Assembly: GCA_029262415.1 (NCBI GenBank)
Contig: JAJCZL010000075.1
Span: forward strand, 1-51,510
Reading direction: 5' to 3'
Length of the DNA stretch: 51,510 nucleotides
DNA from: Deltaproteobacteria bacterium
GTDB lineage: Bacteria; Desulfobacterota; Binatia; UBA1149; JAJCZL01
Part shown: positions 1-51,510 of the stretch, piece by piece
Layout: every line of letters starts with the position of its first letter
Numbering within the stretch: position 1 is the first letter of the stretch
Notes under the pieces: model-generated
What the model saw: the letters and a program-made list of their open reading frames with translations, nothing else
Databases searched by the model: none
Told to the model about the DNA's origin: nothing
Position numbers and translations under genes: made by a program

Positions 1-492
1 CCCTGCGGCATCTGCACCGGCGACACGTCGGTGACCTGTCAATCGGATCTGGAGTGCTCGGGGGCGGGCCTCGGAACCTGCACAGGTTCGACTGCGAGCA
101 GCGCAACGCGTCAGCCAAACAACTGCTCTGACGATGCATACGTCTGCACCGATACCGGCGACGGTGTCAACGGCGAGTGCGCCAGTTCGACGGTCACTTT
201 CTGCGATGGAGTCGTTCGCGCCAGCGGCGATGGCTTCTTGACCTGCTTCAGCAACGCCGATTGCGACTCGATCGCTACGAGCTGCGAAGGCGATTGCGGC
301 GACTGTTTGATTAGTGAGCAAACCAAGTGCTTCCTCGATACCATCCTCGCAACCGGTGAGGCGGATCCGGAGAACCCGGTATTGGTAACCACTTTCTGTA
401 TCCCGCCTGCGTTGAGTGTCTCTGTGAACGGGACAGGCCTACCGGGTCCGGCGCGCGTAAAACTGGATGCACAGGTAACCAAGACGTACTGA
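1..492 (+). CDS. Cys-rich exported protein, C-terminal part (cut by window edge)
   Basis: The reading frame is open from the first base, so the true start lies outside the window. The visible 163 residues are rich in Cys in the spacing CTxxSDC/CxxNADC, a short disulfide-type repeat. The C-terminus has the block FCIPPA then VNGTGLPGPARVKL, matching the ends of the two other Cys-rich proteins nearby (577-3744 and 6986-8971). It is therefore a third member of the same family. Such Cys-spaced proteins are exported and disulfide bonded; no catalytic motif is visible. It lies 84 bp upstream of the next paralog, so the two are probably a tandem duplication. Function unknown. Confidence 0.75.
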   Translation, partial: PCGICTGDTSVTCQSDLECSGAGLGTCTGSTASSATRQPNNCSDDAYVCTDTGDGVNGECASSTVTFCDGVVRASGDGFLTCFSNADCDSIATSCEGDCGDCLISEQTKCFLDTILATGEADPENPVLVTTFCIPPALSVSVNGTGLPGPARVKLDAQVTKTY

Positions 493-530
493 GAGAAAGC
501 ACAGCGGATTCGATAGACGACCAATTGCGA

Positions 531-557
531 CCCACGCGGATCAGCCGTCCGCGTGGG
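531..557 (+). other. Intercistronic hairpin before the Shine-Dalgarno
   Basis: A perfect 10-bp inverted repeat (CCCACGCGGA / TCCGCGTGGG) with a 7-nt loop sits between two paralogous Cys-rich genes, ending a few bases before the GGAGGGG ribosome-binding site of the gene at 577. It has no T-run, so it is not a classical terminator. It could be an mRNA processing or stability element, or a translational control hairpin. Confidence 0.5.
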
Positions 558-576
558 TTCGGAGGGGAATACGAAA

Positions 577-3500
577 ATGAAGCAAAGCAAAAACACAACG
601 CGCCGAATCCTCGGCATGCTCGTCGCGGCAGGACTCGTCCTGGCCACGGGCACCAACGCCTCGGCGTTCTTCGCGCAAGAAAACAGCTGCCTGAGCAAGC
701 TCGGCAAGGCGATCGCGAAGGTAAACAAGATCGCGTACAAAGCGCACGCCAAATGCCTGGACAAGGAGATCGCAGGGAAAGGCTCGCTGCCGTGCCCGAG
801 CGTGGCTGATGCCGTCAAGATCCAAAAGGCGATCGACAAAGCAATATCGGCGGGCGAGAAGAGCTGTGCCAGTACTTGCAGCGTCTCGGGCGTACCCTGC
901 GTAACCGATCGTACGTGCCCGCCTAATCTCGGTTCCGTCGAACTGTGCACCGGCGGTGTCAAGGGAATCCGCTTCGACATCGACAACATCGGCTTCCCCG
1001 GCCCGTTCTGCGAATCTGCGGTGTTTCTTAACCGCCCGATCGACACCGGCGCCGACCTCGGCGAGTGTGCGGGTCTGCTGGCCTCGGCGACCTCAACCAA
1101 CGCCATCAACGCAGTCTACGGCAACATTACTTCTGCCTCACTCATCAGCACCACTGCCGCAAAGTGCCTTGCGACGGCTTCCAAAGCCGTCGCCAAGCTG
1201 GTCAGTACCGCCGCCAAGGGCATCCTCAAGTGCCGCGACGCTGTTAACAAAGGCGGCGCCGGTATTGCCCTCACCGCGTGTGCTACGGACGATGCCAAAC
1301 TGGCAGCGAAAATAGCCAAAGCGGAGACCAAGCTCAGCGTTTTGATGGGCAAGAAATGCATCGACGACGACATAGCGGAACTCGAGCTTTGCAACGGCAC
1401 TGCAACCACCATCGCTGAAGCCGTGGCCTGCTTGACCGCGGGTGCGCGCGAAGTCGCCGAATCCGGTCTCCAATCTGCCGAGCGCAGCTTCTCGCCGGTC
1501 TCACTCGTCGAAGCCGCCTACCCGCCGACGCCTTCGTGCGGAGACGGCGTGGCAAACCAAGTACAAAACGCGTTCCAGTTGCTCGGTGAAGAGTGCGACG
1601 GCGACGACGATTCGGCTTGCCCCGGCGAGTGCGGAGCCGCGGGTGACATCTTCCAGTGCACCTGCCTGAACATCCCGCGTGCGCGCTCCTTCGCTGACGC
1701 CTCGACGTCCGACCTCGACAACGGCTGGACCGGTAAGAACCATAACTCCAACATCATGCACGGCGCCGGGTTCTTCACCGAGCGCCAGAACTGCGATTGT
1801 GACGCCTTCGACACGACCATCACCTGCAGCGGCGGCGCTCGCACCACCGTGTGCACAACCAACGCCGATTGCGAGTTGATCGACGAGGGAACCTGCACAC
1901 TGCGCAGCACAACGTGTACCGGAAGCAGTTCGGATCAGATCTGTGACACCCCGGGGGACACGCTTCCAGTTTGCGCGTTCAATCCCTCTGCGACCGTGAG
2001 TTGCGACCAGTTCGGCAACTTCAACGGGGAGAACACAGATGGCGACTGCACCTACTGCGACGCGTTCAACACCAATCCGTTTACCTCCTGCACCGACCCG
2101 AGCGATTGCCAAGCGCAGTGCTATGACGCCTTGGGAACTCCGGTTGGGCTGTGCGCCCAGCAGAGCGACTGCGGTGCAGGCGAGAGATGCCAAGGCACGT
2201 GTCTGGCCTCCGAGTGCTTGATCCTTCCCAACGGCGCGCCGATCCCGTTGTCAGCCGGTGGCACCGCGGTCTGCGTCATCACCACCTTCGTTGCCGACTC
2301 GGTCGGCACCCAAGACATCGTAACGGGCGACGCCGCAGTCTTCATAGACCAGAACTCGAAGGTGCATCTCGGACTCACCAACCAGGTCCCGTGCCCGGTT
2401 TGCGGAGGATTCTGTTCGAGCGGCGACCGGGTTGGCGATATCTGCGAAGGTACTTGCAGCACCAGCGGCGACGATTGCCGGTTCGACACCGACTGCCCAA
2501 GCGGTGAAACCTGCACCGACGTGTCGGCTGCATGCCCTAACGGCGTCTGTAACCTCAGCCTGATCTGCGGAGGTGGTGGCCTGGGCGGGCTCAATAACGG
2601 TCTGGGCTGCCGCATCGAGGCCGCGTCGGACGTATTCGGCACTGTCTCGAGCGACTGCCCGCCGGACAACAACATCTCGGGTAAGGGCCTTGCCATCAAG
2701 TTCTTCCCGTCAACGACCGGCGAGACGGCTCATGCCAACATCGAGCCGTGCGAAGCCCTTGGGGCTGAGAACTACCAATGCCCCTGCGTCGGCGGAGGCG
2801 TTCCGGGTCGGCCCGTTGCGCCCAACGACTGCACCGCGGTGTGTAACGCCGGGCCGGAGTTCGGTACCCCATGCGGATTCGGTACCGACAACAAAAACGG
2901 TTTCTCAACCGTGTGCGTGGGTGGGTCCAACCCCGGAACCAACTGCCAGACCGATGCGCACTGCAACGGCGGTACCTGTTCGGGCAACCCTACGCATTGC
3001 GTGGGCGAGATCGATCCCGAGTTTGCTTTCGATATCTGCACGACCAACGCCGACTGTAACATCGGTACCTGCGAGAACGCCTGTCCGAGCGGCCGTTGCA
3101 CTCAGCTGTGCCTGCCGGAGACCGATCCGTTCTTCGGCGCCCTTGGTGGAACCGATCCCACTGAAGGGCTTTGTGTGGTACGCGATCTGTTCCACTGCAG
3201 CGGCGAGAAGTTCCAATTCCTCACCTGCACGAGGGCAGATGCGGAAGCCGGCTGCAACGCAACGTGCAGCACATCGGGCACGCCGTGCAACGAACACTCG
3301 CAGTGCCCTTCAGGCGAAACCTGTACAGGTGATTGCGACGTCGCACGTCTGTGCGGTGCGGGTAGCGATAATGTGCTCGGCAACGCCAACGACCAGCCGG
3401 GCGGCGGCATCTGTGTGGTGGACAAGACGGCCTGTTACATTACCGATGTTGAGAACACCTGCACGGTACTCCCGGGCGACCCGGTCGGTTCAGGGCGATT

Positions 3501-3744
3501 CCCCTGTACTCTCGATACCGACTGCCCGGACTTCCCGACCCGTATCTGTGACGGTCCGGTTGCTGCCGCTGCCGGCGAAGGAATACCGAGCCCGACCAAC
3601 CCGCAAACGGTTGCGACGTTCTGCATTCCACGCACCAACAACAGTTCTGTGAATACGGTAGCGGGTCTCGGCGGACCGGGCCGCTTGACCCAAGACAACG
3701 TCGTGGTACCGAACTTCGACTGCCTCGGAGTGACGTGCCCCTGA
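577..3744 (+). CDS. Large secreted Cys-rich repeat protein
   Basis: A 1055-residue exported protein. The ATG at 577 is chosen over the GTG at 553 because GGAGGGG lies just upstream of it and because the signal peptide starts there (MKQSKNTTRR, a hydrophobic core LVAAGLVLA, then ASA cleavage). Residues about 35-300 form a Lys/Ala-rich helical region with sparse Cys pairs (KLGKAIAKVNK, AHAKCLDKEIAGK). From about 310 onward it is dominated by Cys repeats such as CTTNADC, CPSGETC and CGDGV..EECDGD. The C-terminus has TFCIPR..SSVN..AGLGGPGR, shared with the two paralogs. No enzyme motif is seen. Disulfide bonding is inferred and would fit the VKOR-DsbA gene at 13585. Probably a surface or extracellular structural or adhesive protein. 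Confidence 0.85.
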   Translation: MKQSKNTTRRILGMLVAAGLVLATGTNASAFFAQENSCLSKLGKAIAKVNKIAYKAHAKCLDKEIAGKGSLPCPSVADAVKIQKAIDKAISAGEKSCASTCSVSGVPCVTDRTCPPNLGSVELCTGGVKGIRFDIDNIGFPGPFCESAVFLNRPIDTGADLGECAGLLASATSTNAINAVYGNITSASLISTTAAKCLATASKAVAKLVSTAAKGILKCRDAVNKGGAGIALTACATDDAKLAAKIAKAETKLSVLMGKKCIDDDIAELELCNGTATTIAEAVACLTAGAREVAESGLQSAERSFSPVSLVEAAYPPTPSCGDGVANQVQNAFQLLGEECDGDDDSACPGECGAAGDIFQCTCLNIPRARSFADASTSDLDNGWTGKNHNSNIMHGAGFFTERQNCDCDAFDTTITCSGGARTTVCTTNADCELIDEGTCTLRSTTCTGSSSDQICDTPGDTLPVCAFNPSATVSCDQFGNFNGENTDGDCTYCDAFNTNPFTSCTDPSDCQAQCYDALGTPVGLCAQQSDCGAGERCQGTCLASECLILPNGAPIPLSAGGTAVCVITTFVADSVGTQDIVTGDAAVFIDQNSKVHLGLTNQVPCPVCGGFCSSGDRVGDICEGTCSTSGDDCRFDTDCPSGETCTDVSAACPNGVCNLSLICGGGGLGGLNNGLGCRIEAASDVFGTVSSDCPPDNNISGKGLAIKFFPSTTGETAHANIEPCEALGAENYQCPCVGGGVPGRPVAPNDCTAVCNAGPEFGTPCGFGTDNKNGFSTVCVGGSNPGTNCQTDAHCNGGTCSGNPTHCVGEIDPEFAFDICTTNADCNIGTCENACPSGRCTQLCLPETDPFFGALGGTDPTEGLCVVRDLFHCSGEKFQFLTCTRADAEAGCNATCSTSGTPCNEHSQCPSGETCTGDCDVARLCGAGSDNVLGNANDQPGGGICVVDKTACYITDVENTCTVLPGDPVGSGRFPCTLDTDCPDFPTRICDGPVAAAAGEGIPSPTNPQTVATFCIPRTNNSSVNTVAGLGGPGRLTQDNVVVPNFDCLGVTCP

Positions 3745-3764
3745 GACGGAGTTAACAAAGTAGA

Positions 3765-3845
3765 CCGGCCGGACCCTGCCGAACGCAGGGCCCGGCCGGC
3801 GCAACAAAACAAAACGCCGACCGGGCAACCCCGGTCGGCGTTTTT
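3765..3845 (+). terminator. Tandem hairpins, rho-independent terminator
   Basis: Two consecutive hairpins follow the Cys-rich gene. The first pairs 3765-3779 with 3785-3799 (CCGGCCGG and CCCTGC arms). The second pairs CGCCGACCGGG (3815-3825) with CCCGGTCGGCG (3830-3840) and is followed by TTTTT. The opposite strand has AAAA next to the second hairpin, so it may also stop the convergent gene ending at 3871. Confidence 0.85.
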
Positions 3846-3870
3846 CGTTTCGGCTTTTACTAGGGTGAGA

Positions 3871-4929
3871 CTATTCGAGGTCTTCGGGAATGTCGGGGGC
3901 AAGCTCAACCTTACTCTGGTCTTCGACCGCAATGTCTTGCTGAATCTTCGCTTTGCGCGCCGCATCTTTGTCCGAGTAATCGGCGAGCTTGCGCATCTGA
4001 AAGACACCCTTGAACTCAAGCGAAATCGGGAACGGCGCGTTGGCAAGAGTCGCCTGCACATAGGTGCCGCCGATCTCATCAGTGCCGACTTCACGGAAAC
4101 CGTAGCCGGAGATCTGTTGGCCCGAGGCCCCCGACATCGGATTGGTGTTCTTAACCGTCACCATCGCAAACAGCGCATCGTTGACGTTGTCGTCAAGGCG
4201 CAACGATGAGTCGTACTCATCGTTGCTGACCACACGGTGCTCGCCTTTTACGAACAACGCCGGGTTGCGGTCGTCAAGTTTCCACCAGTTCTCCTTCAGG
4301 TCGTTGAATGCCGGGGCCGGAATCGTCCACGCCTCGCCTTTGCTCCTGGCCTTGTCCAGATCGGACTCGAACGGAAGCTGAAGGTCGAGATACGTCCAAC
4401 GCAGCGTTTCCTCAACAACCCGCGACTGACCGTCAACCTCGGCGACCTTGGGAACGTAGCGGATCTTGACGATATCGACATAGGTGTGTCTCAGCTTGGG
4501 CCGCCGCACCGTGAGGAGCAGTTCGGGCGTGCCCTTGTCCAAGGCTGCCTGGTAGCTCTTCATGCCATCGGCGGTAAGCTTATCGAGGTTGACTCGGGTG
4601 ATTATGTCACCTTCGAAGATCCCGTGGTTGTGGGCCACGCTTTGGTCGCTGACTTTAGCCACGACGACCCCATGGACGAACTCGCCGATCGAGTCCTGCA
4701 GTTCCTTGCTGATGGCACCGGCTTCAAACGGGATCCCGAGCGCTTCGCGGTCCAAGCGAACACGAAACTCGGGCATCACTCGGTGTTCAACCCACCAGAC
4801 TCCATCCAGATTGTGCCCGATGACACCTTCTAGAACCGTGCTTTGAAAGTAGGCGCCCGCTGCTGGGGCCAACGTCAGTGTGAAAATGATCGCGCCGAGA
4901 GTCCGTGCGCGCACTAGCCTGTGGCTCAT
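3871..4929 (-). CDS. Exported PDZ-domain protein of unknown function
   Basis: 352 residues. The ATG at 4929 is preferred because GGAGGT lies 4 nt upstream and because it opens a signal peptide (MSHRLVRARTLGAII..LAPAAGAYF). Residues about 60-125 look like a PDZ fold (GVVVAKVSDQSVAHNHGIFEGDIITRV), the type used to recognise peptide C-termini or to scaffold periplasmic proteases. The rest has no motif I recognise and no catalytic Ser/Lys/His set, so it is probably not itself a protease. The C-terminus is acidic. It is convergent with the Cys-rich gene and diverges from the lipoprotein gene at 5243. A periplasmic or surface adaptor role is possible but unproven. Confidence 0.75.
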   Translation of the reverse strand: MSHRLVRARTLGAIIFTLTLAPAAGAYFQSTVLEGVIGHNLDGVWWVEHRVMPEFRVRLDREALGIPFEAGAISKELQDSIGEFVHGVVVAKVSDQSVAHNHGIFEGDIITRVNLDKLTADGMKSYQAALDKGTPELLLTVRRPKLRHTYVDIVKIRYVPKVAEVDGQSRVVEETLRWTYLDLQLPFESDLDKARSKGEAWTIPAPAFNDLKENWWKLDDRNPALFVKGEHRVVSNDEYDSSLRLDDNVNDALFAMVTVKNTNPMSGASGQQISGYGFREVGTDEIGGTYVQATLANAPFPISLEFKGVFQMRKLADYSDKDAARKAKIQQDIAVEDQSKVELAPDIPEDLE

Positions 4930-5242
4930 GATACCTCCGATATGGGTGCTGGGCTCTTGATATTTGTCGTGGCGTGTGGCCAAGTGTCACTAGCCTACGA
5001 GGACCCCGCGAGGGGACAATCGTCAGAATACGCAGATCGAAAATCAAACTCTAACACCCAACACCGACGGGCCATGGGTAGACCCATTGAAATCACGGGA
5101 GTTAAGGCGCGAAGCTGCCCCATGTGAGCTTGACATGGGGCAGCAGTCGCGGCTAGTTTGGGAAAATCGCAGCCTGAGGGGAAGCCGCCTGCATGGCAGG
5201 TCAACTTCCACACTTCAGCGTTAAAAAGGAGACCTAAGCGCA
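4930..5242. promoter_or_regulatory. Divergent intergenic region with 12-bp hairpin
   Basis: This 313-bp spacer holds the 5' regions of the PDZ gene (minus) and a lipoprotein gene (plus). It contains a perfect inverted repeat, GCTGCCCCATGT (5114-5125) and ACATGGGGCAGC (5133-5144), with a 7-nt loop and no T-run. A smaller CCCC-GCGA-GGGG hairpin lies at 5004-5015. AAGGAG at about 5226 serves the gene at 5243. The large hairpin lies about 100 nt before the start codon, so it could be a 5' UTR regulatory element or an operator. No known riboswitch consensus was recognised. Confidence 0.5.
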
Positions 5243-6592
5243 ATGAGTAACCACATTACTCGCAAGTTTTTGGCGGGTGTTACCGCCCTCTCACTTGCAG
5301 CTTTCTACACAGGCTGCAGCAGCGGCGGCGGTGGCGCCACGTTTTTCTGGGGCATCCTCGGCACCGGAGCTAACACATGCTCGAGCGTAATCGTTCGCAT
5401 CGACCTGGCAGCAGCGGGCGCGACAGACGAACAGCTCAACTGCGCGAGAGCCGCTCTCATCGGCGCTGGTTGCACGGTAGACGAAGTTGAAGTTTCGCCG
5501 GGGAGCGGCATCTGGGATGTCACCATCAGCGGTTGTAACTTCTCCGATCTGAGCGACCTGTTCACCTGCACGGTCAACGGTGTTTCGGCATCAGACCTAG
5601 ATGAGTTCTCGGATATTGTCGGTGACAACTGCGGCGGCGGAACGCCTCCTCTCGCTGTCGACGACACCCCGGTGGTGACCACCACAACCACCACGCAGGC
5701 GCCGACGACAACCACGACGGCACCTCCGACCACAACCACAACCGTGTTCCCGGACACAACCACGACCACTGTCGGCGGCACCACGACGACGGTCCTCGGC
5801 ACCACGACGACGGTCCTCGCGACCACGACGACGCTCGGCGTGACCACGACGACGCTGGCCGGGGCGACCTTCGACGTCGTTTACGGCTTCGACTTCCCGA
5901 TGAGCACTGTTGGCGCTCTGCAGATCGACAGTGACTACTCGGGGGCGGGCGGTGAGTTTGACGGAACCGGGGCCAATGTCGCATGCGCCAAGGCTGCGGG
6001 TTTCACCGCACTCGAAGCGTTCAACGACAACGACACCGGTCAGGTTGTCTCGCAGGGCTTCGCCGATAGCGCCGGATTCGCGGCACCTCGTGTGCTTTCG
6101 ACCTGCCGCTTCGTCGACGCCGACGGCACGCCCCCGGCACCGAGCGCTTTCGTCAACACGACGGTCGACTGCTCGGATCTGAACTCCCAGCCGGTGAACT
6201 GCTTCACCAGCGTTCAAAGTGTCACGGCCTGCGCATGCGGCGACTCGACGGTCAACTGCGTCACCGAGAACTGTGACAACGGTGCGTCCTCAGCGACCAA
6301 CACCTGCGGTGACGGAACCGTTAACTGCAGTGCTTGCACCGACGAGCAGTGCGACGACGGCAACGCGACCGACGACGGCAACGGCTGCTCGGCCGACTGC
6401 CAGGACAACAGCACCTGCGGCAACAACATTGTTGAGTCCGCATTCGAGCAGTGCGATGACGGCGGTAGCTGCCAATTCGGTAGCAACCCCGGTGCTGCTT
6501 GCACGTTGCCTGCCGGTGCCGAGTGCACGGGCGGATTCTGTCAGACCCAGAGTGGCGACGGCTGCAGCAGCACCTGTCAGACTGAGCCGTAA
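5243..6592 (+). CDS. Lipoprotein with Thr-rich linker, cohesin-like module and Cys repeats
   Basis: 449 residues. The N-terminus has a lipoprotein-like signal with Cys at residue 25 (AAFYTGC). A roughly 110-residue N-terminal domain follows, then a Thr-rich linker (about 145-205, many TTTTT runs separated by AP or GG). Next is a module at about 208-310 containing TVGALQ and LSTCRF, shared with the lipoproteins at 9183, 9769 and 11095 and resembling a cohesin core. The C-terminus carries DEQCDDGN..GDG/NGCSADC repeats of the DUF4215 / myxococcal disulfide-repeat type. Thr-rich linkers of this kind are commonly O-glycosylated in surface proteins. AAGGAG precedes the start. A strong terminator at 6632 makes it a separate transcription unit. 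Likely surface exposed. Confidence 0.8.
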   Translation: MSNHITRKFLAGVTALSLAAFYTGCSSGGGGATFFWGILGTGANTCSSVIVRIDLAAAGATDEQLNCARAALIGAGCTVDEVEVSPGSGIWDVTISGCNFSDLSDLFTCTVNGVSASDLDEFSDIVGDNCGGGTPPLAVDDTPVVTTTTTTQAPTTTTTAPPTTTTTVFPDTTTTTVGGTTTTVLGTTTTVLATTTTLGVTTTTLAGATFDVVYGFDFPMSTVGALQIDSDYSGAGGEFDGTGANVACAKAAGFTALEAFNDNDTGQVVSQGFADSAGFAAPRVLSTCRFVDADGTPPAPSAFVNTTVDCSDLNSQPVNCFTSVQSVTACACGDSTVNCVTENCDNGASSATNTCGDGTVNCSACTDEQCDDGNATDDGNGCSADCQDNSTCGNNIVESAFEQCDDGGSCQFGSNPGAACTLPAGAECTGGFCQTQSGDGCSSTCQTEP

Positions 6593-6631
6593 GCCGAAAC
6601 GAATCGAAAGATTCAAGGCTAGCTGAAATAG

Positions 6632-6668
6632 CGGCCGGCCCGGGATTCCGGGCCGGCCGTTTTTTTTC
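6632..6668 (+). terminator. Rho-independent terminator
   Basis: A perfect 12-bp stem, CGGCCGGCCCGG (6632-6643) with CCGGGCCGGCCG (6648-6659), has a GATT loop and is followed directly by a run of nine T. It closes the lipoprotein gene that ends at 6592. Confidence 0.95.
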
Positions 6669-6723
6669 GCGTGAAGCTATTTCTCGACCCCTACTTCCAC
6701 TACCGGCAGCCGCGAAAACGCGT

Positions 6724-6746
6724 GTGCATTTGCAATGCACATTTTT
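6724..6746. terminator. Second small terminator-like hairpin
   Basis: GTGCATT (6724-6730) pairs with AATGCAC (6734-6740) around a 3-nt loop and is followed by ATTTTT. It is a back-up to the stronger terminator at 6632, or a separate short-RNA end. The 7-bp stem is weak. Confidence 0.5.
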
Positions 6747-6869
6747 AGAATTCGGTTTTTCGGCGCTAGCGACGGCCCAGATCGATCTCGCGACAGCCGC
6801 TTGACACCCAGCGGCAAGGAAAACCGGGGATTACCAGCTTGCGCTCCCCTGTTTTGTCGTCTATGTCCC

Positions 6870-6898
6870 TTGCCACGTCTGCATCGCTGGCATTAATA
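6870..6898 (+). promoter_or_regulatory. Possible sigma-70-type promoter for the gene at 6986
   Basis: TTGCCA (6870-6875) resembles a -35 box. TAATAT, an 18-nt spacer later at about 6894, resembles a -10 box. It lies about 90 nt before the ATG at 6986 and after both terminators. Between 6747 and 6869 I see nothing else supportable. Confidence 0.35.
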
Positions 6899-6985
6899 TG
6901 GTCGGTGAGCGTCACCAGGGGGGTCCTGTACGGATGTAAGTGCGCATGGTGCGCACACACCGCGGGCCATTTACGGAGGATTTGA

Positions 6986-8971
6986 ATGCCAAACTCGAAG
7001 ATTATTTCAGCCCTGACCGGACTCGCAGCTGCTGCGATGTTGGTCATCCCCGCCGCGGGTTTCGCGGCACAGGGCGACTGCGGACAACCGATATCGGACG
7101 GCTCTAACCCGACTGCAACCGACGCGAGCGTAACCTTGCGCTTTGCGGTGGGCGCCCTATCCGCGTGCAGCGACTTCGGCCCTGACTGCATCTGCGACGT
7201 TAACGACAGCGCCAGCACCACCGCGAGCGATGCGCTCCTCGTACTGCGCAAGGCGGTCGGCCAGCCCGTCACGCTTGACTGCGGTGCAGCCTGCACGACG
7301 ACGACGACTATATCGATAACGACAACGACGATAGGCGCGACCACGACCACCACGCTGCCACCCAATGGTGCTCCACGTTGCAGCTCCGGCGAAGTCATCG
7401 CCCTGGTGGGCGGCGTGATCGATTCCGGTTGGGCCGGACCGGGTCACAACCAAGACCTGATCAGCGGTGCGCGTATCAGCGCAAAAGCCGTGCGTCGCTG
7501 CGAGAACCTGACCACCGGGGCCCGTGGCGCTGTTTGTGTGCAGGACAGCGAATGCGCCGTCGGTACCGAACGCTGCCTGGTTGCTTGTAACTGTAACAAC
7601 CCGCAGGACTCGACGTGTGAGATCACCGGGCCTACCCACGAGCAGAACTGCACGATCACCCTCGATTCGTGCACCAGCGACGGCGACTGCGGTATATCGG
7701 GCGGAACCTGCAGAAGGTTCTTCGGCGGTCCGCTACCGTTGGCCGCGGCCGGAACCCCGGTTTGCGTCACCACGTATTTCGCGGGCGACATCAGCGGAAC
7801 AGCCGATGCGTTCAGCGGCGAACTCGTTGCCGACTTTGCGCTGCGATCGCGAGTGCACGCAACCAACATCGACCACCCCTGCCCGATTTGCGACACCGGC
7901 GGTACGCCGGCGGTCGGCGACACCGGTACGTGCGTAGGCGACTCGCAGAAGACGGGTTTGCCCTGCACGGTAACATCGATCCACCCCGAGTTCGGTGCTA
8001 CCTCACCGGATTGCCCGCCGCAGCCCGCCCAGAACGTGTCGGGCATCGGCCTGTCGGTTCTGTTCCGCGGGGCTACGACCAACACGGCGTCCAAACAGGC
8101 GACGCTCATCTGCTCGGATAACCCAATCCACCCTAACGGCCAGGTTGGAGGATTCTGCGCGGATGACGTCGCGGTTGGCGTATTCGACACACCGTGCTCG
8201 AGCAACGCCGATTGCTTGCATTGCACCGACGATCCTACTGTCGGTTGTACGACGAACGGCGACTGCGGTGCCGGTGGGGCCTGCGCTGCGGCCCCCGAGC
8301 AGCCCATCGCGTGCGGGTTCTACTGCCACGTCGGCTTCTGTAAGGGAGCCGGGCCACAGGATCCCGACCAGCCGTGCTTCGCCGATAGCGACTGCACGGG
8401 CGGCGATACCTGCGTGCCGGGCACCGGAGGCGCGACTTCCGCCAACGCCCCGCAGCAGTTGCCGAACGACTGCTCCAACACGATCTGTGGAGCAGAGTCG
8501 CCCGAACAGTGCGGATCCGGCGACACCCTGGGTGTGTGCGATGTGAAGACCTACATCCCGTGTACCGTCGACTCGCAGTGCACCCAGCAAGGCGCGGGCA
8601 CGGTCTGTAACTTCATTCCGAAACCCTGCTTCGAAGCGGTGATTTCGGCAACCGGCAGCCCGTCGCCGCTCGGCTCGTTCTGCTCGGAGCAGGACCCGCC
8701 GACCGTATGCACCACCAACGCCGACTGTGGCGGAACGTTGTGCCGCGACGATACGTCGGTACCGGGGGTGGTAGCCATCTTCCCGATCCCGGCAACCGCG
8801 TCTTCGGCAGTCAACGGCGCGGCCGGTCTGACCGGCCCGGGCCGCGTCAGCCTCTCACAGATCCTACTGGCCTGTCGCTGCGGCGACGGCACCGCGGGCT
8901 GCGACGAGGAGTGTGACGACGGCAACGACATCGACGGTGACGCGTGCACAAACGTTTGCACGCTGCCGTAG
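6986..8971 (+). CDS. Cys-rich secreted protein with N-terminal dockerin-like module
   Basis: 661 residues with GGAGG 7 nt before the ATG. A signal peptide ends near FAAQG. Residues about 31-98 hold two dockerin-like loops: a degenerate first one (SDGSNPTATDASVTLRFAVG) and a clearer second (CDVNDSASTTASDALLVLRK), ending GQPVTLDC. The same arrangement is intact in the protein at 49577-51058. A Thr-rich linker (about 101-128) follows. Residues 130-640 are homologous along their length to the Cys-rich protein at 577, with shared blocks such as IDSGW/LDNGW, PVCVTTYFAGD, SPDCPPQP..SGIGLSV and AGLTGPGR. The end is a DEECDDGND..GDAC repeat. Probably an extracellular disulfide-bonded protein that could dock through its N-terminal module. 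Confidence 0.85.
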   Translation: MPNSKIISALTGLAAAAMLVIPAAGFAAQGDCGQPISDGSNPTATDASVTLRFAVGALSACSDFGPDCICDVNDSASTTASDALLVLRKAVGQPVTLDCGAACTTTTTISITTTTIGATTTTTLPPNGAPRCSSGEVIALVGGVIDSGWAGPGHNQDLISGARISAKAVRRCENLTTGARGAVCVQDSECAVGTERCLVACNCNNPQDSTCEITGPTHEQNCTITLDSCTSDGDCGISGGTCRRFFGGPLPLAAAGTPVCVTTYFAGDISGTADAFSGELVADFALRSRVHATNIDHPCPICDTGGTPAVGDTGTCVGDSQKTGLPCTVTSIHPEFGATSPDCPPQPAQNVSGIGLSVLFRGATTNTASKQATLICSDNPIHPNGQVGGFCADDVAVGVFDTPCSSNADCLHCTDDPTVGCTTNGDCGAGGACAAAPEQPIACGFYCHVGFCKGAGPQDPDQPCFADSDCTGGDTCVPGTGGATSANAPQQLPNDCSNTICGAESPEQCGSGDTLGVCDVKTYIPCTVDSQCTQQGAGTVCNFIPKPCFEAVISATGSPSPLGSFCSEQDPPTVCTTNADCGGTLCRDDTSVPGVVAIFPIPATASSAVNGAAGLTGPGRVSLSQILLACRCGDGTAGCDEECDDGNDIDGDACTNVCTLP

Positions 8972-9007
8972 TAACAGCGACGAGTGGGCTGCGGCCCACC
9001 GCATAAA

Positions 9008-9051
9008 TAAACGGCCCGGCCCTCGTAAGAGGGCCGGGCCGTTTATCTTTT
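9008..9051 (+). terminator. Very strong rho-independent terminator
   Basis: A perfect 17-bp stem (9008-9024 with 9029-9045; core ACGGCCCGGCCCTC) with a GTAA loop is followed by TCTTTT. It ends the Cys-rich gene at 8971. Its arms start with TAAA and end with TTTA, so it can act in both directions. Confidence 0.95.
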
Positions 9052-9182
9052 CCCCGGCTTGGTCTCGGCCGCGCACGGCTGGATGCTCCCCGGCCCCACC
9101 GCGGGCTAGCGCCTCGGGCGCTTTCGGCCTAGAATCGCTGGGTTGTGTGGCTTACCGAGAGATTGAAAAAAATGGTATCTGA

Positions 9183-9749
9183 ATGACCAAGCCTCTGAGT
9201 ATCCTGGTGGCTACCGTGGTGTTCGCCTGCCTTACCACAATCACGGCCTGCGGCCCCAGCTTGGGTGACCAAAAGCGCTACACACTGACCGTTGAGTTGG
9301 CTGCCAACGGTGGCCAGAGCATCGGTGGGCTGGTTCTCAAGATCACCTATGACAACGGCGAGATCTGCGGTACTGGTGGAAGCGTCTCATGCGTGCGCGG
9401 CGGTGACGTTGACAGCGCCGTGCTCGACGACGAAGAAGATGTGGTAGACAGCAACGTGTTCATCTTAAATGCCCAGATCGACAAAAGCGCGGTGATGAAC
9501 GTCGGCGACGACCTCCTCACCTGCACCTTCGTGTCTTCGGTTACGCCGTCTAACAATAGCTTTGTCTTCAAAATTCAAAGTGCGACCGACACCGGCGATG
9601 CGACCATCCCTACCGCCGACCTCGAGACCGTAAGGTTCATGGTGCGCTCGGATGACGGCACCGCGGGCGACTGCACTGGGACCACCGGCGCGACCACGAC
9701 CACGACCTCGATCGTGACCGCAACCAGTACCACGATGGGTCTGCCCTGA
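9183..9749 (+). CDS. Small lipoprotein with a single cohesin-like module
   Basis: 188 residues. The signal has a canonical lipobox, ITAC, with Cys at residue 23. Residues about 35-150 are one beta-rich module: YTLTVELAANG, SIGGLVLKITYDNG, and LLTCTF near its end. That order matches cohesin cores, in which a G-x-L-x-F/L strand is followed by Y-D and a late hydrophobic-T-x-F strand. The same module is in the lipoproteins at 5243, 9769 and 11095. The C-terminus is a short Thr tail (GATTTTTS). No strong Shine-Dalgarno is visible. It is 19 nt from the next lipoprotein and probably co-transcribed with it. The cohesin assignment is by pattern only. Confidence 0.75.
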   Translation: MTKPLSILVATVVFACLTTITACGPSLGDQKRYTLTVELAANGGQSIGGLVLKITYDNGEICGTGGSVSCVRGGDVDSAVLDDEEDVVDSNVFILNAQIDKSAVMNVGDDLLTCTFVSSVTPSNNSFVFKIQSATDTGDATIPTADLETVRFMVRSDDGTAGDCTGTTGATTTTTSIVTATSTTMGLP

Positions 9750-9768
9750 CCGCTTGCGAGGCTCCGCC

Positions 9769-11010
9769 ATGCGAATAAACTCCAGCCTCATCTACGCAAT
9801 CGCGACCGCAGCTGTTCTTTGCCTGGCCACGGGGTGCGTAGGCAACTCGGCAACACCGGTCGACGTTGTCATCCAGTTGCCGGGTCCGGCGCAGACGCTG
9901 TCGAAGGCCGTAATTGAGGTCGACTACTCGCGTTCGGGCGCGGTACCGGCCGGTGGGCGCAGGCCTTCGTGTACGGCGCTGCTCCCATATCTGGACGCGA
10001 CCTTCAGCGACGACGGCCGCAACCGGCTGATCATCGACGTGAGTTCCCCGCAGGGGTTCTCCGCCCCCGCCGATCTCGTCGCCTGCCGGATGCTCGCGAG
10101 TAAGGGCAACGAAGACGCCGGCCGCATCCAATCGCGGCTGGCGGTGCGTGTCGACAGCGCCTTGGACATGGCCGGCCAAGCGGTCGGCGACAAGCGGCTC
10201 GCAGGTTTGTCCTCACGGATCCAGACCCGCGCCGACCGCCACGCGCCCCGAGAGGAAGCCGGGAAGTCCTCACAACAGCGGCGCAACGCCCGCAGCGCAG
10301 AGTCACGCGAGCGCGGAGCAAGCGCTGATCAAGCCGCCACAGAGCGCGCAAGCGCGAGCGGCGTGCGCGAGTTGCGCCCCAGCGGACGTCCGGCAGCGGC
10401 ACCCGAGGGGCGACCGGCTGGACGCATCGCAAGTGCAGCCGCGGATACCGGCGCCGCAGCAACAGCCGAGCGCTCGCGTGCAGGCTCGCCTCGCGATGCC
10501 GTGCGCGATGCGGTCGCCGGGGCAGCCCGAGCCAACGCACCCTCCGGAGGCGGCCCGCTGGATGACGGCGCTTCGGCCGCCGATTCTGGGTTGGGCCGGG
10601 CCAACACCGAAATCCCCTCCGGCGTCGTCCCCAATGTCGGTCCCACGTATAGCTACGAAATCACCCTGTCGGTACTCAACGACTCGGGCGAACTCGGGGC
10701 TTTGCAGGTTGACGTCAGCAACAGCAGTGGCGGCGGCTTCGTCGGCAACGGCGATTCGGTCGATTGCACAAGCTTGCTGGGCGGTGCTCTGGTCGCCTTT
10801 AACAACCGCGACGGCAAGCTGCGCGCGGGGTTCATCGCGACCAACGGCATCGCCACCCCCACCCCGATCGCCTCGTGCCGGTACAAATCGCGCACCGACG
10901 TCACCTCTGGGTCTTTCAGCGTGGCGGTCACCGACTCCAGCGACACCAACAGTCAGCCGGCCAGTCCTACTCCATTTGTCGCGGTCAGCGACGTGCAGTT
11001 GATACGCTAG
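9769..11010 (+). CDS. Lipoprotein with two cohesin-like modules and Ala/Arg-rich spacer
   Basis: 413 residues from the ATG at 9769, which has GCGAGG 6 nt upstream; a TTG at 9754 is the alternative. The signal ends CLATGC with Cys at residue 23. A divergent first module (about 28-140, with SKAVIEVDYS and LVACRM) is followed by an unusual low-complexity spacer (about 145-285) rich in Ala, Arg, Ser and Glu. A clear second module (about 293-400) has GELGALQVDVS, ALVAFNNRDG, IASCRY and GSFSVAVTDSSD. The spacer is very GC-rich and open in several frames. The second module is most like the one at 11095. Probably surface anchored; binding partners unknown. Confidence 0.75.
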   Translation: MRINSSLIYAIATAAVLCLATGCVGNSATPVDVVIQLPGPAQTLSKAVIEVDYSRSGAVPAGGRRPSCTALLPYLDATFSDDGRNRLIIDVSSPQGFSAPADLVACRMLASKGNEDAGRIQSRLAVRVDSALDMAGQAVGDKRLAGLSSRIQTRADRHAPREEAGKSSQQRRNARSAESRERGASADQAATERASASGVRELRPSGRPAAAPEGRPAGRIASAAADTGAAATAERSRAGSPRDAVRDAVAGAARANAPSGGGPLDDGASAADSGLGRANTEIPSGVVPNVGPTYSYEITLSVLNDSGELGALQVDVSNSSGGGFVGNGDSVDCTSLLGGALVAFNNRDGKLRAGFIATNGIATPTPIASCRYKSRTDVTSGSFSVAVTDSSDTNSQPASPTPFVAVSDVQLIR

Positions 11011-11094
11011 CCCGCGCTTCTGTACCTTCGGCCCCGGCGCGGCTATAAATGACGGCGGGCGCCGCGCCGGCGGGCGCTCTCAGGAGTTTTACGC

Positions 11095-11628
11095 ATGGTA
11101 GATTACCTCCGTCTTCTAGACACGCGGCTTTGTCTACGCGCGACAATCACCGCCGTCGCCACGCTCGCGTTGATGTCCGCCGCTGGGTGCCAATCATCGG
11201 GCACTCCGACCTCGAGCGGTGACGCCGGCTTGACCACAGCGGCGACCGCTACAGAGCCCAAAGGCGACGCCTACTTGCTTACACTCAACGTCTCGAGCAA
11301 TTCGGGCAGAATCGGAGCACTTCAGTTCGAGATCAAAGGTGATGTCGGCGGCTTTGCCGGCGGCGGTGCCGAGGTCGAGTGCGACAGCATGATAGACGAG
11401 GCTTTGGCCGCCTTCAGCCGTCACGAGCCCACGCGCGTCGTCGGTGCGGTAATTGATGTCGCAGGCTTTGACACACCGGCGGCGGTCGCGCGTTGCACCT
11501 ACGTCGCCGAGTCCGAGCCGGGCGCAGGCGCGTTCTCGGTCAAGGTCACCGAAGCAAGCGATGTCAGTGCACAAGCGCTCGCCTCGGCACCGACGATGGT
11601 CGTCAGCAGCATCCAGCGCGCTGAGTAG
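11095..11628 (+). CDS. Small lipoprotein with cohesin-like module
   Basis: 177 residues. GGAG lies 8 nt before the ATG. The signal ends LMSAAGC with Cys at residue 32, followed by a Ser/Thr-rich stretch. The module at about 58-170 has RIGALQFEIKGDVGGF, VECDS, ALAAFSRH, VARCTYV and GAFSVKVTEASD. It aligns closely with the second module of the preceding lipoprotein. Two conserved Cys (VxC and AxCxY) could form a disulfide. A TATAAAT box lies at 11044-11050, but its -35 partner is unclear. The gene runs directly into the next (membrane/TPR) gene and is probably co-transcribed with it. Confidence 0.75.
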   Translation: MVDYLRLLDTRLCLRATITAVATLALMSAAGCQSSGTPTSSGDAGLTTAATATEPKGDAYLLTLNVSSNSGRIGALQFEIKGDVGGFAGGGAEVECDSMIDEALAAFSRHEPTRVVGAVIDVAGFDTPAAVARCTYVAESEPGAGAFSVKVTEASDVSAQALASAPTMVVSSIQRAE

Positions 11629-11638
11629 AGCCGGCGGC

Positions 11639-13540
11639 TTGCCGCAGCAAGGCCGGATACGCGCGAACGTCCACGCCGCCGTCACCGCAGCGATCGTCGT
11701 TTTGAGCTTTGCCGCGTTCGGCCGCGGCATTCCGAGCAGCTTCGTCTCCGATGACACCAACGCGATCCTCGCCAACCAGTACGTAACAGCAAACGCATCG
11801 ACGGCCCGCATCTTTGCAAACTACTCTTGGTGGGGTGCCCAGCGGGCCGACGCACGCGGCTACCGCCCGCTGACAACGTGGACGTTCGCACGTAACTACC
11901 AATCGTTCGGCGCGATCCCCGCCCCGTTCCACGTCATCAATATTCTCATTCACATCGGCGTTTGCGTCGCCGTTTATGCGCTTGCTCTAGCGCTCGGCAT
12001 CACGCAACCGGCAGCCGCGTTCTCGGCGGCAATGTTTGCCGTCATGCCGATCCACAGCGAAGCGGTGGTGTGGGCGGTGGGACGTGCCGAGTTGCTTGCC
12101 GCGTTGGGTTTTCTCGGCTGCCTACTGGCCGGGCTGCGCGTCATGCGCGGTGGCCACGTGGTTTGGGCGGTCTTGTCGGCTGCAGCCCTGCTGCTCGGCG
12201 CTTTCTCCAAGGAGAACGCCGTCACCGCCCTTGCGGGCCCCTTCATCGCCTATATCTGGATCGGCCGGTCACCCGACCTCGGCCCCAAGGCCTCTGCCCG
12301 CCAACCGTCGAAAGCCCAGGCACGAAGCCGCGCGGCCATATGGTTCGCAGCGCTTTGCCTGGGACTCGGCGTCTATCTGCTGATCCGCGCTGCGGCCGGC
12401 GAGATGATCGGCGGCACGGCGGCTAATCAGTTGGACAACCCCATCGGCTTACTGCCGTGGCTGCAACGCCAGGCCGCCGCGCTCGCGGTTTTCGGGCGCT
12501 ATCTGTGGCTCTCGCTAGTACCGTTGGGACTGAGCGTCGACTATTCATTCGATGCTCTCGGCGTCGGCAGCGGCACCCACAGCGGCTTTTTCGCCGACCG
12601 TTACAGCCTGCTCGGTGCGCTCGGCGTGGCCGCGGCAAGTACTGCCGCGCTGGCGGGGCTGCGTGCGCAGAGGTGGGCCGCGCTCGCGGCAGCAACCGTG
12701 TTGTCACTGGCCGCGTTCTCGATCGTCTCCAACACTGTCGTGGTGATCGGCACGGCAATGGGCGAGAGGCTCTTCTATCTCCCCAGCTTCGGACTTTGCA
12801 TCGCGGGCGGGCTGTTGTTCGGCGCAGCTCGCGAACGAGTACCCAAAGCGGCGGTGATCGTCGCCGTACTCGTCATACTCACCTACACCGGCGCATCCGC
12901 CGTTCGTTGCGGCGACTGGCAAAGCCCGATCACGCTGTTCGAAGCGGCGGTCGCCGCCCATCCACGCAGTGCGCGTGCGCATATGGAGTTGGCATCTGCA
13001 TACGGCCACGCCGGTGCGAGCGACGCAGCCTTACAACACTTCGGGCTCGCGCTTTTGATCAAACCTGATTACGCGGCAGCGGCATACAACAGAGGCAACA
13101 TGCTCGCGCGCGTCGGCCGTTACCCCGAGGCCGCACAGTCTTATGAATCTGCAGTGTCGGCCAAACCCCGCTGGTACTCGGCTGTCTACAACCTCGCGCT
13201 CGTCAAACGTCTCCAAGGCGACGACGCAGGCGCACTCGAGGTACTCGAAAAACTTGAATCGGGGTCACGACCGGCTGCAATCGAAATGCTGCGCGGTGAG
13301 ATTCTCCTTGCCGACGGACGCAACAGCGAGGCGATCGAAGCCTTTACCCTTGCGCTTTCGGCCGGCGCCGAGTCGAGCACGGCGCTGATCAACCGCGGTG
13401 TGGCCCGCGAGAGACTGAGCGGCTGCGCCGCCGCGCTCGAGGATTACGACAAGGCCGCCGGCCAACCGGGAGCCGCGCCCCAGGCCGCGCAGAACGCGGC
13501 CGCATGCCGACGGGTGCTCGGCCTAAGCGGCGACCCTTAG
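11639..13540 (+). CDS. TMTC-like GT-C membrane protein with C-terminal TPRs
   Basis: 633 residues from a TTG at 11639. An upstream ATG at 11453 would add a Ser/Arg-rich segment overlapping the previous gene and is unlikely. The N-terminal half has about ten hydrophobic segments and the hallmark order of the TMTC/DUF1736 family: SFVSDDTNAILANQYV, YRPLTTWTF, FHVINILIH, FAVMPIHSEAVVWAVGRAEL and FSKENAV. The SDD near the first membrane segment is where GT-C enzymes carry their catalytic acid. The last 200 residues are TPRs (ARAHMELASAYGHAG, AAAYNRGNMLARVGRY). Eukaryotic TMTC proteins O-mannosylate secreted beta-domains; this bacterial member is uncharacterised. Its place after Thr-rich lipoproteins suggests it may glycosylate them, which is inference. 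Confidence 0.8.
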   Translation: MPQQGRIRANVHAAVTAAIVVLSFAAFGRGIPSSFVSDDTNAILANQYVTANASTARIFANYSWWGAQRADARGYRPLTTWTFARNYQSFGAIPAPFHVINILIHIGVCVAVYALALALGITQPAAAFSAAMFAVMPIHSEAVVWAVGRAELLAALGFLGCLLAGLRVMRGGHVVWAVLSAAALLLGAFSKENAVTALAGPFIAYIWIGRSPDLGPKASARQPSKAQARSRAAIWFAALCLGLGVYLLIRAAAGEMIGGTAANQLDNPIGLLPWLQRQAAALAVFGRYLWLSLVPLGLSVDYSFDALGVGSGTHSGFFADRYSLLGALGVAAASTAALAGLRAQRWAALAAATVLSLAAFSIVSNTVVVIGTAMGERLFYLPSFGLCIAGGLLFGAARERVPKAAVIVAVLVILTYTGASAVRCGDWQSPITLFEAAVAAHPRSARAHMELASAYGHAGASDAALQHFGLALLIKPDYAAAAYNRGNMLARVGRYPEAAQSYESAVSAKPRWYSAVYNLALVKRLQGDDAGALEVLEKLESGSRPAAIEMLRGEILLADGRNSEAIEAFTLALSAGAESSTALINRGVARERLSGCAAALEDYDKAAGQPGAAPQAAQNAAACRRVLGLSGDP

Positions 13541-13584
13541 GCATAGTTGCAAACCGGGCCGACCGCCGTTAAGAATCAGCCCTT

Positions 13585-14883
13585 GTGGCCCCGCCAAACC
13601 AAGGCTCAGCAGAAGCCGGTCACACGCGGGCCCGGCTGCGATTGTCTCGGCTGCTGATCGCAGCAGCAGTGGTTGCGTGCATCGGCTTGGCGGTCTCGCT
13701 CGAGATCGTCTATGTCCACGGGCGGATCTCTGCGCTCGGCAAAGAGTACACCAGTTTTTGCAACGTAAATGACACGATCAACTGCGACCGTGTCCTGGGC
13801 AGCCCGTTCTCCAAGCTCTTCGGCATCCCGGTGGGGTGGTTCGCCCTGGCGACCTATGCATTCCTGGCAGCCGCTTTCTGGACCGCGCGTAACCGTATAG
13901 GCGAAGCCGCCGCCGCCAACCTGACCCTGGCCGGACTCGGCGTTGCCGGAGCCGGCGCATTCTCGGTGTACATGGCCGGGATCAGCTATTTCGAGGTTCA
14001 CGCGGTCTGCCTGCTGTGTTCGGGGCTCTATGCCGTAGCCGCAACTCTTGTCGGGCTGATGATCGCGATCATCGCGGCGTTCAGAACAGCGTGGCCGCGC
14101 TTGGGCCCGATGGTCTCGATCGGCGGCTTCGCGGGCGCATTGGTGTTCTCGGGCTTGGCCGTAGCAGGCCTGGCCTGGGCGACTTGGCCGAGCGTCGCAA
14201 CACTCGATGCCTCGTTGGTCACGCTCGAGGACGTGCGCAAGGCTGACCCGGATTTCTACACCTGGTACACCAACCACAGGGTCGTGGATCCAGGAGTTGC
14301 CGATCGCAACGCGATCGGCGCCGCAGGCGCCGCGGTAACGATCGTCGAGTACGCAGATCTGCAGTGCGGTCACTGTCGTAAGAGCCACGAGAAGCTAAAA
14401 GGGCTGCTCGAGCGTCGTCCTGATGAGATCCGCCTGGTTTATCGACACTTTCCGCTCGACGTCGCGTGCAACGAAGCGGTCAAGCAAACCATCCACCGCT
14501 TCGCCTGTCGTGCCGCTGAGGCCGCAGAGTGCTCCGCTCTGCAGGGTAGGTTCGCCGAGATGCTTGATCGTCTGTTCGCCAAACAGAACGTCTTGTTTGA
14601 CACCACCATCATGCGCATCGCCACCGACCTCGGTCTGGATATGGAGAAGTTCGCAGGCTGCATGGCCTCAGGCGAAATGCGCAAACACATCACCGAGGAC
14701 TCACGCTGGGGCAAAAAGCTCGAAATCAAATCTACCCCAACGCTGTTCTTCAACGGACGTGAGATCAAAGGCTCGTTTGATGCAGACGCCAACTACGACT
14801 ACGCGGTCTTGATCGAGGCCGGCCTGGCCGCGGCCGGCGCAGGTACAGAAGCTGCAGCAACTACCGCAGTGGTCGACAACTAA
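13585..14883 (+). CDS. VKOR-DsbA fusion, disulfide bond formation
   Basis: 432 residues with a GTG start. The N-terminal half is a four- or five-helix vitamin K epoxide reductase domain with the loop pair Cys59/Cys67 (FCNVNDTINC) and the active CLLC at 142-145. The C-terminal half is a DsbA-type thioredoxin fold: active site CGHC at 261-264 (YADLQCGHC), helix YRHFPLD, and cis-Pro segment KSTPTLFFNG. In such fusions VKOR passes electrons from the thioredoxin domain to quinone and so drives disulfide formation in exported proteins. It lies 44 nt after the TMTC-like gene and within a cluster of very Cys-rich exported proteins, which are its obvious candidate clients. All key Cys are present. Confidence 0.93.
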   Translation: MAPPNQGSAEAGHTRARLRLSRLLIAAAVVACIGLAVSLEIVYVHGRISALGKEYTSFCNVNDTINCDRVLGSPFSKLFGIPVGWFALATYAFLAAAFWTARNRIGEAAAANLTLAGLGVAGAGAFSVYMAGISYFEVHAVCLLCSGLYAVAATLVGLMIAIIAAFRTAWPRLGPMVSIGGFAGALVFSGLAVAGLAWATWPSVATLDASLVTLEDVRKADPDFYTWYTNHRVVDPGVADRNAIGAAGAAVTIVEYADLQCGHCRKSHEKLKGLLERRPDEIRLVYRHFPLDVACNEAVKQTIHRFACRAAEAAECSALQGRFAEMLDRLFAKQNVLFDTTIMRIATDLGLDMEKFAGCMASGEMRKHITEDSRWGKKLEIKSTPTLFFNGREIKGSFDADANYDYAVLIEAGLAAAGAGTEAAATTAVVDN

Positions 14884-15213
14884 AGGCGACCGGAGCTCAC
14901 GAATCGGCTACAGCAGGCGCTTTGCGCACCTCCGCATAAGACTAAAGTCGTAGTGCATGCCGATCCTACCGAGACTATTGCCGTAATCCGGCAGAGTCAC
15001 CAGAAGTTGCAACGTCGCAACTCTAAAGGGGGTGTGGATAAGACCATAGCATTACCCCGATCGGGATATTTTACTTATTTATCAACTACTTACAAACACG
15101 GCGACGCCCCCGAACGGGGGAGCATGTGGCATGGTTGTTGCTTAGTTAGGAGCGAACAAGGTCTTAAGACCTTCGAACCAGCCATACCGACAGAAGGAGA
15201 CTAGATACCCCTT
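14884..15213. promoter_or_regulatory. 330-bp regulatory spacer before LuxR-type gene
   Basis: This spacer is locally AT-rich (15060-15095), unlike its surroundings. It has a perfect 16-bp palindrome AAGGTCTTAAGACCTT (15158-15173) flanked on both sides by CGAAC, a CCCCCG-AA-CGGGGG hairpin (15107-15120), and an AGTTGC...GCAACT inverted repeat (about 15004-15021). AAGGAG at about 15195 serves the downstream gene. The palindrome is a good candidate operator, perhaps for the adjacent LuxR-type protein. A small open frame inside has no family resemblance and was left out. Confidence 0.5.
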
Positions 15214-15519
15214 GTGAGCAGCTTCTACACAGCACAGAACACAGCGCAGAGCGCCCCGGAAACCAACCAAGAGGCGCGCCGACCGTTGATGGAAGAAAGG
15301 AGCCCGAGCGAAGCCGAACGCCCGCGCCTCAACCTCACCGAGCGTGAGAAAGAGGTCCTTCGTTTGGTCTGCGACGGTTTGACCAATGCGGAGATCGCAA
15401 CCTCGCTGCACGTCTCGCGCGAGACCGTCAAATCGGAACTCAAGCGAATCTTTCGTAAAATCGGCGTCGCCAACCGTACTCAGGCAGCGGTGTTGTTGGT
15501 CCGTCAGCGCCTCGTCTAA
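15214..15519 (+). CDS. Small LuxR-type HTH regulator without receiver domain
   Basis: 101 residues. The last 65 form a GerE/LuxR DNA-binding domain: LTEREKEVLRLVCDGLTNAEIATSLHVSRETVKSELKRIF, with the invariant E, LT-E-E-VL, G-T-N-EIA and V-S-T-V-K positions. There is no room for a receiver, PAS or autoinducer domain. It is either a stand-alone GerE-type regulator or pairs with a separate sensor. The GTG at 15214 is the first start after the AAGGAG; an ATG at 15289 directly before the domain is an alternative. The 16-bp palindrome just upstream may be its autoregulatory site. It sits between the VKOR-DsbA gene and the S41 protease gene, so it could control envelope genes. Confidence 0.85.
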   Translation: MSSFYTAQNTAQSAPETNQEARRPLMEERSPSEAERPRLNLTEREKEVLRLVCDGLTNAEIATSLHVSRETVKSELKRIFRKIGVANRTQAAVLLVRQRLV

Positions 15520-15597
15520 CTAGCTAATTGGGGTATTCAATCGGTCGGTCGTCCGGACTATCATGTGCTCGCACCTGAGAATCCGGCGGCTTGATCG

Positions 15598-18282
15598 ATG
15601 ACCCCCCCTGACCACAGCAGCGCCGAGTTCCGGCGCGCCCGCAAACTACGAGTTCGGGGGAAAAGCCGGCGTACCGCCGCGTCAACTCTTGCATTGTACG
15701 CGCTGTGCTCGGTTGCCTCGGGGGCCGTTTGCCTGCCGCCGACTCACGCCCATGGGCAGGGCTCAGCGGCGATCGCCAACGGCCTGAGCCTCGTCAATCG
15801 CTATTACCTCTTCTATGACGAGGTCGAGACCGCGGAGATCCTCGAGAAGGCGCTCGAAAGAATCGAGAACCGTCTAGGCCCCGTTCATGCGGAGGCCCTC
15901 GGGGGGCGCTCGTTCATGGTATCGGCCGGTCGTTGCCGGTTACGCGTCGAGGCACCGCCGTCCGCCGACATACGCACGCTGCTGGAGCCGCTGAAGGCGG
16001 TCGTTGACTTCCTAGAAAGCTGCGTTGGAAAATTCCCCGACGAGCTGCCCCCCGCAGACCTCCTTGTCTTAGACGGCGTCCTGTCGGCGCTCGACCCGTA
16101 CTCAACGGTGCTCGAGGGTAAACGCCAGACCGAACACAGCATCCAATTTACCGGCAAGCTCGCCGGGATTGGTGCACGGATCGGAGTGCGCGACGGCAAC
16201 CTGTCGCTGGTCGAGGTGTACGAGGGTTCCCCGGCCCACAAGGCCGGGCTGCGCGACAACGACACCGTCATGCGCGTTGATGGCCTGTCAACAACAAACA
16301 TCCAGGTCGGCGATGCCGTGCAGCGTATCCGCGGCCCCGAAGGCACACCGGTCGTGCTTACGATCGAACGGTCCGGCGAAAAGGAACCGCGCGACGTCAC
16401 CGTAACCCGCGGGGTGGTGACGATCCCATCGGTCACAACCAAGCTCATCGGTGGCGATATAATCTACGCCGAGATCTCGCATTACAGTCAGACCACCCCG
16501 CAGGACTTCCGTACCCGCGTCGGCAAGCTGGTCGCCGAACATCCTGTCAAGGGCGTCGTTATCGATGTGCGCACGAACTCGGGCGGAAGCATGCTCGGAT
16601 CGGCAGCGATCGCCGATCAGTTCTTGTCCTCGGGCACGCTGATCACCACCGCGGGGCGCGAGGGTCGCAGCGTCAGCGGACTCAGCTCGCAGATTAAAGC
16701 GACCTACGACACCCCTTTTGAAACGATTCCAGTCGCTGTCCTCACCGCACGACGCACCGCCTCCGGCTCCGAACTCATGGCGGCGAGTCTGCGCAACCAT
16801 GATCGTGCCATCCTGGTCGGTGATCGGTCCTTTGGAAAAGGAACCGTGCAAAAGACCTTTCGCATAGGTAACGGCGCGGTAGCGAAGCTGACCGTCGGGC
16901 ACTTCTTGCCCAACGAGAAACCCATTCCAGGCGGCGGAATGATTCCCGATATCGAGGTGGTGGCGGTGCGCGCCAACGCCGATACCGCCTGGATTCCCGA
17001 CCACCAGCCCAACGACCTCCCCTACTGGCTACGACGGCCGGCGTGGTCGGAGGACATCGCCCGTCACCCGATCGTGCGCATCACCGGCTTCGAGGTGCTG
17101 CCTGAGCGCGAGAAAGCCGATCAGGCCCACCCCGAGTCGGCGGCGTCGCTGGAGGCCGAGCCCCACGATCTGGCTCTCGAGGTCGCCGCAAGGATCTTGC
17201 GGCGCTTCCCATCAACCTCAGCCTCACGGATGCTCGATTTCGCGCGGGTGATCCTCAGCGAATCGGTTGACCAAGCCGACACCGAGCTCAGCCAAGCTCT
17301 GCAGAAGTACGGCCTTGACTGGGAGCGCGGACCGCGGGCCGCCGGCGAAACCGCGCTGAAACTCGAACTCGATGGACCCGGCGGCATGCGCGCCGGCGAG
17401 GAGGCAACGGTGCGCTTGCAGGTAACCAACCTCGGCACGCAGCCGGTTTACAGACTCCGCGCGCGTATCGAGTCGGAAGCCGGGCTCGTCAACCAACGCG
17501 CACTGCTGATCGGAAAGATCGCGCCCGGCGAGACCGGGAGCGCGCATATACGCGTCACACCGTCTGCGCGCACTCACACCGGTCGTCTCGAGGCCAAGCT
17601 GCAGCTATTCGACGACCACGGCCATATTGAAGAGCAGGGACCGTTCTTCCTTGCGGTCGACGGCACCGAGCCCGCTCACGTACGCTTTCGCAAACAGGTC
17701 ACCGACACCGACGACCCCGGCGTTGTGAGCGTGAACGTCGAGATTGGAAATCCGGGCAACGTAGCCGCCGAAAACCTCACCGTCACTCTCGAGCCCGACC
17801 TCGAAGGCGAATACGAGTTACTCGACGGCACTTCGACCATTGACAGAATCGAACCCGGCGAGGCTGAGAAGGTGAGTTTCCGAGTGCAGCTGCTGAGAAC
17901 GTTTGAGAAGCCGAGAACCACCAAGCTGAGTATCGTGAGCGCGTACTCAGAAGTCTTTTTGGAAAACGCGGTAGCGCTGGTTACCGGTGACAGCGGATTC
18001 GGCCGATGGTTGGAACCACCGCGGGTTGCCTTCGAAACCATCGAACCAGGCGCAGACACCGGCGAGTTCGCGATCCGCGCACGGGTGACCGATGAAACCG
18101 GCCTGCGCGAGATCCATGCCCGCATCGGCGGCAACCAGGTCGAACGCGCAGTCTCGGGGCAAGACCACCGGCGCGAACTCGCGCTGTTGCTACCGTGGCA
18201 ACCGAGCCTAGGCGTCAAACGCTACGAGATCACCGCCACCGACAGCGACGGCCTCAAGGCCTACTACACCGCGGGGATGTAA
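15598..18282 (+). CDS. S41 carboxy-terminal processing protease with C-terminal beta domains
   Basis: 894 residues. An N-terminal signal or anchor segment is followed by a helical region and a PDZ domain (about 180-260; GSPAHKAGLRDNDTVMRVDG). The S41 protease core (about 275-450) has the nucleophile Ser389 in TASGSELMAA and the general-base Lys414 in SFGKGTVQ, exactly 25 residues later as in Tsp/CtpA. The 440-residue C-terminal extension includes two NEW3/CARDB-like beta domains (GEEATVRLQVTNLGTQPVYRLRA and DPGVVSVNVEIGNPGNVAAENL). This is far longer than ordinary Ctp proteases. It probably cleaves exported protein C-termini in the periplasm, possibly those of the Cys-rich neighbours. It converges on the parvulin gene, with a 13-nt gap. 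Confidence 0.9.
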   Translation: MTPPDHSSAEFRRARKLRVRGKSRRTAASTLALYALCSVASGAVCLPPTHAHGQGSAAIANGLSLVNRYYLFYDEVETAEILEKALERIENRLGPVHAEALGGRSFMVSAGRCRLRVEAPPSADIRTLLEPLKAVVDFLESCVGKFPDELPPADLLVLDGVLSALDPYSTVLEGKRQTEHSIQFTGKLAGIGARIGVRDGNLSLVEVYEGSPAHKAGLRDNDTVMRVDGLSTTNIQVGDAVQRIRGPEGTPVVLTIERSGEKEPRDVTVTRGVVTIPSVTTKLIGGDIIYAEISHYSQTTPQDFRTRVGKLVAEHPVKGVVIDVRTNSGGSMLGSAAIADQFLSSGTLITTAGREGRSVSGLSSQIKATYDTPFETIPVAVLTARRTASGSELMAASLRNHDRAILVGDRSFGKGTVQKTFRIGNGAVAKLTVGHFLPNEKPIPGGGMIPDIEVVAVRANADTAWIPDHQPNDLPYWLRRPAWSEDIARHPIVRITGFEVLPEREKADQAHPESAASLEAEPHDLALEVAARILRRFPSTSASRMLDFARVILSESVDQADTELSQALQKYGLDWERGPRAAGETALKLELDGPGGMRAGEEATVRLQVTNLGTQPVYRLRARIESEAGLVNQRALLIGKIAPGETGSAHIRVTPSARTHTGRLEAKLQLFDDHGHIEEQGPFFLAVDGTEPAHVRFRKQVTDTDDPGVVSVNVEIGNPGNVAAENLTVTLEPDLEGEYELLDGTSTIDRIEPGEAEKVSFRVQLLRTFEKPRTTKLSIVSAYSEVFLENAVALVTGDSGFGRWLEPPRVAFETIEPGADTGEFAIRARVTDETGLREIHARIGGNQVERAVSGQDHRRELALLLPWQPSLGVKRYEITATDSDGLKAYYTAGM

Positions 18283-18295
18283 CGCCCCGAAACTC

Positions 18296-19282
18296 TCAGT
18301 GGCCTACGTGAGGCCGCGCCGTCGGCGCACGTCCTTCGGGAAGTTCCACGTGTTCTAGAACGTCGCGATCGAGCTGATAGTTCGCGGCTTCTTTCACCTT
18401 CGCAAGGAAAGTCTCGGTACCCAAACGTCGGCGCTCGTTGGCCAGCTTGATGCGAACCTGGTTCTTCACCTCTTCGAAGGGACGAACGAAGCCGTCCTCA
18501 CGCCCGGTTCGCTTGATGATGTGGTAGCCGAATCGCGTCTCCACGAGTTTAGAGAGGGCTCCGTCATTGCCGAGCGAGAATGCTGCATCTTCGAATTCGG
18601 TGACCATGCGACCCTTGCCGAAGAAACCGAGATCGCCGCCCTTGGCGGCGTTCGATTTGTCGATCGAATGTTCCTCGGCGAGTGCCTCGAACTTGCTCGG
18701 GTCGGCTTCGATCTGCGCCAATATTTTACTCGCGAGTTCCTCGTCCTTGACGAGGATGTGGCTTGCGCGCACGCGGTCGGTTGAGAACTCGTCACGGTTG
18801 GTGTCGTAGTACGCCTTCACTTCTTCCTCGCCCACCTCTTTACCCTGATGCTCGAGCATCACCTTCTGAATCACTAGGCGCCTTTCAAGATCGTGCACCT
18901 GTTTACGGATGGTGTCATCGCGGTCGTAGCCCAACTCCTTGCCTTTGCCGTAGATCAACTCCTGAACCACCTGGTTCTCGACAAACTGAGCGCGCTTGTC
19001 CATGTTGTTCAGCGTCTTTCGAGTACGGACGTTGAGCTCAGAGACGAGGTCGATGAAGTCCTGGGCGGTTAGTTGGTCTTGTCCGTAGGTCGCAATCACC
19101 CGCGTATCGCCCTTGGAATTCGCCTTGGCCTCGGTCTTGGACGCACCGGCGTCGGTGCCGGTCGGGGCCTGGCAAGCGCTGCCGAGCACGGCGGCCAAAA
19201 AAACCACGGCGGCCCCGCGAGCCGAAAAAGACAGACACGTGCCGGTCAGCCCGGTCAGCCCAGTAAGCGTCGTTACGATCAT
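18296..19282 (-). CDS. Parvulin-type peptidyl-prolyl isomerase lipoprotein
   Basis: 328 residues. The ATG at 19282 is chosen because GGAGG lies 8 nt upstream. The signal contains a small LTG tandem repeat (TLTGLTGLTGT) and ends at lipobox LGSAC (Cys37). A SurA/PrsA-like N-terminal helical region (VENQVVQELIYGKGKELGY) precedes the parvulin domain at about 160-255 (RASHILVKDEELASKIL, FGKGRMVTEFEDAAFSL, ETRFGYHIIK). Such proteins help exported proteins fold near the membrane. It faces the S41 protease gene, a common folding/degradation pairing. A second, unrelated parvulin gene is at 31327. Confidence 0.9.
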   Translation of the reverse strand: MIVTTLTGLTGLTGTCLSFSARGAAVVFLAAVLGSACQAPTGTDAGASKTEAKANSKGDTRVIATYGQDQLTAQDFIDLVSELNVRTRKTLNNMDKRAQFVENQVVQELIYGKGKELGYDRDDTIRKQVHDLERRLVIQKVMLEHQGKEVGEEEVKAYYDTNRDEFSTDRVRASHILVKDEELASKILAQIEADPSKFEALAEEHSIDKSNAAKGGDLGFFGKGRMVTEFEDAAFSLGNDGALSKLVETRFGYHIIKRTGREDGFVRPFEEVKNQVRIKLANERRRLGTETFLAKVKEAANYQLDRDVLEHVELPEGRAPTARPHVGH

Positions 19283-19386
19283 TCGTTTGCCCTCCAAAGT
19301 CCCCATACGATGCCACAACCGACCGCAACCTCAACGGCGGCGGGTGACAACGTTGACTCGACTGCCCCGTGTGGGACCATTCTCGG

Positions 19387-20691
19387 ATGCTCTCGGATGA
19401 CGCGCGATCAGTGTGCCTGCGCCTGCAGGAAGCAGGTCATGAGGCCGTCTTTGCCGGTGGATGCGTGCGCGATCGGCTCCTCCGCCGGGCCCCGAGCGAC
19501 TACGACATCGCCACCTCGGCGCGTCCCGAACAGGTGGAATCACTCTTCGACCGTACGGTCGCGGTAGGAAAGAAGTTCGGTGTCGTACGTGTCCTCAGCG
19601 GCGACCACGAGTTCGAAATCGCCACATTTCGCATGGACGGTGCCTACGTCGACGGCCGCCGTCCCGAGACCGTCACATTCTCGGACAGCGAAAAAGACGC
19701 ACAACGACGCGACTTTACCATCAACGCCCTGTTCGAGGATCCGGTCACCGGAGAGACCATCGACTACGTCGGCGGCAAGAAGGATCTGCAGGCCGGGGTC
19801 ATCCGCGCCGTCGGCGACCCCTCGGCGCGCTTCGCCGAGGACCGACTGAGGCTACTGCGCGGCGTGCGCTTTGCGGCGCGCTTCGGGTTCGAGATCGAAT
19901 CGGCGACGTTTGCGGCGATGCGCGAACACACGGAATCAATCGTCGAAGTATCGGCCGAGCGCATCGGCTCTGAAGTAACGAAGATGCTCACCGAGGGCCA
20001 GGCCCGGCGTGCGTTCGAACTGCTCGACGACATCGGGCTGCTCGGCCACATCCTTCCGGAGATCCTGCCGATGAAGGGTTGCGAGCAAACACCCGATCAC
20101 CACCCCGAAGGCGATGTCTTCGAACACACGCTGCGCTGTATCTCGCACCTTACCGACGGATGCAGTGCGACCTTGGCTTACGGGGTGCTGTTGCACGATA
20201 TCGCAAAGCCGCCATGTGCCGAGTTCCGCGACGGCCGCCACACTTTCTACGGCCACACATCGATGGGCGCGGAAATTGCCGCGAGAATCTGTAAACGGAT
20301 GCGGCTTTCCAACGCCGCGACCGAGCGCATCGTCTTGCTCGTCAACCAGCACCTACGGCACTGCTCAGCGGTCGATATGAAACAGTCGACCTTGAAACGG
20401 TTCTTGCGGCAAGAAGGTATCGCCGAGCTACTCGAACTCACGCGAATCGACGGGCTGTCTGCGAATGGCGACCTGACGCACTACCAATTCTGCATGAACG
20501 CTTTGGCCGAGCTTCCACCTGAAAAGATGCGCCCGGTCGCACTGGTCACCGGCAAAGACCTGATCGCGATGGGGCTCGAGCCCGGCCCTCGTTTTAAGGA
20601 GATCCTGCGCAACGTCGAAGACGCGCAACTCGAAGGCACCATCTCCGACAAAGAAGCCGCGCTCGACCTAGTGCGCAAGCGCTTCGCGTAG
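19387..20691 (+). CDS. CCA-adding / poly(A) polymerase-type tRNA nucleotidyltransferase
   Basis: 434 residues of the class II nucleotidyltransferase family. The head has GGCVRDRLL and the metal-binding pair in DYDIATSA. RRDFTINALF and RFAEDRLRLLRGVRFAARFGF follow. An HD domain (LLHDIAKPPCAEF, GHTSMGAE) marks the type of CCA enzyme with phosphohydrolase activity. The protein completes or repairs tRNA 3' CCA ends; an A-adding-only variant cannot be excluded from sequence alone. ATG 19387 is taken as the start; a GTG at 19369 is possible. A 20-bp piece covering its stop codon is repeated just downstream. Confidence 0.93.
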   Translation: MLSDDARSVCLRLQEAGHEAVFAGGCVRDRLLRRAPSDYDIATSARPEQVESLFDRTVAVGKKFGVVRVLSGDHEFEIATFRMDGAYVDGRRPETVTFSDSEKDAQRRDFTINALFEDPVTGETIDYVGGKKDLQAGVIRAVGDPSARFAEDRLRLLRGVRFAARFGFEIESATFAAMREHTESIVEVSAERIGSEVTKMLTEGQARRAFELLDDIGLLGHILPEILPMKGCEQTPDHHPEGDVFEHTLRCISHLTDGCSATLAYGVLLHDIAKPPCAEFRDGRHTFYGHTSMGAEIAARICKRMRLSNAATERIVLLVNQHLRHCSAVDMKQSTLKRFLRQEGIAELLELTRIDGLSANGDLTHYQFCMNALAELPPEKMRPVALVTGKDLIAMGLEPGPRFKEILRNVEDAQLEGTISDKEAALDLVRKRFA

Positions 20692-20728
20692 CGCACGGTC
20701 GAATTGGCGCGCAAGCGCTTCGCGTAGC
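20673..20728. repeat. 36-bp-spaced tandem duplication across a stop codon
   Basis: The 20-bp sequence starting GCGCAAGCGCTTCGCGTAGC occurs at 20673-20692 and again at 20709-20728. Partial similarity also continues in the 16 nt between them. The first copy encodes the last residues and stop of the nucleotidyltransferase. The second just touches the stop of the convergent aminopeptidase gene. Confidence 0.8.
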
Positions 20729-22194
20729 TAGAGCGACTCGATGTAGGAGAGCAGTGCGCGGATTCCGAAGCCGGTGCCTCCGCGCGGCATGTACGGCAGT
20801 GGTTTCTCTGCAAAGGCGGGTCCGGCGATGTCGAGGTGAGCCCACTTGGTATCACCGACGAATGCTTCGAGGAACAGCGCAGCTGTGATGGTACCACCCC
20901 AGCCCGAACCGATATTTTGCATGTCGGCAATCCCCGACTTGATGTCTGCTTTGTAGTCATCGGGTAGCGGAAGCTGCCAGAGCCTCTCGCCGGTCGCCTC
21001 TCCGTTCTTGATGAGATCGTTGATGAGCTTTTGGTTATTGCCCAACACACCCGCGATCCTTATGCCGAGCGCGACCATACAGGCACCGGTCAGCGTCGCC
21101 AGATCGACGATACAGTCGGGCTTGTCTTCGCTCGCCACGCACAAGGCATCGGCGAGAACCAGCCGCCCCTCGGCATCGGTGTTGAGAACCTCGGCGGTCT
21201 TGCCGTTGCGGTAGGTGATAACGTCACCGGGTTTTTGCGCGCGCTCACCCGGCATGTTCTCGGCAGCCGCGATGTAACCGCGGACCTCAACGTTCGGCTT
21301 GAGTGCGGCTACCGCCTTCATGACACCGAGAACGGCAGCCGCGCCCGACATGTCCTGCTTCATCCACTCCATCGACTTGGCGGGCTTGAGTGAAAGTCCA
21401 CCGGAATCGAAGGTGATGCCCTTGCCGACGACCGCGACCACGCCGCGCGCTTTGCGCCCAGGCTTGTAAACCATCTTGATGAACGCGCCGGGCTCCATGC
21501 TTCCGGCCGACACCGCGATGATTCCGTTCATCCGCTCTTTCTCGAGCCGTGCCCCCTGCCACACTTGGCAACTCAGGCCGGTGCCTTTAGCGATGCCCTT
21601 CGCGGTCTTGACGAGATAGTTCGGCGTTTTTACCGAGGAGGTCTCGTTGATGAGGTCGCGCGCCAAGAAAACCGCGTCGATAATCGCACCCATCCGCGAG
21701 ACAATCTTGGTCGCAGCAGCGCCGGCCGGCAACCCTGAGCCGGCAACGATAAATGCCTCAACCTTGGGCGCGTCGTCACCGGCGCGTTTACTCTTGTACT
21801 TGTCGTAGGTGTATGCGTTGAGCCGGAAACCTTCGATGACCGGCTCGACGAATTTCGCGGCCCCGGCGGCCGAACCCAAGCAAAAGGCGGCGCTCTTGGC
21901 ATGCGTCGCGGCCGCTGCCGCAGCGGCCCGCGAAGCCGCCCGCCGGTAGGCCTCGGTGTCCTTTTTCTTGCCGATACCGACAAGAATGATGTCACCGGTC
22001 TCGGTTTGCACGAGCATCTTCGAACCCGGCTTTGCTTTGAAGCCGGTCTTCTTCGCGCGCCGTTCGACGGCAGCGCGCTCGTTGTCGGTCAGCTCGGCAA
22101 CAGCCCCGCTCGTCTCGCCTGCAAGAGCGACTGCAATGATCCTGAGATCGGCTTTGACCTGCCCGGCTTTCTTTCGTACGACGCTGACTTTCAT
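20728..22194 (-). CDS. pepA: Leucyl aminopeptidase (M17)
   Basis: 488 residues, normal length. GGAGGAG lies just before the ATG. The C-terminal catalytic domain has the metal-binding and catalytic blocks GKGITFDSGGLSLKP, MKQDMSGAAAVLG and the family signature NTDAEGRLVLADAL, plus LATLTGACMVALG. The enzyme is a di-zinc hexameric cytosolic aminopeptidase removing N-terminal residues during peptide turnover; some members also bind DNA. It is divergent from the transporter gene at 22302, so the 107-bp gap holds both promoters. Confidence 0.96.
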   Translation of the reverse strand: MKVSVVRKKAGQVKADLRIIAVALAGETSGAVAELTDNERAAVERRAKKTGFKAKPGSKMLVQTETGDIILVGIGKKKDTEAYRRAASRAAAAAAATHAKSAAFCLGSAAGAAKFVEPVIEGFRLNAYTYDKYKSKRAGDDAPKVEAFIVAGSGLPAGAAATKIVSRMGAIIDAVFLARDLINETSSVKTPNYLVKTAKGIAKGTGLSCQVWQGARLEKERMNGIIAVSAGSMEPGAFIKMVYKPGRKARGVVAVVGKGITFDSGGLSLKPAKSMEWMKQDMSGAAAVLGVMKAVAALKPNVEVRGYIAAAENMPGERAQKPGDVITYRNGKTAEVLNTDAEGRLVLADALCVASEDKPDCIVDLATLTGACMVALGIRIAGVLGNNQKLINDLIKNGEATGERLWQLPLPDDYKADIKSGIADMQNIGSGWGGTITAALFLEAFVGDTKWAHLDIAGPAFAEKPLPYMPRGGTGFGIRALLSYIESL

Positions 22195-22301
22195 CGGCTC
22201 CTCCGTGGATGCGCGCGAGAACTAACTCTTTTTGGTGTATGGGATTCCCCGCAAGCGGTCAACGAGTTGCGGGACCACCGAGCCGCAGATAAACAAGACC
22301 G

Positions 22302-23081
22302 ATGCCGACTTCCGGCGCATCGATCGCTGATTCCGCCTCCAAGTACGTGCGCCGACGCGAAGCTGTTTTCGTGGTACTCGCCGGCGTATTTCTCGGCACT
22401 CTGGCGATGCTCAACATCTTGGGCATCACGCGTTTCGTTGACCTGAGCTTCACCGTCCCACTGCTCGGCATCAAACTGCCGATGCTCCTCGCCGTCGGCG
22501 TACTGCCCTACCCGATCACCTTTCTTTGCACCGACTTCCTCTCGGAGTTTTACGGAGAGCGGCGCGCCAATCTCGTGGTACTGACAGGTTTGTTACTCAA
22601 TTTGTGGGTGCTCACCGTCCTTTGGCTCGGCGGTGTGTTGCCTGCTGCCGGCCCGCCGGGCTCAGACGCTTCGGAGGCGTTCTTCACCGTACGCCGACTC
22701 GCGTTCGGCTCGGTTAGCGCATCGATGATCGCTTACCTCGCGGCACAACTCATCGACGTCCGCCTGTTTCACTTCTGGAAGAATCTGACCGGCAGCCGCC
22801 ATCTATGGTTGCGCAACAACGGCTCTACTCTGGTCAGCCAGCTCGTCGATACCGTCGCGGTGATTACCATCACGCACTACTACGCGGGGGCATTGCCGAT
22901 CGACGCCGGTCGGCCGGTCGGCGCGCAACTGGCAAACTACATCGCATCCGGTTACGTGTTTAAGTTCATCGTCGCGCTGCTCGACACGATTCCGTTCTAC
23001 CTAGGCGTTCGTGTTCTCACCGGCTACCTCGGCCTCGCCGCGGCAGGCACACAAACCGACGAGCCGAGTAAGCCCGGCTAG
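22302..23081 (+). CDS. yhhQ: Queuosine precursor transporter (YhhQ/Vut_1 family)
   Basis: 259 residues with six or so hydrophobic segments. Family blocks visible are IKLPMLLAVGVLPYPITFLCTDFLSEFYGERRA (given here by its ends IKLPMLL and FLSEFYGERRA), SQLVDTVAVITI and KFIVALLDTIPFYLGVR. YhhQ-type proteins import preQ0/preQ1 for tRNA queuosine modification. No queuosine synthesis gene is in the window. The start has only a weak ribosome-binding site. The gene converges with the zinc-ribbon gene, and the two overlap by 4 bp at their 3' ends. Confidence 0.9.
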   Translation: MPTSGASIADSASKYVRRREAVFVVLAGVFLGTLAMLNILGITRFVDLSFTVPLLGIKLPMLLAVGVLPYPITFLCTDFLSEFYGERRANLVVLTGLLLNLWVLTVLWLGGVLPAAGPPGSDASEAFFTVRRLAFGSVSASMIAYLAAQLIDVRLFHFWKNLTGSRHLWLRNNGSTLVSQLVDTVAVITITHYYAGALPIDAGRPVGAQLANYIASGYVFKFIVALLDTIPFYLGVRVLTGYLGLAAAGTQTDEPSKPG

Positions 23082-23410
23082 TGATGGTCGTCAGTATCGA
23101 CGAAGTCGCTGTCGTCTTCTTTGAGCGTTGCGCTCCAAAAAGTGGCCTTGCCCCAATACCACACACCGACACCGACCGCTGCGTAGACGGCGATGCCTTC
23201 GAGCAACCCAAAGTCACCGGCCCATAGGAACAGCGCGAGGACCAAAATGGTCGCGACAATCGCGATGACTTGCTCGATGCGCTTCTCACGGGCGCGCGCA
23301 CGGGCGACGTGCTCGGTGATGGGTTCTCCGCAGTGCGGGCAACGACCAGCGGGCTTGCGCACCAGGGGCTTGCCGCAAGCCGGACAGTCAATTTTGGTTG
23401 ATACCGCCAT
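23078..23410 (-). CDS. Small zinc-ribbon membrane protein
   Basis: 110 residues. The N-terminus is a zinc ribbon with two CxxC knuckles (CPACGKPL and CPHCGEPI). Two predicted membrane segments follow (VIAIVATILVLALFLWA and GIAVYAAVGVGVWYWG), and the tail is acidic and His-ended (DDSDFVDTDDHH). This zinc_ribbon plus two-helix layout is common in small bacterial membrane proteins of unknown role. It overlaps the 3' end of the transporter gene by 4 bp. Confidence 0.75.
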   Translation of the reverse strand: MAVSTKIDCPACGKPLVRKPAGRCPHCGEPITEHVARARAREKRIEQVIAIVATILVLALFLWAGDFGLLEGIAVYAAVGVGVWYWGKATFWSATLKEDDSDFVDTDDHH

Positions 23411-23543
23411 ACCCGAGTGCGCGAGCAGGCGAGCGCAGCAGCGACCAACCGGCTCTGTCCCAGTACCTCAAGCCTAGCCCCAAACGAATGGATCGGCCAG
23501 CCGACGGCCGATTAGACGCCGACCTATCTGCGAATGAAGCTCA

Positions 23544-23581
23544 GCCGGCGGGCCGGCCCGACGCCGCGCCGGCCCGCCGGC
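23544..23581. terminator. Large GC-rich hairpin downstream of the gene at 23585
   Basis: A perfect 14-bp inverted repeat GCCGGCGGGCCGGC (23544-23557) / GCCGGCCCGCCGGC (23568-23581) is enclosed by a further GAAGCT...AGCTTC pair. It sits directly after the stop of the minus-strand gene at 23585. It has no long T-run, so termination is likely but not certain. The rest of 23411-23543 shows nothing supportable. Confidence 0.55.
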
Positions 23582-23584
23582 AAA

Positions 23585-24076
23585 CTAAGCTTCAGCCGCG
23601 AACGACTGCAGCGCAGGCTGCTCTTCGAGCGGCGTGCGGCTCATCAGAGCACGCGGCGACTCGATGCGAGCATGCTCGCGTCGGACCGGTTTCTTCGCCT
23701 GCGCAAAGAGGCGGCCACGACGTCGGCTGCGCTGCCCATCGCGCCAGTCGAGCAGTCCCTTGCGCGCGTACTCGCAATCAATGCTGAGCAAGGCACACAC
23801 GTTGTTGAACGAAAACACGCTGCGATCGTCGTCCTCAGAGATCCAAACCTCCGAATCGACATACAGCTGCCGCCGTTTACTGTCGCGCGCGTGAATATGC
23901 TTTTGAAAGCACTCGACCGCGTCCTGCATGATCGCTACGACCAACCGGTGCTCTCCGCTCTTGTATTTCTTGCGCTTTAACTGCGCGAAATACTGCACCG
24001 GCAACAAGACGTCGGGCTCGAAGATATCGTTGAGGCGCTCTTCGGCCTCGTGACGATCGCGTTCCGCATCCGCCAT
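23585..24076 (-). CDS. Small conserved-looking protein of unknown function
   Basis: 163 residues. The ATG at 24076 has GGAG 8 nt upstream. It is soluble and charged, with no signal peptide or membrane segment. Features are EERLNDIFEPDVLLPVQYF, a basic KRKKYKSGEHRL stretch, and SFNNVCALLSIDCEYARKGL, which reads like a conserved helical pair, then an Arg-rich stretch (RDGQRSRRRGRLF). I know no named function. The Arg/Lys content would suit nucleic-acid binding, but this is speculation. It is monocistronic with a large hairpin after its stop. Confidence 0.65.
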   Translation of the reverse strand: MADAERDRHEAEERLNDIFEPDVLLPVQYFAQLKRKKYKSGEHRLVVAIMQDAVECFQKHIHARDSKRRQLYVDSEVWISEDDDRSVFSFNNVCALLSIDCEYARKGLLDWRDGQRSRRRGRLFAQAKKPVRREHARIESPRALMSRTPLEEQPALQSFAAEA

Positions 24077-24079
24077 CAC

Positions 24080-24374
24080 ATCTACTCCTACCCCATCAAC
24101 CCGTCAGACAACCGCGACCGGCGCCGAACGCTAACGGGCGTTCCTACATCCGCCACACAACGAGACCCGCCCCTTGCCATTGCAAGGCGCGCGAGACTCG
24201 CACACTAGAACGATCACCTAACTCAACTGGCGGGGAATTGTAAAGGAGAAAACCACCACATCAACCCCAGCCACCACAAAACCCACAGTGCCACAAAATG
24301 TTCCAGAAGCGAAGAGGTTTTTGGCGTCGCAAAAAAAAAGAACCGGCCGGCAATTAGCCGCCCATATACGCTGT
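24080..24374. other. Intergenic region with weak terminator for the Fe-S operon
   Basis: This 295-bp spacer lies between two minus-strand units. At its right edge the minus strand reads a short CGGC-TAATT-GCCG hairpin (24348-24360) followed within 10 nt by nine T (24331-24339), a plausible end for the operon finishing at 24375. A small CCTTGC-CATT-GCAAGG hairpin lies at 24172-24187. The promoter of the gene at 24076 must also be here, but I cannot place it. Confidence 0.4.
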
Positions 24375-24695
24375 TCAGACGATGAACGATTCGCCGCAAC
24401 CGCAGCTGCGCTTGACGTTGGGATTGACAACTTGGAAGCCGGCGTTGGTCAAAGTGTCGGCGTAATCAAGCTCGCTGCCGGTCACATAGAGGAAGCTCTT
24501 GCGGTCGATCAGCAGCTTGGCACCGTCACGTTCGAAAATCTTGTCGCCTTTGCGTTCGGTGTCGAGGTCGATCTTGTACTGGAGTCCCGAACAGCCACCG
24601 CCGACAACTTTGATGCGCAAACCGTCCTTGGGTTCACTGGCGGTCGCAACGAATGTCGAGATCTTCTTGGCTGCCTGTTCGGTGAGGGTGATCAT
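24375..24695 (-). CDS. erpA: A-type Fe-S carrier (IscA/ErpA family)
   Basis: 106 residues, the usual size. It has the three conserved ligand Cys: Cys35 in VGGGCSG, and Cys98 and Cys100 in SCGCGESF. A-type carriers take up [2Fe-2S] or [4Fe-4S] clusters and pass them to apo-proteins. It overlaps the stop of the cysteine desulfurase gene by an ATGA junction, so the two are translationally coupled. Symbol erpA rather than iscA is a guess, since no IscU/HscAB neighbours exist here. Confidence 0.93.
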
Positions 24696-26047
24696 GCCGT
24701 GTTCCTTTGTCCGCTGCCGGGGCCGGTTGTCCCCGGTCTGTCGCGGTCTATTATATTACCGTCGGCGGCAGAGTCGTCGACGTCCTTTGAGCCCCCATTC
24801 GGGGGTGTCACGATCTGTTCTGAGCGCCCACCGGGCCCGTTTTTCGTGGCTTTGTAGTGCGGGGACAGCGCGCGCAGACGCTTCACCTCCGCAATCACGC
24901 GGTCGGCTACAATCTCGATTTCCGCGCCCGTGTTAAAGCGCCCAACTCCGAAGCGGATCGAGCTGTGCGCGGCTTCATCACTGAGACCGAGAGCGCGCAG
25001 CACGTAGGAAGGCTCGAGCGAAGCCGAGGTGCAGGCCGAGCCCGACGACAGCGCTATATCGCGCAAGCCCATCAGCAACGATTCGGCTTCGACGCAGGCG
25101 AAGCTGAGATTGAGATTGCCGGGCAGACGGTGGCCAAAATCGCCGTTGATACCGATCTGGTCAATCTCCGCTCCCAGCCTTTCGAGCAGTCGATCGCGTA
25201 ACGCGGAGACCCGCTCGGCCTCGCTATCACGCTCGGCCGCGGCGATCTCGCACGCGGCGCCAAGGCCGACGATGGCCGGCACGTTGAGCGTACCCGAACG
25301 CATCCCGCGTTCGTGGCCGCCGCCATCCATTTCGGCGGCCAGCCGCACGCGCGGGTCGCGCGCCCTGACGTAGAGCGCGCCGACGCCTTTGGGGCCGTAA
25401 AACTTGTGAGCGGAAAGCGACGCCAGGTCGATGCAATCCTTTTCGACATCGAAGGGGATCTTGCCGACCGACTGCGCAGCATCAGTGTGGAAGAACACGC
25501 CGCGTTCGCGGGCAATCGCGCCGATCTCGCGGATCGGCGCGATAACGCCGATCTCGTTGTTCGCATGCATCACACTGACCAAAACCGTACAATCGGTCAT
25601 CGCAGCGCGTACCGCCTCGGGGTCGATCAGCCCGCCCGCATCGGGGCGCAAACGTAGGATCTCGGCCTCGCCGCGTTCCTCGAGAACCTTGCAGGGGTCG
25701 AGAACCGCATGATGCTCGGTTGCGACCGTGATCACTTGCGCAAGCTTTCCCTGCCGTTTGCGCGCGGCCATCCGCACCACACCTTTTACCGCCAGGTTGT
25801 CAGCCTCAGTGGCACCACTGGTAAACACAATTTCTTTGGCACGGGCGCCGATCAGCCGGGCGACCTGCTCGCGGGCATGGTCGACGGCCTGCTCGGCCTG
25901 CCAACCTGCGTCGTGTGTGCGGCTGGCCGGGTTGCCGTAATTCTCGGTCAACGACGGCATCATCGCCTCCAGCACCCGCGGGTCGATCCGCGTGGTCGCA
26001 TGGTTGTCCATATAAATTGCTGTTTTTGCAGGCTTCATGGTAGGCAT
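24692..26047 (-). CDS. iscS: Cysteine desulfurase (IscS/NifS) with C-terminal extension
   Basis: 451 residues. It is a PLP enzyme with fold-type I blocks: [33 protein letters not shown], the Schiff-base Lys in [10 protein letters not shown], and the mobile-loop Cys in SGSACTSAS. It takes sulfur from cysteine for Fe-S clusters and tRNA thiolation. It runs about 45-50 residues past the usual end, in a Gly/Pro/Asp-rich tail ([16 protein letters not shown]) that looks disordered. It is coupled by ATGA to erpA, and uvrA ends 58 bp upstream. Confidence 0.95.
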
Positions 26048-26105
26048 CTGCTCGCGGTAATACTGGACCGATTTGTCTAGTATATAGGGCGGCCGGCCTG
26101 CGGGT

Positions 26106-28970
26106 TCAAGGCCTTTGCGACAACGCCGTAGCCAAATACCCGGCGGTATAGGAGCTTTCTACCCGCGCCACGACCTCAGGGGTCCCCGTAGCCACGATCC
26201 GTCCGCCGCCCTCGCCGCCGTCGGGACCGATATCGATGACGTGATCCGCGGTCTTAATGACGTCGATTTGGTGCTCGATCACGATCACCGTGTTGCCGGT
26301 CTCAACGAGGCGGCCGAGCACTTCGAGGAGTCGCCGCACGTCGGCGAAATGGAGCCCGGTGGTGGGTTCGTCGAGGATGTAGACGGTACGGCCGGTGGCA
26401 CGTTTGGCCAGCTCTTTGGAGAGCTTGATGCGCTGGGCCTCACCGCCCGACAGAGTCGTGGCCGGCTGGCCGAGTCGAACGTACTCGAGCCCGACCGACG
26501 CGATGGTCTCCAACTTGCGGGTAGCGTTCGGTATCGAGGACAGAAACTCGCGCGCCTCGGCGATCGACATCTCGAGCACATCGGCGATGTTCTTGCCCTT
26601 GTATCGCACCTGCAGGGTTTCCCGATTGTAGCGACGGCCCGCGCACACGTCACAGGTGACGTAGATGTCGGGAAGAAAGTGCATCTCGACGCGCACCGCT
26701 CCGTCACCGCTGCACCCTTCGCAACGCCCGCCCTTTACGTTGAACGAGAAACGCCCCGCTGTGTAGCCGCGGACCTTGGATTCCGGGAGCATCGCGAACA
26801 GGTCGCGCACGTCGGTAAACACCCCCGTGTAGGTAGCCGGATTTGAACGTGGGGTGCGCCCAATCGGTGTCTGGTCGATGTCGATGACTTTATCGACAAG
26901 CTCCAAACCTTCGATCGACTCGCACTCACCAACCTGGCCGGATGCTCCGTACAGGTGCTTGGCCAGCGCGGCATACAACGTGTCGATTACCAACGAACTC
27001 TTACCCGAACCTGAAACACCGGTCACGCAAGTCATTTTGCCCAGTGGAAACGCTACGGTGACGCCGTCCAGGTTGTTGTGGCGGGCACCGCGGACGATCA
27101 GTTCGCCGGCATCGCCGTTACGCCGCTTAGCCGGAACCTCGATGCGCTCGCGGCCGGACAAAAACGCACCGGTGACCGAAGCCGCGTCGGCGGCGATCTC
27201 GGCCGGTGTCCCCGCCGCGATTATGCGGCCGCCGTTGCGGCCGGCGCCCGGTCCCATATCGATGACGTGGTCGGCCTGTTCGATGGTGTCGGCGTCGTGC
27301 TCGACCACGATCACGCTGTTGCCGCTATCGGTCAGCCGGCGCAGGCTCTTGAGCAGCTTGGCATGATCGCGCTGGTGCAGGCCGATCGACGGTTCGTCGA
27401 GTACGTACAGTACACCCGTGAGTCCCGCGCCGATCTGCGTTGCAAGCCTGATACGTTGTCCTTCGCCGCCCGAAAGCGTCGCCGTGGGACGCGAGAGACT
27501 CAAGTATCCGAGCCCGACCTCGAGCATGAAGCGCAGTCGTTCTTCGATTTCCTTGAGGACCAGTTTGGCGATGTCTTGGTCGCGCCGCGAAAGCTTCAGC
27601 GAAGCGAAGAAATCGACCGCCGCAAGCACCGACTTAGACGACACCTCGTCGATACTGGTATCGCCGACCAGCACGCAGCGCGATTCGCGCCGCAGGCGTG
27701 CGCCGTCGCAAGTCTCGCAGGTCTTCTCATGCATGTAGCGTTCGAGTTCGCCACGCACCCAATCTGATTCGGACTCGCGATAGCGCTTTTGCAGGATCGG
27801 GATGATCCCCGAGAAACGCTTTCCTGTGCGCAAACGCGCGGCGGTCTCGGCTCCGAGTGCGCGCCGCCGTTGTTCGTCGAGTCCGTAGAAAATCGACTCG
27901 CGCGCATCCGCGGGCAGATCCTTGTAGGCATCGGCCGGTGAGGCCCCATAGGCCTGACACAGACCGGCAACAGCGCGTGCATACTTGGTCGAAAGCCGCT
28001 TATTCCACGGCCCGATCGCACCCTCAGCGAGCTTCGCGTCGCGGTTGACTACCATCAGTTCAGGGTCGAAGGTCAGCGAGCGTCCGATCCCGTTACAATC
28101 GGGACACGCGCCCTGCGGGCTGTTGAATGAAAACATCCTCGGGGTGATCTCGGCATAGGAGATCCCGCAGTGCGCACAAGCAAAGCGGCGGCTGAAGGCG
28201 CGCTCATTGGTATTCGCATGCTTGCCGTTCTTCGCCACACGCGCCGGCTTGCTGCCGCCGGTTACCACCGTGAGGTTGTGGTCGGCCAGCCGTAGCGCAG
28301 TCTCAACCGATTCGGTCAGGCGCTTCTCAATACCCGCACGCATGACCAGCCGGTCAACGACGATCTCTATGGTGTGTTTGGCCTGTCTATCGAGGTTGAT
28401 GGTGCCGGCGAGTTCGACGGTTTCACCGTCGATCCGCGCACGCGTGAAACCGCGTTTGCTGAAAGCCGCAAGCTCCTTCTTGTACTCGCCCTTGCGCCCA
28501 CGCACCACCGGCGCGAGAAGCTCCACTTTGGTTTTTGCCGGCAGTTCCATGATCTGCTCGACGATCTGTGCGACCGACTGCGAGCTGATCTCGCGTCCAC
28601 ATTCATAGCAGTGCGGTTTGCCGACCGTCGCATACAGAAGACGTAAGAAGTCATAGACTTCGGTGGTTGTCCCCACCGTCGAGCGCGGGTTACGGCTGGT
28701 AGTCTTTTGCTCGATCGAGATCGCCGGCGAGAGCCCCTCGACCGAGTCGACGTCGGGTTTCTTCATCTGGTCGAGAAACTGCCTGGCGTAGGCAGACAGC
28801 GACTCGACATAGCGGCGTTGCCCTTCGGCGTAGATGGTGTCGAAGGCGAGAGACGACTTGCCGGAACCCGACAGTCCGGTCAACACGACCAGCGCATCGC
28901 GCGGGATCGTAACGTTGATGTTTTGGAGATTGTGCTCCCGGGCACCCTGAATGACGATGCTGTCGCTCAC
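26106..28970 (-). CDS. uvrA: Excinuclease ABC subunit A
   Basis: 954 residues, full length, GTG start. It has two ABC ATPase halves, with Walker [13 protein letters not shown] and [13 protein letters not shown], and signature loops [12 protein letters not shown] and [12 protein letters not shown]. Zinc modules are visible as CAHCG...CPDC and CEGC...CDVC. UvrA dimers find bulky DNA damage and load UvrB in nucleotide excision repair. It starts 14 nt after the phosphomannomutase gene, in the same operon as mfd, which recruits UvrA at stalled RNA polymerase. Confidence 0.98.
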
Positions 28971-28983
28971 GTTGGTTCGCCGG

Positions 28984-30357
28984 TCAAGCGCCGGCGAGTG
29001 CCTCCTTCAAGCCTGCCAACTCACCCTCCACCAGCGCTTTGTACTCGGCCAAGTGCTCTTCGTTGTCCGCCTCGAAACGCATCACCAGCACCGGCTGGGT
29101 GTTCGAAGCGCGGATCAGCCCCCAACCGTGCTCGAACTTCACACGCACACCGTCAACATCTACTATGTCGTGGCCGAGTTCACGGAAGCGTTCGCAGGCG
29201 CGTTCGGCGAGGATGAACTTCTGGTCGTCGGGGCAGTCGATGCGAATCTCGGGGGTGAACGATGCGGGCGGAAGATCGCTCAGCATATCGGAAAGTGAAC
29301 GGCCTTCGCGTTTGACGATCTCGATCGCGCGGGCACCCGCATAGATGGCATCGTCGTAGCCGAAGTAGCGGTCGGCGAAGAAAACGTGCCCGCTCATCTC
29401 GCCGCCGAGTAGCGCACCGGTCTCTTTCATCTTGGCCTTGAGCAGCGAGTGCCCCGCCTTCCACATGATCGCCTTGCCGCCGCGATTCTCGATGTCGTCG
29501 TAGAGGCGCTGCGAGCACTTTACTTCGGAAACGAAGATAGCACCCGGACTCCGCTCAAGGATGTCGCGGGCGAACACCACCATCATTTCATCGCCCCAGA
29601 TAATGCGTCCCTGATCATCAACCAGCCCGACGCGGTCGGAGTCGCCGTCAAACGCGATGCCCATGTCGGCCTTGTGCTCGCGCACGGCGGCGATCAGATC
29701 TGCAACGTTCTCTTCAACGGTGGGATCGGGGTGGTGGTTAGGAAAGGTTCCGTCCGGCTCCGAGTACAACTCGATGACTTCGCAGCCCATTGCGCGGTAA
29801 AGCGCCGGCGCGACCGGGCCGGCGGTGCCGTTGCCGCTATCGGTGACGATGCGAAGCCCCTCACCGCAGCGGCCGAAGTGCTCCTCGAGAAAGCCGAGGT
29901 ATGCGGGAATGATCGGGTAGGTCTCTTCTTTGCCGCTGCCGCGGGCCAGGTTGCCGGCTTCGATGATCTTTTGGATTTCTTTGATCCCGGCGCCGTAGAT
30001 CGTCGACTTACCGATACAGATTTTGAAGCCGTTGTACTCGGGAGGGTTGTGACTACCCGTAATGTGGATGCCGCCCAGAAGATCGAGGTGATGAACGCTG
30101 AAGTACAGCAGCGGGGTCGGGCACATCCCGATATCGATCACGTCGACGCCGGTCGAGCGGATCGCTTGCTTCAAGACTTCCTTATAAACCTCGCCGCTCA
30201 GCCGCGCGTCACGTCCCACAGAGATGCGGGTGATGTTCTGCTCGCGCAGCTTGGTACCGTAAGCGCGCCCGAGCGCCTCAACGAAGCCTTCGTCGAAGTC
30301 TTTGCCCGCGATCCCACGGATGTCGTACTCGCGAAAGATTTCCGGATTCATCTTCAT
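28984..30357 (-). CDS. Phosphomannomutase / phosphoglucomutase
   Basis: 457 residues. The ATG at 30357 lies 8 nt after AAGGAG, which overlaps the end of pdxA; a GTG 6 nt earlier is possible. It is of the alpha-D-phosphohexomutase superfamily, like AlgC: phospho-Ser loop in ITGSHNPPEYNG, metal loop DGDSDR, sugar loop GEMSGH and phosphate loop RASNTQP. All four are intact. It interconverts hexose 1- and 6-phosphates for glycan or lipopolysaccharide precursors (GDP-mannose or UDP-glucose). Whether it prefers mannose or glucose cannot be read from sequence. Confidence 0.94.
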   Translation of the reverse strand: MKMNPEIFREYDIRGIAGKDFDEGFVEALGRAYGTKLREQNITRISVGRDARLSGEVYKEVLKQAIRSTGVDVIDIGMCPTPLLYFSVHHLDLLGGIHITGSHNPPEYNGFKICIGKSTIYGAGIKEIQKIIEAGNLARGSGKEETYPIIPAYLGFLEEHFGRCGEGLRIVTDSGNGTAGPVAPALYRAMGCEVIELYSEPDGTFPNHHPDPTVEENVADLIAAVREHKADMGIAFDGDSDRVGLVDDQGRIIWGDEMMVVFARDILERSPGAIFVSEVKCSQRLYDDIENRGGKAIMWKAGHSLLKAKMKETGALLGGEMSGHVFFADRYFGYDDAIYAGARAIEIVKREGRSLSDMLSDLPPASFTPEIRIDCPDDQKFILAERACERFRELGHDIVDVDGVRVKFEHGWGLIRASNTQPVLVMRFEADNEEHLAEYKALVEGELAGLKEALAGA

Positions 30358-30370
30358 CGCCACATCTCCT

Positions 30371-31330
30371 TCAATCCGCGATAACGCGCCTACGCACCAT
30401 CCGTGCGGCCACTAGGAGCGCTTCGCGCATACTGCCTTCGTCGGCCTTGCCGGTACCGGCAAGGCCGTAGGCCGTCCCATGGTCTGGTGAGGTACGTATA
30501 ATGGGCAGCCCCATCGAAATATTGACTGATTTGCCGAACTCGACGAGCTTGAGCGGTATCAAGGCCTGGTCGTGGTACATGCAAATCACGCCATCGTACT
30601 GACCGTCCTTGGCAGCCGCAAACAGGGTATCGGCCGGCAACGGCCCTTCAACATTGATACCGGCTCGGCGCAGGGCAGCTACCGCCGGTGCAATCTTGGC
30701 GGCTTCTTCGTCACCAAACAACCCGTCTTCGCCGGCGTGCGGGTTCAGCGCTGCCACCGCCAGCCGCGCGCGATCGACCCCGTGAAAACGTCGCAGGTGT
30801 TTGGCGGTGATTTTCGCCGCCCTGACGATAGCCTCGGTGGTAAGCGCCTCAGACACCGATGCCAGTGCAATATGTTCAGTAACCGGGATTACGCGCAGCT
30901 TGCGGCCGGCGAGCATCATCACCGCCTGGTGACCCGAGATCTCTGAGAGATAACCGGTGTGCCCGCTAAAGCTGCGCCCCGAGCGGGCAACCCACGCCTT
31001 ATTGACGGGGGCCGTAACCAATGCCGCAGCGTCTCCCTTCAATACCTGCGCGGCGGCGGCTTCGAGATAGGCGAACGCCGCGTTGCCGGCACGCTTGCCG
31101 GGCCGTGGGCGACCGGCAGTGAACCCTTTGCCGCCTAGGTGGACGATTTCCTCGATTGCCGTCGGCGCCCCGGCACCGACGGCGCGCCGGGCGCACTCGA
31201 TCAAGCTACGGTCTCCGTAGACCTGCAGACGCATCGCGCGAATCACGCGCGGGTCGGCCGCTGCGCGCACCAGCACTTCGGGGCCGACTCCAGCAGGATC
31301 ACCCATGCTGACCGCAACAAGCGGTTTCAC
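30371..31330 (-). CDS. pdxA: 4-hydroxythreonine-4-phosphate dehydrogenase
   Basis: 319 residues, with a GTG start overlapping the previous stop (GTGA). It has the PdxA blocks VSMGDPAGVGPEV, SFSGHTGYLSEI, ALNPHAGEDGLFG and MYHDQALIPLKL. The His residues in the last three bind the metal. It makes the amino-ketone partner for PdxJ in pyridoxal-phosphate synthesis. PLP is also the cofactor of the IscS encoded in the same run. Translation is coupled to the upstream SurA-like gene. Confidence 0.96.
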   Translation of the reverse strand: MKPLVAVSMGDPAGVGPEVLVRAAADPRVIRAMRLQVYGDRSLIECARRAVGAGAPTAIEEIVHLGGKGFTAGRPRPGKRAGNAAFAYLEAAAAQVLKGDAAALVTAPVNKAWVARSGRSFSGHTGYLSEISGHQAVMMLAGRKLRVIPVTEHIALASVSEALTTEAIVRAAKITAKHLRRFHGVDRARLAVAALNPHAGEDGLFGDEEAAKIAPAVAALRRAGINVEGPLPADTLFAAAKDGQYDGVICMYHDQALIPLKLVEFGKSVNISMGLPIIRTSPDHGTAYGLAGTGKADEGSMREALLVAARMVRRRVIAD

Positions 31331-32385
31331 TGAAGAGCGAGCACCTCGTCGTAGAATTCGGCAACGTAGTGACGGTCACGCAGGTCGCTCTGAATCCAAC
31401 GGCGGAACCGCGACTCGAGTTTTTCGTCGTAGAGTTTGCTGCGGATTTCTTCCTGCACCTCAGCGAGCGGAACCCGGCCGGTCTCCATCTTCTTGTGCAG
31501 GCGCAGAATGTGCACGCCTTGGCGCGAAGGCAGCGGCTCGCTGACCTCTCCCTCTCTCAGCTTCGCAACCGCGGCCTCGAACTCCTCGGACATGGTGCCG
31601 CGCTTGAAGACTCCGAGGCTGCCGCCCTCGGCCGCGGTCGGACCCTTAGAGTATTTGCGTGCCGCGTTCTCGAATGCGCGGGCACCAGCCGCTGCTTCCT
31701 CGCGTACGGCACGCGCCTGCTCAAGCAACTCGTCCACACTTGCCTGCGTCGGGTCGGGCGGAACCGGCAAGAAAATGTGTCCGATCTCGACACGCTCGGG
31801 CAGCGCAAATGGATCTTCGGATTCCCAGTAACGCTGCACCTCTTCGGGTGTTACATTTACGCGGGCGCGCACCTCGCGGTTGATCAGCTGCGCCTTCCTG
31901 ACCTCGTCGCGCATCCGTTCGAAGTACTCGTCCCACGTCAGTCCAACCTGTTCGAGACCCTGTGTCACTTGCTCACGCGAAGTCCGGTTCTGTGCAAACA
32001 CACGGTCCATATAGATCTGAACGTCTTCGTCGGAAGCCACGATGCCGTGCTTGCGATACTCGGTGCCGAACAAGCGCTCATTGATCAGAGCTTCGAGGAT
32101 CACGGCGTTGTTGCCGCGTTCTTCGGGAGGCAACATCCGCGCACTCTTGAGACGGAACGCCTGAAACTCGCGCAACGTTATCGGTGTGCCGTCAACGCTG
32201 GCGACCACCGCCGCGAGCAACTGCGGCGCAGCTTGGGCGAGGCCGGGCGCGAGGAGCAGCGCCGCCTGCAGCGCTGCTACGCAAAAAAACGCGGCTGCAC
32301 ACCGTAGCGCCGACCGCCGACTAACGCGGGAGCCCGGACCGGCAGGCCTGGGCAGTCTATCGCAGGCTCGTAGCTGCCAAATCAT
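31327..32385 (-). CDS. SurA-like periplasmic peptidyl-prolyl isomerase
   Basis: 352 residues. The ATG at 32385 (or 32388) follows AAGGAG closely, and upstream in-frame codons lie inside mfd. It has an N-terminal signal (ALRCAAAFFCVAALQAALLLAPGLAQA), a SurA N-domain (VVASVDGTPITLREF, ALINERLFGTEYRKHGI) and one parvulin domain (VEIGHIFLPVP, LGVFKRGTMSEEFEAAV, SRQGVHILRLHKK). SurA-type chaperones deliver outer-membrane proteins. Escherichia coli SurA has two parvulin domains; one, as here, is common elsewhere. It overlaps the end of mfd by 29 nt and pdxA by 4 nt. Confidence 0.92.
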   Translation of the reverse strand: MIWQLRACDRLPRPAGPGSRVSRRSALRCAAAFFCVAALQAALLLAPGLAQAAPQLLAAVVASVDGTPITLREFQAFRLKSARMLPPEERGNNAVILEALINERLFGTEYRKHGIVASDEDVQIYMDRVFAQNRTSREQVTQGLEQVGLTWDEYFERMRDEVRKAQLINREVRARVNVTPEEVQRYWESEDPFALPERVEIGHIFLPVPPDPTQASVDELLEQARAVREEAAAGARAFENAARKYSKGPTAAEGGSLGVFKRGTMSEEFEAAVAKLREGEVSEPLPSRQGVHILRLHKKMETGRVPLAEVQEEIRSKLYDEKLESRFRRWIQSDLRDRHYVAEFYDEVLALQ

Positions 32386-35300
32386 CATGATCTCCTTGTG
32401 CAAACGCTTCGATGCCGCTCGAGGCGAGCAATCCTTCGAGCATCTCTTGTATCGCGTCAACGGTCTGGTCCCAACTCTGGGCCTTGATCCGCACCGTAAA
32501 GGTTCCGTCGGGCCGCAGTTTATACCGCTTCGGGGCACTCGCGGCCAGTCCGATCAGCGCCTCGGCTGAAACCGGTGATGCTTCGTGGAACTTGACCACA
32601 CATGTCTCGCTCCCGGCCTTGAGCTGCTCGACGGCAAGCCGTTTCAACGCGGGGCGCAGCGCCATGATGCGCAAGAAGTCCTCGACCGGCTGCGGCAATG
32701 GGCCGAAGCGGTCGAGCAGTTCCTCGCCTATGGTCTCCAGCTCACTCGCATACTCGACGTTGGCCATGCGCTTGTACATCAGCAGCCGCTCACCGATGTC
32801 GTCGATATAGCCGTCGGGGATGAACGCTTCGGCGCCGAGTTCGATCTCGGGTTCGACGCGCGGACCGACATCCAGGCCGCGCACTTCCTTCGTCGCTTCT
32901 TCGAGCATCCGCATGAACATATCGAAACCGATCGCTGCGACCTGTCCGGACTGTTGCTTGCCGAGCAGGTTGCCCGCACCGCGAATCTCCAGATCGTGGG
33001 CGGCAAGGCGAAACCCGCTGCCGAGGTCGTCCAGTGTTTGCAAAACCGCCAGCCGCTTGCGCGCCGTCTCATTGATCATGCGCTCGGCCGGAACCAGCAT
33101 GTAGGCGTATGCGCGGCGGTGTGAGCGTCCCACGCGGCCGCGGATCTGGTAAAGCTGCGCAAGCCCGAAGGCGTCGGCGCGGTTGATGATCATGGTGTTG
33201 GCGTTGGGGATGTCGAGGCCCGACTCAATGATCGTCGTACAGACCAGGACATCGATGCGGTGTTCTAGGAAATCGAGCATCACCTTTTCAAGCTCGCCCT
33301 CTTTCAGTTGCCCGTGTCCGACGCCGATGCGCGCGCCCGGCACCAGCTCACGAATTTTTTCGGCGAGGCTGCCGATGTTGGACACGCGGTTGTGCACCAC
33401 AAAGGTTTGCCCGCCGCGGCCGAGTTCGCGCAGGATCGCTTGCTTGATCAACCCCTCGTCGTAGCGCGCGACATAGGTACGGATCGCCAGGCGATCAACC
33501 GGGGGCGTTTCGATAAGGCTCATGTCGCGAACGCCGCCGAGAGCCATCTGTAACGTACGTGGGATCGGCGTGGCGGTGAGAGTCAGCACGTCGACCTCGC
33601 GCTTGAGGCCCTTGATTTTTTCTTTCGCTGCGACACCGAAGCGGTGCTCTTCGTCGATCACCAGCAAGCCGAGCTTTGCGAAGCTCACGTCCTTTTGCAG
33701 AATCCGGTGGGTGCCGATAACCACATCGATGGTTCCGGCCTTGAGACCCTCGACTACCTCTGCGTTCTCGGCGCGCCCCTTGAAGCGCGACATCATCGCG
33801 ACGTTAACCGGATAACCGTCGAAGCGACGTCCGATAGTCTGATAGTGCTGACTCGCCAGCACCGTAGTCGGAACCAGGACCGCGACCTGGCGTCCGCCCA
33901 TGCAGGCGAGATAGATTGCGCGCATCGCGACCTCGGTTTTTCCGTAGCCTACGTCGCCGCACACCAAGCGGTCCATTGGTTTGCCGCCGGTGAAATCGCG
34001 CACCACGTCGGCGATCGCTTGGCGCTGTCCTTCTGTTTCTTCGAAGGGAAAGTGGCCCTCGAACTCCTCGTAGTCGCCGCCTGGACGCGCAAACGGCGTA
34101 CGCGCATTGATCGCACGGAAGGCTTCGAGTTCGAGCAACTCCTCGGCCATCGCGAGAATGCTTTCTTTGGCGCGTGTCTTCGCGCGCACCCACGAGGTAC
34201 CGCCGATCTTGTCCAAGCGCGGACCCGCGCCGCCGGCGGCGCCGATATACTTTTCGACCACGTTGATACGATCAACCGGAAGGTAGTAACGATCGCCGCC
34301 CGCATACTCGAGATGGATAAAGTCGCCTTCGGTGCCGCCGGCACGCAGATGTTTGAGACCTTGGTACAAACCGATGCCGTGATCGACGTGCACCATGTAA
34401 TCGCCCGGCGCGATGTTGCCGAGAATCGTCAACGCACGGGCACGTGAAACTCTGCGATGCGCGCGCACGCGTCTGCGCTCGCCGAAAATCTCTTCGTCGG
34501 TGATGACGCTCAGGCCCTGACCGGGAAGCGCGAACCCGTCGCTCAGGTGGCCTTCGACCAGCCACAGCTTGTCCTCTTTGGCCGCAAGCGCCTCGGGAAA
34601 CGAACGGGTACGCACAACGCCTTCGACCGCGGCAATCGAAAGCAGGTGCTCGAGGCGATGGAGTTGGGTGGGATCAGACGCAGTCACAATCAGCTTGGTG
34701 TTGGGACCACGCAGCTTCGCGAGCTCGGCGACCAGCGGCGTAAACCCCTCCGAGGTTTTCGTGGCCTTCATTTTCGCGCGAACGGCTAACAGCGAGGAGT
34801 TCGATTTGACGTCGATACGATAACGCCGGTCGCCGGGTTCGCCGCCGGATTCGAGCGCCTCGGCGAAGTCGACCTCGATAAGCGGTTTGGCCGCAAGCGC
34901 TCTGCGCAATACCTCGGCACCTACAAACAGTGCGCCGGGCTCGGGATAGAAGCTTCCGGCATCCGAGGCCGCGCCTTCGGCCATGACCAAGCGGTCGGCT
35001 TCGCGTTCGATGGTCTCATCGACCGATGGTGCATCGATGACGACTGTCAACGTGCCCTTGGGGAGATAATCGATGATCGTCGTCCGCTGCTCGAACGCGA
35101 ACGGCATGAACAACTCGTAGCCGGGAAAGCGAAAGCCTCCCTGCAAGGTCTCGTCAAGCTCGCGCCGCTCGCCGCTGGTCATGTCGAGTTCGTCGCAGCG
35201 GTGGTTGACCGCGCGTCGAAGTCCGGGGTCGGCCAGCGCCTCGAGCGATACCACGCTGACCGGCAACACCACCAACTCTTCCATGCGCTCGATCGAGCGC

Positions 35301-35950
35301 TGGTCGGACGGCTCAAACGAGCGGATCGACTCAACGGTGTCACCGAACAGCTCACAGCGAGCCGGGTAGGCGTAGCCGGGAGGCCACAAGTCGGCGATGC
35401 CCCCGCGCACGGCGTACTCACCGGGTTCTTCGACCAGACCGACTTTCCTATAGCCGAGGCCTTCGAGTTGCTGGCGAAATGAGTCCAAGTCGAGTTCATC
35501 ATCTGTGACGATGTAGGCCGCGTCTTTCGTGTAGCGCCGGGTCGGCGGAGTTCGCAGCGCCATCGCTTCCGGTGAAGTCACAACGATTGGAGCGGGCATC
35601 TGCAAAAGTTGGTACAGCGCCGCAGCGCGCGCGGCTTCTGTTTCGATCGCCGGCGAGATCAGTTCCAGCGGCGGCGTCTCGCGGGCCGGAAAATGATGCA
35701 CCCGGCGCGCAAGAAACGGCTCATCGGGTGACTCGCCGAGCACGGTTTGGAACTCGCGGGCCAGTTCTTCGGCGCGCGACGTCGTCGCGGCAACCACTAA
35801 CGCCGGCCGCGCAGCGGCTTCGAGCAAATGCGCGAGCACCAGTGCCGTGGCTCCGCCGCGTAGGCCCTGCAGATGCCAGGAGAGTTCCGGAAAGGACGCT
35901 AGCTCTTTCTTTAGGTACGCGGGTAGCGCTTCTGTCGATTCCTCAGACAA
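32357..35950 (-). CDS. mfd: Transcription-repair coupling factor
   Basis: 1197 residues, full length, TTG start with a weak AAGCGGA site. The UvrB-like N-terminal module has HHFPARETPPLELISP and GMRGGIADLWPPG-type blocks. The CarD-like RNA polymerase interaction domain has GDYMVHVDHGIGLYQGL. The RecG-like motor has GDVGYGKTEVAMRA, DEEHRFG, TATPIPRTL and RGRVGRSHRRAYAYM. The TRCF C-terminal domain follows. Mfd dislodges stalled RNA polymerase and recruits UvrA. It sits 7 nt after aroQ. Confidence 0.98.
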   Translation of the reverse strand: MSEESTEALPAYLKKELASFPELSWHLQGLRGGATALVLAHLLEAAARPALVVAATTSRAEELAREFQTVLGESPDEPFLARRVHHFPARETPPLELISPAIETEAARAAALYQLLQMPAPIVVTSPEAMALRTPPTRRYTKDAAYIVTDDELDLDSFRQQLEGLGYRKVGLVEEPGEYAVRGGIADLWPPGYAYPARCELFGDTVESIRSFEPSDQRSIERMEELVVLPVSVVSLEALADPGLRRAVNHRCDELDMTSGERRELDETLQGGFRFPGYELFMPFAFEQRTTIIDYLPKGTLTVVIDAPSVDETIEREADRLVMAEGAASDAGSFYPEPGALFVGAEVLRRALAAKPLIEVDFAEALESGGEPGDRRYRIDVKSNSSLLAVRAKMKATKTSEGFTPLVAELAKLRGPNTKLIVTASDPTQLHRLEHLLSIAAVEGVVRTRSFPEALAAKEDKLWLVEGHLSDGFALPGQGLSVITDEEIFGERRRVRAHRRVSRARALTILGNIAPGDYMVHVDHGIGLYQGLKHLRAGGTEGDFIHLEYAGGDRYYLPVDRINVVEKYIGAAGGAGPRLDKIGGTSWVRAKTRAKESILAMAEELLELEAFRAINARTPFARPGGDYEEFEGHFPFEETEGQRQAIADVVRDFTGGKPMDRLVCGDVGYGKTEVAMRAIYLACMGGRQVAVLVPTTVLASQHYQTIGRRFDGYPVNVAMMSRFKGRAENAEVVEGLKAGTIDVVIGTHRILQKDVSFAKLGLLVIDEEHRFGVAAKEKIKGLKREVDVLTLTATPIPRTLQMALGGVRDMSLIETPPVDRLAIRTYVARYDEGLIKQAILRELGRGGQTFVVHNRVSNIGSLAEKIRELVPGARIGVGHGQLKEGELEKVMLDFLEHRIDVLVCTTIIESGLDIPNANTMIINRADAFGLAQLYQIRGRVGRSHRRAYAYMLVPAERMINETARKRLAVLQTLDDLGSGFRLAAHDLEIRGAGNLLGKQQSGQVAAIGFDMFMRMLEEATKEVRGLDVGPRVEPEIELGAEAFIPDGYIDDIGERLLMYKRMANVEYASELETIGEELLDRFGPLPQPVEDFLRIMALRPALKRLAVEQLKAGSETCVVKFHEASPVSAEALIGLAASAPKRYKLRPDGTFTVRIKAQSWDQTVDAIQEMLEGLLASSGIEAFAQGDHDDLAATSLR

Positions 35951-35957
35951 ATCCGCT

Positions 35958-36416
35958 TCAGATCAGCTCGGCCAACGCGCGCAGACCGAGTAGGTAGCTG
36001 GTCGGTCCAAAACCGATTACCTGGCCGGCGACAACGTCGCAGAGCAGCGAGCGGTGGCGGAACTCTTCACGCTTGTGGATGTTGGAGAGATGCACTTCGA
36101 CCACCGGCAAAGCGACCGCGAGGACCGCATCGCGAAGCGCGACGCTGGTATGCGTGTAGGCCGCAGGGTTGATCAGGATTCCGTTCAAGCCGCCGCGGGC
36201 GCCTTGGATGGCGGAAACAAGGTCGCCTTCGCTGTTTGACTGGAACGAGACCACCGCGATCTTCAGTTCTTTACCCAAACGCACCAGCGACTTGTCGATC
36301 TCTACGAGCGTCGTACCCCCGTAAGTCTCAGTCTCGCGGGCACCGAGCAGGTTCAGGTTCGGACCGTGGACAACGAGAACACTCTTGTCTTCGACGATTT
36401 TTATTTTGTTTGGCAT
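35958..36416 (-). CDS. aroQ: Type II 3-dehydroquinate dehydratase
   Basis: 152 residues, normal size. Blocks are [14 protein letters not shown], the catalytic Tyr in [34 protein letters not shown] and [15 protein letters not shown]. It dehydrates 3-dehydroquinate to 3-dehydroshikimate, shikimate pathway step three. It lies between aroB and mfd in the same operon, with a gap of 11 nt on the aroB side. Confidence 0.97.
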
Positions 36417-36427
36417 CTGTTCATCCG

Positions 36428-37567
36428 TTAACCGAGTGCGCGTAGCGCCGCGCGCGGCGCGAGCTTCTCTTCACAACAACTGCCGATGCCCTTAGTAAGG
36501 ATAAACCTCACCTCGCCACCGGCAGCTTTCTTATCGAATGCGATCGCGTCGACCAACGCCTTGCGGTCAAGATCCGCGGGGATCGCCGTCTGCAGCCCAA
36601 GCCTTTTGAGCAGCGAGATCAGGCGCTCGACGTCGCCCTCGCTGCAGAGGCCGCGTTCGAGCGAAAGCCTCGCAGCCGCAACCATGCCCATCGCGACCGC
36701 TTCGCCGTGCAAGAAACGCCGGTACTTGCTGACCTTCTCGACGGCATGACCGAAGGTGTGGCCGAAATTCAAGGTCGCGCGCAGACCGGCATCGGTCTCG
36801 TCTTTGGCAACCACATGCGCCTTGAGCTTGCAGCAGCGCGCGACGACTTCGGTCATCAGTCCGGCATCGCGCGCGCCGACCGCCACGCTGTTGCGATCAA
36901 GCAAGTTGAAAAGCGGCTTGCTCATGATCACGCCTTTCTTGACGACCTCGGCCAGACCCGCCCGGTATTCGCGGTCGGGCAGCGTCGACAGTACCGCAGT
37001 GTCGGCTACCACCAGCGAGGGCTGATGAAAGGCACCAATCAGGTTCTTTCCGTGCGCGGTGTTCACGCCGGTTTTGCCGCCGACGCTGGAATCGACCTGC
37101 GCGAGCAGCGTGGTCGGAACCTGCACAAAGCGAATGCCGCGTAGAACCGTCGACGCGACAAAGCCCGCCACGTCTCCAACTACACCGCCGCCGAGCGCAA
37201 CAATCAACGTGTCACGCGCACCGCCGCCGTCCAGAACTGCGTCGTAGAGATTGGATACGGTTCTTAGATTCTTGAAACGTTCGCCGTCGGGCATTTCCAA
37301 GACTTCGATCTTCGCACGACCGGGAATTCCTCGCAGCGAGCGTTCGAGTCGAGCACCGTAGAGCGAACGCACCAGCGCGTTGGTGATCACCACCACGCGC
37401 CCGGCCGGCTCGAGTTCGCCGACCAGCCGACCGGTGTCGCTGAGCAGGCCCGCGCCGACGTGAATCGGATAGGACCTGGCACCGAGCGAGACCTTTACGA
37501 CGGTGCCGACCCCCGCCCCGTTGTCGCCACCGGTACGGCGTGTATCCGAGCTGCGGCGTGTCGCCAT
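36428..37567 (-). CDS. aroB: 3-dehydroquinate synthase
   Basis: 379 residues from the ATG at 37567, one nucleotide after the aroK stop. Upstream in-frame codons overlap aroK and are unlikely. It has the NAD-binding block [15 protein letters not shown], the active-site stretch [13 protein letters not shown], and the metal-binding His in [11 protein letters not shown]. The first about 20 residues ([13 protein letters not shown]) look like a disordered extension, so a later GTG start is possible. It converts DAHP to 3-dehydroquinate. Confidence 0.95.
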
Positions 37568-37568
37568 C

Positions 37569-38096
37569 TCAGGCGTCCCCCGCCCTACGCAAGCGCGGCT
37601 CGAGCATCGCGGCAACGCGCGCAGAAGACTGATCGATGCTCAGGCCGTCGGTTTCGACAAGGACATCGGCACTACGGTAAGCATCCATGCGTTTGAGCCA
37701 CAGCTCTTCGAGACGCCTTGCCGCCTCCGGGCCTTTCGCCAGTGGACGCTTCGAGCCACGTCGAATGCGCTCCATGATGGTCTCGAAACTCGCGATCAAG
37801 CACACAACGACACCGTGACTGCGCAACACTTCGCGGTTGGCCGGGTCAACGAAAGTGCCACCGCCGGTGGAGATCACGCTGGGCTCTTGCAGGTTCAACG
37901 CACGCACGGCTTCAGCTTCGATGCGACGGAACCCGACCTCGCCGTCAGTTTCAAAAATACTGGCTATGGAGCGCCCCTGCTGGGCTTCGATCGATTCGTC
38001 GAGGTCGATGAACGGGCGCCTCAGACGCGACGCGAGGTGGCGACCGATCGCGGTTTTTCCGCTTGCCATGAAGCCTGTGAGCACAACATGGATCAA
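37569..38096 (-). CDS. aroK: Shikimate kinase
   Basis: 175 residues, TTG start overlapping the aroC stop by TTGA. It has the P-loop GFMASGKT, the shikimate-binding DLDESIE, FRRIEAEA and STGGGTF, and the lid Arg in RPLA. It phosphorylates shikimate. Coupled translation with aroC and aroB indicates a co-regulated aro block. Confidence 0.96.
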   Translation of the reverse strand: MIHVVLTGFMASGKTAIGRHLASRLRRPFIDLDESIEAQQGRSIASIFETDGEVGFRRIEAEAVRALNLQEPSVISTGGGTFVDPANREVLRSHGVVVCLIASFETIMERIRRGSKRPLAKGPEAARRLEELWLKRMDAYRSADVLVETDGLSIDQSSARVAAMLEPRLRRAGDA

Positions 38097-39256
38097 CGCG
38101 TATCCCAGCCGATCTGCTGGAGATACCCGTGGTAGTTGCGGGTAATCTCGGTGAGCGAATCGCCGCCGAATTTTTCTAGAAACAGTCTTGCAAGTTCGTA
38201 AGCAACAACCGCTTCGCAGATCACCGCAGCGGCGGGGATAGCGACGACATCGGAGCGTTCGATCGTCGCCTTCGATTCCTCTTTAGTCGCGATATCAACC
38301 GAACGCAGTGGGCGCATCAAAGTAGAGATCGGTTTGAAAGCGACGTGCACGACCAGCGGTTCACCTGAGGTCATGCCGCCTTCGGTTCCTCCGTAGTTGT
38401 TCGAGGCGCGGCCGACACCGTCTTCGGTCTTGACGATCTCGTCGTGGATTTCCGAGCCGCGCACACGCGCGGCGTGAAAGCCGACGCCGACCTCGACGCC
38501 TTTGACGGCTTGAATACCCATCAGTGCGCCCGCCAATCGCGCGTCGGTCTTGCGGTCCCAGTGCACGTAGCTTCCCAGGCCCGGGGGCAGACCGGTAACA
38601 CATACCTCGACGACCCCACCGAGCGTGTCGCCGCTGTTGCGGCAATCGTCGATCAGCTCGATCACGGCCTTCTCGGCGGCCGGGTCGGCCATACGGACTT
38701 CAGATTTCTCGGCAGCCATGAAGACCGACTCGGGAGTTTTGCCGGCGTAGTCGGCCTTGATGCCGCCAATCTCCAGGCAGTAACCCATCGTCTTGATGCC
38801 GAACTGTTCGAGGATCTGACGTGCAAGACCACCTGCGGCGACGCGCGAAGTGGTCTCGCGCGCCGAAGCACGCTCGAGAACGTTGCGAACGTCGGAGTGG
38901 TCGTACTTCTGGCTGCCGACCATGTCGGCATGGCCGGGACGCGGCCGGGTCACAGCGATCGAATCGTCGCGGTCGGCGGGATCGGCCGACATCTTTTTGC
39001 TCCAGTTCTTCCAGTCCAGGTTCTCGATCACCATCGTCACCGGCGACCCCATCGTCTCGCCCCAGCGGATGCCGGAGTGGAACTGAACCTGGTCGTTTTC
39101 GATCTTCATGCGCCCGCCGCGGCCGTAGCCCTGTTGGCGACGCGCGAGGTTATGATTGATCGTATCGATCGAGATCGGCCAGCCGGCGGGCATTCCTTCG
39201 ACGACTACCGTCAGACAAGGCCCGTGCGACTCTCCGGCAGTCAAAAGACGGAGCAT
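38093..39256 (-). CDS. aroC: Chorismate synthase
   Basis: 387 residues, full length. The signatures are GESHGPCL near the N-terminus, GYGRGGRM, RPRPGHADMVGSQKYDH, the Arg-rich ERASARETTSRVAAG, and NYGGTEGGMTSGEP. It makes chorismate from EPSP with reduced FMN. It is the first gene of the long minus-strand run, so the main promoter should lie in the 39257-39767 spacer. Confidence 0.98.
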   Translation of the reverse strand: MLRLLTAGESHGPCLTVVVEGMPAGWPISIDTINHNLARRQQGYGRGGRMKIENDQVQFHSGIRWGETMGSPVTMVIENLDWKNWSKKMSADPADRDDSIAVTRPRPGHADMVGSQKYDHSDVRNVLERASARETTSRVAAGGLARQILEQFGIKTMGYCLEIGGIKADYAGKTPESVFMAAEKSEVRMADPAAEKAVIELIDDCRNSGDTLGGVVEVCVTGLPPGLGSYVHWDRKTDARLAGALMGIQAVKGVEVGVGFHAARVRGSEIHDEIVKTEDGVGRASNNYGGTEGGMTSGEPLVVHVAFKPISTLMRPLRSVDIATKEESKATIERSDVVAIPAAAVICEAVVAYELARLFLEKFGGDSLTEITRNYHGYLQQIGWDTR

Positions 39257-39767
39257 CGCGCCACGCTATCACGGCGAGATTGCAGGTAAATCCCCTGAGG
39301 CCCGCGTAAGCCCCGCAAGCGTGCACGCATTTGGCGGGCCGCTCCCCCATGAGTTGCCCGGCTCACCGGCCTAACGGTTGCACGCATTTGGCACTTGACC
39401 CTTGCCCTCGGTCCGACATGCCGCCTCCTCGGTTTGCCGGACATTCACAGTTGCGTATTCGCATAGTCGTGCACTCGCGTATCTTAGAACTGCTTTTCAG
39501 TGAGGCCCCAGCCAATGGCCACGACGGTGGGAGCGTCTGACCAAAACTTCGGTTTTCAAAGAACGCGCGGGCAGCCTGAGCGGCAACCCCCTGATAGGGG
39601 CGAATCTAAAACAAAAGTAGAGCCTTCGTCAAGCTCTAACTCACCAACAAAACGGAGATATGTCGGATCTGTAATATTTCGACGTGTACTTCGTTTCGGA
39701 CCAGCACCGGCCGAGTCTTGCACCGTCAGCGTGGCACCGTCAGTGCGGAGCCGTCAGTGCGCGGCGG
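39257..39767. promoter_or_regulatory. 511-bp spacer with short repeats, probable aro-operon promoter region
   Basis: No supportable gene. It has a direct repeat TGCACGCATTTGGC at 39322-39335 and 39379-39392, and a CCCCTGATAGGGG hairpin at about 39588-39600. An AT-richer stretch spans about 39600-39690. Imperfect 14-16-bp tandem units of the type CACCGTCAG(C/T)G lie at 39721-39770, just after the secretin stop on the minus strand. Transcription of aroC must start here, but I cannot name one promoter. Confidence 0.45.
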
Positions 39768-41450
39768 TCACTGCGAGCCAGGCCCCGCCGCGACCGCCGC
39801 GGCGCCGATGATTGTCGGCGTAACCAACACCAAGAGTTCCTCGGTCTCGCGCTCGGTACTTCGCTTACCGAACAGGTGACCGAGAACCGGGATCGAGCGC
39901 AGCCCCGGCACACCCGTTCCCGAGCGCGTGCTCCCGCGGCGCAGCAGCCCGCCCAACACCGCGGTTTCGCCGCTGGCCACGACCAGTTCGGCTTCTACCA
40001 GGCGGCTGAACTCCTCGGGGATGCCGTCGGGCGGTTGTGGGGGTCCGAGCGTACTCGACTCGGCTTCGATCTCGAGCAGCACCCGGCCGCCCGCAAGAAT
40101 CTGCGGCGACACGTGCATGCTGACACCTACCGGAATCTCTTCAACGGCGCGTGAGTTGCCGCCGACGCTAAGGCCGGCCTCCCCTTCTAGTAGTGAAGTG
40201 CGGTCGGGCAAGCGGATGCGCAATACGCGTACGCTTTCTATGCGGGCTGCACGTCCCTCGAGTACAACTACGCGGGGGCGCGAAATGATCCTGACTCGTC
40301 CTGCGGATTCGAGTGCGGCAAGGCGCGCGCTGACCGCACGACTACCTGCAGTTGCGAACAACAAAGCCGCCGATTCCCCGGGTGCGTCGGCGGCCGGCAG
40401 GTCGACCTGTGCGCCGAAACGCCCGTCGGCGTGCCACTGAATGCCGAGTTCTTCACGTGCCGAGCGCGAGATCTCGACGATCTCCGCCTCTAGGCGCACC
40501 GGTCTGCGTGGGACGTCGAGTTCTTGAAACAAAGCTGCGGCAAGCTCGACGCCGCCGGACGGCCCGGTCAAGACAACCGCGCCGGCGACAGGGTCGGCGT
40601 CTGCGGTGACGTTGAAACCGCGTACCGTGGCTTGCAAACTTTCAGCGAGTTCGCGTGAACGTCCGCTCGACAGCGCGAGGATGCGCATCGCGGTATCGTC
40701 GTCGCGCGAATCGTGGCCGGCCTCGGGGCCCGTCCTGGGGCTGGGGCTCGGCCCGGTTCTCGGGCCGGGCTTGGGTCCGGGCCTGAGGCCGGCCTCGGGC
40801 TCCGCGCGCACTGCGCCAGGTGCATCGACGCTAAGCCCGACCGACGAGCCGGGGTGCCCAGCGTGCGAGGAAGGACTTGTCCGGCGCACTTCGATCAGGT
40901 CTTCGCCAACCTCGAAATCGAAGCCGACTGTTCGCGCGAGCGCCTCCAAGCCCAGGCGCCAATCGACGTTGTCGAGTACCGCAGAGACCTCGCCCGACAC
41001 CCGCGGGTCGATAACAACGCCGCGCCCGGCCTGCGCCGCAACACCGGCGAGCCACTCATCCAACGGTTTGCGTGCCGGACGCGCGGCGCGCTCTTTATGC
41101 GGCCGGCCCGCCGACGCTCGCTTCGCCGCTAACGCTGGTTCGGGCGCCGCCTTCGTACTGCCCGCGCTCTCCGCAATACGGGCAATGCCCGCAACACCGG
41201 CAACGCCCGCAGTGTCCGCAGTGCGATCGGCGCTCGCGGCCTGCGCGGCATCGGCGCCGGGCGCAGCTGCGATGCCGGGGAACACAAACGGGAGGATCCG
41301 ACTCGCCACGTCCGCAATCTGCGCGGGAAGCAACCGGCTCGGCACCGACACCAACACCGCCATGCCGACTGCAAAGCCCGCTGCAACCACCGCAATGATT
41401 TTGCGCAGGCGCGGTGGCCGCCTCGCACGCCGCAGATCCGACCTAACCAT
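39768..41450 (-). CDS. Secretin-family outer-membrane channel (PilQ/GspD type)
   Basis: 560 residues from ATG 41450 (GTG 41453 is the alternative), after GGAGG. A long basic N-region precedes one hydrophobic segment, then an Ala-rich stretch, an STN domain (about 125-185; LDEWLAGVAAQAGRGVVIDPR) and an odd Pro/Gly/Arg linker (RPGPKPGPRTGPSPSPRTGP). An N1-like domain and the secretin core follow (EIPVGVSMHVSPQIL, VVASGETAVLGGLL, GLRSIPVLGHLFG, LLVLVTPTII). Secretins form 12-15-mer rings for type II secretion or type IV pili. No pilin, ATPase or platform gene is in view apart from a possible PilM-like gene upstream, so its partners must be elsewhere. Confidence 0.88.
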   Translation of the reverse strand: MVRSDLRRARRPPRLRKIIAVVAAGFAVGMAVLVSVPSRLLPAQIADVASRILPFVFPGIAAAPGADAAQAASADRTADTAGVAGVAGIARIAESAGSTKAAPEPALAAKRASAGRPHKERAARPARKPLDEWLAGVAAQAGRGVVIDPRVSGEVSAVLDNVDWRLGLEALARTVGFDFEVGEDLIEVRRTSPSSHAGHPGSSVGLSVDAPGAVRAEPEAGLRPGPKPGPRTGPSPSPRTGPEAGHDSRDDDTAMRILALSSGRSRELAESLQATVRGFNVTADADPVAGAVVLTGPSGGVELAAALFQELDVPRRPVRLEAEIVEISRSAREELGIQWHADGRFGAQVDLPAADAPGESAALLFATAGSRAVSARLAALESAGRVRIISRPRVVVLEGRAARIESVRVLRIRLPDRTSLLEGEAGLSVGGNSRAVEEIPVGVSMHVSPQILAGGRVLLEIEAESSTLGPPQPPDGIPEEFSRLVEAELVVASGETAVLGGLLRRGSTRSGTGVPGLRSIPVLGHLFGKRSTERETEELLVLVTPTIIGAAAVAAGPGSQ

Positions 41451-42054
41451 CACCGGCCGCACCTCCCCCCAACCACGCAAGCGCCAGCCCGATCGGTACG
41501 CACAGCCGCTTGCCGGCCGCAGCGGCGGCGTGCTCGCACTCAGCGGAAACGCTTACTGCGGTTAGTGGATCCAAGTCGGCGGCATGTTCGGCCGCAACAC
41601 CGAGAACGTCGGCCAGTGTCAGCAACGCGCAGTCTTGGGTGTCGACGACGGCAAGGTCGAGCCGGGCCGCACGGAAGAGATCTTCGAGATCGTCGAGCGC
41701 GCGCAAGTTCACCAACGCCCACGCCTCGGTGCCCTGCGCGGGAACGCGCCCGATCTCAGCTTTCGCCTCGGCCATCGCAGCCGCGGGCGATCCGCCCTCC
41801 AGCGCGCAATACTCGGCGCTGAGGCCGACTACATGCGGCAACTCGGTAGCCGATGCGGTACGCGCGAGCTCGAAAACCCCTGGGCAAAAACGCGTCGTGC
41901 CATGAGCATCCAACACCGACGCTTCGACCCACAAACACGAAACCAGCAGCGGTTCATCGCGGGTACTCGCGATCACCGCGAGCGTCAGCCGCTCTCGCCT
42001 CACATCCCAGAACGCCGCCCGTTTGCGCAGCCGCCTACGAAGTCGCCAACTCAT
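41443..42054 (-). CDS. Possible PilM/HofM-like partner of the secretin
   Basis: About 203 residues from ATG 42054. The frame is open up to 42234, but that part would overlap priA. It begins with a basic helix (MSWRLRRRLRKRAAFWDVRRE) and then a beta strand LTLAVIAS. The stretch ALDDLEDLFRAARLDLAVVDTQDCALL resembles the actin-like fold of PilM/HofM/GspL, where a similar segment follows the second subdomain. Identity is weak and no ATP-binding motif is clear. It ends 8 nt inside the secretin gene, so the two are coupled. Function assigned mainly by context. Confidence 0.55.
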   Translation of the reverse strand: MSWRLRRRLRKRAAFWDVRRERLTLAVIASTRDEPLLVSCLWVEASVLDAHGTTRFCPGVFELARTASATELPHVVGLSAEYCALEGGSPAAAMAEAKAEIGRVPAQGTEAWALVNLRALDDLEDLFRAARLDLAVVDTQDCALLTLADVLGVAAEHAADLDPLTAVSVSAECEHAAAAAGKRLCVPIGLALAWLGGGAAGDG

Positions 42055-42172
42055 CAATAAGGATGCTCGCGCAGACCGTAGCGACCCGTCAATGACTGAG
42101 GCGTCATAGCTGCCGAGCGCTGCCGCTTCGACAACTTCCCCCGCTCGTGAGACATCGTTGGGACACCCCGCA

Positions 42173-44611
42173 ATGGCCGAGCACGACACCTTCGCGACGA
42201 TTACGCCGCTGCCTGCAGTCCGCTCTTTGGGCATGCTGACCTACCAAGTGCCCGAAGACTTGCGTGCGCAAACCCAAGTCGGCGTGCGCGTCATCGTACC
42301 GTTGGGCCGCCGACGCATCACCGGGCTGGTCGCCGAAACATCGCAGACAGCGCCGATCGGCATTGTCACCAAGCCGGTCATTTCGGTGCTCGACCGCGAG
42401 CCGGTTGTCCCCGCCGAGCTCCTCACCCTCGCGCGTTGGATGTCTGAGTACTACATCGCGCCGTTCGCCGAGGTGCTCTCACTCGCAATCGGGCGGGGGC
42501 TGACAACCTCGTCTGCGCGAAACGTGTCATTAAAGGATGCGTCGGTTGCGAAGACGCCGACCGAAAAGAAAGTCGTCGCCGCGTTAGAAGAGGCCGGCCG
42601 CGCCCTCGACACGAGTGCGCTCAAGAAACGCACCGGTTCGTCTTCTGTGCTCAAGGCGGTCGCGTCGCTTGAAGAACGCGGCGGCGTATCGGTCGACGAC
42701 AGCCTCGGTGAGCCCGACGTTAAGGCCAAACTGACGACTGCCTACCGCGCAATCGCCGAGCCCGAAGACGCCGTTAGCGAAACGCTGTTCGGCCGTGCGC
42801 CGCGCCGCCGCGAGGTGTTTGAGTACCTTTGGGCACTGCCCAAGCGCACCGCCAACATAGCCGAGCTTCAGGCGCTGTTTCCAAACCCCAAATCGCAACT
42901 CGACGCGCTCGAGACCGCCGGTATCGTCGAACGACTCAAACTCGAGTCCTACCGCGAACTCGATCTCGACAGCGAAGCCGACAAGATCGTAGAGCTGAGC
43001 GCCGACCAGCAGCGCGCGTATAAGACCATCAGTGGCGCGCTCGGAAGCTATGAGTCGCTGCTTCTGCACGGCGTTACCTCGAGCGGAAAAACAGAGGTCT
43101 ACCTGCGCGCAATCGCTGACACGCTCGGGCGTGGAGAAAGCGCGCTGGTGCTGGTGCCGGAAATCCCGCTTACCCACCAGATCGTTGGACGCATGGTCGC
43201 ACGCTTCGGCCCGACCGTAGCGGTGCTGCACAGCGAACTGAGCAGCGGCGAGCGTTGGGACCAATGGCGCCGCATCGCACGCGGTGAGGCACAGATCGTC
43301 GTCGGTGCACGCTCGGCGGTGCTCGCACCGCTTTCTAACCTGGGCCTGATCTGTGTCGATGAAGAACACGATTCGGCCTACAAACAAGAAGACGGCGTGC
43401 GCTACAACGGACGCGACGTCGCGGTTGTACGCGCGCGCCAACGCGGATGTCCGATCGTGCTCGGGTCGGCAACCCCGTCGATCGAGAGTTGGCGCAACGC
43501 CGGCACCGGAGCCTACACACTGGTCAGCATGCCGACCCGGGTGGCGGGCGCCGAACTGCCGAGCATGGAAGTCGTCGACCTCCGCGGTCGCGACATCGTC
43601 GCCACCGGCGGCCTTGGCGAGCATCTGTCGGCGCAAGTCAAACGCAACTTCGAAGAAGGCGGCCAGACGCTGTTGTTCTTGAACCGCCGCGGTACTGCCT
43701 CGGGGTTGTTCTGTTACCAATGCGGCGAAGGCATCACCTGTAACAACTGCAGCGTGTCGATGACGTTGCACGCAAAGGACGGACGACTCCACTGTCACTA
43801 CTGCGACGAGCAGATGCGACCGCCGGCCACCTGTCCGTCGTGTCACGAAGACGCGCTGCGCAGCCTCGGGCTGGGAACCCAGCGGGTCGAGGCTGCGGTA
43901 ATCGAACTGCTCGGCCCGGAGGCGCGCATCGCGCGGCTCGACCGTGACATCACCGCAAAGAAGGGCGCATCGGCCGAACTCTTGCGCGCGTGGCGCGCGG
44001 GCCGTTACGACGTCATGGTCGGCACACAGATGATCGCCAAAGGACACGACGCACACGGCGTAACTCTCGTAGGGGTGGTGCAGGCCGACATGTCGATCAG
44101 CGTTCCCGATTTTCGCGCGGGCGAGCGTACCTTCGGATTGCTCTCACAGGTGGCGGGTCGCGCCGGTCGCGGCATAAAACGCGGACGCGTGATCGTGCAA
44201 ACCTACCAACCCGATCACTACGCCGTAGCCGCGGCCGCACGTCACGACTACCAGAAATTCGCCGACGCCGAGATCAAGGAACGCGAAGCGCTCGCCTACC
44301 CACCGTTCTCACGCATGGCGATCCTGCGTTTCGAAGGCACCATCGAAGCACGCACGATCTCGATTGCCGAGCAGGCCGCCGCCGTGGTCAGCGCGTACGC
44401 AGCCAAGTACCAAGGGCCGATATTGCGCGGCCCCGCGCCCGCTCCAATGGAACGCCTGCGCGGACGCTACCGATATATGCTACAGCTGCGCGACGCGCAG
44501 TCGGGTCTGGTGCGGGGTGCCGCGGCGGCAGTAGTCGAGCGGCTGTCGGATGCGGCGCGCAAGCTTGATGTGAGACTGCTCGTCGATGTCGATGCGGTCG
44601 ATATGCTTTAA
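42173..44611 (+). CDS. priA: Primosomal replication restart helicase
   Basis: 812 residues. The 3' DNA-binding N-domain (SLGMLTYQVPEDL, VGVRVIVPLGRR) is followed by a helicase core: Walker A GVTSSGKTEVYLRAI at about 299-313 and DEEHDSAYKQEDGVRYNGRD at about 396. The zinc insert at about 514-560 has eight Cys in four pairs (CYQC, CNNC, CHYC, CPSC). QVAGRAGRG is helicase motif VI. PriA restarts replication at stalled forks. ATG 42173 is used; an upstream TTG at 42158 is possible. It is divergent from the PilM-like gene, with a short gap. Confidence 0.97.
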   Translation: MAEHDTFATITPLPAVRSLGMLTYQVPEDLRAQTQVGVRVIVPLGRRRITGLVAETSQTAPIGIVTKPVISVLDREPVVPAELLTLARWMSEYYIAPFAEVLSLAIGRGLTTSSARNVSLKDASVAKTPTEKKVVAALEEAGRALDTSALKKRTGSSSVLKAVASLEERGGVSVDDSLGEPDVKAKLTTAYRAIAEPEDAVSETLFGRAPRRREVFEYLWALPKRTANIAELQALFPNPKSQLDALETAGIVERLKLESYRELDLDSEADKIVELSADQQRAYKTISGALGSYESLLLHGVTSSGKTEVYLRAIADTLGRGESALVLVPEIPLTHQIVGRMVARFGPTVAVLHSELSSGERWDQWRRIARGEAQIVVGARSAVLAPLSNLGLICVDEEHDSAYKQEDGVRYNGRDVAVVRARQRGCPIVLGSATPSIESWRNAGTGAYTLVSMPTRVAGAELPSMEVVDLRGRDIVATGGLGEHLSAQVKRNFEEGGQTLLFLNRRGTASGLFCYQCGEGITCNNCSVSMTLHAKDGRLHCHYCDEQMRPPATCPSCHEDALRSLGLGTQRVEAAVIELLGPEARIARLDRDITAKKGASAELLRAWRAGRYDVMVGTQMIAKGHDAHGVTLVGVVQADMSISVPDFRAGERTFGLLSQVAGRAGRGIKRGRVIVQTYQPDHYAVAAAARHDYQKFADAEIKEREALAYPPFSRMAILRFEGTIEARTISIAEQAAAVVSAYAAKYQGPILRGPAPAPMERLRGRYRYMLQLRDAQSGLVRGAAAAVVERLSDAARKLDVRLLVDVDAVDML

Positions 44612-44634
44612 CAGCGGTAGTCGCAGGCACACCC

Positions 44635-45018
44635 CTACCAGATAGCGCTGCGCACCCGCCGGCGGATCGATCGGTCTTTGGTCAGCAGGCCCCGCCCAGC
44701 GCTAAGCGCGTGGCCGACGATAACACGGTCGAAGGGATCGCGGGTCCACGTCAGAGTACGGGCCATGTCGGTGATCTTGCGAAAACCAGCGTCGCAAACC
44801 TCGAGCCCTATCGTTTCGCGAAGCGTTTCCTGAACAGTTCCGGCCTGCACTCGAAGCCGTTTGATCTCGTAGAGGAACTCCAACTCGAGCAAGACCATCG
44901 GAGAGATGAGAAGACTGTTCTCCTCGATAGCTCGCTTAGCGTTGCGACTGAACAGATCAGTCGTGCCGGCGTAAAGCCAAACTACGACATGCGTATCGAG
45001 GTAGATCAGGGTTTCCAT
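44635..45018 (-). CDS. PIN-domain toxin (VapC-like)
   Basis: 127 residues. A PIN ribonuclease fold with acidic metal ligands Asp8 (YLDTHVVVW), Glu45 (VLLELEF) and the Asp pair in TRDPFDRVIVGHA. VapC toxins cleave tRNA or rRNA. It overlaps the antitoxin gene by 13 nt, the classical antitoxin-first order. The LDTHVVVWL form is typical of the sub-group paired with Phd/YefM-like antitoxins. Confidence 0.9.
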   Translation of the reverse strand: METLIYLDTHVVVWLYAGTTDLFSRNAKRAIEENSLLISPMVLLELEFLYEIKRLRVQAGTVQETLRETIGLEVCDAGFRKITDMARTLTWTRDPFDRVIVGHALSAGRGLLTKDRSIRRRVRSAIW

Positions 45019-45251
45019 TCACTCGACCAGTCCAGATGCACCAGGTCGTCGGGGTCACCGACGATCGCGTCCGGTTGGGGTTCGAGCCGCTCGAGTTTAG
45101 TTCGCGGAGGCTCGTCCGCAACGACGATCTTAAGAGTGCGGCCGCGCCTTTCGATCTCTATCGGAATTCCCGTTTCGAGAACCCGGTCAAGCAGTTTGTA
45201 AACGCTCTCCCTCAGCTTGGAAGCGGTTATTTTCACGCATTCAGAGTACAT
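45006..45251 (-). CDS. Phd/YefM-like antitoxin
   Basis: 81 residues. The N-terminal DNA-binding part ITASKLRESVYKLLDRVLETGIPIEIERRGRTLKIV matches the Phd/YefM pattern (a helix-dimer region then a beta hairpin; shown here as ITASKLRESV and GIPIEIERRG). The C-terminus is acidic and probably wraps the toxin. ATG 45251 has no clear ribosome-binding site; a GTG at 45236 is possible. The direct repeats ATACGTACGT just upstream are candidate autoregulatory sites. Confidence 0.85.
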   Translation of the reverse strand: MYSECVKITASKLRESVYKLLDRVLETGIPIEIERRGRTLKIVVADEPPRTKLERLEPQPDAIVGDPDDLVHLDWSSEWKP

Positions 45252-45254
45252 AAG

Positions 45255-45292
45255 ATACGTACGTACGACAATGACTATTTACATACGTACGT
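45255..45292. promoter_or_regulatory. Paired ACGTACGT operator-like repeats
   Basis: ATACGTACGT occurs at 45255-45264 and 45283-45292, 28 bp apart, in an AT-rich patch directly upstream of the antitoxin start. Each contains the palindrome ACGTACGT or TACGTA. Toxin-antitoxin pairs usually bind such repeats to repress themselves, so this is the likely operator of the pair at 44635-45251. Confidence 0.6.
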
Positions 45293-45310
45293 GTCATAAA
45301 CTGCTTGCAT

Positions 45311-45334
45311 GATGGTATCTGATCAGATACCATC
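45311..45334. promoter_or_regulatory. Perfect 24-bp palindrome before the XRE gene
   Basis: The half-site GATGGTATCTGA is followed at once by its exact reverse complement TCAGATACCATC, ending 6 nt before the ATG at 45341. It covers the place where a ribosome-binding site would be. A 24-bp perfect palindrome here is best explained as an operator for the XRE protein itself. As RNA it could instead form a hairpin hiding the start. Confidence 0.75.
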
Positions 45335-45340
45335 GAGGCT

Positions 45341-45670
45341 ATGAATCCCACTCCGTCCCTCGCTAGAAGCGTTCTTCGCCAAGCGCGCAACAACGCAGGG
45401 CTGTCGTTGCGCGCCGCCGCGCAACGGGCTGCAACCTCACACCCAACTCTGGCCGCATACGAACAGGGCCGCAAAGTTCCCGGAGTCACCACCTACCTGC
45501 GGATCCTGCACGCCTACGGTTACGCCGCCGACATCGAGCTGTCCAAACGGATCCGCGAAGTTGACGGCTACCCGCGCGGCGAAGAGCTCGAAGCCGCACT
45601 TGAACTGGCGGCGCAGTTTCCAGCACGACACGCAAAGAAACTGAGCTACCCACGGTTCGGCACTCGATGA
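45341..45670 (+). CDS. XRE-family HTH regulator
   Basis: 109 residues. The helix-turn-helix at about 10-60 reads LRQARNNAGLSLRAAAQRAATS, then PTLAAYEQGRKVPGVTTYLRIL (helix positions shown by AQRAATS and AYEQGRKVP). The C-terminal 45 residues are a charged helix. There is no clear ribosome-binding site; the palindrome occupies it, which suggests leaderless or repressed translation. It overlaps the next gene by ATGA. It probably acts as antitoxin or regulator for the nucleotidyltransferase-like partner. Confidence 0.88.
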   Translation: MNPTPSLARSVLRQARNNAGLSLRAAAQRAATSHPTLAAYEQGRKVPGVTTYLRILHAYGYAADIELSKRIREVDGYPRGEELEAALELAAQFPARHAKKLSYPRFGTR

Positions 45671-46218
45671 GTTCGCTGCCAAAAAAAATTATGCAAGTGC
45701 ACCACGCGCTGCGCGATGCAGAACTGCCGCACGCGTTCGGCGGTGCGTTGGCGCTTGCGTGGTGTACGCAGCGTGCGCGCGGCACCATCGATATCGACCT
45801 CAACGTCTTCGTCGACGCCGCCCGTTGCCGCGAAGTCTGCGCCGCACTTCCAAAAGGCGTGAGCTGCGACGACAAGCAACTCGCGGCACTCGAGCGCGAT
45901 GGTCAGGTGCGACTGTGGTGGGGCACCACACCCGTAGATCTCTTTCTCGATACCACCCCCTTCCATCAAGAGGTCATGGGCCGACGGCGCTGGGAACGGT
46001 TCGGTGGCGAAGACGTCCCGTTTCTTTCCTGTCACGATATCGCGGTGTTCAAAGTATTCTTCAACCGCACCAAAGATTGGGCAGACCTCGAGGAAATGCA
46101 GGCCGCGGGTACGCTGGACATAGCCCGCGTTGCGGGAGTATTGGTCGAGTACCTCGGAGTTGACGACGAAAGGGTTCGGCGGCTGAGCGAGTTGAACACG
46201 GCCACAGGCAAGTTCTAA
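45667..46218 (+). CDS. Nucleotidyltransferase-fold protein (AbiEii-like, possible toxin)
   Basis: 183 residues. The N-terminus has a polymerase-beta-type signature: FGGALALAW (Gly25-Gly26), then RARGTIDIDLNVFV with the metal pair Asp42/Asp44. This T-x-D-x-D after GG pattern is seen in AbiEii/MenT-like and minimal nucleotidyltransferases. The third acidic position is probably in PVDLFLDT. It is coupled by ATGA to the XRE gene. Such HTH plus nucleotidyltransferase pairs often are toxin-antitoxin or phage-defence modules. Substrate (tRNA, protein or small molecule) unknown. Confidence 0.85.
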   Translation: MSSLPKKIMQVHHALRDAELPHAFGGALALAWCTQRARGTIDIDLNVFVDAARCREVCAALPKGVSCDDKQLAALERDGQVRLWWGTTPVDLFLDTTPFHQEVMGRRRWERFGGEDVPFLSCHDIAVFKVFFNRTKDWADLEEMQAAGTLDIARVAGVLVEYLGVDDERVRRLSELNTATGKF

Positions 46219-46233
46219 GAAGGAGAATCAGTG

Positions 46234-46668
46234 ATGTCCAAACCTGACCGCAAACAATCACTCCTGTTCACCGGTGCGCTACTCGTGCTCATAGGTTTAC
46301 TGTCCGGCGTGGCAGTTCCGGCAATGGCAAACGCCCGACTCGGGCTCTCGGCGCACCTCGCCGCCGTACAAGGCGGAATGCTGGTCATGATCGTCGGGCT
46401 CGCATGGAGCCACGTCCACTTGGCCGAGCAACAGGCCCGCGTCGCGTTCGCCACAACCGTGTTCTCGAACTACGCCTTGTATGCCGCGCTGCAACTTGCC
46501 GCCGTGTTGGCCACCAGCCGTTCAACCCCGATCGCCGGCAAAGGCGCGGCGGGAAGCGTCGTGCAGGAATCACTCGTCGATACGCTCTTGTACGCAGGAT
46601 CGGGCGCCGCACTGGTCGCGATTGGATTGGTTGCGTGGGGTTTGCGGCCCGGCGGGAGAGAAAGTTAG
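46234..46668 (+). CDS. HabA / styrene-oxide-isomerase-like membrane protein
   Basis: 144 residues with four hydrophobic helices. GGAG lies 8 nt before ATG 46234; GTG 46231 is an alternative. Blocks typical of hydroxylaminobenzene mutase and styrene oxide isomerase are seen: LSGVAVPAMANARLGLSAHLAAVQ (shown by AMANARLGLSAHLAA), GLAWSHVHL, FSNYALYAALQL and GAAGSVVQESLVDTLL. These heme-dependent or rearrangement enzymes act on aromatic epoxides or hydroxylamines. The His in SAHLAA and the Asn/Tyr in SNYALY are at family positions. It starts 15 nt after the nucleotidyltransferase gene. The actual substrate is unknown. Confidence 0.75.
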   Translation: MSKPDRKQSLLFTGALLVLIGLLSGVAVPAMANARLGLSAHLAAVQGGMLVMIVGLAWSHVHLAEQQARVAFATTVFSNYALYAALQLAAVLATSRSTPIAGKGAAGSVVQESLVDTLLYAGSGAALVAIGLVAWGLRPGGRES

Positions 46669-46781
46669 CTCGGCAGTAGATCGGCCATTGCCGGCCATCG
46701 AACCGATCCAGGTCTTTTCGCGTTCGGGTGTTGAAGGGTATTGAGGGTAAGCGGCGGTTGTTCGCGTTGGCGTCGCTCGGC

Positions 46782-47192
46782 TCATAGGAACCGGAACTCT
46801 ACTCCATAGGCGTCATAGATCCGGCTTGCGCGGTGATCACATGTCAACAACCTAACGTCGTTTGCCGCGGCCGTCGCGGCGACGAGTGCATCGTAAGCCG
46901 AACCGCCGCGTACGTGGTGGTTGTCTAAGCCGACAACGAACTGCTTGAATCCACGCGGGTTCAATCGCAGGTAGGGGTCGGGGAACCTGGCAGAAAGAAA
47001 CTCACGTACGAGGGCACCAGAGCAGCGGTGCGGGGCCGGTAGACGCGTGAGCACCGAATAGGTTTCCAATGCGCAGTGCTCGATCAGACTGAGGCCGGCG
47101 TCGAGCGCGTCACGTGCCGTGTTGTGGTGCTCGTGCCACGACGCGAACGCCGCAACCACAGTGCTGGTATCGGCAGCTGTCGCCGGTTTCAC
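46782..47192 (-). CDS. PIN-domain toxin (VapC-like)
   Basis: 136 residues, GTG start overlapping the antitoxin stop (GTGA). The acidic residues of the PIN site are present: Asp8 in AADTSTVVAAF, Glu43 in CALETYSVLTRLP, and the Asp residues in GGSAYDALVAATA and LLTCDHRA. The ALETYSVLTRLP and RGGSAYDALVA blocks place it in a VapC sub-group distinct from the toxin at 44635. It is paired with an AbrB-type antitoxin. Confidence 0.9.
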   Translation of the reverse strand: MKPATAADTSTVVAAFASWHEHHNTARDALDAGLSLIEHCALETYSVLTRLPAPHRCSGALVREFLSARFPDPYLRLNPRGFKQFVVGLDNHHVRGGSAYDALVAATAAANDVRLLTCDHRASRIYDAYGVEFRFL

Positions 47193-47434
47193 CGACGGAC
47201 GCGCTCCAGCGACTCGCGGACCTCTTCGGCGGTCAGCTTGGGAAGTTTCTTGGCGCTTACCGCGACAACGCCTTGGCCACGTTTGCTCAACTGCATGGGG
47301 GTAGCGGCGACCTCCAACTGCAACATCCCGTCAACGGCGCGGATCTCCAGAGGCAAGCCCGGCTTGAGGTCGAGCGCCTCCCGCAGTGCTTTGGGGATGA
47401 CCACGCGGCCGGCTGAGTCGATGGCAACTTGCAT
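47189..47434 (-). CDS. AbrB/MazE-type antitoxin (VapB)
   Basis: 81 residues from ATG 47434. The swapped-hairpin DNA-binding domain reads VAIDSAGRVVIPKALREALDL and GLPLEIRAVDGML (AGRVVIPKALR is the hallmark). The charged helical C-terminus (KLPKLTAEEVRESLERVRR) should bind the PIN toxin. ATGGTAT is repeated at 47433-47439 and 47457-47463, overlapping the start codon, and could be the autoregulatory site. There is no clear ribosome-binding site. Confidence 0.9.
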   Translation of the reverse strand: MQVAIDSAGRVVIPKALREALDLKPGLPLEIRAVDGMLQLEVAATPMQLSKRGQGVVAVSAKKLPKLTAEEVRESLERVRR

Positions 47435-47584
47435 GGTATTAAGGATGGCAGAAATATGGTATCCGGACAATCGGTTTCGCATCCCTCGTGGTGCCAACGC
47501 CTGAAGCAAACCTAGCGCCGGCCTATCCGGGCCCGCAATGCCTGTGGTGCTATAAAGGTCAGCCGACGGCTGCGCCGCCTAACT

Positions 47585-47695
47585 TCACGCCAGGCAAGTC
47601 ACCGTCACCGGCTGTCCCATCCCAAATTGCAGGACCCAATCATCCCGCTAGCAGAGGGCGGATCAAACTTATGCGCCGGCGTAAGTGACATCGCC
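47585..47695 (-). pseudogene. Decayed dockerin-like gene end
   Basis: On the minus strand one frame reads GDVTYAGA, then three stop codons within eight codons, then VLQFGMGQPVTVTCLA and a stop. The intact dockerin-like module at 49577 reads CDVNSTGA at the matching place and VLQFGVGQPVTLICLT at its end. This is a remnant of a third dockerin-tailed gene, with a small insertion and nonsense changes. Upstream similarity fades out by about 47750. The rest of 47435-47942 shows nothing else supportable. Confidence 0.7.
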
Positions 47696-47942
47696 TCCGT
47701 GACGGTCGGTCCCTTTTTGAACACGCTATCTCAAGGCTTTCAGTAGCCTAAGGCATGGGGTCTGCACGACGGCATCGAGCCAGTTGGCGTCGCGGTGCTA
47801 TGCAAAAGCACCTCTTTTCGCAACGCCCACCCGAGCAAGACGGTTCGGGATCGAGGCGCGAGGCCTCCTGCAACTACGGCATAGAACTTGCCTTCAATCC
47901 GAGTAGCTGGGGCTCCGCAACCCAAACCAGCGCCAAACTACG

Positions 47943-49496
47943 ATGAAAGCACCCGAGTCGCTCAGCAACCTGTCACCCAACGACCTGCAACGGCAACGCG
48001 GCAGCACCCTCACGCTGTTCGCCCTTTGCCTTGTCGTAATTTTTCTTACGCTCGGGGTCGTCGTCGATCTGGGAACCGGGTATGTGGCCCGTGCGCGGAT
48101 GTCCAAGGCGATCGACGCGGGCGTCCTAAATGCTGCGCGATACACCTCTCGCGGCGAGAAGGAAATGGAGCGTATGGCGCTCAAGGTAGCGATGGCCAAT
48201 TACGCGCGCTCTTCGGCGGTCAACTACGCGGTCACCATCACATCCCCGCAGATCGACACCCAGCGAGTCCGAATGACCGGCAGTTCCTCGACACCGACGC
48301 GCTTCGCGGCACTATTGGGAATGGCGTCTTTGGACATAGCAACCACTTCCGAGGCCACCCGCTACCCGTTGGACATGAGCCTCTCGCTCGACCTGTCCGC
48401 ATCGCTCGACCGCAACGGCGCGTTCAAACCGATGCAGAACGCCGCCGTCGCATTCCTCCAATACTTCGACGAGGGTATCGATCAGATCGGCGTCAACTCG
48501 TACTCAACCTGGGCGATGGAGAACACCCCCGTACAGAAGTACTTCCGGATCGGGGCAAGCAAGGCGATCAACAAACTCAAATCCATCTCCGACACCAACA
48601 TCCAAGAGGGATTGCGGCTGGCCGGCGAACAGGTGGGACTCGCGCGACAGAGAGAAGGTGCAACGAAGATCATCGTCTTGTTCACAGACGGTCGGCCGAC
48701 TGCTTACCGCGACACCTTCGAGTTCAACGCCAACTACTGCGGCGAACTCGATGCGGTCGTCGGAGCCTACATCAGCGGCAGCAGCTACCGCGGTCTCTTC
48801 GCGCACGACAGTGGCAAAAAGATAATCAACTTCCTCAAACCACCGACCGGTAAAGGAAACCTAAAGGCCGGCGCGGCTCACATCGGCGGCTACCACGCAT
48901 CCAAGACAAACAAGAAAGACAAGCGGGACAAGGACAAGGACGACGGCGACAGCGACACGGATGACGACAGCGACCAGGACGACGATAGCGATGCCGACGA
49001 TGACAGCGACCAGGACGACGATAGCGACGCCGATGATGACAGTGACCAGGACGACGATAGCGACGCCGACGATGACAGTGACCAGGGCGACGATGGCGAC
49101 GACGAAGATGACGACGGGGAGGACGCGCCGCTCTGTGCGCTGAAATACGTATCAAACGCATCCTCTTCAGCATCGCCGAAGCCGAAGCATCTGGGCAACT
49201 GGGGAGCAGTGAACGGCAACAACATACGTGCCGGGGCGATCGTAAAGGCCGAGCAGATGGCCGGCTCGTTGCGTGCCGCCGGGTACACGATCTACGTGGT
49301 CGGCCTCGGCAATCCCAACGCGACGCTCGAAGGCGATCAGCCCGACCTCGAGTTCCTCAAACGTGTCGCCAACCACGGCGGAATCTCGAGCTTAACCCAA
49401 CCACGCGGCGAATTGATCTTCGCACCGTCTACTAAGGAACTGGACGACGCGTTCGCACGTGTCGCCGAGCGCATCCTGACGCGGCTCACGCGCTGA
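47943..49496 (+). CDS. TadG-like pilus-assembly protein with vWA domain and Asp-rich insert
   Basis: 517 residues. The N-terminal TadE/TadG-type anchor is RQRGSTLTLFALCLVVIFLTLGVVVDLG (shown by its part RGSTLTLFALCLVV), followed by the DLGTGYVARARMSKAIDAG helix. The vWA domain has an intact metal site: DLSAS (MIDAS 1), the Thr in SDTNIQEG, and FTDGRP. Within the vWA, between the FTDGRP strand and the YTIYVVGLG strand, lies a Lys-rich then Asp/Ser-rich insert (about 320-395), coded by a 36-bp tandem repeat. TadG proteins link to Flp/tight-adherence pili; vWA domains bind metal-dependent partners. No other tad genes are near. Confidence 0.85.
   Translation: MKAPESLSNLSPNDLQRQRGSTLTLFALCLVVIFLTLGVVVDLGTGYVARARMSKAIDAGVLNAARYTSRGEKEMERMALKVAMANYARSSAVNYAVTITSPQIDTQRVRMTGSSSTPTRFAALLGMASLDIATTSEATRYPLDMSLSLDLSASLDRNGAFKPMQNAAVAFLQYFDEGIDQIGVNSYSTWAMENTPVQKYFRIGASKAINKLKSISDTNIQEGLRLAGEQVGLARQREGATKIIVLFTDGRPTAYRDTFEFNANYCGELDAVVGAYISGSSYRGLFAHDSGKKIINFLKPPTGKGNLKAGAAHIGGYHASKTNKKDKRDKDKDDGDSDTDDDSDQDDDSDADDDSDQDDDSDADDDSDQDDDSDADDDSDQGDDGDDEDDDGEDAPLCALKYVSNASSSASPKPKHLGNWGAVNGNNIRAGAIVKAEQMAGSLRAAGYTIYVVGLGNPNATLEGDQPDLEFLKRVANHGGISSLTQPRGELIFAPSTKELDDAFARVAERILTRLTR
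48960..49103 (+). repeat. 36-bp tandem repeat coding for Asp/Ser-rich insert
   Basis: Four units start at 48960, 48996, 49032 and 49068, each beginning GA(T/C)GA(T/C)GACAG and coding the 12-mer DDDSDQDDDSDA. The first three are nearly identical; the fourth is divergent and merges into another acidic stretch. The period is a multiple of three, so copy changes keep the frame. It resembles acidic calcium-binding repeats. Confidence 0.92.
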
Positions 49497-49576
49497 GCCG
49501 TTCAACGTTCAAGCCACCGCGGCGCGAAACACCGGCCTCAGCGGCTTGCGCTCGCTGCAACCCGCGCCGCCGGCAT

Positions 49577-51058
49577 CTAGGTCAGACAGATCAGCGTCAC
49601 CGGTTGCCCCACTCCGAACTGCAACACCAGCAGCGCGTCGGTCGCGTTGATCGCACCGGTACTGTTGACGTCACAGATACTCAATGGACAGCTGCCGGAG
49701 CCGACACCGGTGTTGAGCGTGATCAACGCATCAGTCGAGGTGCGGTTACCGTCGCCATTGGCATCCCCACACAGAGCTACGCCCGGTGTCTCGAAGACGC
49801 GTGCGAAGATTCCGGCGTCGTCACCGTCTTGGTAGCCGAAGCCGTGCCAGGTAACCACGAACTTTCCCGGGCCGAGGTTCGCTACGTCGGGGAAGGATTG
49901 GAATCCAGTAGTGAACTGATTGGCCTGAAACTGCGTGCCGACAGGAACTCCTAAGGCGGTGAATTGACGGACGGCTACCTCGGAGGCCGCAGCACCACCT
50001 CCTGATGCGTTATCAAACCAAGTGACGACGAAACCGCCGGCATCAGCCGCAACAGCCGGGGCTCCCTGATAGCCGACGGTGTTCGCGTTGACACGAAACT
50101 CGGTGCCGACTTTGGAGTTATTTTCGTTGATCCGTTGGCCGAAGATGCCGTTCGCGTCGCCGTCTTGCCCGAAGCTTTCCCATACGACAATGAACGAGTT
50201 GTCAGCCTGTGCCGCGACCGAGGCGAGCGCCTGATCGCCTGTGGTATAGGTGTTGACCAGATACTGTCCCGATCGAACTGTGAAATTCCCGTCGAACGCC
50301 ACAGCGAAGATCCCATAGCTGCCGCTGTCGCGCGTACCGTCGGTGTAGGCGACCAAGAAACTGTCGTTCGCAGCAACTGACACCGACGGTCGGGTTTGGA
50401 TTAACGGCGCCGGCGGGGTGATGAACTTCTCGCCGCCTAGCGGTTGCAACGAAGCGTCGTATCGACGCCCGGCGATGAAGACCTGGTCTTGAAGGCCGCC
50501 GGGCCCATAAAAAGTAGTCTCGTTGTGCCAAACCACGACGAAGCCGCCATCGGGTGCCGGTGCAACATCGGGAAATCCGGTCTTACCAACGGTGTAGGTG
50601 TTGACCAAGAACTCAGTGCCGATCGGAACGCCGTTGGCAGCAAACGCCTGTGCATGAATACCCGAGAGATTGCCGTCCAGACAGCAATCGGATTCATACA
50701 CCACAACAAAGCGCCCATCGTCGAGCACCGCAACGTCGGGGAAACGACGAAACGACAACCGTTCGGTGTTGGCCGTAAGCTCGCCGTCCTGCCGAACGCC
50801 GGCGCCGTTAAAGCGCTGCGCTCCGATGTTGGCTCCGTACTGTCCGCCTATCACACTGTCATCGCGCCACACGACCACGAAGTCGCCGTTTGAGCGGCCG
50901 GCAACGTCGACCGAGATTTGCTTGCCGGCGGCGGTGGTGTTGACTTGAAACTCGTCTCCGAGCGCAACCAGCGGGGTTTGCGCGGCCGACGTCGACGCCC
51001 AAAAGAACGACGCAAGGCACGCGACGACCAGTGTTCGAGATGTCGCCCGGGAGATCAC
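49577..51058 (-). CDS. Secreted propeller-like repeat protein with C-terminal dockerin-like module
   Basis: 493 residues, GTG start without clear ribosome-binding site. The signal peptide ends ASTSAAQTP. Residues about 30-425 are six or seven repeats of about 60 residues following E-F-x-VNT-x-T-x-G-x-(6)-P-x-VA-x(4)-G-F-VV-x-W, often with DGD(A/D)xGIFxxR; this is a beta-propeller or beta-sheet repeat type. The last 64 residues hold two calcium-loop/helix units: DANGDGNRTSTDALITL and DVNSTGAINATDALLVL, bracketed by Cys, ending GQPVTLIC. The D-x-N-x-D-G-(5)-D spacing matches dockerin loops. It could attach to the cohesin-like lipoproteins of the first region. Confidence 0.85.
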   Translation of the reverse strand: MISRATSRTLVVACLASFFWASTSAAQTPLVALGDEFQVNTTAAGKQISVDVAGRSNGDFVVVWRDDSVIGGQYGANIGAQRFNGAGVRQDGELTANTERLSFRRFPDVAVLDDGRFVVVYESDCCLDGNLSGIHAQAFAANGVPIGTEFLVNTYTVGKTGFPDVAPAPDGGFVVVWHNETTFYGPGGLQDQVFIAGRRYDASLQPLGGEKFITPPAPLIQTRPSVSVAANDSFLVAYTDGTRDSGSYGIFAVAFDGNFTVRSGQYLVNTYTTGDQALASVAAQADNSFIVVWESFGQDGDANGIFGQRINENNSKVGTEFRVNANTVGYQGAPAVAADAGGFVVTWFDNASGGGAAASEVAVRQFTALGVPVGTQFQANQFTTGFQSFPDVANLGPGKFVVTWHGFGYQDGDDAGIFARVFETPGVALCGDANGDGNRTSTDALITLNTGVGSGSCPLSICDVNSTGAINATDALLVLQFGVGQPVTLICLT

Positions 51059-51228
51059 ATTTCGCGATTCACGTCGATAGGTTTGCGCAGTTCGAACCCC
51101 CGTTAAGTACTGTAGGACTAACCCCTAGGCCCGCTTTGGTCAATGGGTCGGGGTTGCCCGCGCTCTACGATCTCGGCGCTCGGATCAGGTTGGCTTAAGG
51201 GATAGAGAAGGGCTGGGAGTCTAACACC
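51059..51228. promoter_or_regulatory. Divergent promoter spacer
   Basis: 170 bp between the divergent propeller-like gene and the NnrU-family gene. Apart from GGGAG before the ATG at 51229 I can point to no specific box or repeat; both promoters should lie here. Confidence 0.35.
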
Positions 51229-51510
51229 ATGACCATCGACCCAACGCTCAATCTTGCGGCCGCCGCCGCCTGCTTCGTCGGCATTCATCTGTTCGTTTCC
51301 GGCACGCGGCTGCGCGACCGCATCGTCGGCGCGATCGGCGAGGGACCCTACGCGGGCCTGTTCTCGCTTGCCTCGCTCGGCTGCATCATTTGGCTGTCTG
51401 TCGCATTTTCTCGCGCCTCCGGCGCGACGTTGACGGTGCTGTGGATACCGCAGCCTTGGTGGCAGCAGGTGGCAATGGCGGTGACGCTCGTTGCGTTCGT
51501 TCTGGCGGTT
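51229..51510 (+). CDS. NnrU-family membrane protein (cut by window edge)
   Basis: The first 94 residues are visible. The N-terminal helix NLAAAAACFVGIHLFVSGT is followed by LRDRIVGAIGEGPYAGLFSL, a helix LASLGCIIWLSVAF, and WIPQPWWQQV. This His-in-helix plus (I/L)GE.(P/G)Y.GLFSL layout is characteristic of the NnrU family, linked to denitrification or nitric-oxide physiology in some bacteria and related to the isoprenoid isomerase Z-ISO. GGGAG lies 10 nt before the ATG. The C-terminus lies outside the window, so completeness cannot be judged. Confidence 0.85.
   Translation, partial: MTIDPTLNLAAAAACFVGIHLFVSGTRLRDRIVGAIGEGPYAGLFSLASLGCIIWLSVAFSRASGATLTVLWIPQPWWQQVAMAVTLVAFVLAV

Follow-up and report, generated by a model that had tools for sequence, protein, structure and literature searches.

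A divergent cohesin-like module on putative lipoproteins points to a probable non-cellulosomal docking system in an order of Candidatus Binatia

Introduction

In cohesin-dockerin pairs, best known from cellulose-digesting bacteria, the cohesin acts as the socket and the dockerin as the plug of a molecular connector. Complexes of this kind outside the cellulosome have been predicted: the "Planctosome", a non-cellulosomal cohesin/dockerin complex, was proposed for freshwater Planctomycetes (PMC6461901), and a non-cellulosomal dockerin-peptidase complex was predicted for Ca. Stygibacter (PMC8542988). Here we analyzed a 51,510-nucleotide stretch of a Candidatus Binatia genome (contig JAJCZL010000075.1, positions 1 to 51,510; the whole stretch is referred to below as the window), in which an earlier note, made from the sequence alone, had described a family of neighboring lipoproteins with a cohesin-like module and suggested a cell-surface docking system.

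Results

Five copies of one module in four neighboring genes

The four ORFs named in the earlier note were recovered as described, all on the plus strand, and all five copies of the ~120-aa module that it had placed in them were matched by an independent HMM. This HMM was built from 85 modules of other genomes and zero sequences from the source genome, and its best E-value among 800 shuffled proteins was 0.75. The genes and modules are as follows (iE, independent HMM).

5243..6592, plus strand: putative cohesin-like lipoprotein, 449 aa, one module at 5861-6196 (ORF, HMM, lipobox-like motif)
5861..6196, plus strand: module copy 1 (iE 4.2e-24)
9183..9749, plus strand: small putative cohesin-like lipoprotein, 188 aa, module at 9267-9656 (HMM iE 1.3e-11, tree)
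9267..9656, plus strand: module copy 2, the most divergent (iE 1.3e-11)
9769..11010, plus strand: putative two-module cohesin-like lipoprotein, 413 aa (ORF, HMM)
9844..10170, plus strand: module copy 3 (iE 7e-20; clade support 100/100)
10645..11007, plus strand: module copy 4, the one modelled (iE 5.2e-33; AlphaFold)
11095..11628, plus strand: small putative cohesin-like lipoprotein, 177 aa, module at 11266-11625 (HMM, lipobox)
11266..11625, plus strand: module copy 5 (iE 1.5e-27)

Pairwise Smith-Waterman comparison against 1000 shuffles gave the highest score to copies 4 and 5 (z = 33), the second module of the 9769 protein and that of the 11095 protein, which had already been named as the closest pair. 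Lower scores were obtained for copies 1/4 (z = 16), 1/5 and 2/5 (z = 12 each), and 1/3 (z = 9.5), and copies 2 and 3, which diverge most, showed no pairwise likeness by this method (z = 0.3, 1000 shuffles). The sequence marks listed in the earlier note held in part: the late cysteine followed by an aromatic residue is present in four of the five copies and missing from copy 3 (LVACRM), where the GALQ mark is absent as well. What all copies truly share is a pair of invariant cysteines (C41 and C78 in copy 4), which probably form a disulfide.

The 5243 protein consists of an N-terminal unassigned domain, a Thr-rich linker, the module, and C-terminal Cys-rich myxo_disulf repeats, and its lipobox-like motif (FYTGC) has a non-standard Tyr at position -3. 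The N-terminal domain was considered as a sixth copy and rejected, as its scores with four of the five copies did not exceed those of shuffled sequences; its likeness to copy 3 was weak (p 0.035). In the 9769 protein a low-complexity linker separates the two modules; an in-frame TTG lies at 9754. The 11095 protein has the lipobox SAAGC. The 9183 protein clusters in the tree with equally placed small lipoproteins of other families (support 98/97), and copy 3 has a position-specific orthologous clade in nine genomes that represent all four families (support 100/100). A lipobox-like motif was found in 35 of 47 cohesin-only proteins versus 9 of 56 dockerin-bearing proteins.

Predicted cohesin fold and remote homology

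The AlphaFold model of copy 4 reached a pLDDT of 97.1 and a pTM of 0.89. The top eight Foldseek matches of this model were cohesins, the best being 2xdh (E 0.010, prob 1.00), and all 50 PDB matches listed by VIA-align were likewise cohesins (Z 11.3 to 7.0), again led by 2xdh (Z 11.3, 2.1 Å over 102 residues). The cohesin-like fold suggested earlier is thus borne out by the structure prediction; in the structural alignments, about 6-17% of residues are identical to those of cohesins. The nine-strand jelly-roll expected for it was not observed: the model has eight strands and lacks cohesin beta-1, and alignments begin at column 22 of the cohesin profile, or at about residue 18 of type I cohesins.

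The profile-profile check proposed earlier also favored cohesin kinship. In hhalign, the module family matched the PF00963-type cohesins of the same class with a probability of 95.5% (P 1.4e-8, 112 columns), and all controls (reversed, column-shuffled, and dockerin) remained below 1%. The PF00963 HMM itself had zero matches among the window proteins, in the whole genome, or among 42 modules, so the reader behind the earlier note saw something that Pfam does not; true cohesins missed by the PF00963 model have been reported (PMC11557425). Sequence searches of the PDB with a single protein and with a profile gave no match. A lipoprotein of another order (L112:14577-16904, minus strand) matches both PF00963 (3.6e-7) and the new module (3e-4). 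The model and the profile comparisons support placing the modules in the cohesin superfamily, as a strongly diverged branch not recognised before that has lost beta-1 and retains an invariant Cys pair.

Dockerin proteins and the conserved gene block

The modules lie among the following genes of the window.

553..3744, plus strand: secreted Cys-rich protein, 1063 aa, conserved head of the block (synteny)
3871..4983, minus strand: PDZ-domain protein, position conserved (PDZ E 2.5e-4, below Pfam's cut-off; synteny)
6986..8971, plus strand: secreted dockerin protein, 661 aa (ORF, dockerin HMM, orthologues)
7070..7261, plus strand: dockerin of the 6986 protein, residues 29-92 (dockerin HMM iE 1e-12)
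11639..13540, plus strand: TMTC-like GT-C membrane protein with TPR repeats (TPR matches, DD/YRP motifs, synteny)
13585..14883, plus strand: fusion of VKOR and DsbA-type thioredoxin, candidate disulfide catalyst (NCBIfam, synteny)
15598..18282, plus strand: S41 C-terminal-processing peptidase with PDZ (NCBIfam prc 1.9e-66, synteny)
49577..51058, minus strand: second dockerin protein, dockerin at 49607-49777 (PF00404)

The dockerin-like proteins noticed earlier in the window proved to be real, both in the 6986 protein and at 49607-49777. The latter dockerin scores 24.7 bits against PF00404, above the cut-off of 22.9, and has two Ca-loop repeats. The 6986 protein comprises a signal peptide, the N-terminal dockerin, a Thr-rich linker, a Cys-rich region, and a C-terminal DUF4215/myxo_disulf repeat, and has segments in common with the 553 protein. 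Its dockerin has no Pfam match and was detected at iE 1e-12 with a dockerin HMM built from the same genome; the first loop is non-canonical (CGQPISDGSNPTATDA) and the second canonical (CDVNDSASTTASDA). Most of the orthologues, which are 37-50% identical and adjoin cohesin-like genes within the order, also have the CGQP first loop. AlphaFold modelling of the 6986 protein, from four sequences, gave a pLDDT of 33.

The lipoprotein genes flank the 6986-8971 gene in a block that is syntenic across four families (genomes G000, G001, G003, G005, G009, and G011, and likewise the remaining seven, up to contig ends), and the system reaches well beyond 5243-11628. The TMTC-like gene has an open frame from 11453, and its true start is probably near 11639. 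Its product has FVSDD and YRPL in the first loop, many hydrophobic segments, and C-terminal TPRs; the DD and YRP motifs of TMTCs have been described (PMC7801869). Its match to PF08409 was under the cut-off (E 0.14). For the 13585 protein, the NCBIfam matches to VKOR (4.8e-10) and to a thioredoxin-like family (6.3e-17) were both under the curated cut-offs.

A glycoside hydrolase was found in none of the 28 dockerin proteins scanned in the source genome, in agreement with the earlier proposal of a system not related to cellulose; dockerins on plant-cell-wall hydrolases, the mark of a cellulosome, are thus absent from this set. The identified dockerin cargo includes peptidases, propellers, a sugar-dehydrogenase-like protein, and Cys-rich proteins.

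Distribution and association with dockerins

Nearly all occurrences of the module fall within one order of Candidatus Binatia, in which 13 of 13 genomes have 3-30 copies. All 13 also encode dockerins (4-28 per genome), and in none of them does a cohesin score above the PF00963 cut-off. Outside this order, PF00963 cohesins were found in 7/7 dockerin-rich versus 3/38 dockerin-poor genomes (Fisher p 2.6e-6); the module-bearing order represents one evolutionary event, so that Fisher values overstate independence. Within the order, module and dockerin counts correlate (rho 0.72), with dockerin counts slightly low because the counting HMM misses the L071 dockerin, as shown by BLAST. Contig searches with a single window module found nothing, and those with a narrow module alignment found three loci, one labelled Candidatus Binatia.

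Modules and dockerins recur together in genomes, gene clusters, and polypeptides. In the source genome, a dockerin lies within 2 kb of 9 of the 16 module proteins (random mean 0.42, maximum 5 in 20000). Among loci picked by module or dockerin matches, architectures such as COH-COH-COH-COH-DOC and COH-COH-DOC-COH resemble scaffoldins or adaptors. Many secreted proteins have a module directly behind the dockerin, and several such modules cluster in the tree (98/96).

Discussion

Proposed mechanism and alternatives

The predicted cohesin fold, the remote homology, the recurrent association with dockerins, the conserved synteny, and the lipobox on most cohesin-only proteins are the established elements of a non-cellulosomal docking model, which we consider the probable one: divergent anchored cohesins would replace ordinary cohesins as receptors and capture secreted dockerin proteins. 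The 5243, 9183, 9769, and 11095 proteins would be exported as envelope lipoproteins, judging from their sequences, and the 6986 protein would be secreted and caught through its N-terminal dockerin by at least one of the window modules. Further secreted proteins that carry a dockerin, alone or together with modules, may dock on these same modules or on each other's, so that anchors, adaptors, and cargo could form a surface complex. The VKOR/DsbA-like neighbor may make the disulfides, and the TMTC-like enzyme may glycosylate some of the exported beta-sandwiches. Counting against docking are the blindness of PF00963 to the modules, the modest Foldseek E-value (0.01), the absent beta-1, and the dockerin of the 6986 protein, with its non-canonical first Ca-loop and lack of a Pfam match.

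Part of this evidence could also be read as a loss of binding, whereby the modules keep the cohesin fold and serve as structural, adhesive, or glycan-binding surface beta-sandwiches that are found with dockerins because both are decorations of the secretome. The lost beta-1 and PF00963 similarity fit such a role, as do the many module proteins that are small lipoproteins with little else, and a fold alone does not show function. However, module-dockerin adjacency in the source genome is far above chance, modules and dockerins share scaffoldin-like polypeptides, the lipoprotein-dockerin pair is syntenic across families, and the 4-28 dockerins per genome have no other recognised cohesin in the order; we therefore regard a loss of binding as unlikely. 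An unrelated Ig- or CBM-like sandwich with convergent cohesin likeness would account for a Foldseek E-value never better than 0.01 and for the low identity, yet it is rejected because of the profile-profile result, which had clean controls and showed significant homology to cohesins of the same class; the matching positions of the Cys pair and the fact that all 50 structural matches listed are cohesins likewise make it highly improbable.

The recurrent DOC-COH tandem, with its short linker and the clustering of several of its modules, would also suit a pair that acts within one chain, the module capping or stabilising its own dockerin like cellulosome X-modules and the stand-alone lipoproteins having another role. 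In the conserved cluster, however, different polypeptides carry the modules and the dockerin, and many dockerin proteins contain no module at all, which leaves this explanation quite improbable. The docking model can instead be extended, since many secreted proteins carry a dockerin and at least one module and chains of such proteins could polymerise. An order-specific machine, in which these chains polymerise on lipoprotein anchors into a surface matrix showing peptidases and Cys-rich proteins, served by a dedicated disulfide oxidase and by a TMTC-type enzyme glycosylating the modules as eukaryotic TMTCs do cadherin domains, is conceivable and at present rather doubtful.

Significance and comparison with known systems

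The modules would constitute a new cohesin family that standard profiles overlook, and are a candidate answer to what many "orphan" dockerins of this uncultured order may bind. Cohesin counts based on PF00963 underestimate such systems and should be treated with caution. Within one class, lineages appear to have kept dockerins while a diverged cohesin replaced the recognised one, which makes the role of cohesin-dockerin pairs outside cellulosomes directly testable. Small, probably disulfide-stabilised cohesins could also give new orthogonal pairs for protein assembly.

With type I cohesins and the non-cellulosomal Archaeoglobus fulgidus cohesin (2xdh), the modules have the beta-sandwich in common, along with dockerins outside cellulose degradation, but differ in their 9% identity, lack of PF00963 detection, missing first strand, invariant Cys pair, and location on lipoproteins. 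The PF00963 cohesins of other Binatia orders are homologous to the modules, many have the Cys pair equally placed, and one is also on a lipoprotein; unlike the modules, they have retained the first strand and similarity to PF00963, and they are found where few or no copies of the new module occur. The source genome differs from cellulosome producers in having no glycoside hydrolase in the 28 dockerin proteins scanned, whereas the apparent division into anchored cohesin proteins, multi-cohesin adaptors with a dockerin, and dockerin cargo is cellulosome-like. Close parallels are the Planctosome and the Ca. Stygibacter complex, which are likewise predicted to hold secreted peptidases (M12B and S8 types) on the surface. 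Those systems have recognisable cohesins and large scaffolds, whereas the system described here would pair a dedicated Cys-rich dockerin protein with a set of small lipoprotein anchors encoded in the same conserved cluster.

Cohesin-like modules encoded in the window

Five copies of a module of ~120 amino acids (copies 1-5, at 5861-6196, 9267-9656, 9844-10170, 10645-11007, and 11266-11625) are encoded in four open reading frames, all on the + strand, between 5243 and 11628 of the window, which belongs to a 3.9-Mb assembly of 83 contigs. In shuffling tests the relatedness of the copies exceeded chance, and all five were matched at 5e-33 to 1e-11 by an HMM trained on 85 modules from other genomes and zero from the window's genome (best shuffled score, 0.75), confirming the shared module that the earlier note had observed. 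The four predicted lipoproteins, termed cohesin lipoproteins below, and an interposed dockerin protein are separated by gaps of 393, 211, 19, and 84 bases.

Genes of the conserved block, in window coordinates
553-3744, +, Cys-rich protein, head of the block
3871-4983, opposite strand (-), PDZ protein
5243-6592, +, cohesin lipoprotein (copy 1)
6986-8971, +, dockerin protein of 661 aa with N-terminal dockerin, between the first and second module genes
9183-9749, +, small cohesin lipoprotein (copy 2)
9769-11010, +, two-module cohesin lipoprotein (copies 3 and 4)
11095-11628, +, small cohesin lipoprotein (copy 5)
11639-13540, +, TMTC-like membrane protein (GT-C, TPR), immediately following the cohesin lipoproteins
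13585-14883, +, oxidase-like fusion of VKOR and DsbA-type thioredoxin, a neighbor also conserved elsewhere in the order
15598-18282, +, PDZ-containing long S41 peptidase (prc_long_Delta-like), conserved, end of the block

Fold and homology of the module

Pfam, NCBIfam, and PDB-sequence searches gave no name to the module. Its AlphaFold model, built from a 15-sequence alignment of modules from the window and from genome contigs, has eight strands (pLDDT 97.1, pTM 0.89). The top Foldseek matches were cohesins (2xdh, E 0.010, prob 1.00), as were 50 of the 50 entries among the matches listed by a second structural alignment (Z 11.3 to 7.0). Among these, the closest structure was 2xdh, a non-cellulosomal cohesin of Archaeoglobus fulgidus (Z 11.3, 2.1 A over 102 residues, 9% identity). 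Profile comparison by hhalign with 18 aligned PF00963-positive (ordinary) cohesins of the same class gave a probability of 95.5% (P 1.4e-8, 112 columns), with all controls (reversed, column-shuffled, dockerin) below 1%. The cohesin fold called earlier from sequence alone was right. The module lacks the first cohesin strand, since its alignment begins at cohesin column 22 and, in the structural comparison, near residue 18 of type I cohesins; several modules are preceded by too little sequence for this strand (the 9183 protein has ~5 residues between its lipid Cys and the module). Two Cys residues are invariant in 85 of the 85 training modules, with Cys at corresponding places in many ordinary cohesins of the class, and one lipoprotein of another order, matched by both PF00963 and the new-module profile, is a bridge between the two. 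Because of the predicted fold, profile homology, Cys correspondence, and bridge lipoprotein, we interpret the module as a diverged offshoot within the cohesin superfamily rather than a PF00963 member. True cohesins missed by PF00963 and recognized by AlphaFold have already been reported in Ruminococcus (PMC11557425).

Distribution and linkage to dockerins

Among 148 genomes of the class Binatia, modules were found in 13 of the 13 genomes of the window's order (4-30 each) and, outside it, in only two families, as one or two weak copies; 395 genomes drawn across the phylum added only two with weak matches. Family f9 of the class (e.g., loci L033, L034, and L035) carries 1-2 weak modules, together with Cys-rich proteins related to 6986-8971, without dockerin enrichment, and may represent an older state of the system or a reduced one. 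Genomes of the order are dockerin-rich, encoding 4-28 each (E <= 1e-3), with no cohesin above the PF00963 cut-off. In the other orders covered, PF00963 cohesins occur in 7/7 dockerin-rich versus 3/38 dockerin-poor genomes (Fisher p 2.6e-6, ignoring shared ancestry: the order represents a single event, and the dockerin-rich genomes beyond it come from five families). It looks as if the cohesin partner was replaced, or diverged beyond recognition, in one lineage.

In the window's genome, a dockerin lies within 2 kb of 9 of the 16 module proteins, compared to a mean of 0.42 and a maximum of 5 in 20000 random placements. Both domains also occur together in several proteins, in arrangements such as COH-COH-DOC-COH and COH-COH-COH-COH-DOC and in a DOC-COH tandem that recurs at C-termini (COH, module; DOC, dockerin). 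The tandem is stereotyped and its linker short in secreted proteins of loci L072, L076, L077, L078, L079, L082, L085, L086, and L103, and would permit docked proteins to form chains or the dockerin to be capped. A lipobox-like motif precedes the first domain in 35/47 cohesin-only versus 9/56 dockerin-containing proteins, counts that are rough because start codons were set mechanically and loci were chosen by matches; they match a putative division into anchors (cohesin), adaptors (cohesin and dockerin), and cargo (dockerin).

Conservation of the gene block

The gene order of the window is kept well past 5243-11628 in relatives. Within the order, G001, a genome from the window's own family, has the block identical in order and orientation, gene by gene, as far as compared; G003, G005, G009, and G011 have it without the last small lipoprotein (the dockerin being duplicated in G003); G002, G004, G006, G007, G010, and G012 have portions out to contig ends; and the G008 contig starts within the two-module gene. 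The G011 two-module gene (L098:6376-7659, -) is split by an in-frame stop between modules into two ORFs of 309 and 115 aa. In the module tree, copy 3 fell in a clade formed by the first module of the two-module protein in nine genomes (support 100/100), and copy 2 grouped with the small lipoproteins that occupy its position elsewhere (98/97); therefore, each position retained its own kind of module, which would be expected of modules with different partners.

The 6986 protein is better conserved than the lipoproteins, at ~37-50% identity over its length across families. The first Ca-loop of its dockerin is altered (CGQPxSxGxxPxASDA) in most orthologues as well, and the second is canonical; we speculate that this may restrict it to one binding orientation and to a partner of its own. 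Its AlphaFold model is of low confidence (pLDDT 33). The large Cys-rich proteins 553-3744 and 6986-8971 (both +) have common segments, and the VKOR/DsbA-type fusion adjoins a cluster of very Cys-rich exported proteins. The TMTC-like gene is at the same place in every genome of the order with a long enough contig. Its product has DD and YRP motifs in the first loop, as described for TMTCs (PMC7801869), and matched PF08409 only at E 0.14.

Proposed function and comparison with known systems

Our finding is a divergent cohesin family together with a non-cellulosomal cohesin-dockerin cluster conserved throughout the order. The analysis shows a predicted fold, homology, dockerin linkage, and synteny; in the mechanism proposed here, the cohesin lipoproteins would reach the cell surface and their modules would bind dockerins in particular pairs. 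The invariant Cys pair would form a disulfide, and the VKOR/DsbA-like oxidase would act on the exported proteins of the block, as would the TMTC-like protein, possibly by glycosylating the beta-sandwich modules.

The main genome survey of Binatota mentions neither cohesin nor dockerin (PMC8262859), and our literature search found no paper linking Binatia with cohesin. A Pfam scan of the 28 dockerin-bearing proteins of the window's genome identified no glycoside hydrolase (0/28); it assigned two subtilases, one reprolysin-type metallopeptidase, one glucose/sorbosone dehydrogenase-like protein, and otherwise beta-propeller, TSP3, or Cys-rich repeats, most of the 28 being without an assignable domain. 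Cohesin/dockerin adhesins of syntrophic sulfate reducers are a further precedent (PMC10553843). Non-cellulosomal complexes built on peptidases have been proposed for Planctomycetes (PMC6461901) and Ca. Stygibacter (PMC8542988), and the cargo found here resembles theirs.

Follow-up and report, generated by a model that had tools for sequence, protein, structure and literature searches.

The stretch of DNA that we analysed (51,510 nucleotides, hereafter the window) spans positions 1 to 51,510 of contig JAJCZL010000075.1 (assembly GCA_029262415.1), from a Deltaproteobacteria bacterium of the uncultured phylum Binatota, Binatia lineage. It carries the following genes, listed with their strand and the basis of each assignment.

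5243..6592, + strand: lipoprotein carrying Thr-run linkers, a single cohesin-fold domain (about 5828-6217) and, at its C-terminus, acidic Cys-rich repeats (translation; myxo_disulf_rpt; cohesin HMM, 2.9e-24)
6986..8971, + strand: CysT, secreted 56-Cys protein with signal peptide, N-terminal dockerin (7079-7282), Thr linker and Cys-rich body (BLAST orthologues; local HMM; hhalign; alignment)
9183..9749, + strand: lipoA, lipoprotein with one cohesin-fold domain (9285-9632) and a Thr-rich C-terminal tail (cohesin HMM, 5.7e-17; lipobox, translation)
9754..11010, + strand: lipoB, lipoprotein with two cohesin-fold domains (9865-10200 and 10660-10986; HMM, 2.8e-25 and 7.8e-32)
11095..11628, + strand: lipoC, lipoprotein with one cohesin-fold domain (11278-11604; HMM, 5.6e-29), ending 10 bases 5' of the TMTC-like gene
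11639..13540, + strand: TMTC-like GT-C glycosyltransferase with C-terminal TPRs (alignment, AF2 model, VIA-align)
13585..14883, + strand: VKOR-DsbA fusion (Pfam; alignment)
15214..15519, + strand: small LuxR-type HTH regulator (GerE Pfam; orthologues)
15598..18282, + strand: S41 C-terminal processing peptidase with a PDZ domain, MXAN_5808-like (Pfam/NCBIfam)
18296..19318, - strand: PpiC-type peptidyl-prolyl isomerase (Pfam, NCBIfam, synteny)

The two enzyme genes at the centre of the locus lie back to back on the same strand, separated by 44 bases, and the preliminary description had named both correctly, one as a TMTC-like GT-C gene and the other as a VKOR-DsbA fusion. The former has a TTG start and encodes 633 amino acids, a membrane domain followed by TPRs. 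Residues 1-457 of its AF2 model (pLDDT 90.6) match GT-C enzymes, with VIA-align Z scores of 21.1 for STT3 (342 residues, 4.3 A), 20.2 for AglB, 19.8 for ArnT and 17.6 for Pmt4, and the model matches TPR proteins thereafter (TPR-chain structures over residues 427-633). When the TMTC alignment was searched against PDB sequences, only repeat proteins came up among the 60 matches listed, and the same held for the best 50 of Foldseek with the model; it was the second comparison, by VIA-align, that told the GT-C part apart from the repeats. The catalytic acid, on which the preliminary description had made its reading depend, is present: the DD at residues 38-39 (11750-11755), the motif of the first extracytoplasmic loop, is invariant in 12 orthologues and kept at 90% or more in 25 homologues.

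The animal proteins TMTC1-4 are O-mannosyltransferases of cadherins (PMC7801869). The protein of the window resembles them in its GT-C membrane domain with C-terminal TPRs and, when aligned with their published motifs, in the invariant DD, RP of YRP, KExxxT (with N as the third residue), D in EL4 and ERxxY (K191, E192, T196, D301, E376, R377 and Y380). It differs from them in the missing SHK of SHKSYRP (the window reads DARGYRP, RP alone being invariant), in RxE for RxD and DY for DW, and in its match to Pfam TMTC_DUF1736, which is below cut-off (12.7 bits against 27, with weak matches in 5 of 12 orthologues); because of this last point we call it TMTC-like, and not TMTC. The other TMTC homologues of the order show a weak association with cohesins or dockerins: judged by eye, some lie at most about 10 kb from them (G000:C1, G001:C353, G005:C57 and G007:C89) and most do not.

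The VKOR-DsbA fusion (432 amino acids) matches Pfam VKOR with 75.9 bits (cut-off 27.5) as well as DSBA/Thioredoxin_4. The loop Cys pair and the CxxC of the VKOR domain (cysteines 59, 67, 142 and 145) and the CxxC of the DsbA domain (261/264) are invariant in the orthologue alignment, and the TPT (cis-Pro) of the DsbA domain is nearly so. It is the sole VKOR in 10 of 11 genomes of the order, DsbB was looked for and not detected in 9 of these 11 (the window's own genome also encodes DsbB), and other Binatia carry the fusion without an adjoining TMTC. The neighbourhood had been described as a dedicated maturation unit; for these reasons we rejected this part of the claim: VKOR-DsbA, being the one disulfide oxidase detected in most genomes of the order, is not aptly called "dedicated".

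The genes directly upstream of the enzymes encode lipoproteins, as had been described, and these lipoproteins share a domain of about 110 amino acids. The best 50 solved structures for its AF2 model (lipoB, 10648-11007; pLDDT 97.4) are all cohesins, the top one with a Z score of 11.1 over 99 residues at 1.9 A (VIA-align), at a sequence identity to solved cohesins of 7-17%. Structure alone revealed the fold: sequence searches of Pfam, NCBIfam and the PDB found no match for the domain, and we speak of cohesin-fold domains because Pfam Cohesin (PF00963) is over cut-off neither in 10 genomes of the order nor in any of 49 domains. Two cysteines are invariant in 49 of 49 aligned domains. No column of this alignment exceeds 55% Ser/Thr, so that no single acceptor site stands out. 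The family is found in all 10 order genomes tested (5-34 domains each) and hardly occurs in 10 other Binatia, and counterparts of 5243..6592 occur upstream in six further loci (L031, L034, L036, L037, L038 and L051). The cohesin-fold or dockerin nature of these neighbours had been overlooked in the earlier reading of the sequence.

The Cys-rich proteins reported nearby are indeed there, with 56 Cys in 6986-8971 and 29 in 5243-6592. The poly-Thr linkers are not where they had been placed, immediately before the enzymes: lipoB and lipoC contain no stretch of at least four Thr, the linker between the two domains of lipoB being rich in Ala, Arg and Ser, and the Thr linkers lie in 5243-6592 and 6986-8971, with a C-terminal Thr tail in 9183-9749. 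As the lipoproteins coupled to the TMTC-like gene are thus devoid of poly-Thr, poly-Thr is only one of two options for the acceptor. Runs of at least four Thr are present in 19 of 71 cohesin/dockerin ORFs versus 3 of 250 other ORFs of the same stretches (Fisher p = 4e-11); in the genome G031, Thr runs are numerous and cohesins of this family absent.

CysT has an ordinary signal peptide and is not a lipoprotein; its orthologues are 41-46% identical (BLAST) and its Cys-rich body holds a conserved DSGWTG-type motif. Its N-terminus aligns with other dockerins of the order, mostly Pfam-positive, over 63 columns (hhalign 99.7%, E 2.7e-25), and is also recognised by a local HMM; Pfam Dockerin_1 gives no match in the window protein, and E 0.047 in the best orthologue. 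Of the two putative Ca-binding F-hand repeats, repeat 2 retains the D-x-(N/D)...D loop, the loop of repeat 1 is degenerate in most orthologues and near-canonical in L051, and Cys is conserved in the dockerins. All ten order genomes tested have Dockerin_1 matches over cut-off (4-28 Pfam dockerins per genome), and dockerins are also found without this cohesin family in other Binatia, e.g. in G037 (17 dockerins, no such cohesin). Scaffoldin-like proteins (L088, L096, L097 and L098) combine cohesins, Thr linkers and dockerins. Several cohesins may occur per chain (two in lipoB; with a dockerin, three in L088, four in L096 and three in L098), and single proteins combine dockerin-cohesin or cohesin-cohesin-dockerin-cohesin. 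Ten dockerin/cohesin proteins scanned contained no classical cellulase; GSDH, BNR and DUF4215 were seen instead.

The TMTC-like/VKOR-DsbA pair is kept in all 12 genomes sampled from the order (four families and nine genera, including the window's), split by contig ends in G006; the preliminary description had proposed such synteny as a check. The shared gene order, [Thr-linker cohesin protein]-[dockerin CysT]-[cohesin lipoproteins]-TMTC-VKOR/DsbA-LuxR-S41-PpiC, was found in these 12 genomes. Absent parts of the locus fall mainly at contig ends. A cohesin protein is the same-strand gene directly 5' of TMTC in 13 of 13 loci, with a gap of -4 to 28 bases in 12 of them (the start is ambiguous in L033), and the locus proteins are 38-54% identical across the nine genera while an order of 6-8 genes is intact. 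The LuxR-type regulator is the best conserved protein (67-89% identity), the S41 peptidase has counterparts in 11 further loci of the order, and PpiC is found close to VKOR-DsbA across many families of Binatia. Since independent genomes carry the same arrangement, we exclude an assembly artefact. Together with the invariant DD, the conserved synteny makes the other part of the maturation claim, the link between the enzymes and Thr/Cys-rich exported proteins, well supported.

Gene order, folds in predicted models, invariance of cysteines, motif conservation and the modules observed genome-wide lead us to consider that the locus probably produces a disulfide-bonded cohesin/dockerin surface assembly and brings it to maturity. 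The cohesin-fold lipoproteins would be exported and anchored to the envelope, and dockerin-bearing secreted Cys-rich proteins (6986-8971, and others elsewhere in the genome) would dock on them. VKOR-DsbA would close the paired cysteines of cohesins, dockerins and Cys-rich bodies, PpiC and the S41 protease would serve general folding and quality control, and the TMTC-like enzyme would use a lipid-linked sugar to O-glycosylate the exported assembly, its target being either the Thr linkers that separate the modules or the cohesin modules as such. Cohesin-dockerin binding, glycosyl transfer with its acceptor, and the identity of the disulfide substrates are what we infer. Several observations go against such an assembly: the placement of VKOR-DsbA may reflect housekeeping, as the only detected oxidase of most genomes; dockerins (G037) and Thr runs (G031) occur without this cohesin family; the TMTC-coupled lipoB and lipoC have no Thr runs; and cohesins do not lie near most of the order's other TMTC homologues.

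One might argue that the TMTC-like and cohesin genes arrived beside an old VKOR-DsbA/PpiC folding cluster on a single occasion, in the order's ancestor, and that the arrangement was kept by descent and not by shared function. VKOR-DsbA and PpiC do adjoin in other Binatia families without TMTC, and the single VKOR per genome, with DsbB undetected in 9 of 11, is what a housekeeping role would give; but such passive inheritance is unlikely in view of a gene order that outlasts so much protein divergence, of the tight cohesin-TMTC spacing in 12 loci, and of a Cys-rich relative of CysT that lies close to VKOR-DsbA in a family (f9) not belonging to the order. It is also improbable that the cohesin-fold domains are mere adhesion or ligand-binding beta-sandwiches, the dockerins pairing with an undetected cohesin family. 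The low identity to solved cohesins, the absence of over-cut-off Pfam Cohesin matches in ten order genomes and the dockerins of other Binatia would fit, whereas the joint presence of cohesins and dockerins in every order genome tested, and within single proteins, argues for their pairing.

That the TMTC-like enzyme acts on glycolipids or surface polysaccharides, like ArnT and other members of the GT-C class, with TPRs binding other partners, seems to us very unlikely. ArnT, an enzyme acting on lipid A, ranks with the closest structures, the SHK of the TMTC mannose-contact motif is replaced and TMTC_DUF1736 is under cut-off; yet the protein-modifying STT3, AglB and Pmt4/Pmt1-2 fall in the same Z range, TMTC-type protein O-mannosyltransferases are built in the same way, with a TPR extension on a GT-C domain, and in every genome the gene shows coupling to exported beta-sandwich proteins. 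Returning to the cohesin/dockerin assembly, one might speculate by analogy, as a rather doubtful extension, that the enzyme glycosylates cohesin beta-sandwich modules as animal TMTCs do cadherin beta-sandwiches; the TPR-bearing GT-C family may then be ancestrally specialised for modular adhesion beta-sandwiches, paired here with a disulfide-bonded cohesin/dockerin system.

Our data point to a surface assembly system that has not been reported. Neither cohesin nor dockerin is mentioned in the main Binatota genome paper (PMC8262859), no paper in the literature that we searched brought Binatota together with both terms, and neither a conserved Cys pair in every cohesin module nor a gene-coupled TMTC-like glycosyltransferase was found described for cohesins. 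If true, this would add a Binatota cohesin/dockerin assembly that the Pfam cohesin model fails to recognise, and the locus would offer concrete acceptors for probing the function of the poorly understood bacterial TMTC homologues.

Among known systems, VKOR-DsbA fusion oxidases share with the present one the four VKOR cysteines and a CxxC thioredoxin domain; what sets it apart is that, within a single order, it is linked in the genome with a TMTC-like gene and with cohesin lipoproteins. Cohesin/dockerin systems of the cellulosome type are those of Clostridium and Ruminococcus, and the Archaeoglobus cohesin 2xdh is a non-cellulosomal one. The scaffoldin-like proteins of ANME form another non-cellulosomal cohesin/dockerin system (PMC9012536). 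The Binatota system is like these in its (here predicted) cohesin fold and type I dockerin repeats, several cohesins and a dockerin on one chain, Thr-rich linkers and surface-anchored cohesins. It is unlike them in its Pfam-unrecognised family with two invariant Cys per cohesin and Cys conserved in the dockerins, in lipoprotein anchoring, in the gene coupling to TMTC-like and VKOR-DsbA, and in the proteins that bear its dockerins, which are Cys-rich ones, one GSDH-type enzyme and one with BNR repeats. A precedent comes from Caldicellulosiruptor bescii, where the GT39 gene Cbes_1864, near celA, is needed for glycosylating Thr/Pro-linker enzymes (PMC6151902); there too a GT-C gene lies near a multimodular Thr-linker exported protein, but the enzyme is of the GT39 family and has no link to cohesins or to a disulfide gene.

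The window lies on contig C75 of a 3.9-Mb draft genome (G000), and translations and domain matches bear out the two adjoining genes, for a TMTC-like protein and a VKOR-DsbA fusion, which the preliminary description had read as a dedicated maturation unit for a Thr-rich and Cys-rich secretome. The features concerned are as follows.

5243 to 6592 (+), lipoprotein with Thr linker
6986 to 8971 (+), CysT, a secreted protein with 56 Cys
9183 to 9749 (+), lipoprotein lipoA
9754 to 11010 (+), lipoprotein lipoB
11095 to 11628 (+), lipoprotein lipoC
11639 to 13540, TMTC-like gene, 633-aa polytopic protein with C-terminal TPRs
13585 to 14883, VKOR-DsbA fusion, 432 aa

The synteny proposed there as a check was found: the TMTC-like gene immediately precedes VKOR-DsbA in 12 of 12 relatives sampled from the window's order, counting G006, where contig ends split the pair (C20 stops inside TMTC, C125 starts inside VKOR-DsbA). 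The wider order is Thr-linker protein, CysT-like protein, lipoproteins, TMTC, VKOR-DsbA, LuxR, S41 protease and PpiC isomerase, with absent items mainly at contig ends. A cohesin protein is the same-strand gene immediately 5' of TMTC at all 13 loci, the gap being -4 to 28 bases in 12 (the start codon in the other, L033, is ambiguous). The small LuxR HTH protein without receiver (15214-15519) is 67-89% conserved, versus 38-54% for its neighbours, which suggests a constrained DNA target.

The cohesin assignment comes from a domain of about 110 aa common to lipoA, lipoB (twice), lipoC and the lipoprotein at 5243, which an iterated HMM detected 51 times across the locus stretches covered and which Pfam and PDB sequence searches did not match. 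An AF2 model built from 49 sequences (pLDDT 97.4) had cohesins as its top Foldseek matches (Archaeoglobus cohesin 2xdh, E 4.5e-3) and as 50 of the 50 matches listed by VIA-align (Z 11.1 to 7.1); by this model, the lipoproteins upstream of TMTC are predicted cohesin-fold proteins. Two Cys are invariant in all 49 aligned domains. Searches for this family gave 20 matches in G000 and 5-34 per order genome; of ten other Binatia, one had two matches and the others had none. Pfam Cohesin gave no match over cut-off in the order genomes searched.

Some of these domains are assembled into scaffoldin-like proteins. One in G000 (L088, contig C25, 3053-4876) reads cohesin-Thr linker-cohesin-Thr linker-dockerin-cohesin, and L096, L097 and L098 in relatives are similarly made up; such proteins have up to four cohesin-fold domains with Thr linkers and dockerin, often with another cohesin directly 3'. 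Runs of at least four Thr occur in 19 of 71 cohesin/dockerin ORFs versus 3 of 250 other ORFs of the same stretches (p = 4e-11), and (ACN)6 matches exceed the reversed control in 10 of 10 order genomes, barely in G005 (34 vs 29) and strongly in G002 (449 vs 8). The only other Binatia genome with a large excess, G031 (371 vs 37), has no cohesin of this family, pointing to Thr-rich proteins of another kind.

Pfam Dockerin_1 (E 0.001 or better) gave 17 matches in G000 and 4-28 in each of the nine further order genomes examined. Conserved Cys are a feature of these dockerins, most of which have four. Pfam alone detected none in the window's CysT. An HMM grown from one Pfam-found dockerin matched CysT residues 32-99, and the same region in full-length orthologues, and the CysT N-termini aligned with other dockerins (hhalign, 99.7%, E 2.7e-25). 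A BNR-repeat protein and a dehydrogenase of the GSDH type likewise bear dockerins. CysT's Cys-rich body (also L044-L046, L060, L062) is an uncharacterised family with a DSGWTG motif; in Binatia family f9, too, relatives of it are encoded close to VKOR-DsbA. Elsewhere in the window, a 493-aa protein (49577-51058, -) has a C-terminal Pfam dockerin (24.7 bits) and adjoins a VWA/Tad-type protein (47943-49496).

The TMTC-like protein has only a sub-threshold match to the Pfam TMTC domain. Aligned with the published motifs of animal TMTC1-4 (PMC7801869; motif M6 left out), it shares invariant DD (38-39), KExxxT (191-196), D301 and ERxxY (376-380), and its orthologues retain YRP except for one F, whereas SHK is gone, RxD has become RxE and DW has become DY. 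The membrane part of its AF2 model (pLDDT 90.6) matches yeast STT3 (Z 21.1), AglB (20.2), ArnT (19.8), Pmt4 (17.6) and Pmt1-Pmt2 (17.2), and TPR proteins match the model beyond it. By fold and motifs, the protein would work like a GT-C enzyme, of putative activity and acceptor. In the stretch 2019-9129 of L055 (contig C1), a second TMTC-like gene of G000 adjoins a 56-Cys protein with C-terminal dockerin and a cohesin-fold protein; contig C353 of G001 has a similar TMTC-cohesin neighbourhood.

The word dedicated does not suit VKOR-DsbA, which is the sole VKOR in 10 of 11 order genomes, DsbB being detected only in G000 and G012. It must serve the whole cell in most of them; the window's own genome also has DsbB. 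Near-full-length matches occur in 42 of 58 class genomes, and TMTC adjoins VKOR-DsbA in none of the eight other Binatia searched for both. Since outside the order VKOR-DsbA stays with PpiC in many Binatia, and in f9 with a Cys-rich CysT relative, its link to Cys-rich exported proteins probably predates the TMTC/cohesin association. Besides CxxC, the DsbA domain of the window's fusion has four further invariant Cys (295, 308, 316, 359), suggestive of structural disulfides.

The best supported joint mechanism is that the cohesin lipoproteins would anchor Cys-rich dockerin-bearing proteins, that VKOR-DsbA would make the disulfides of both, and that the TMTC-like enzyme would glycosylate linkers or modules. 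Glycosylation of modules would fit the TMTC-coupled lipoproteins that have no Thr runs and the parallel of animal TMTC and cadherins; no conserved Ser/Thr stands out in the cohesin alignment. Glycosylation of linkers would have a precedent in C. bescii, where secreted enzymes with Thr/Pro linkers were no longer glycosylated, and CelA was cleaved more, once a GT39 gene close to celA had been deleted (PMC6151902).

Cohesins and dockerins outside cellulosomes have already been described, as have scaffoldin-like proteins of ANME archaea (PMC9012536). The main Binatota genome paper (PMC8262859) makes no mention of cohesins or dockerins. The Binatota locus is therefore a variant of described systems and no new category: it likewise combines cohesin-fold and dockerin modules, known here from genes and predicted models.
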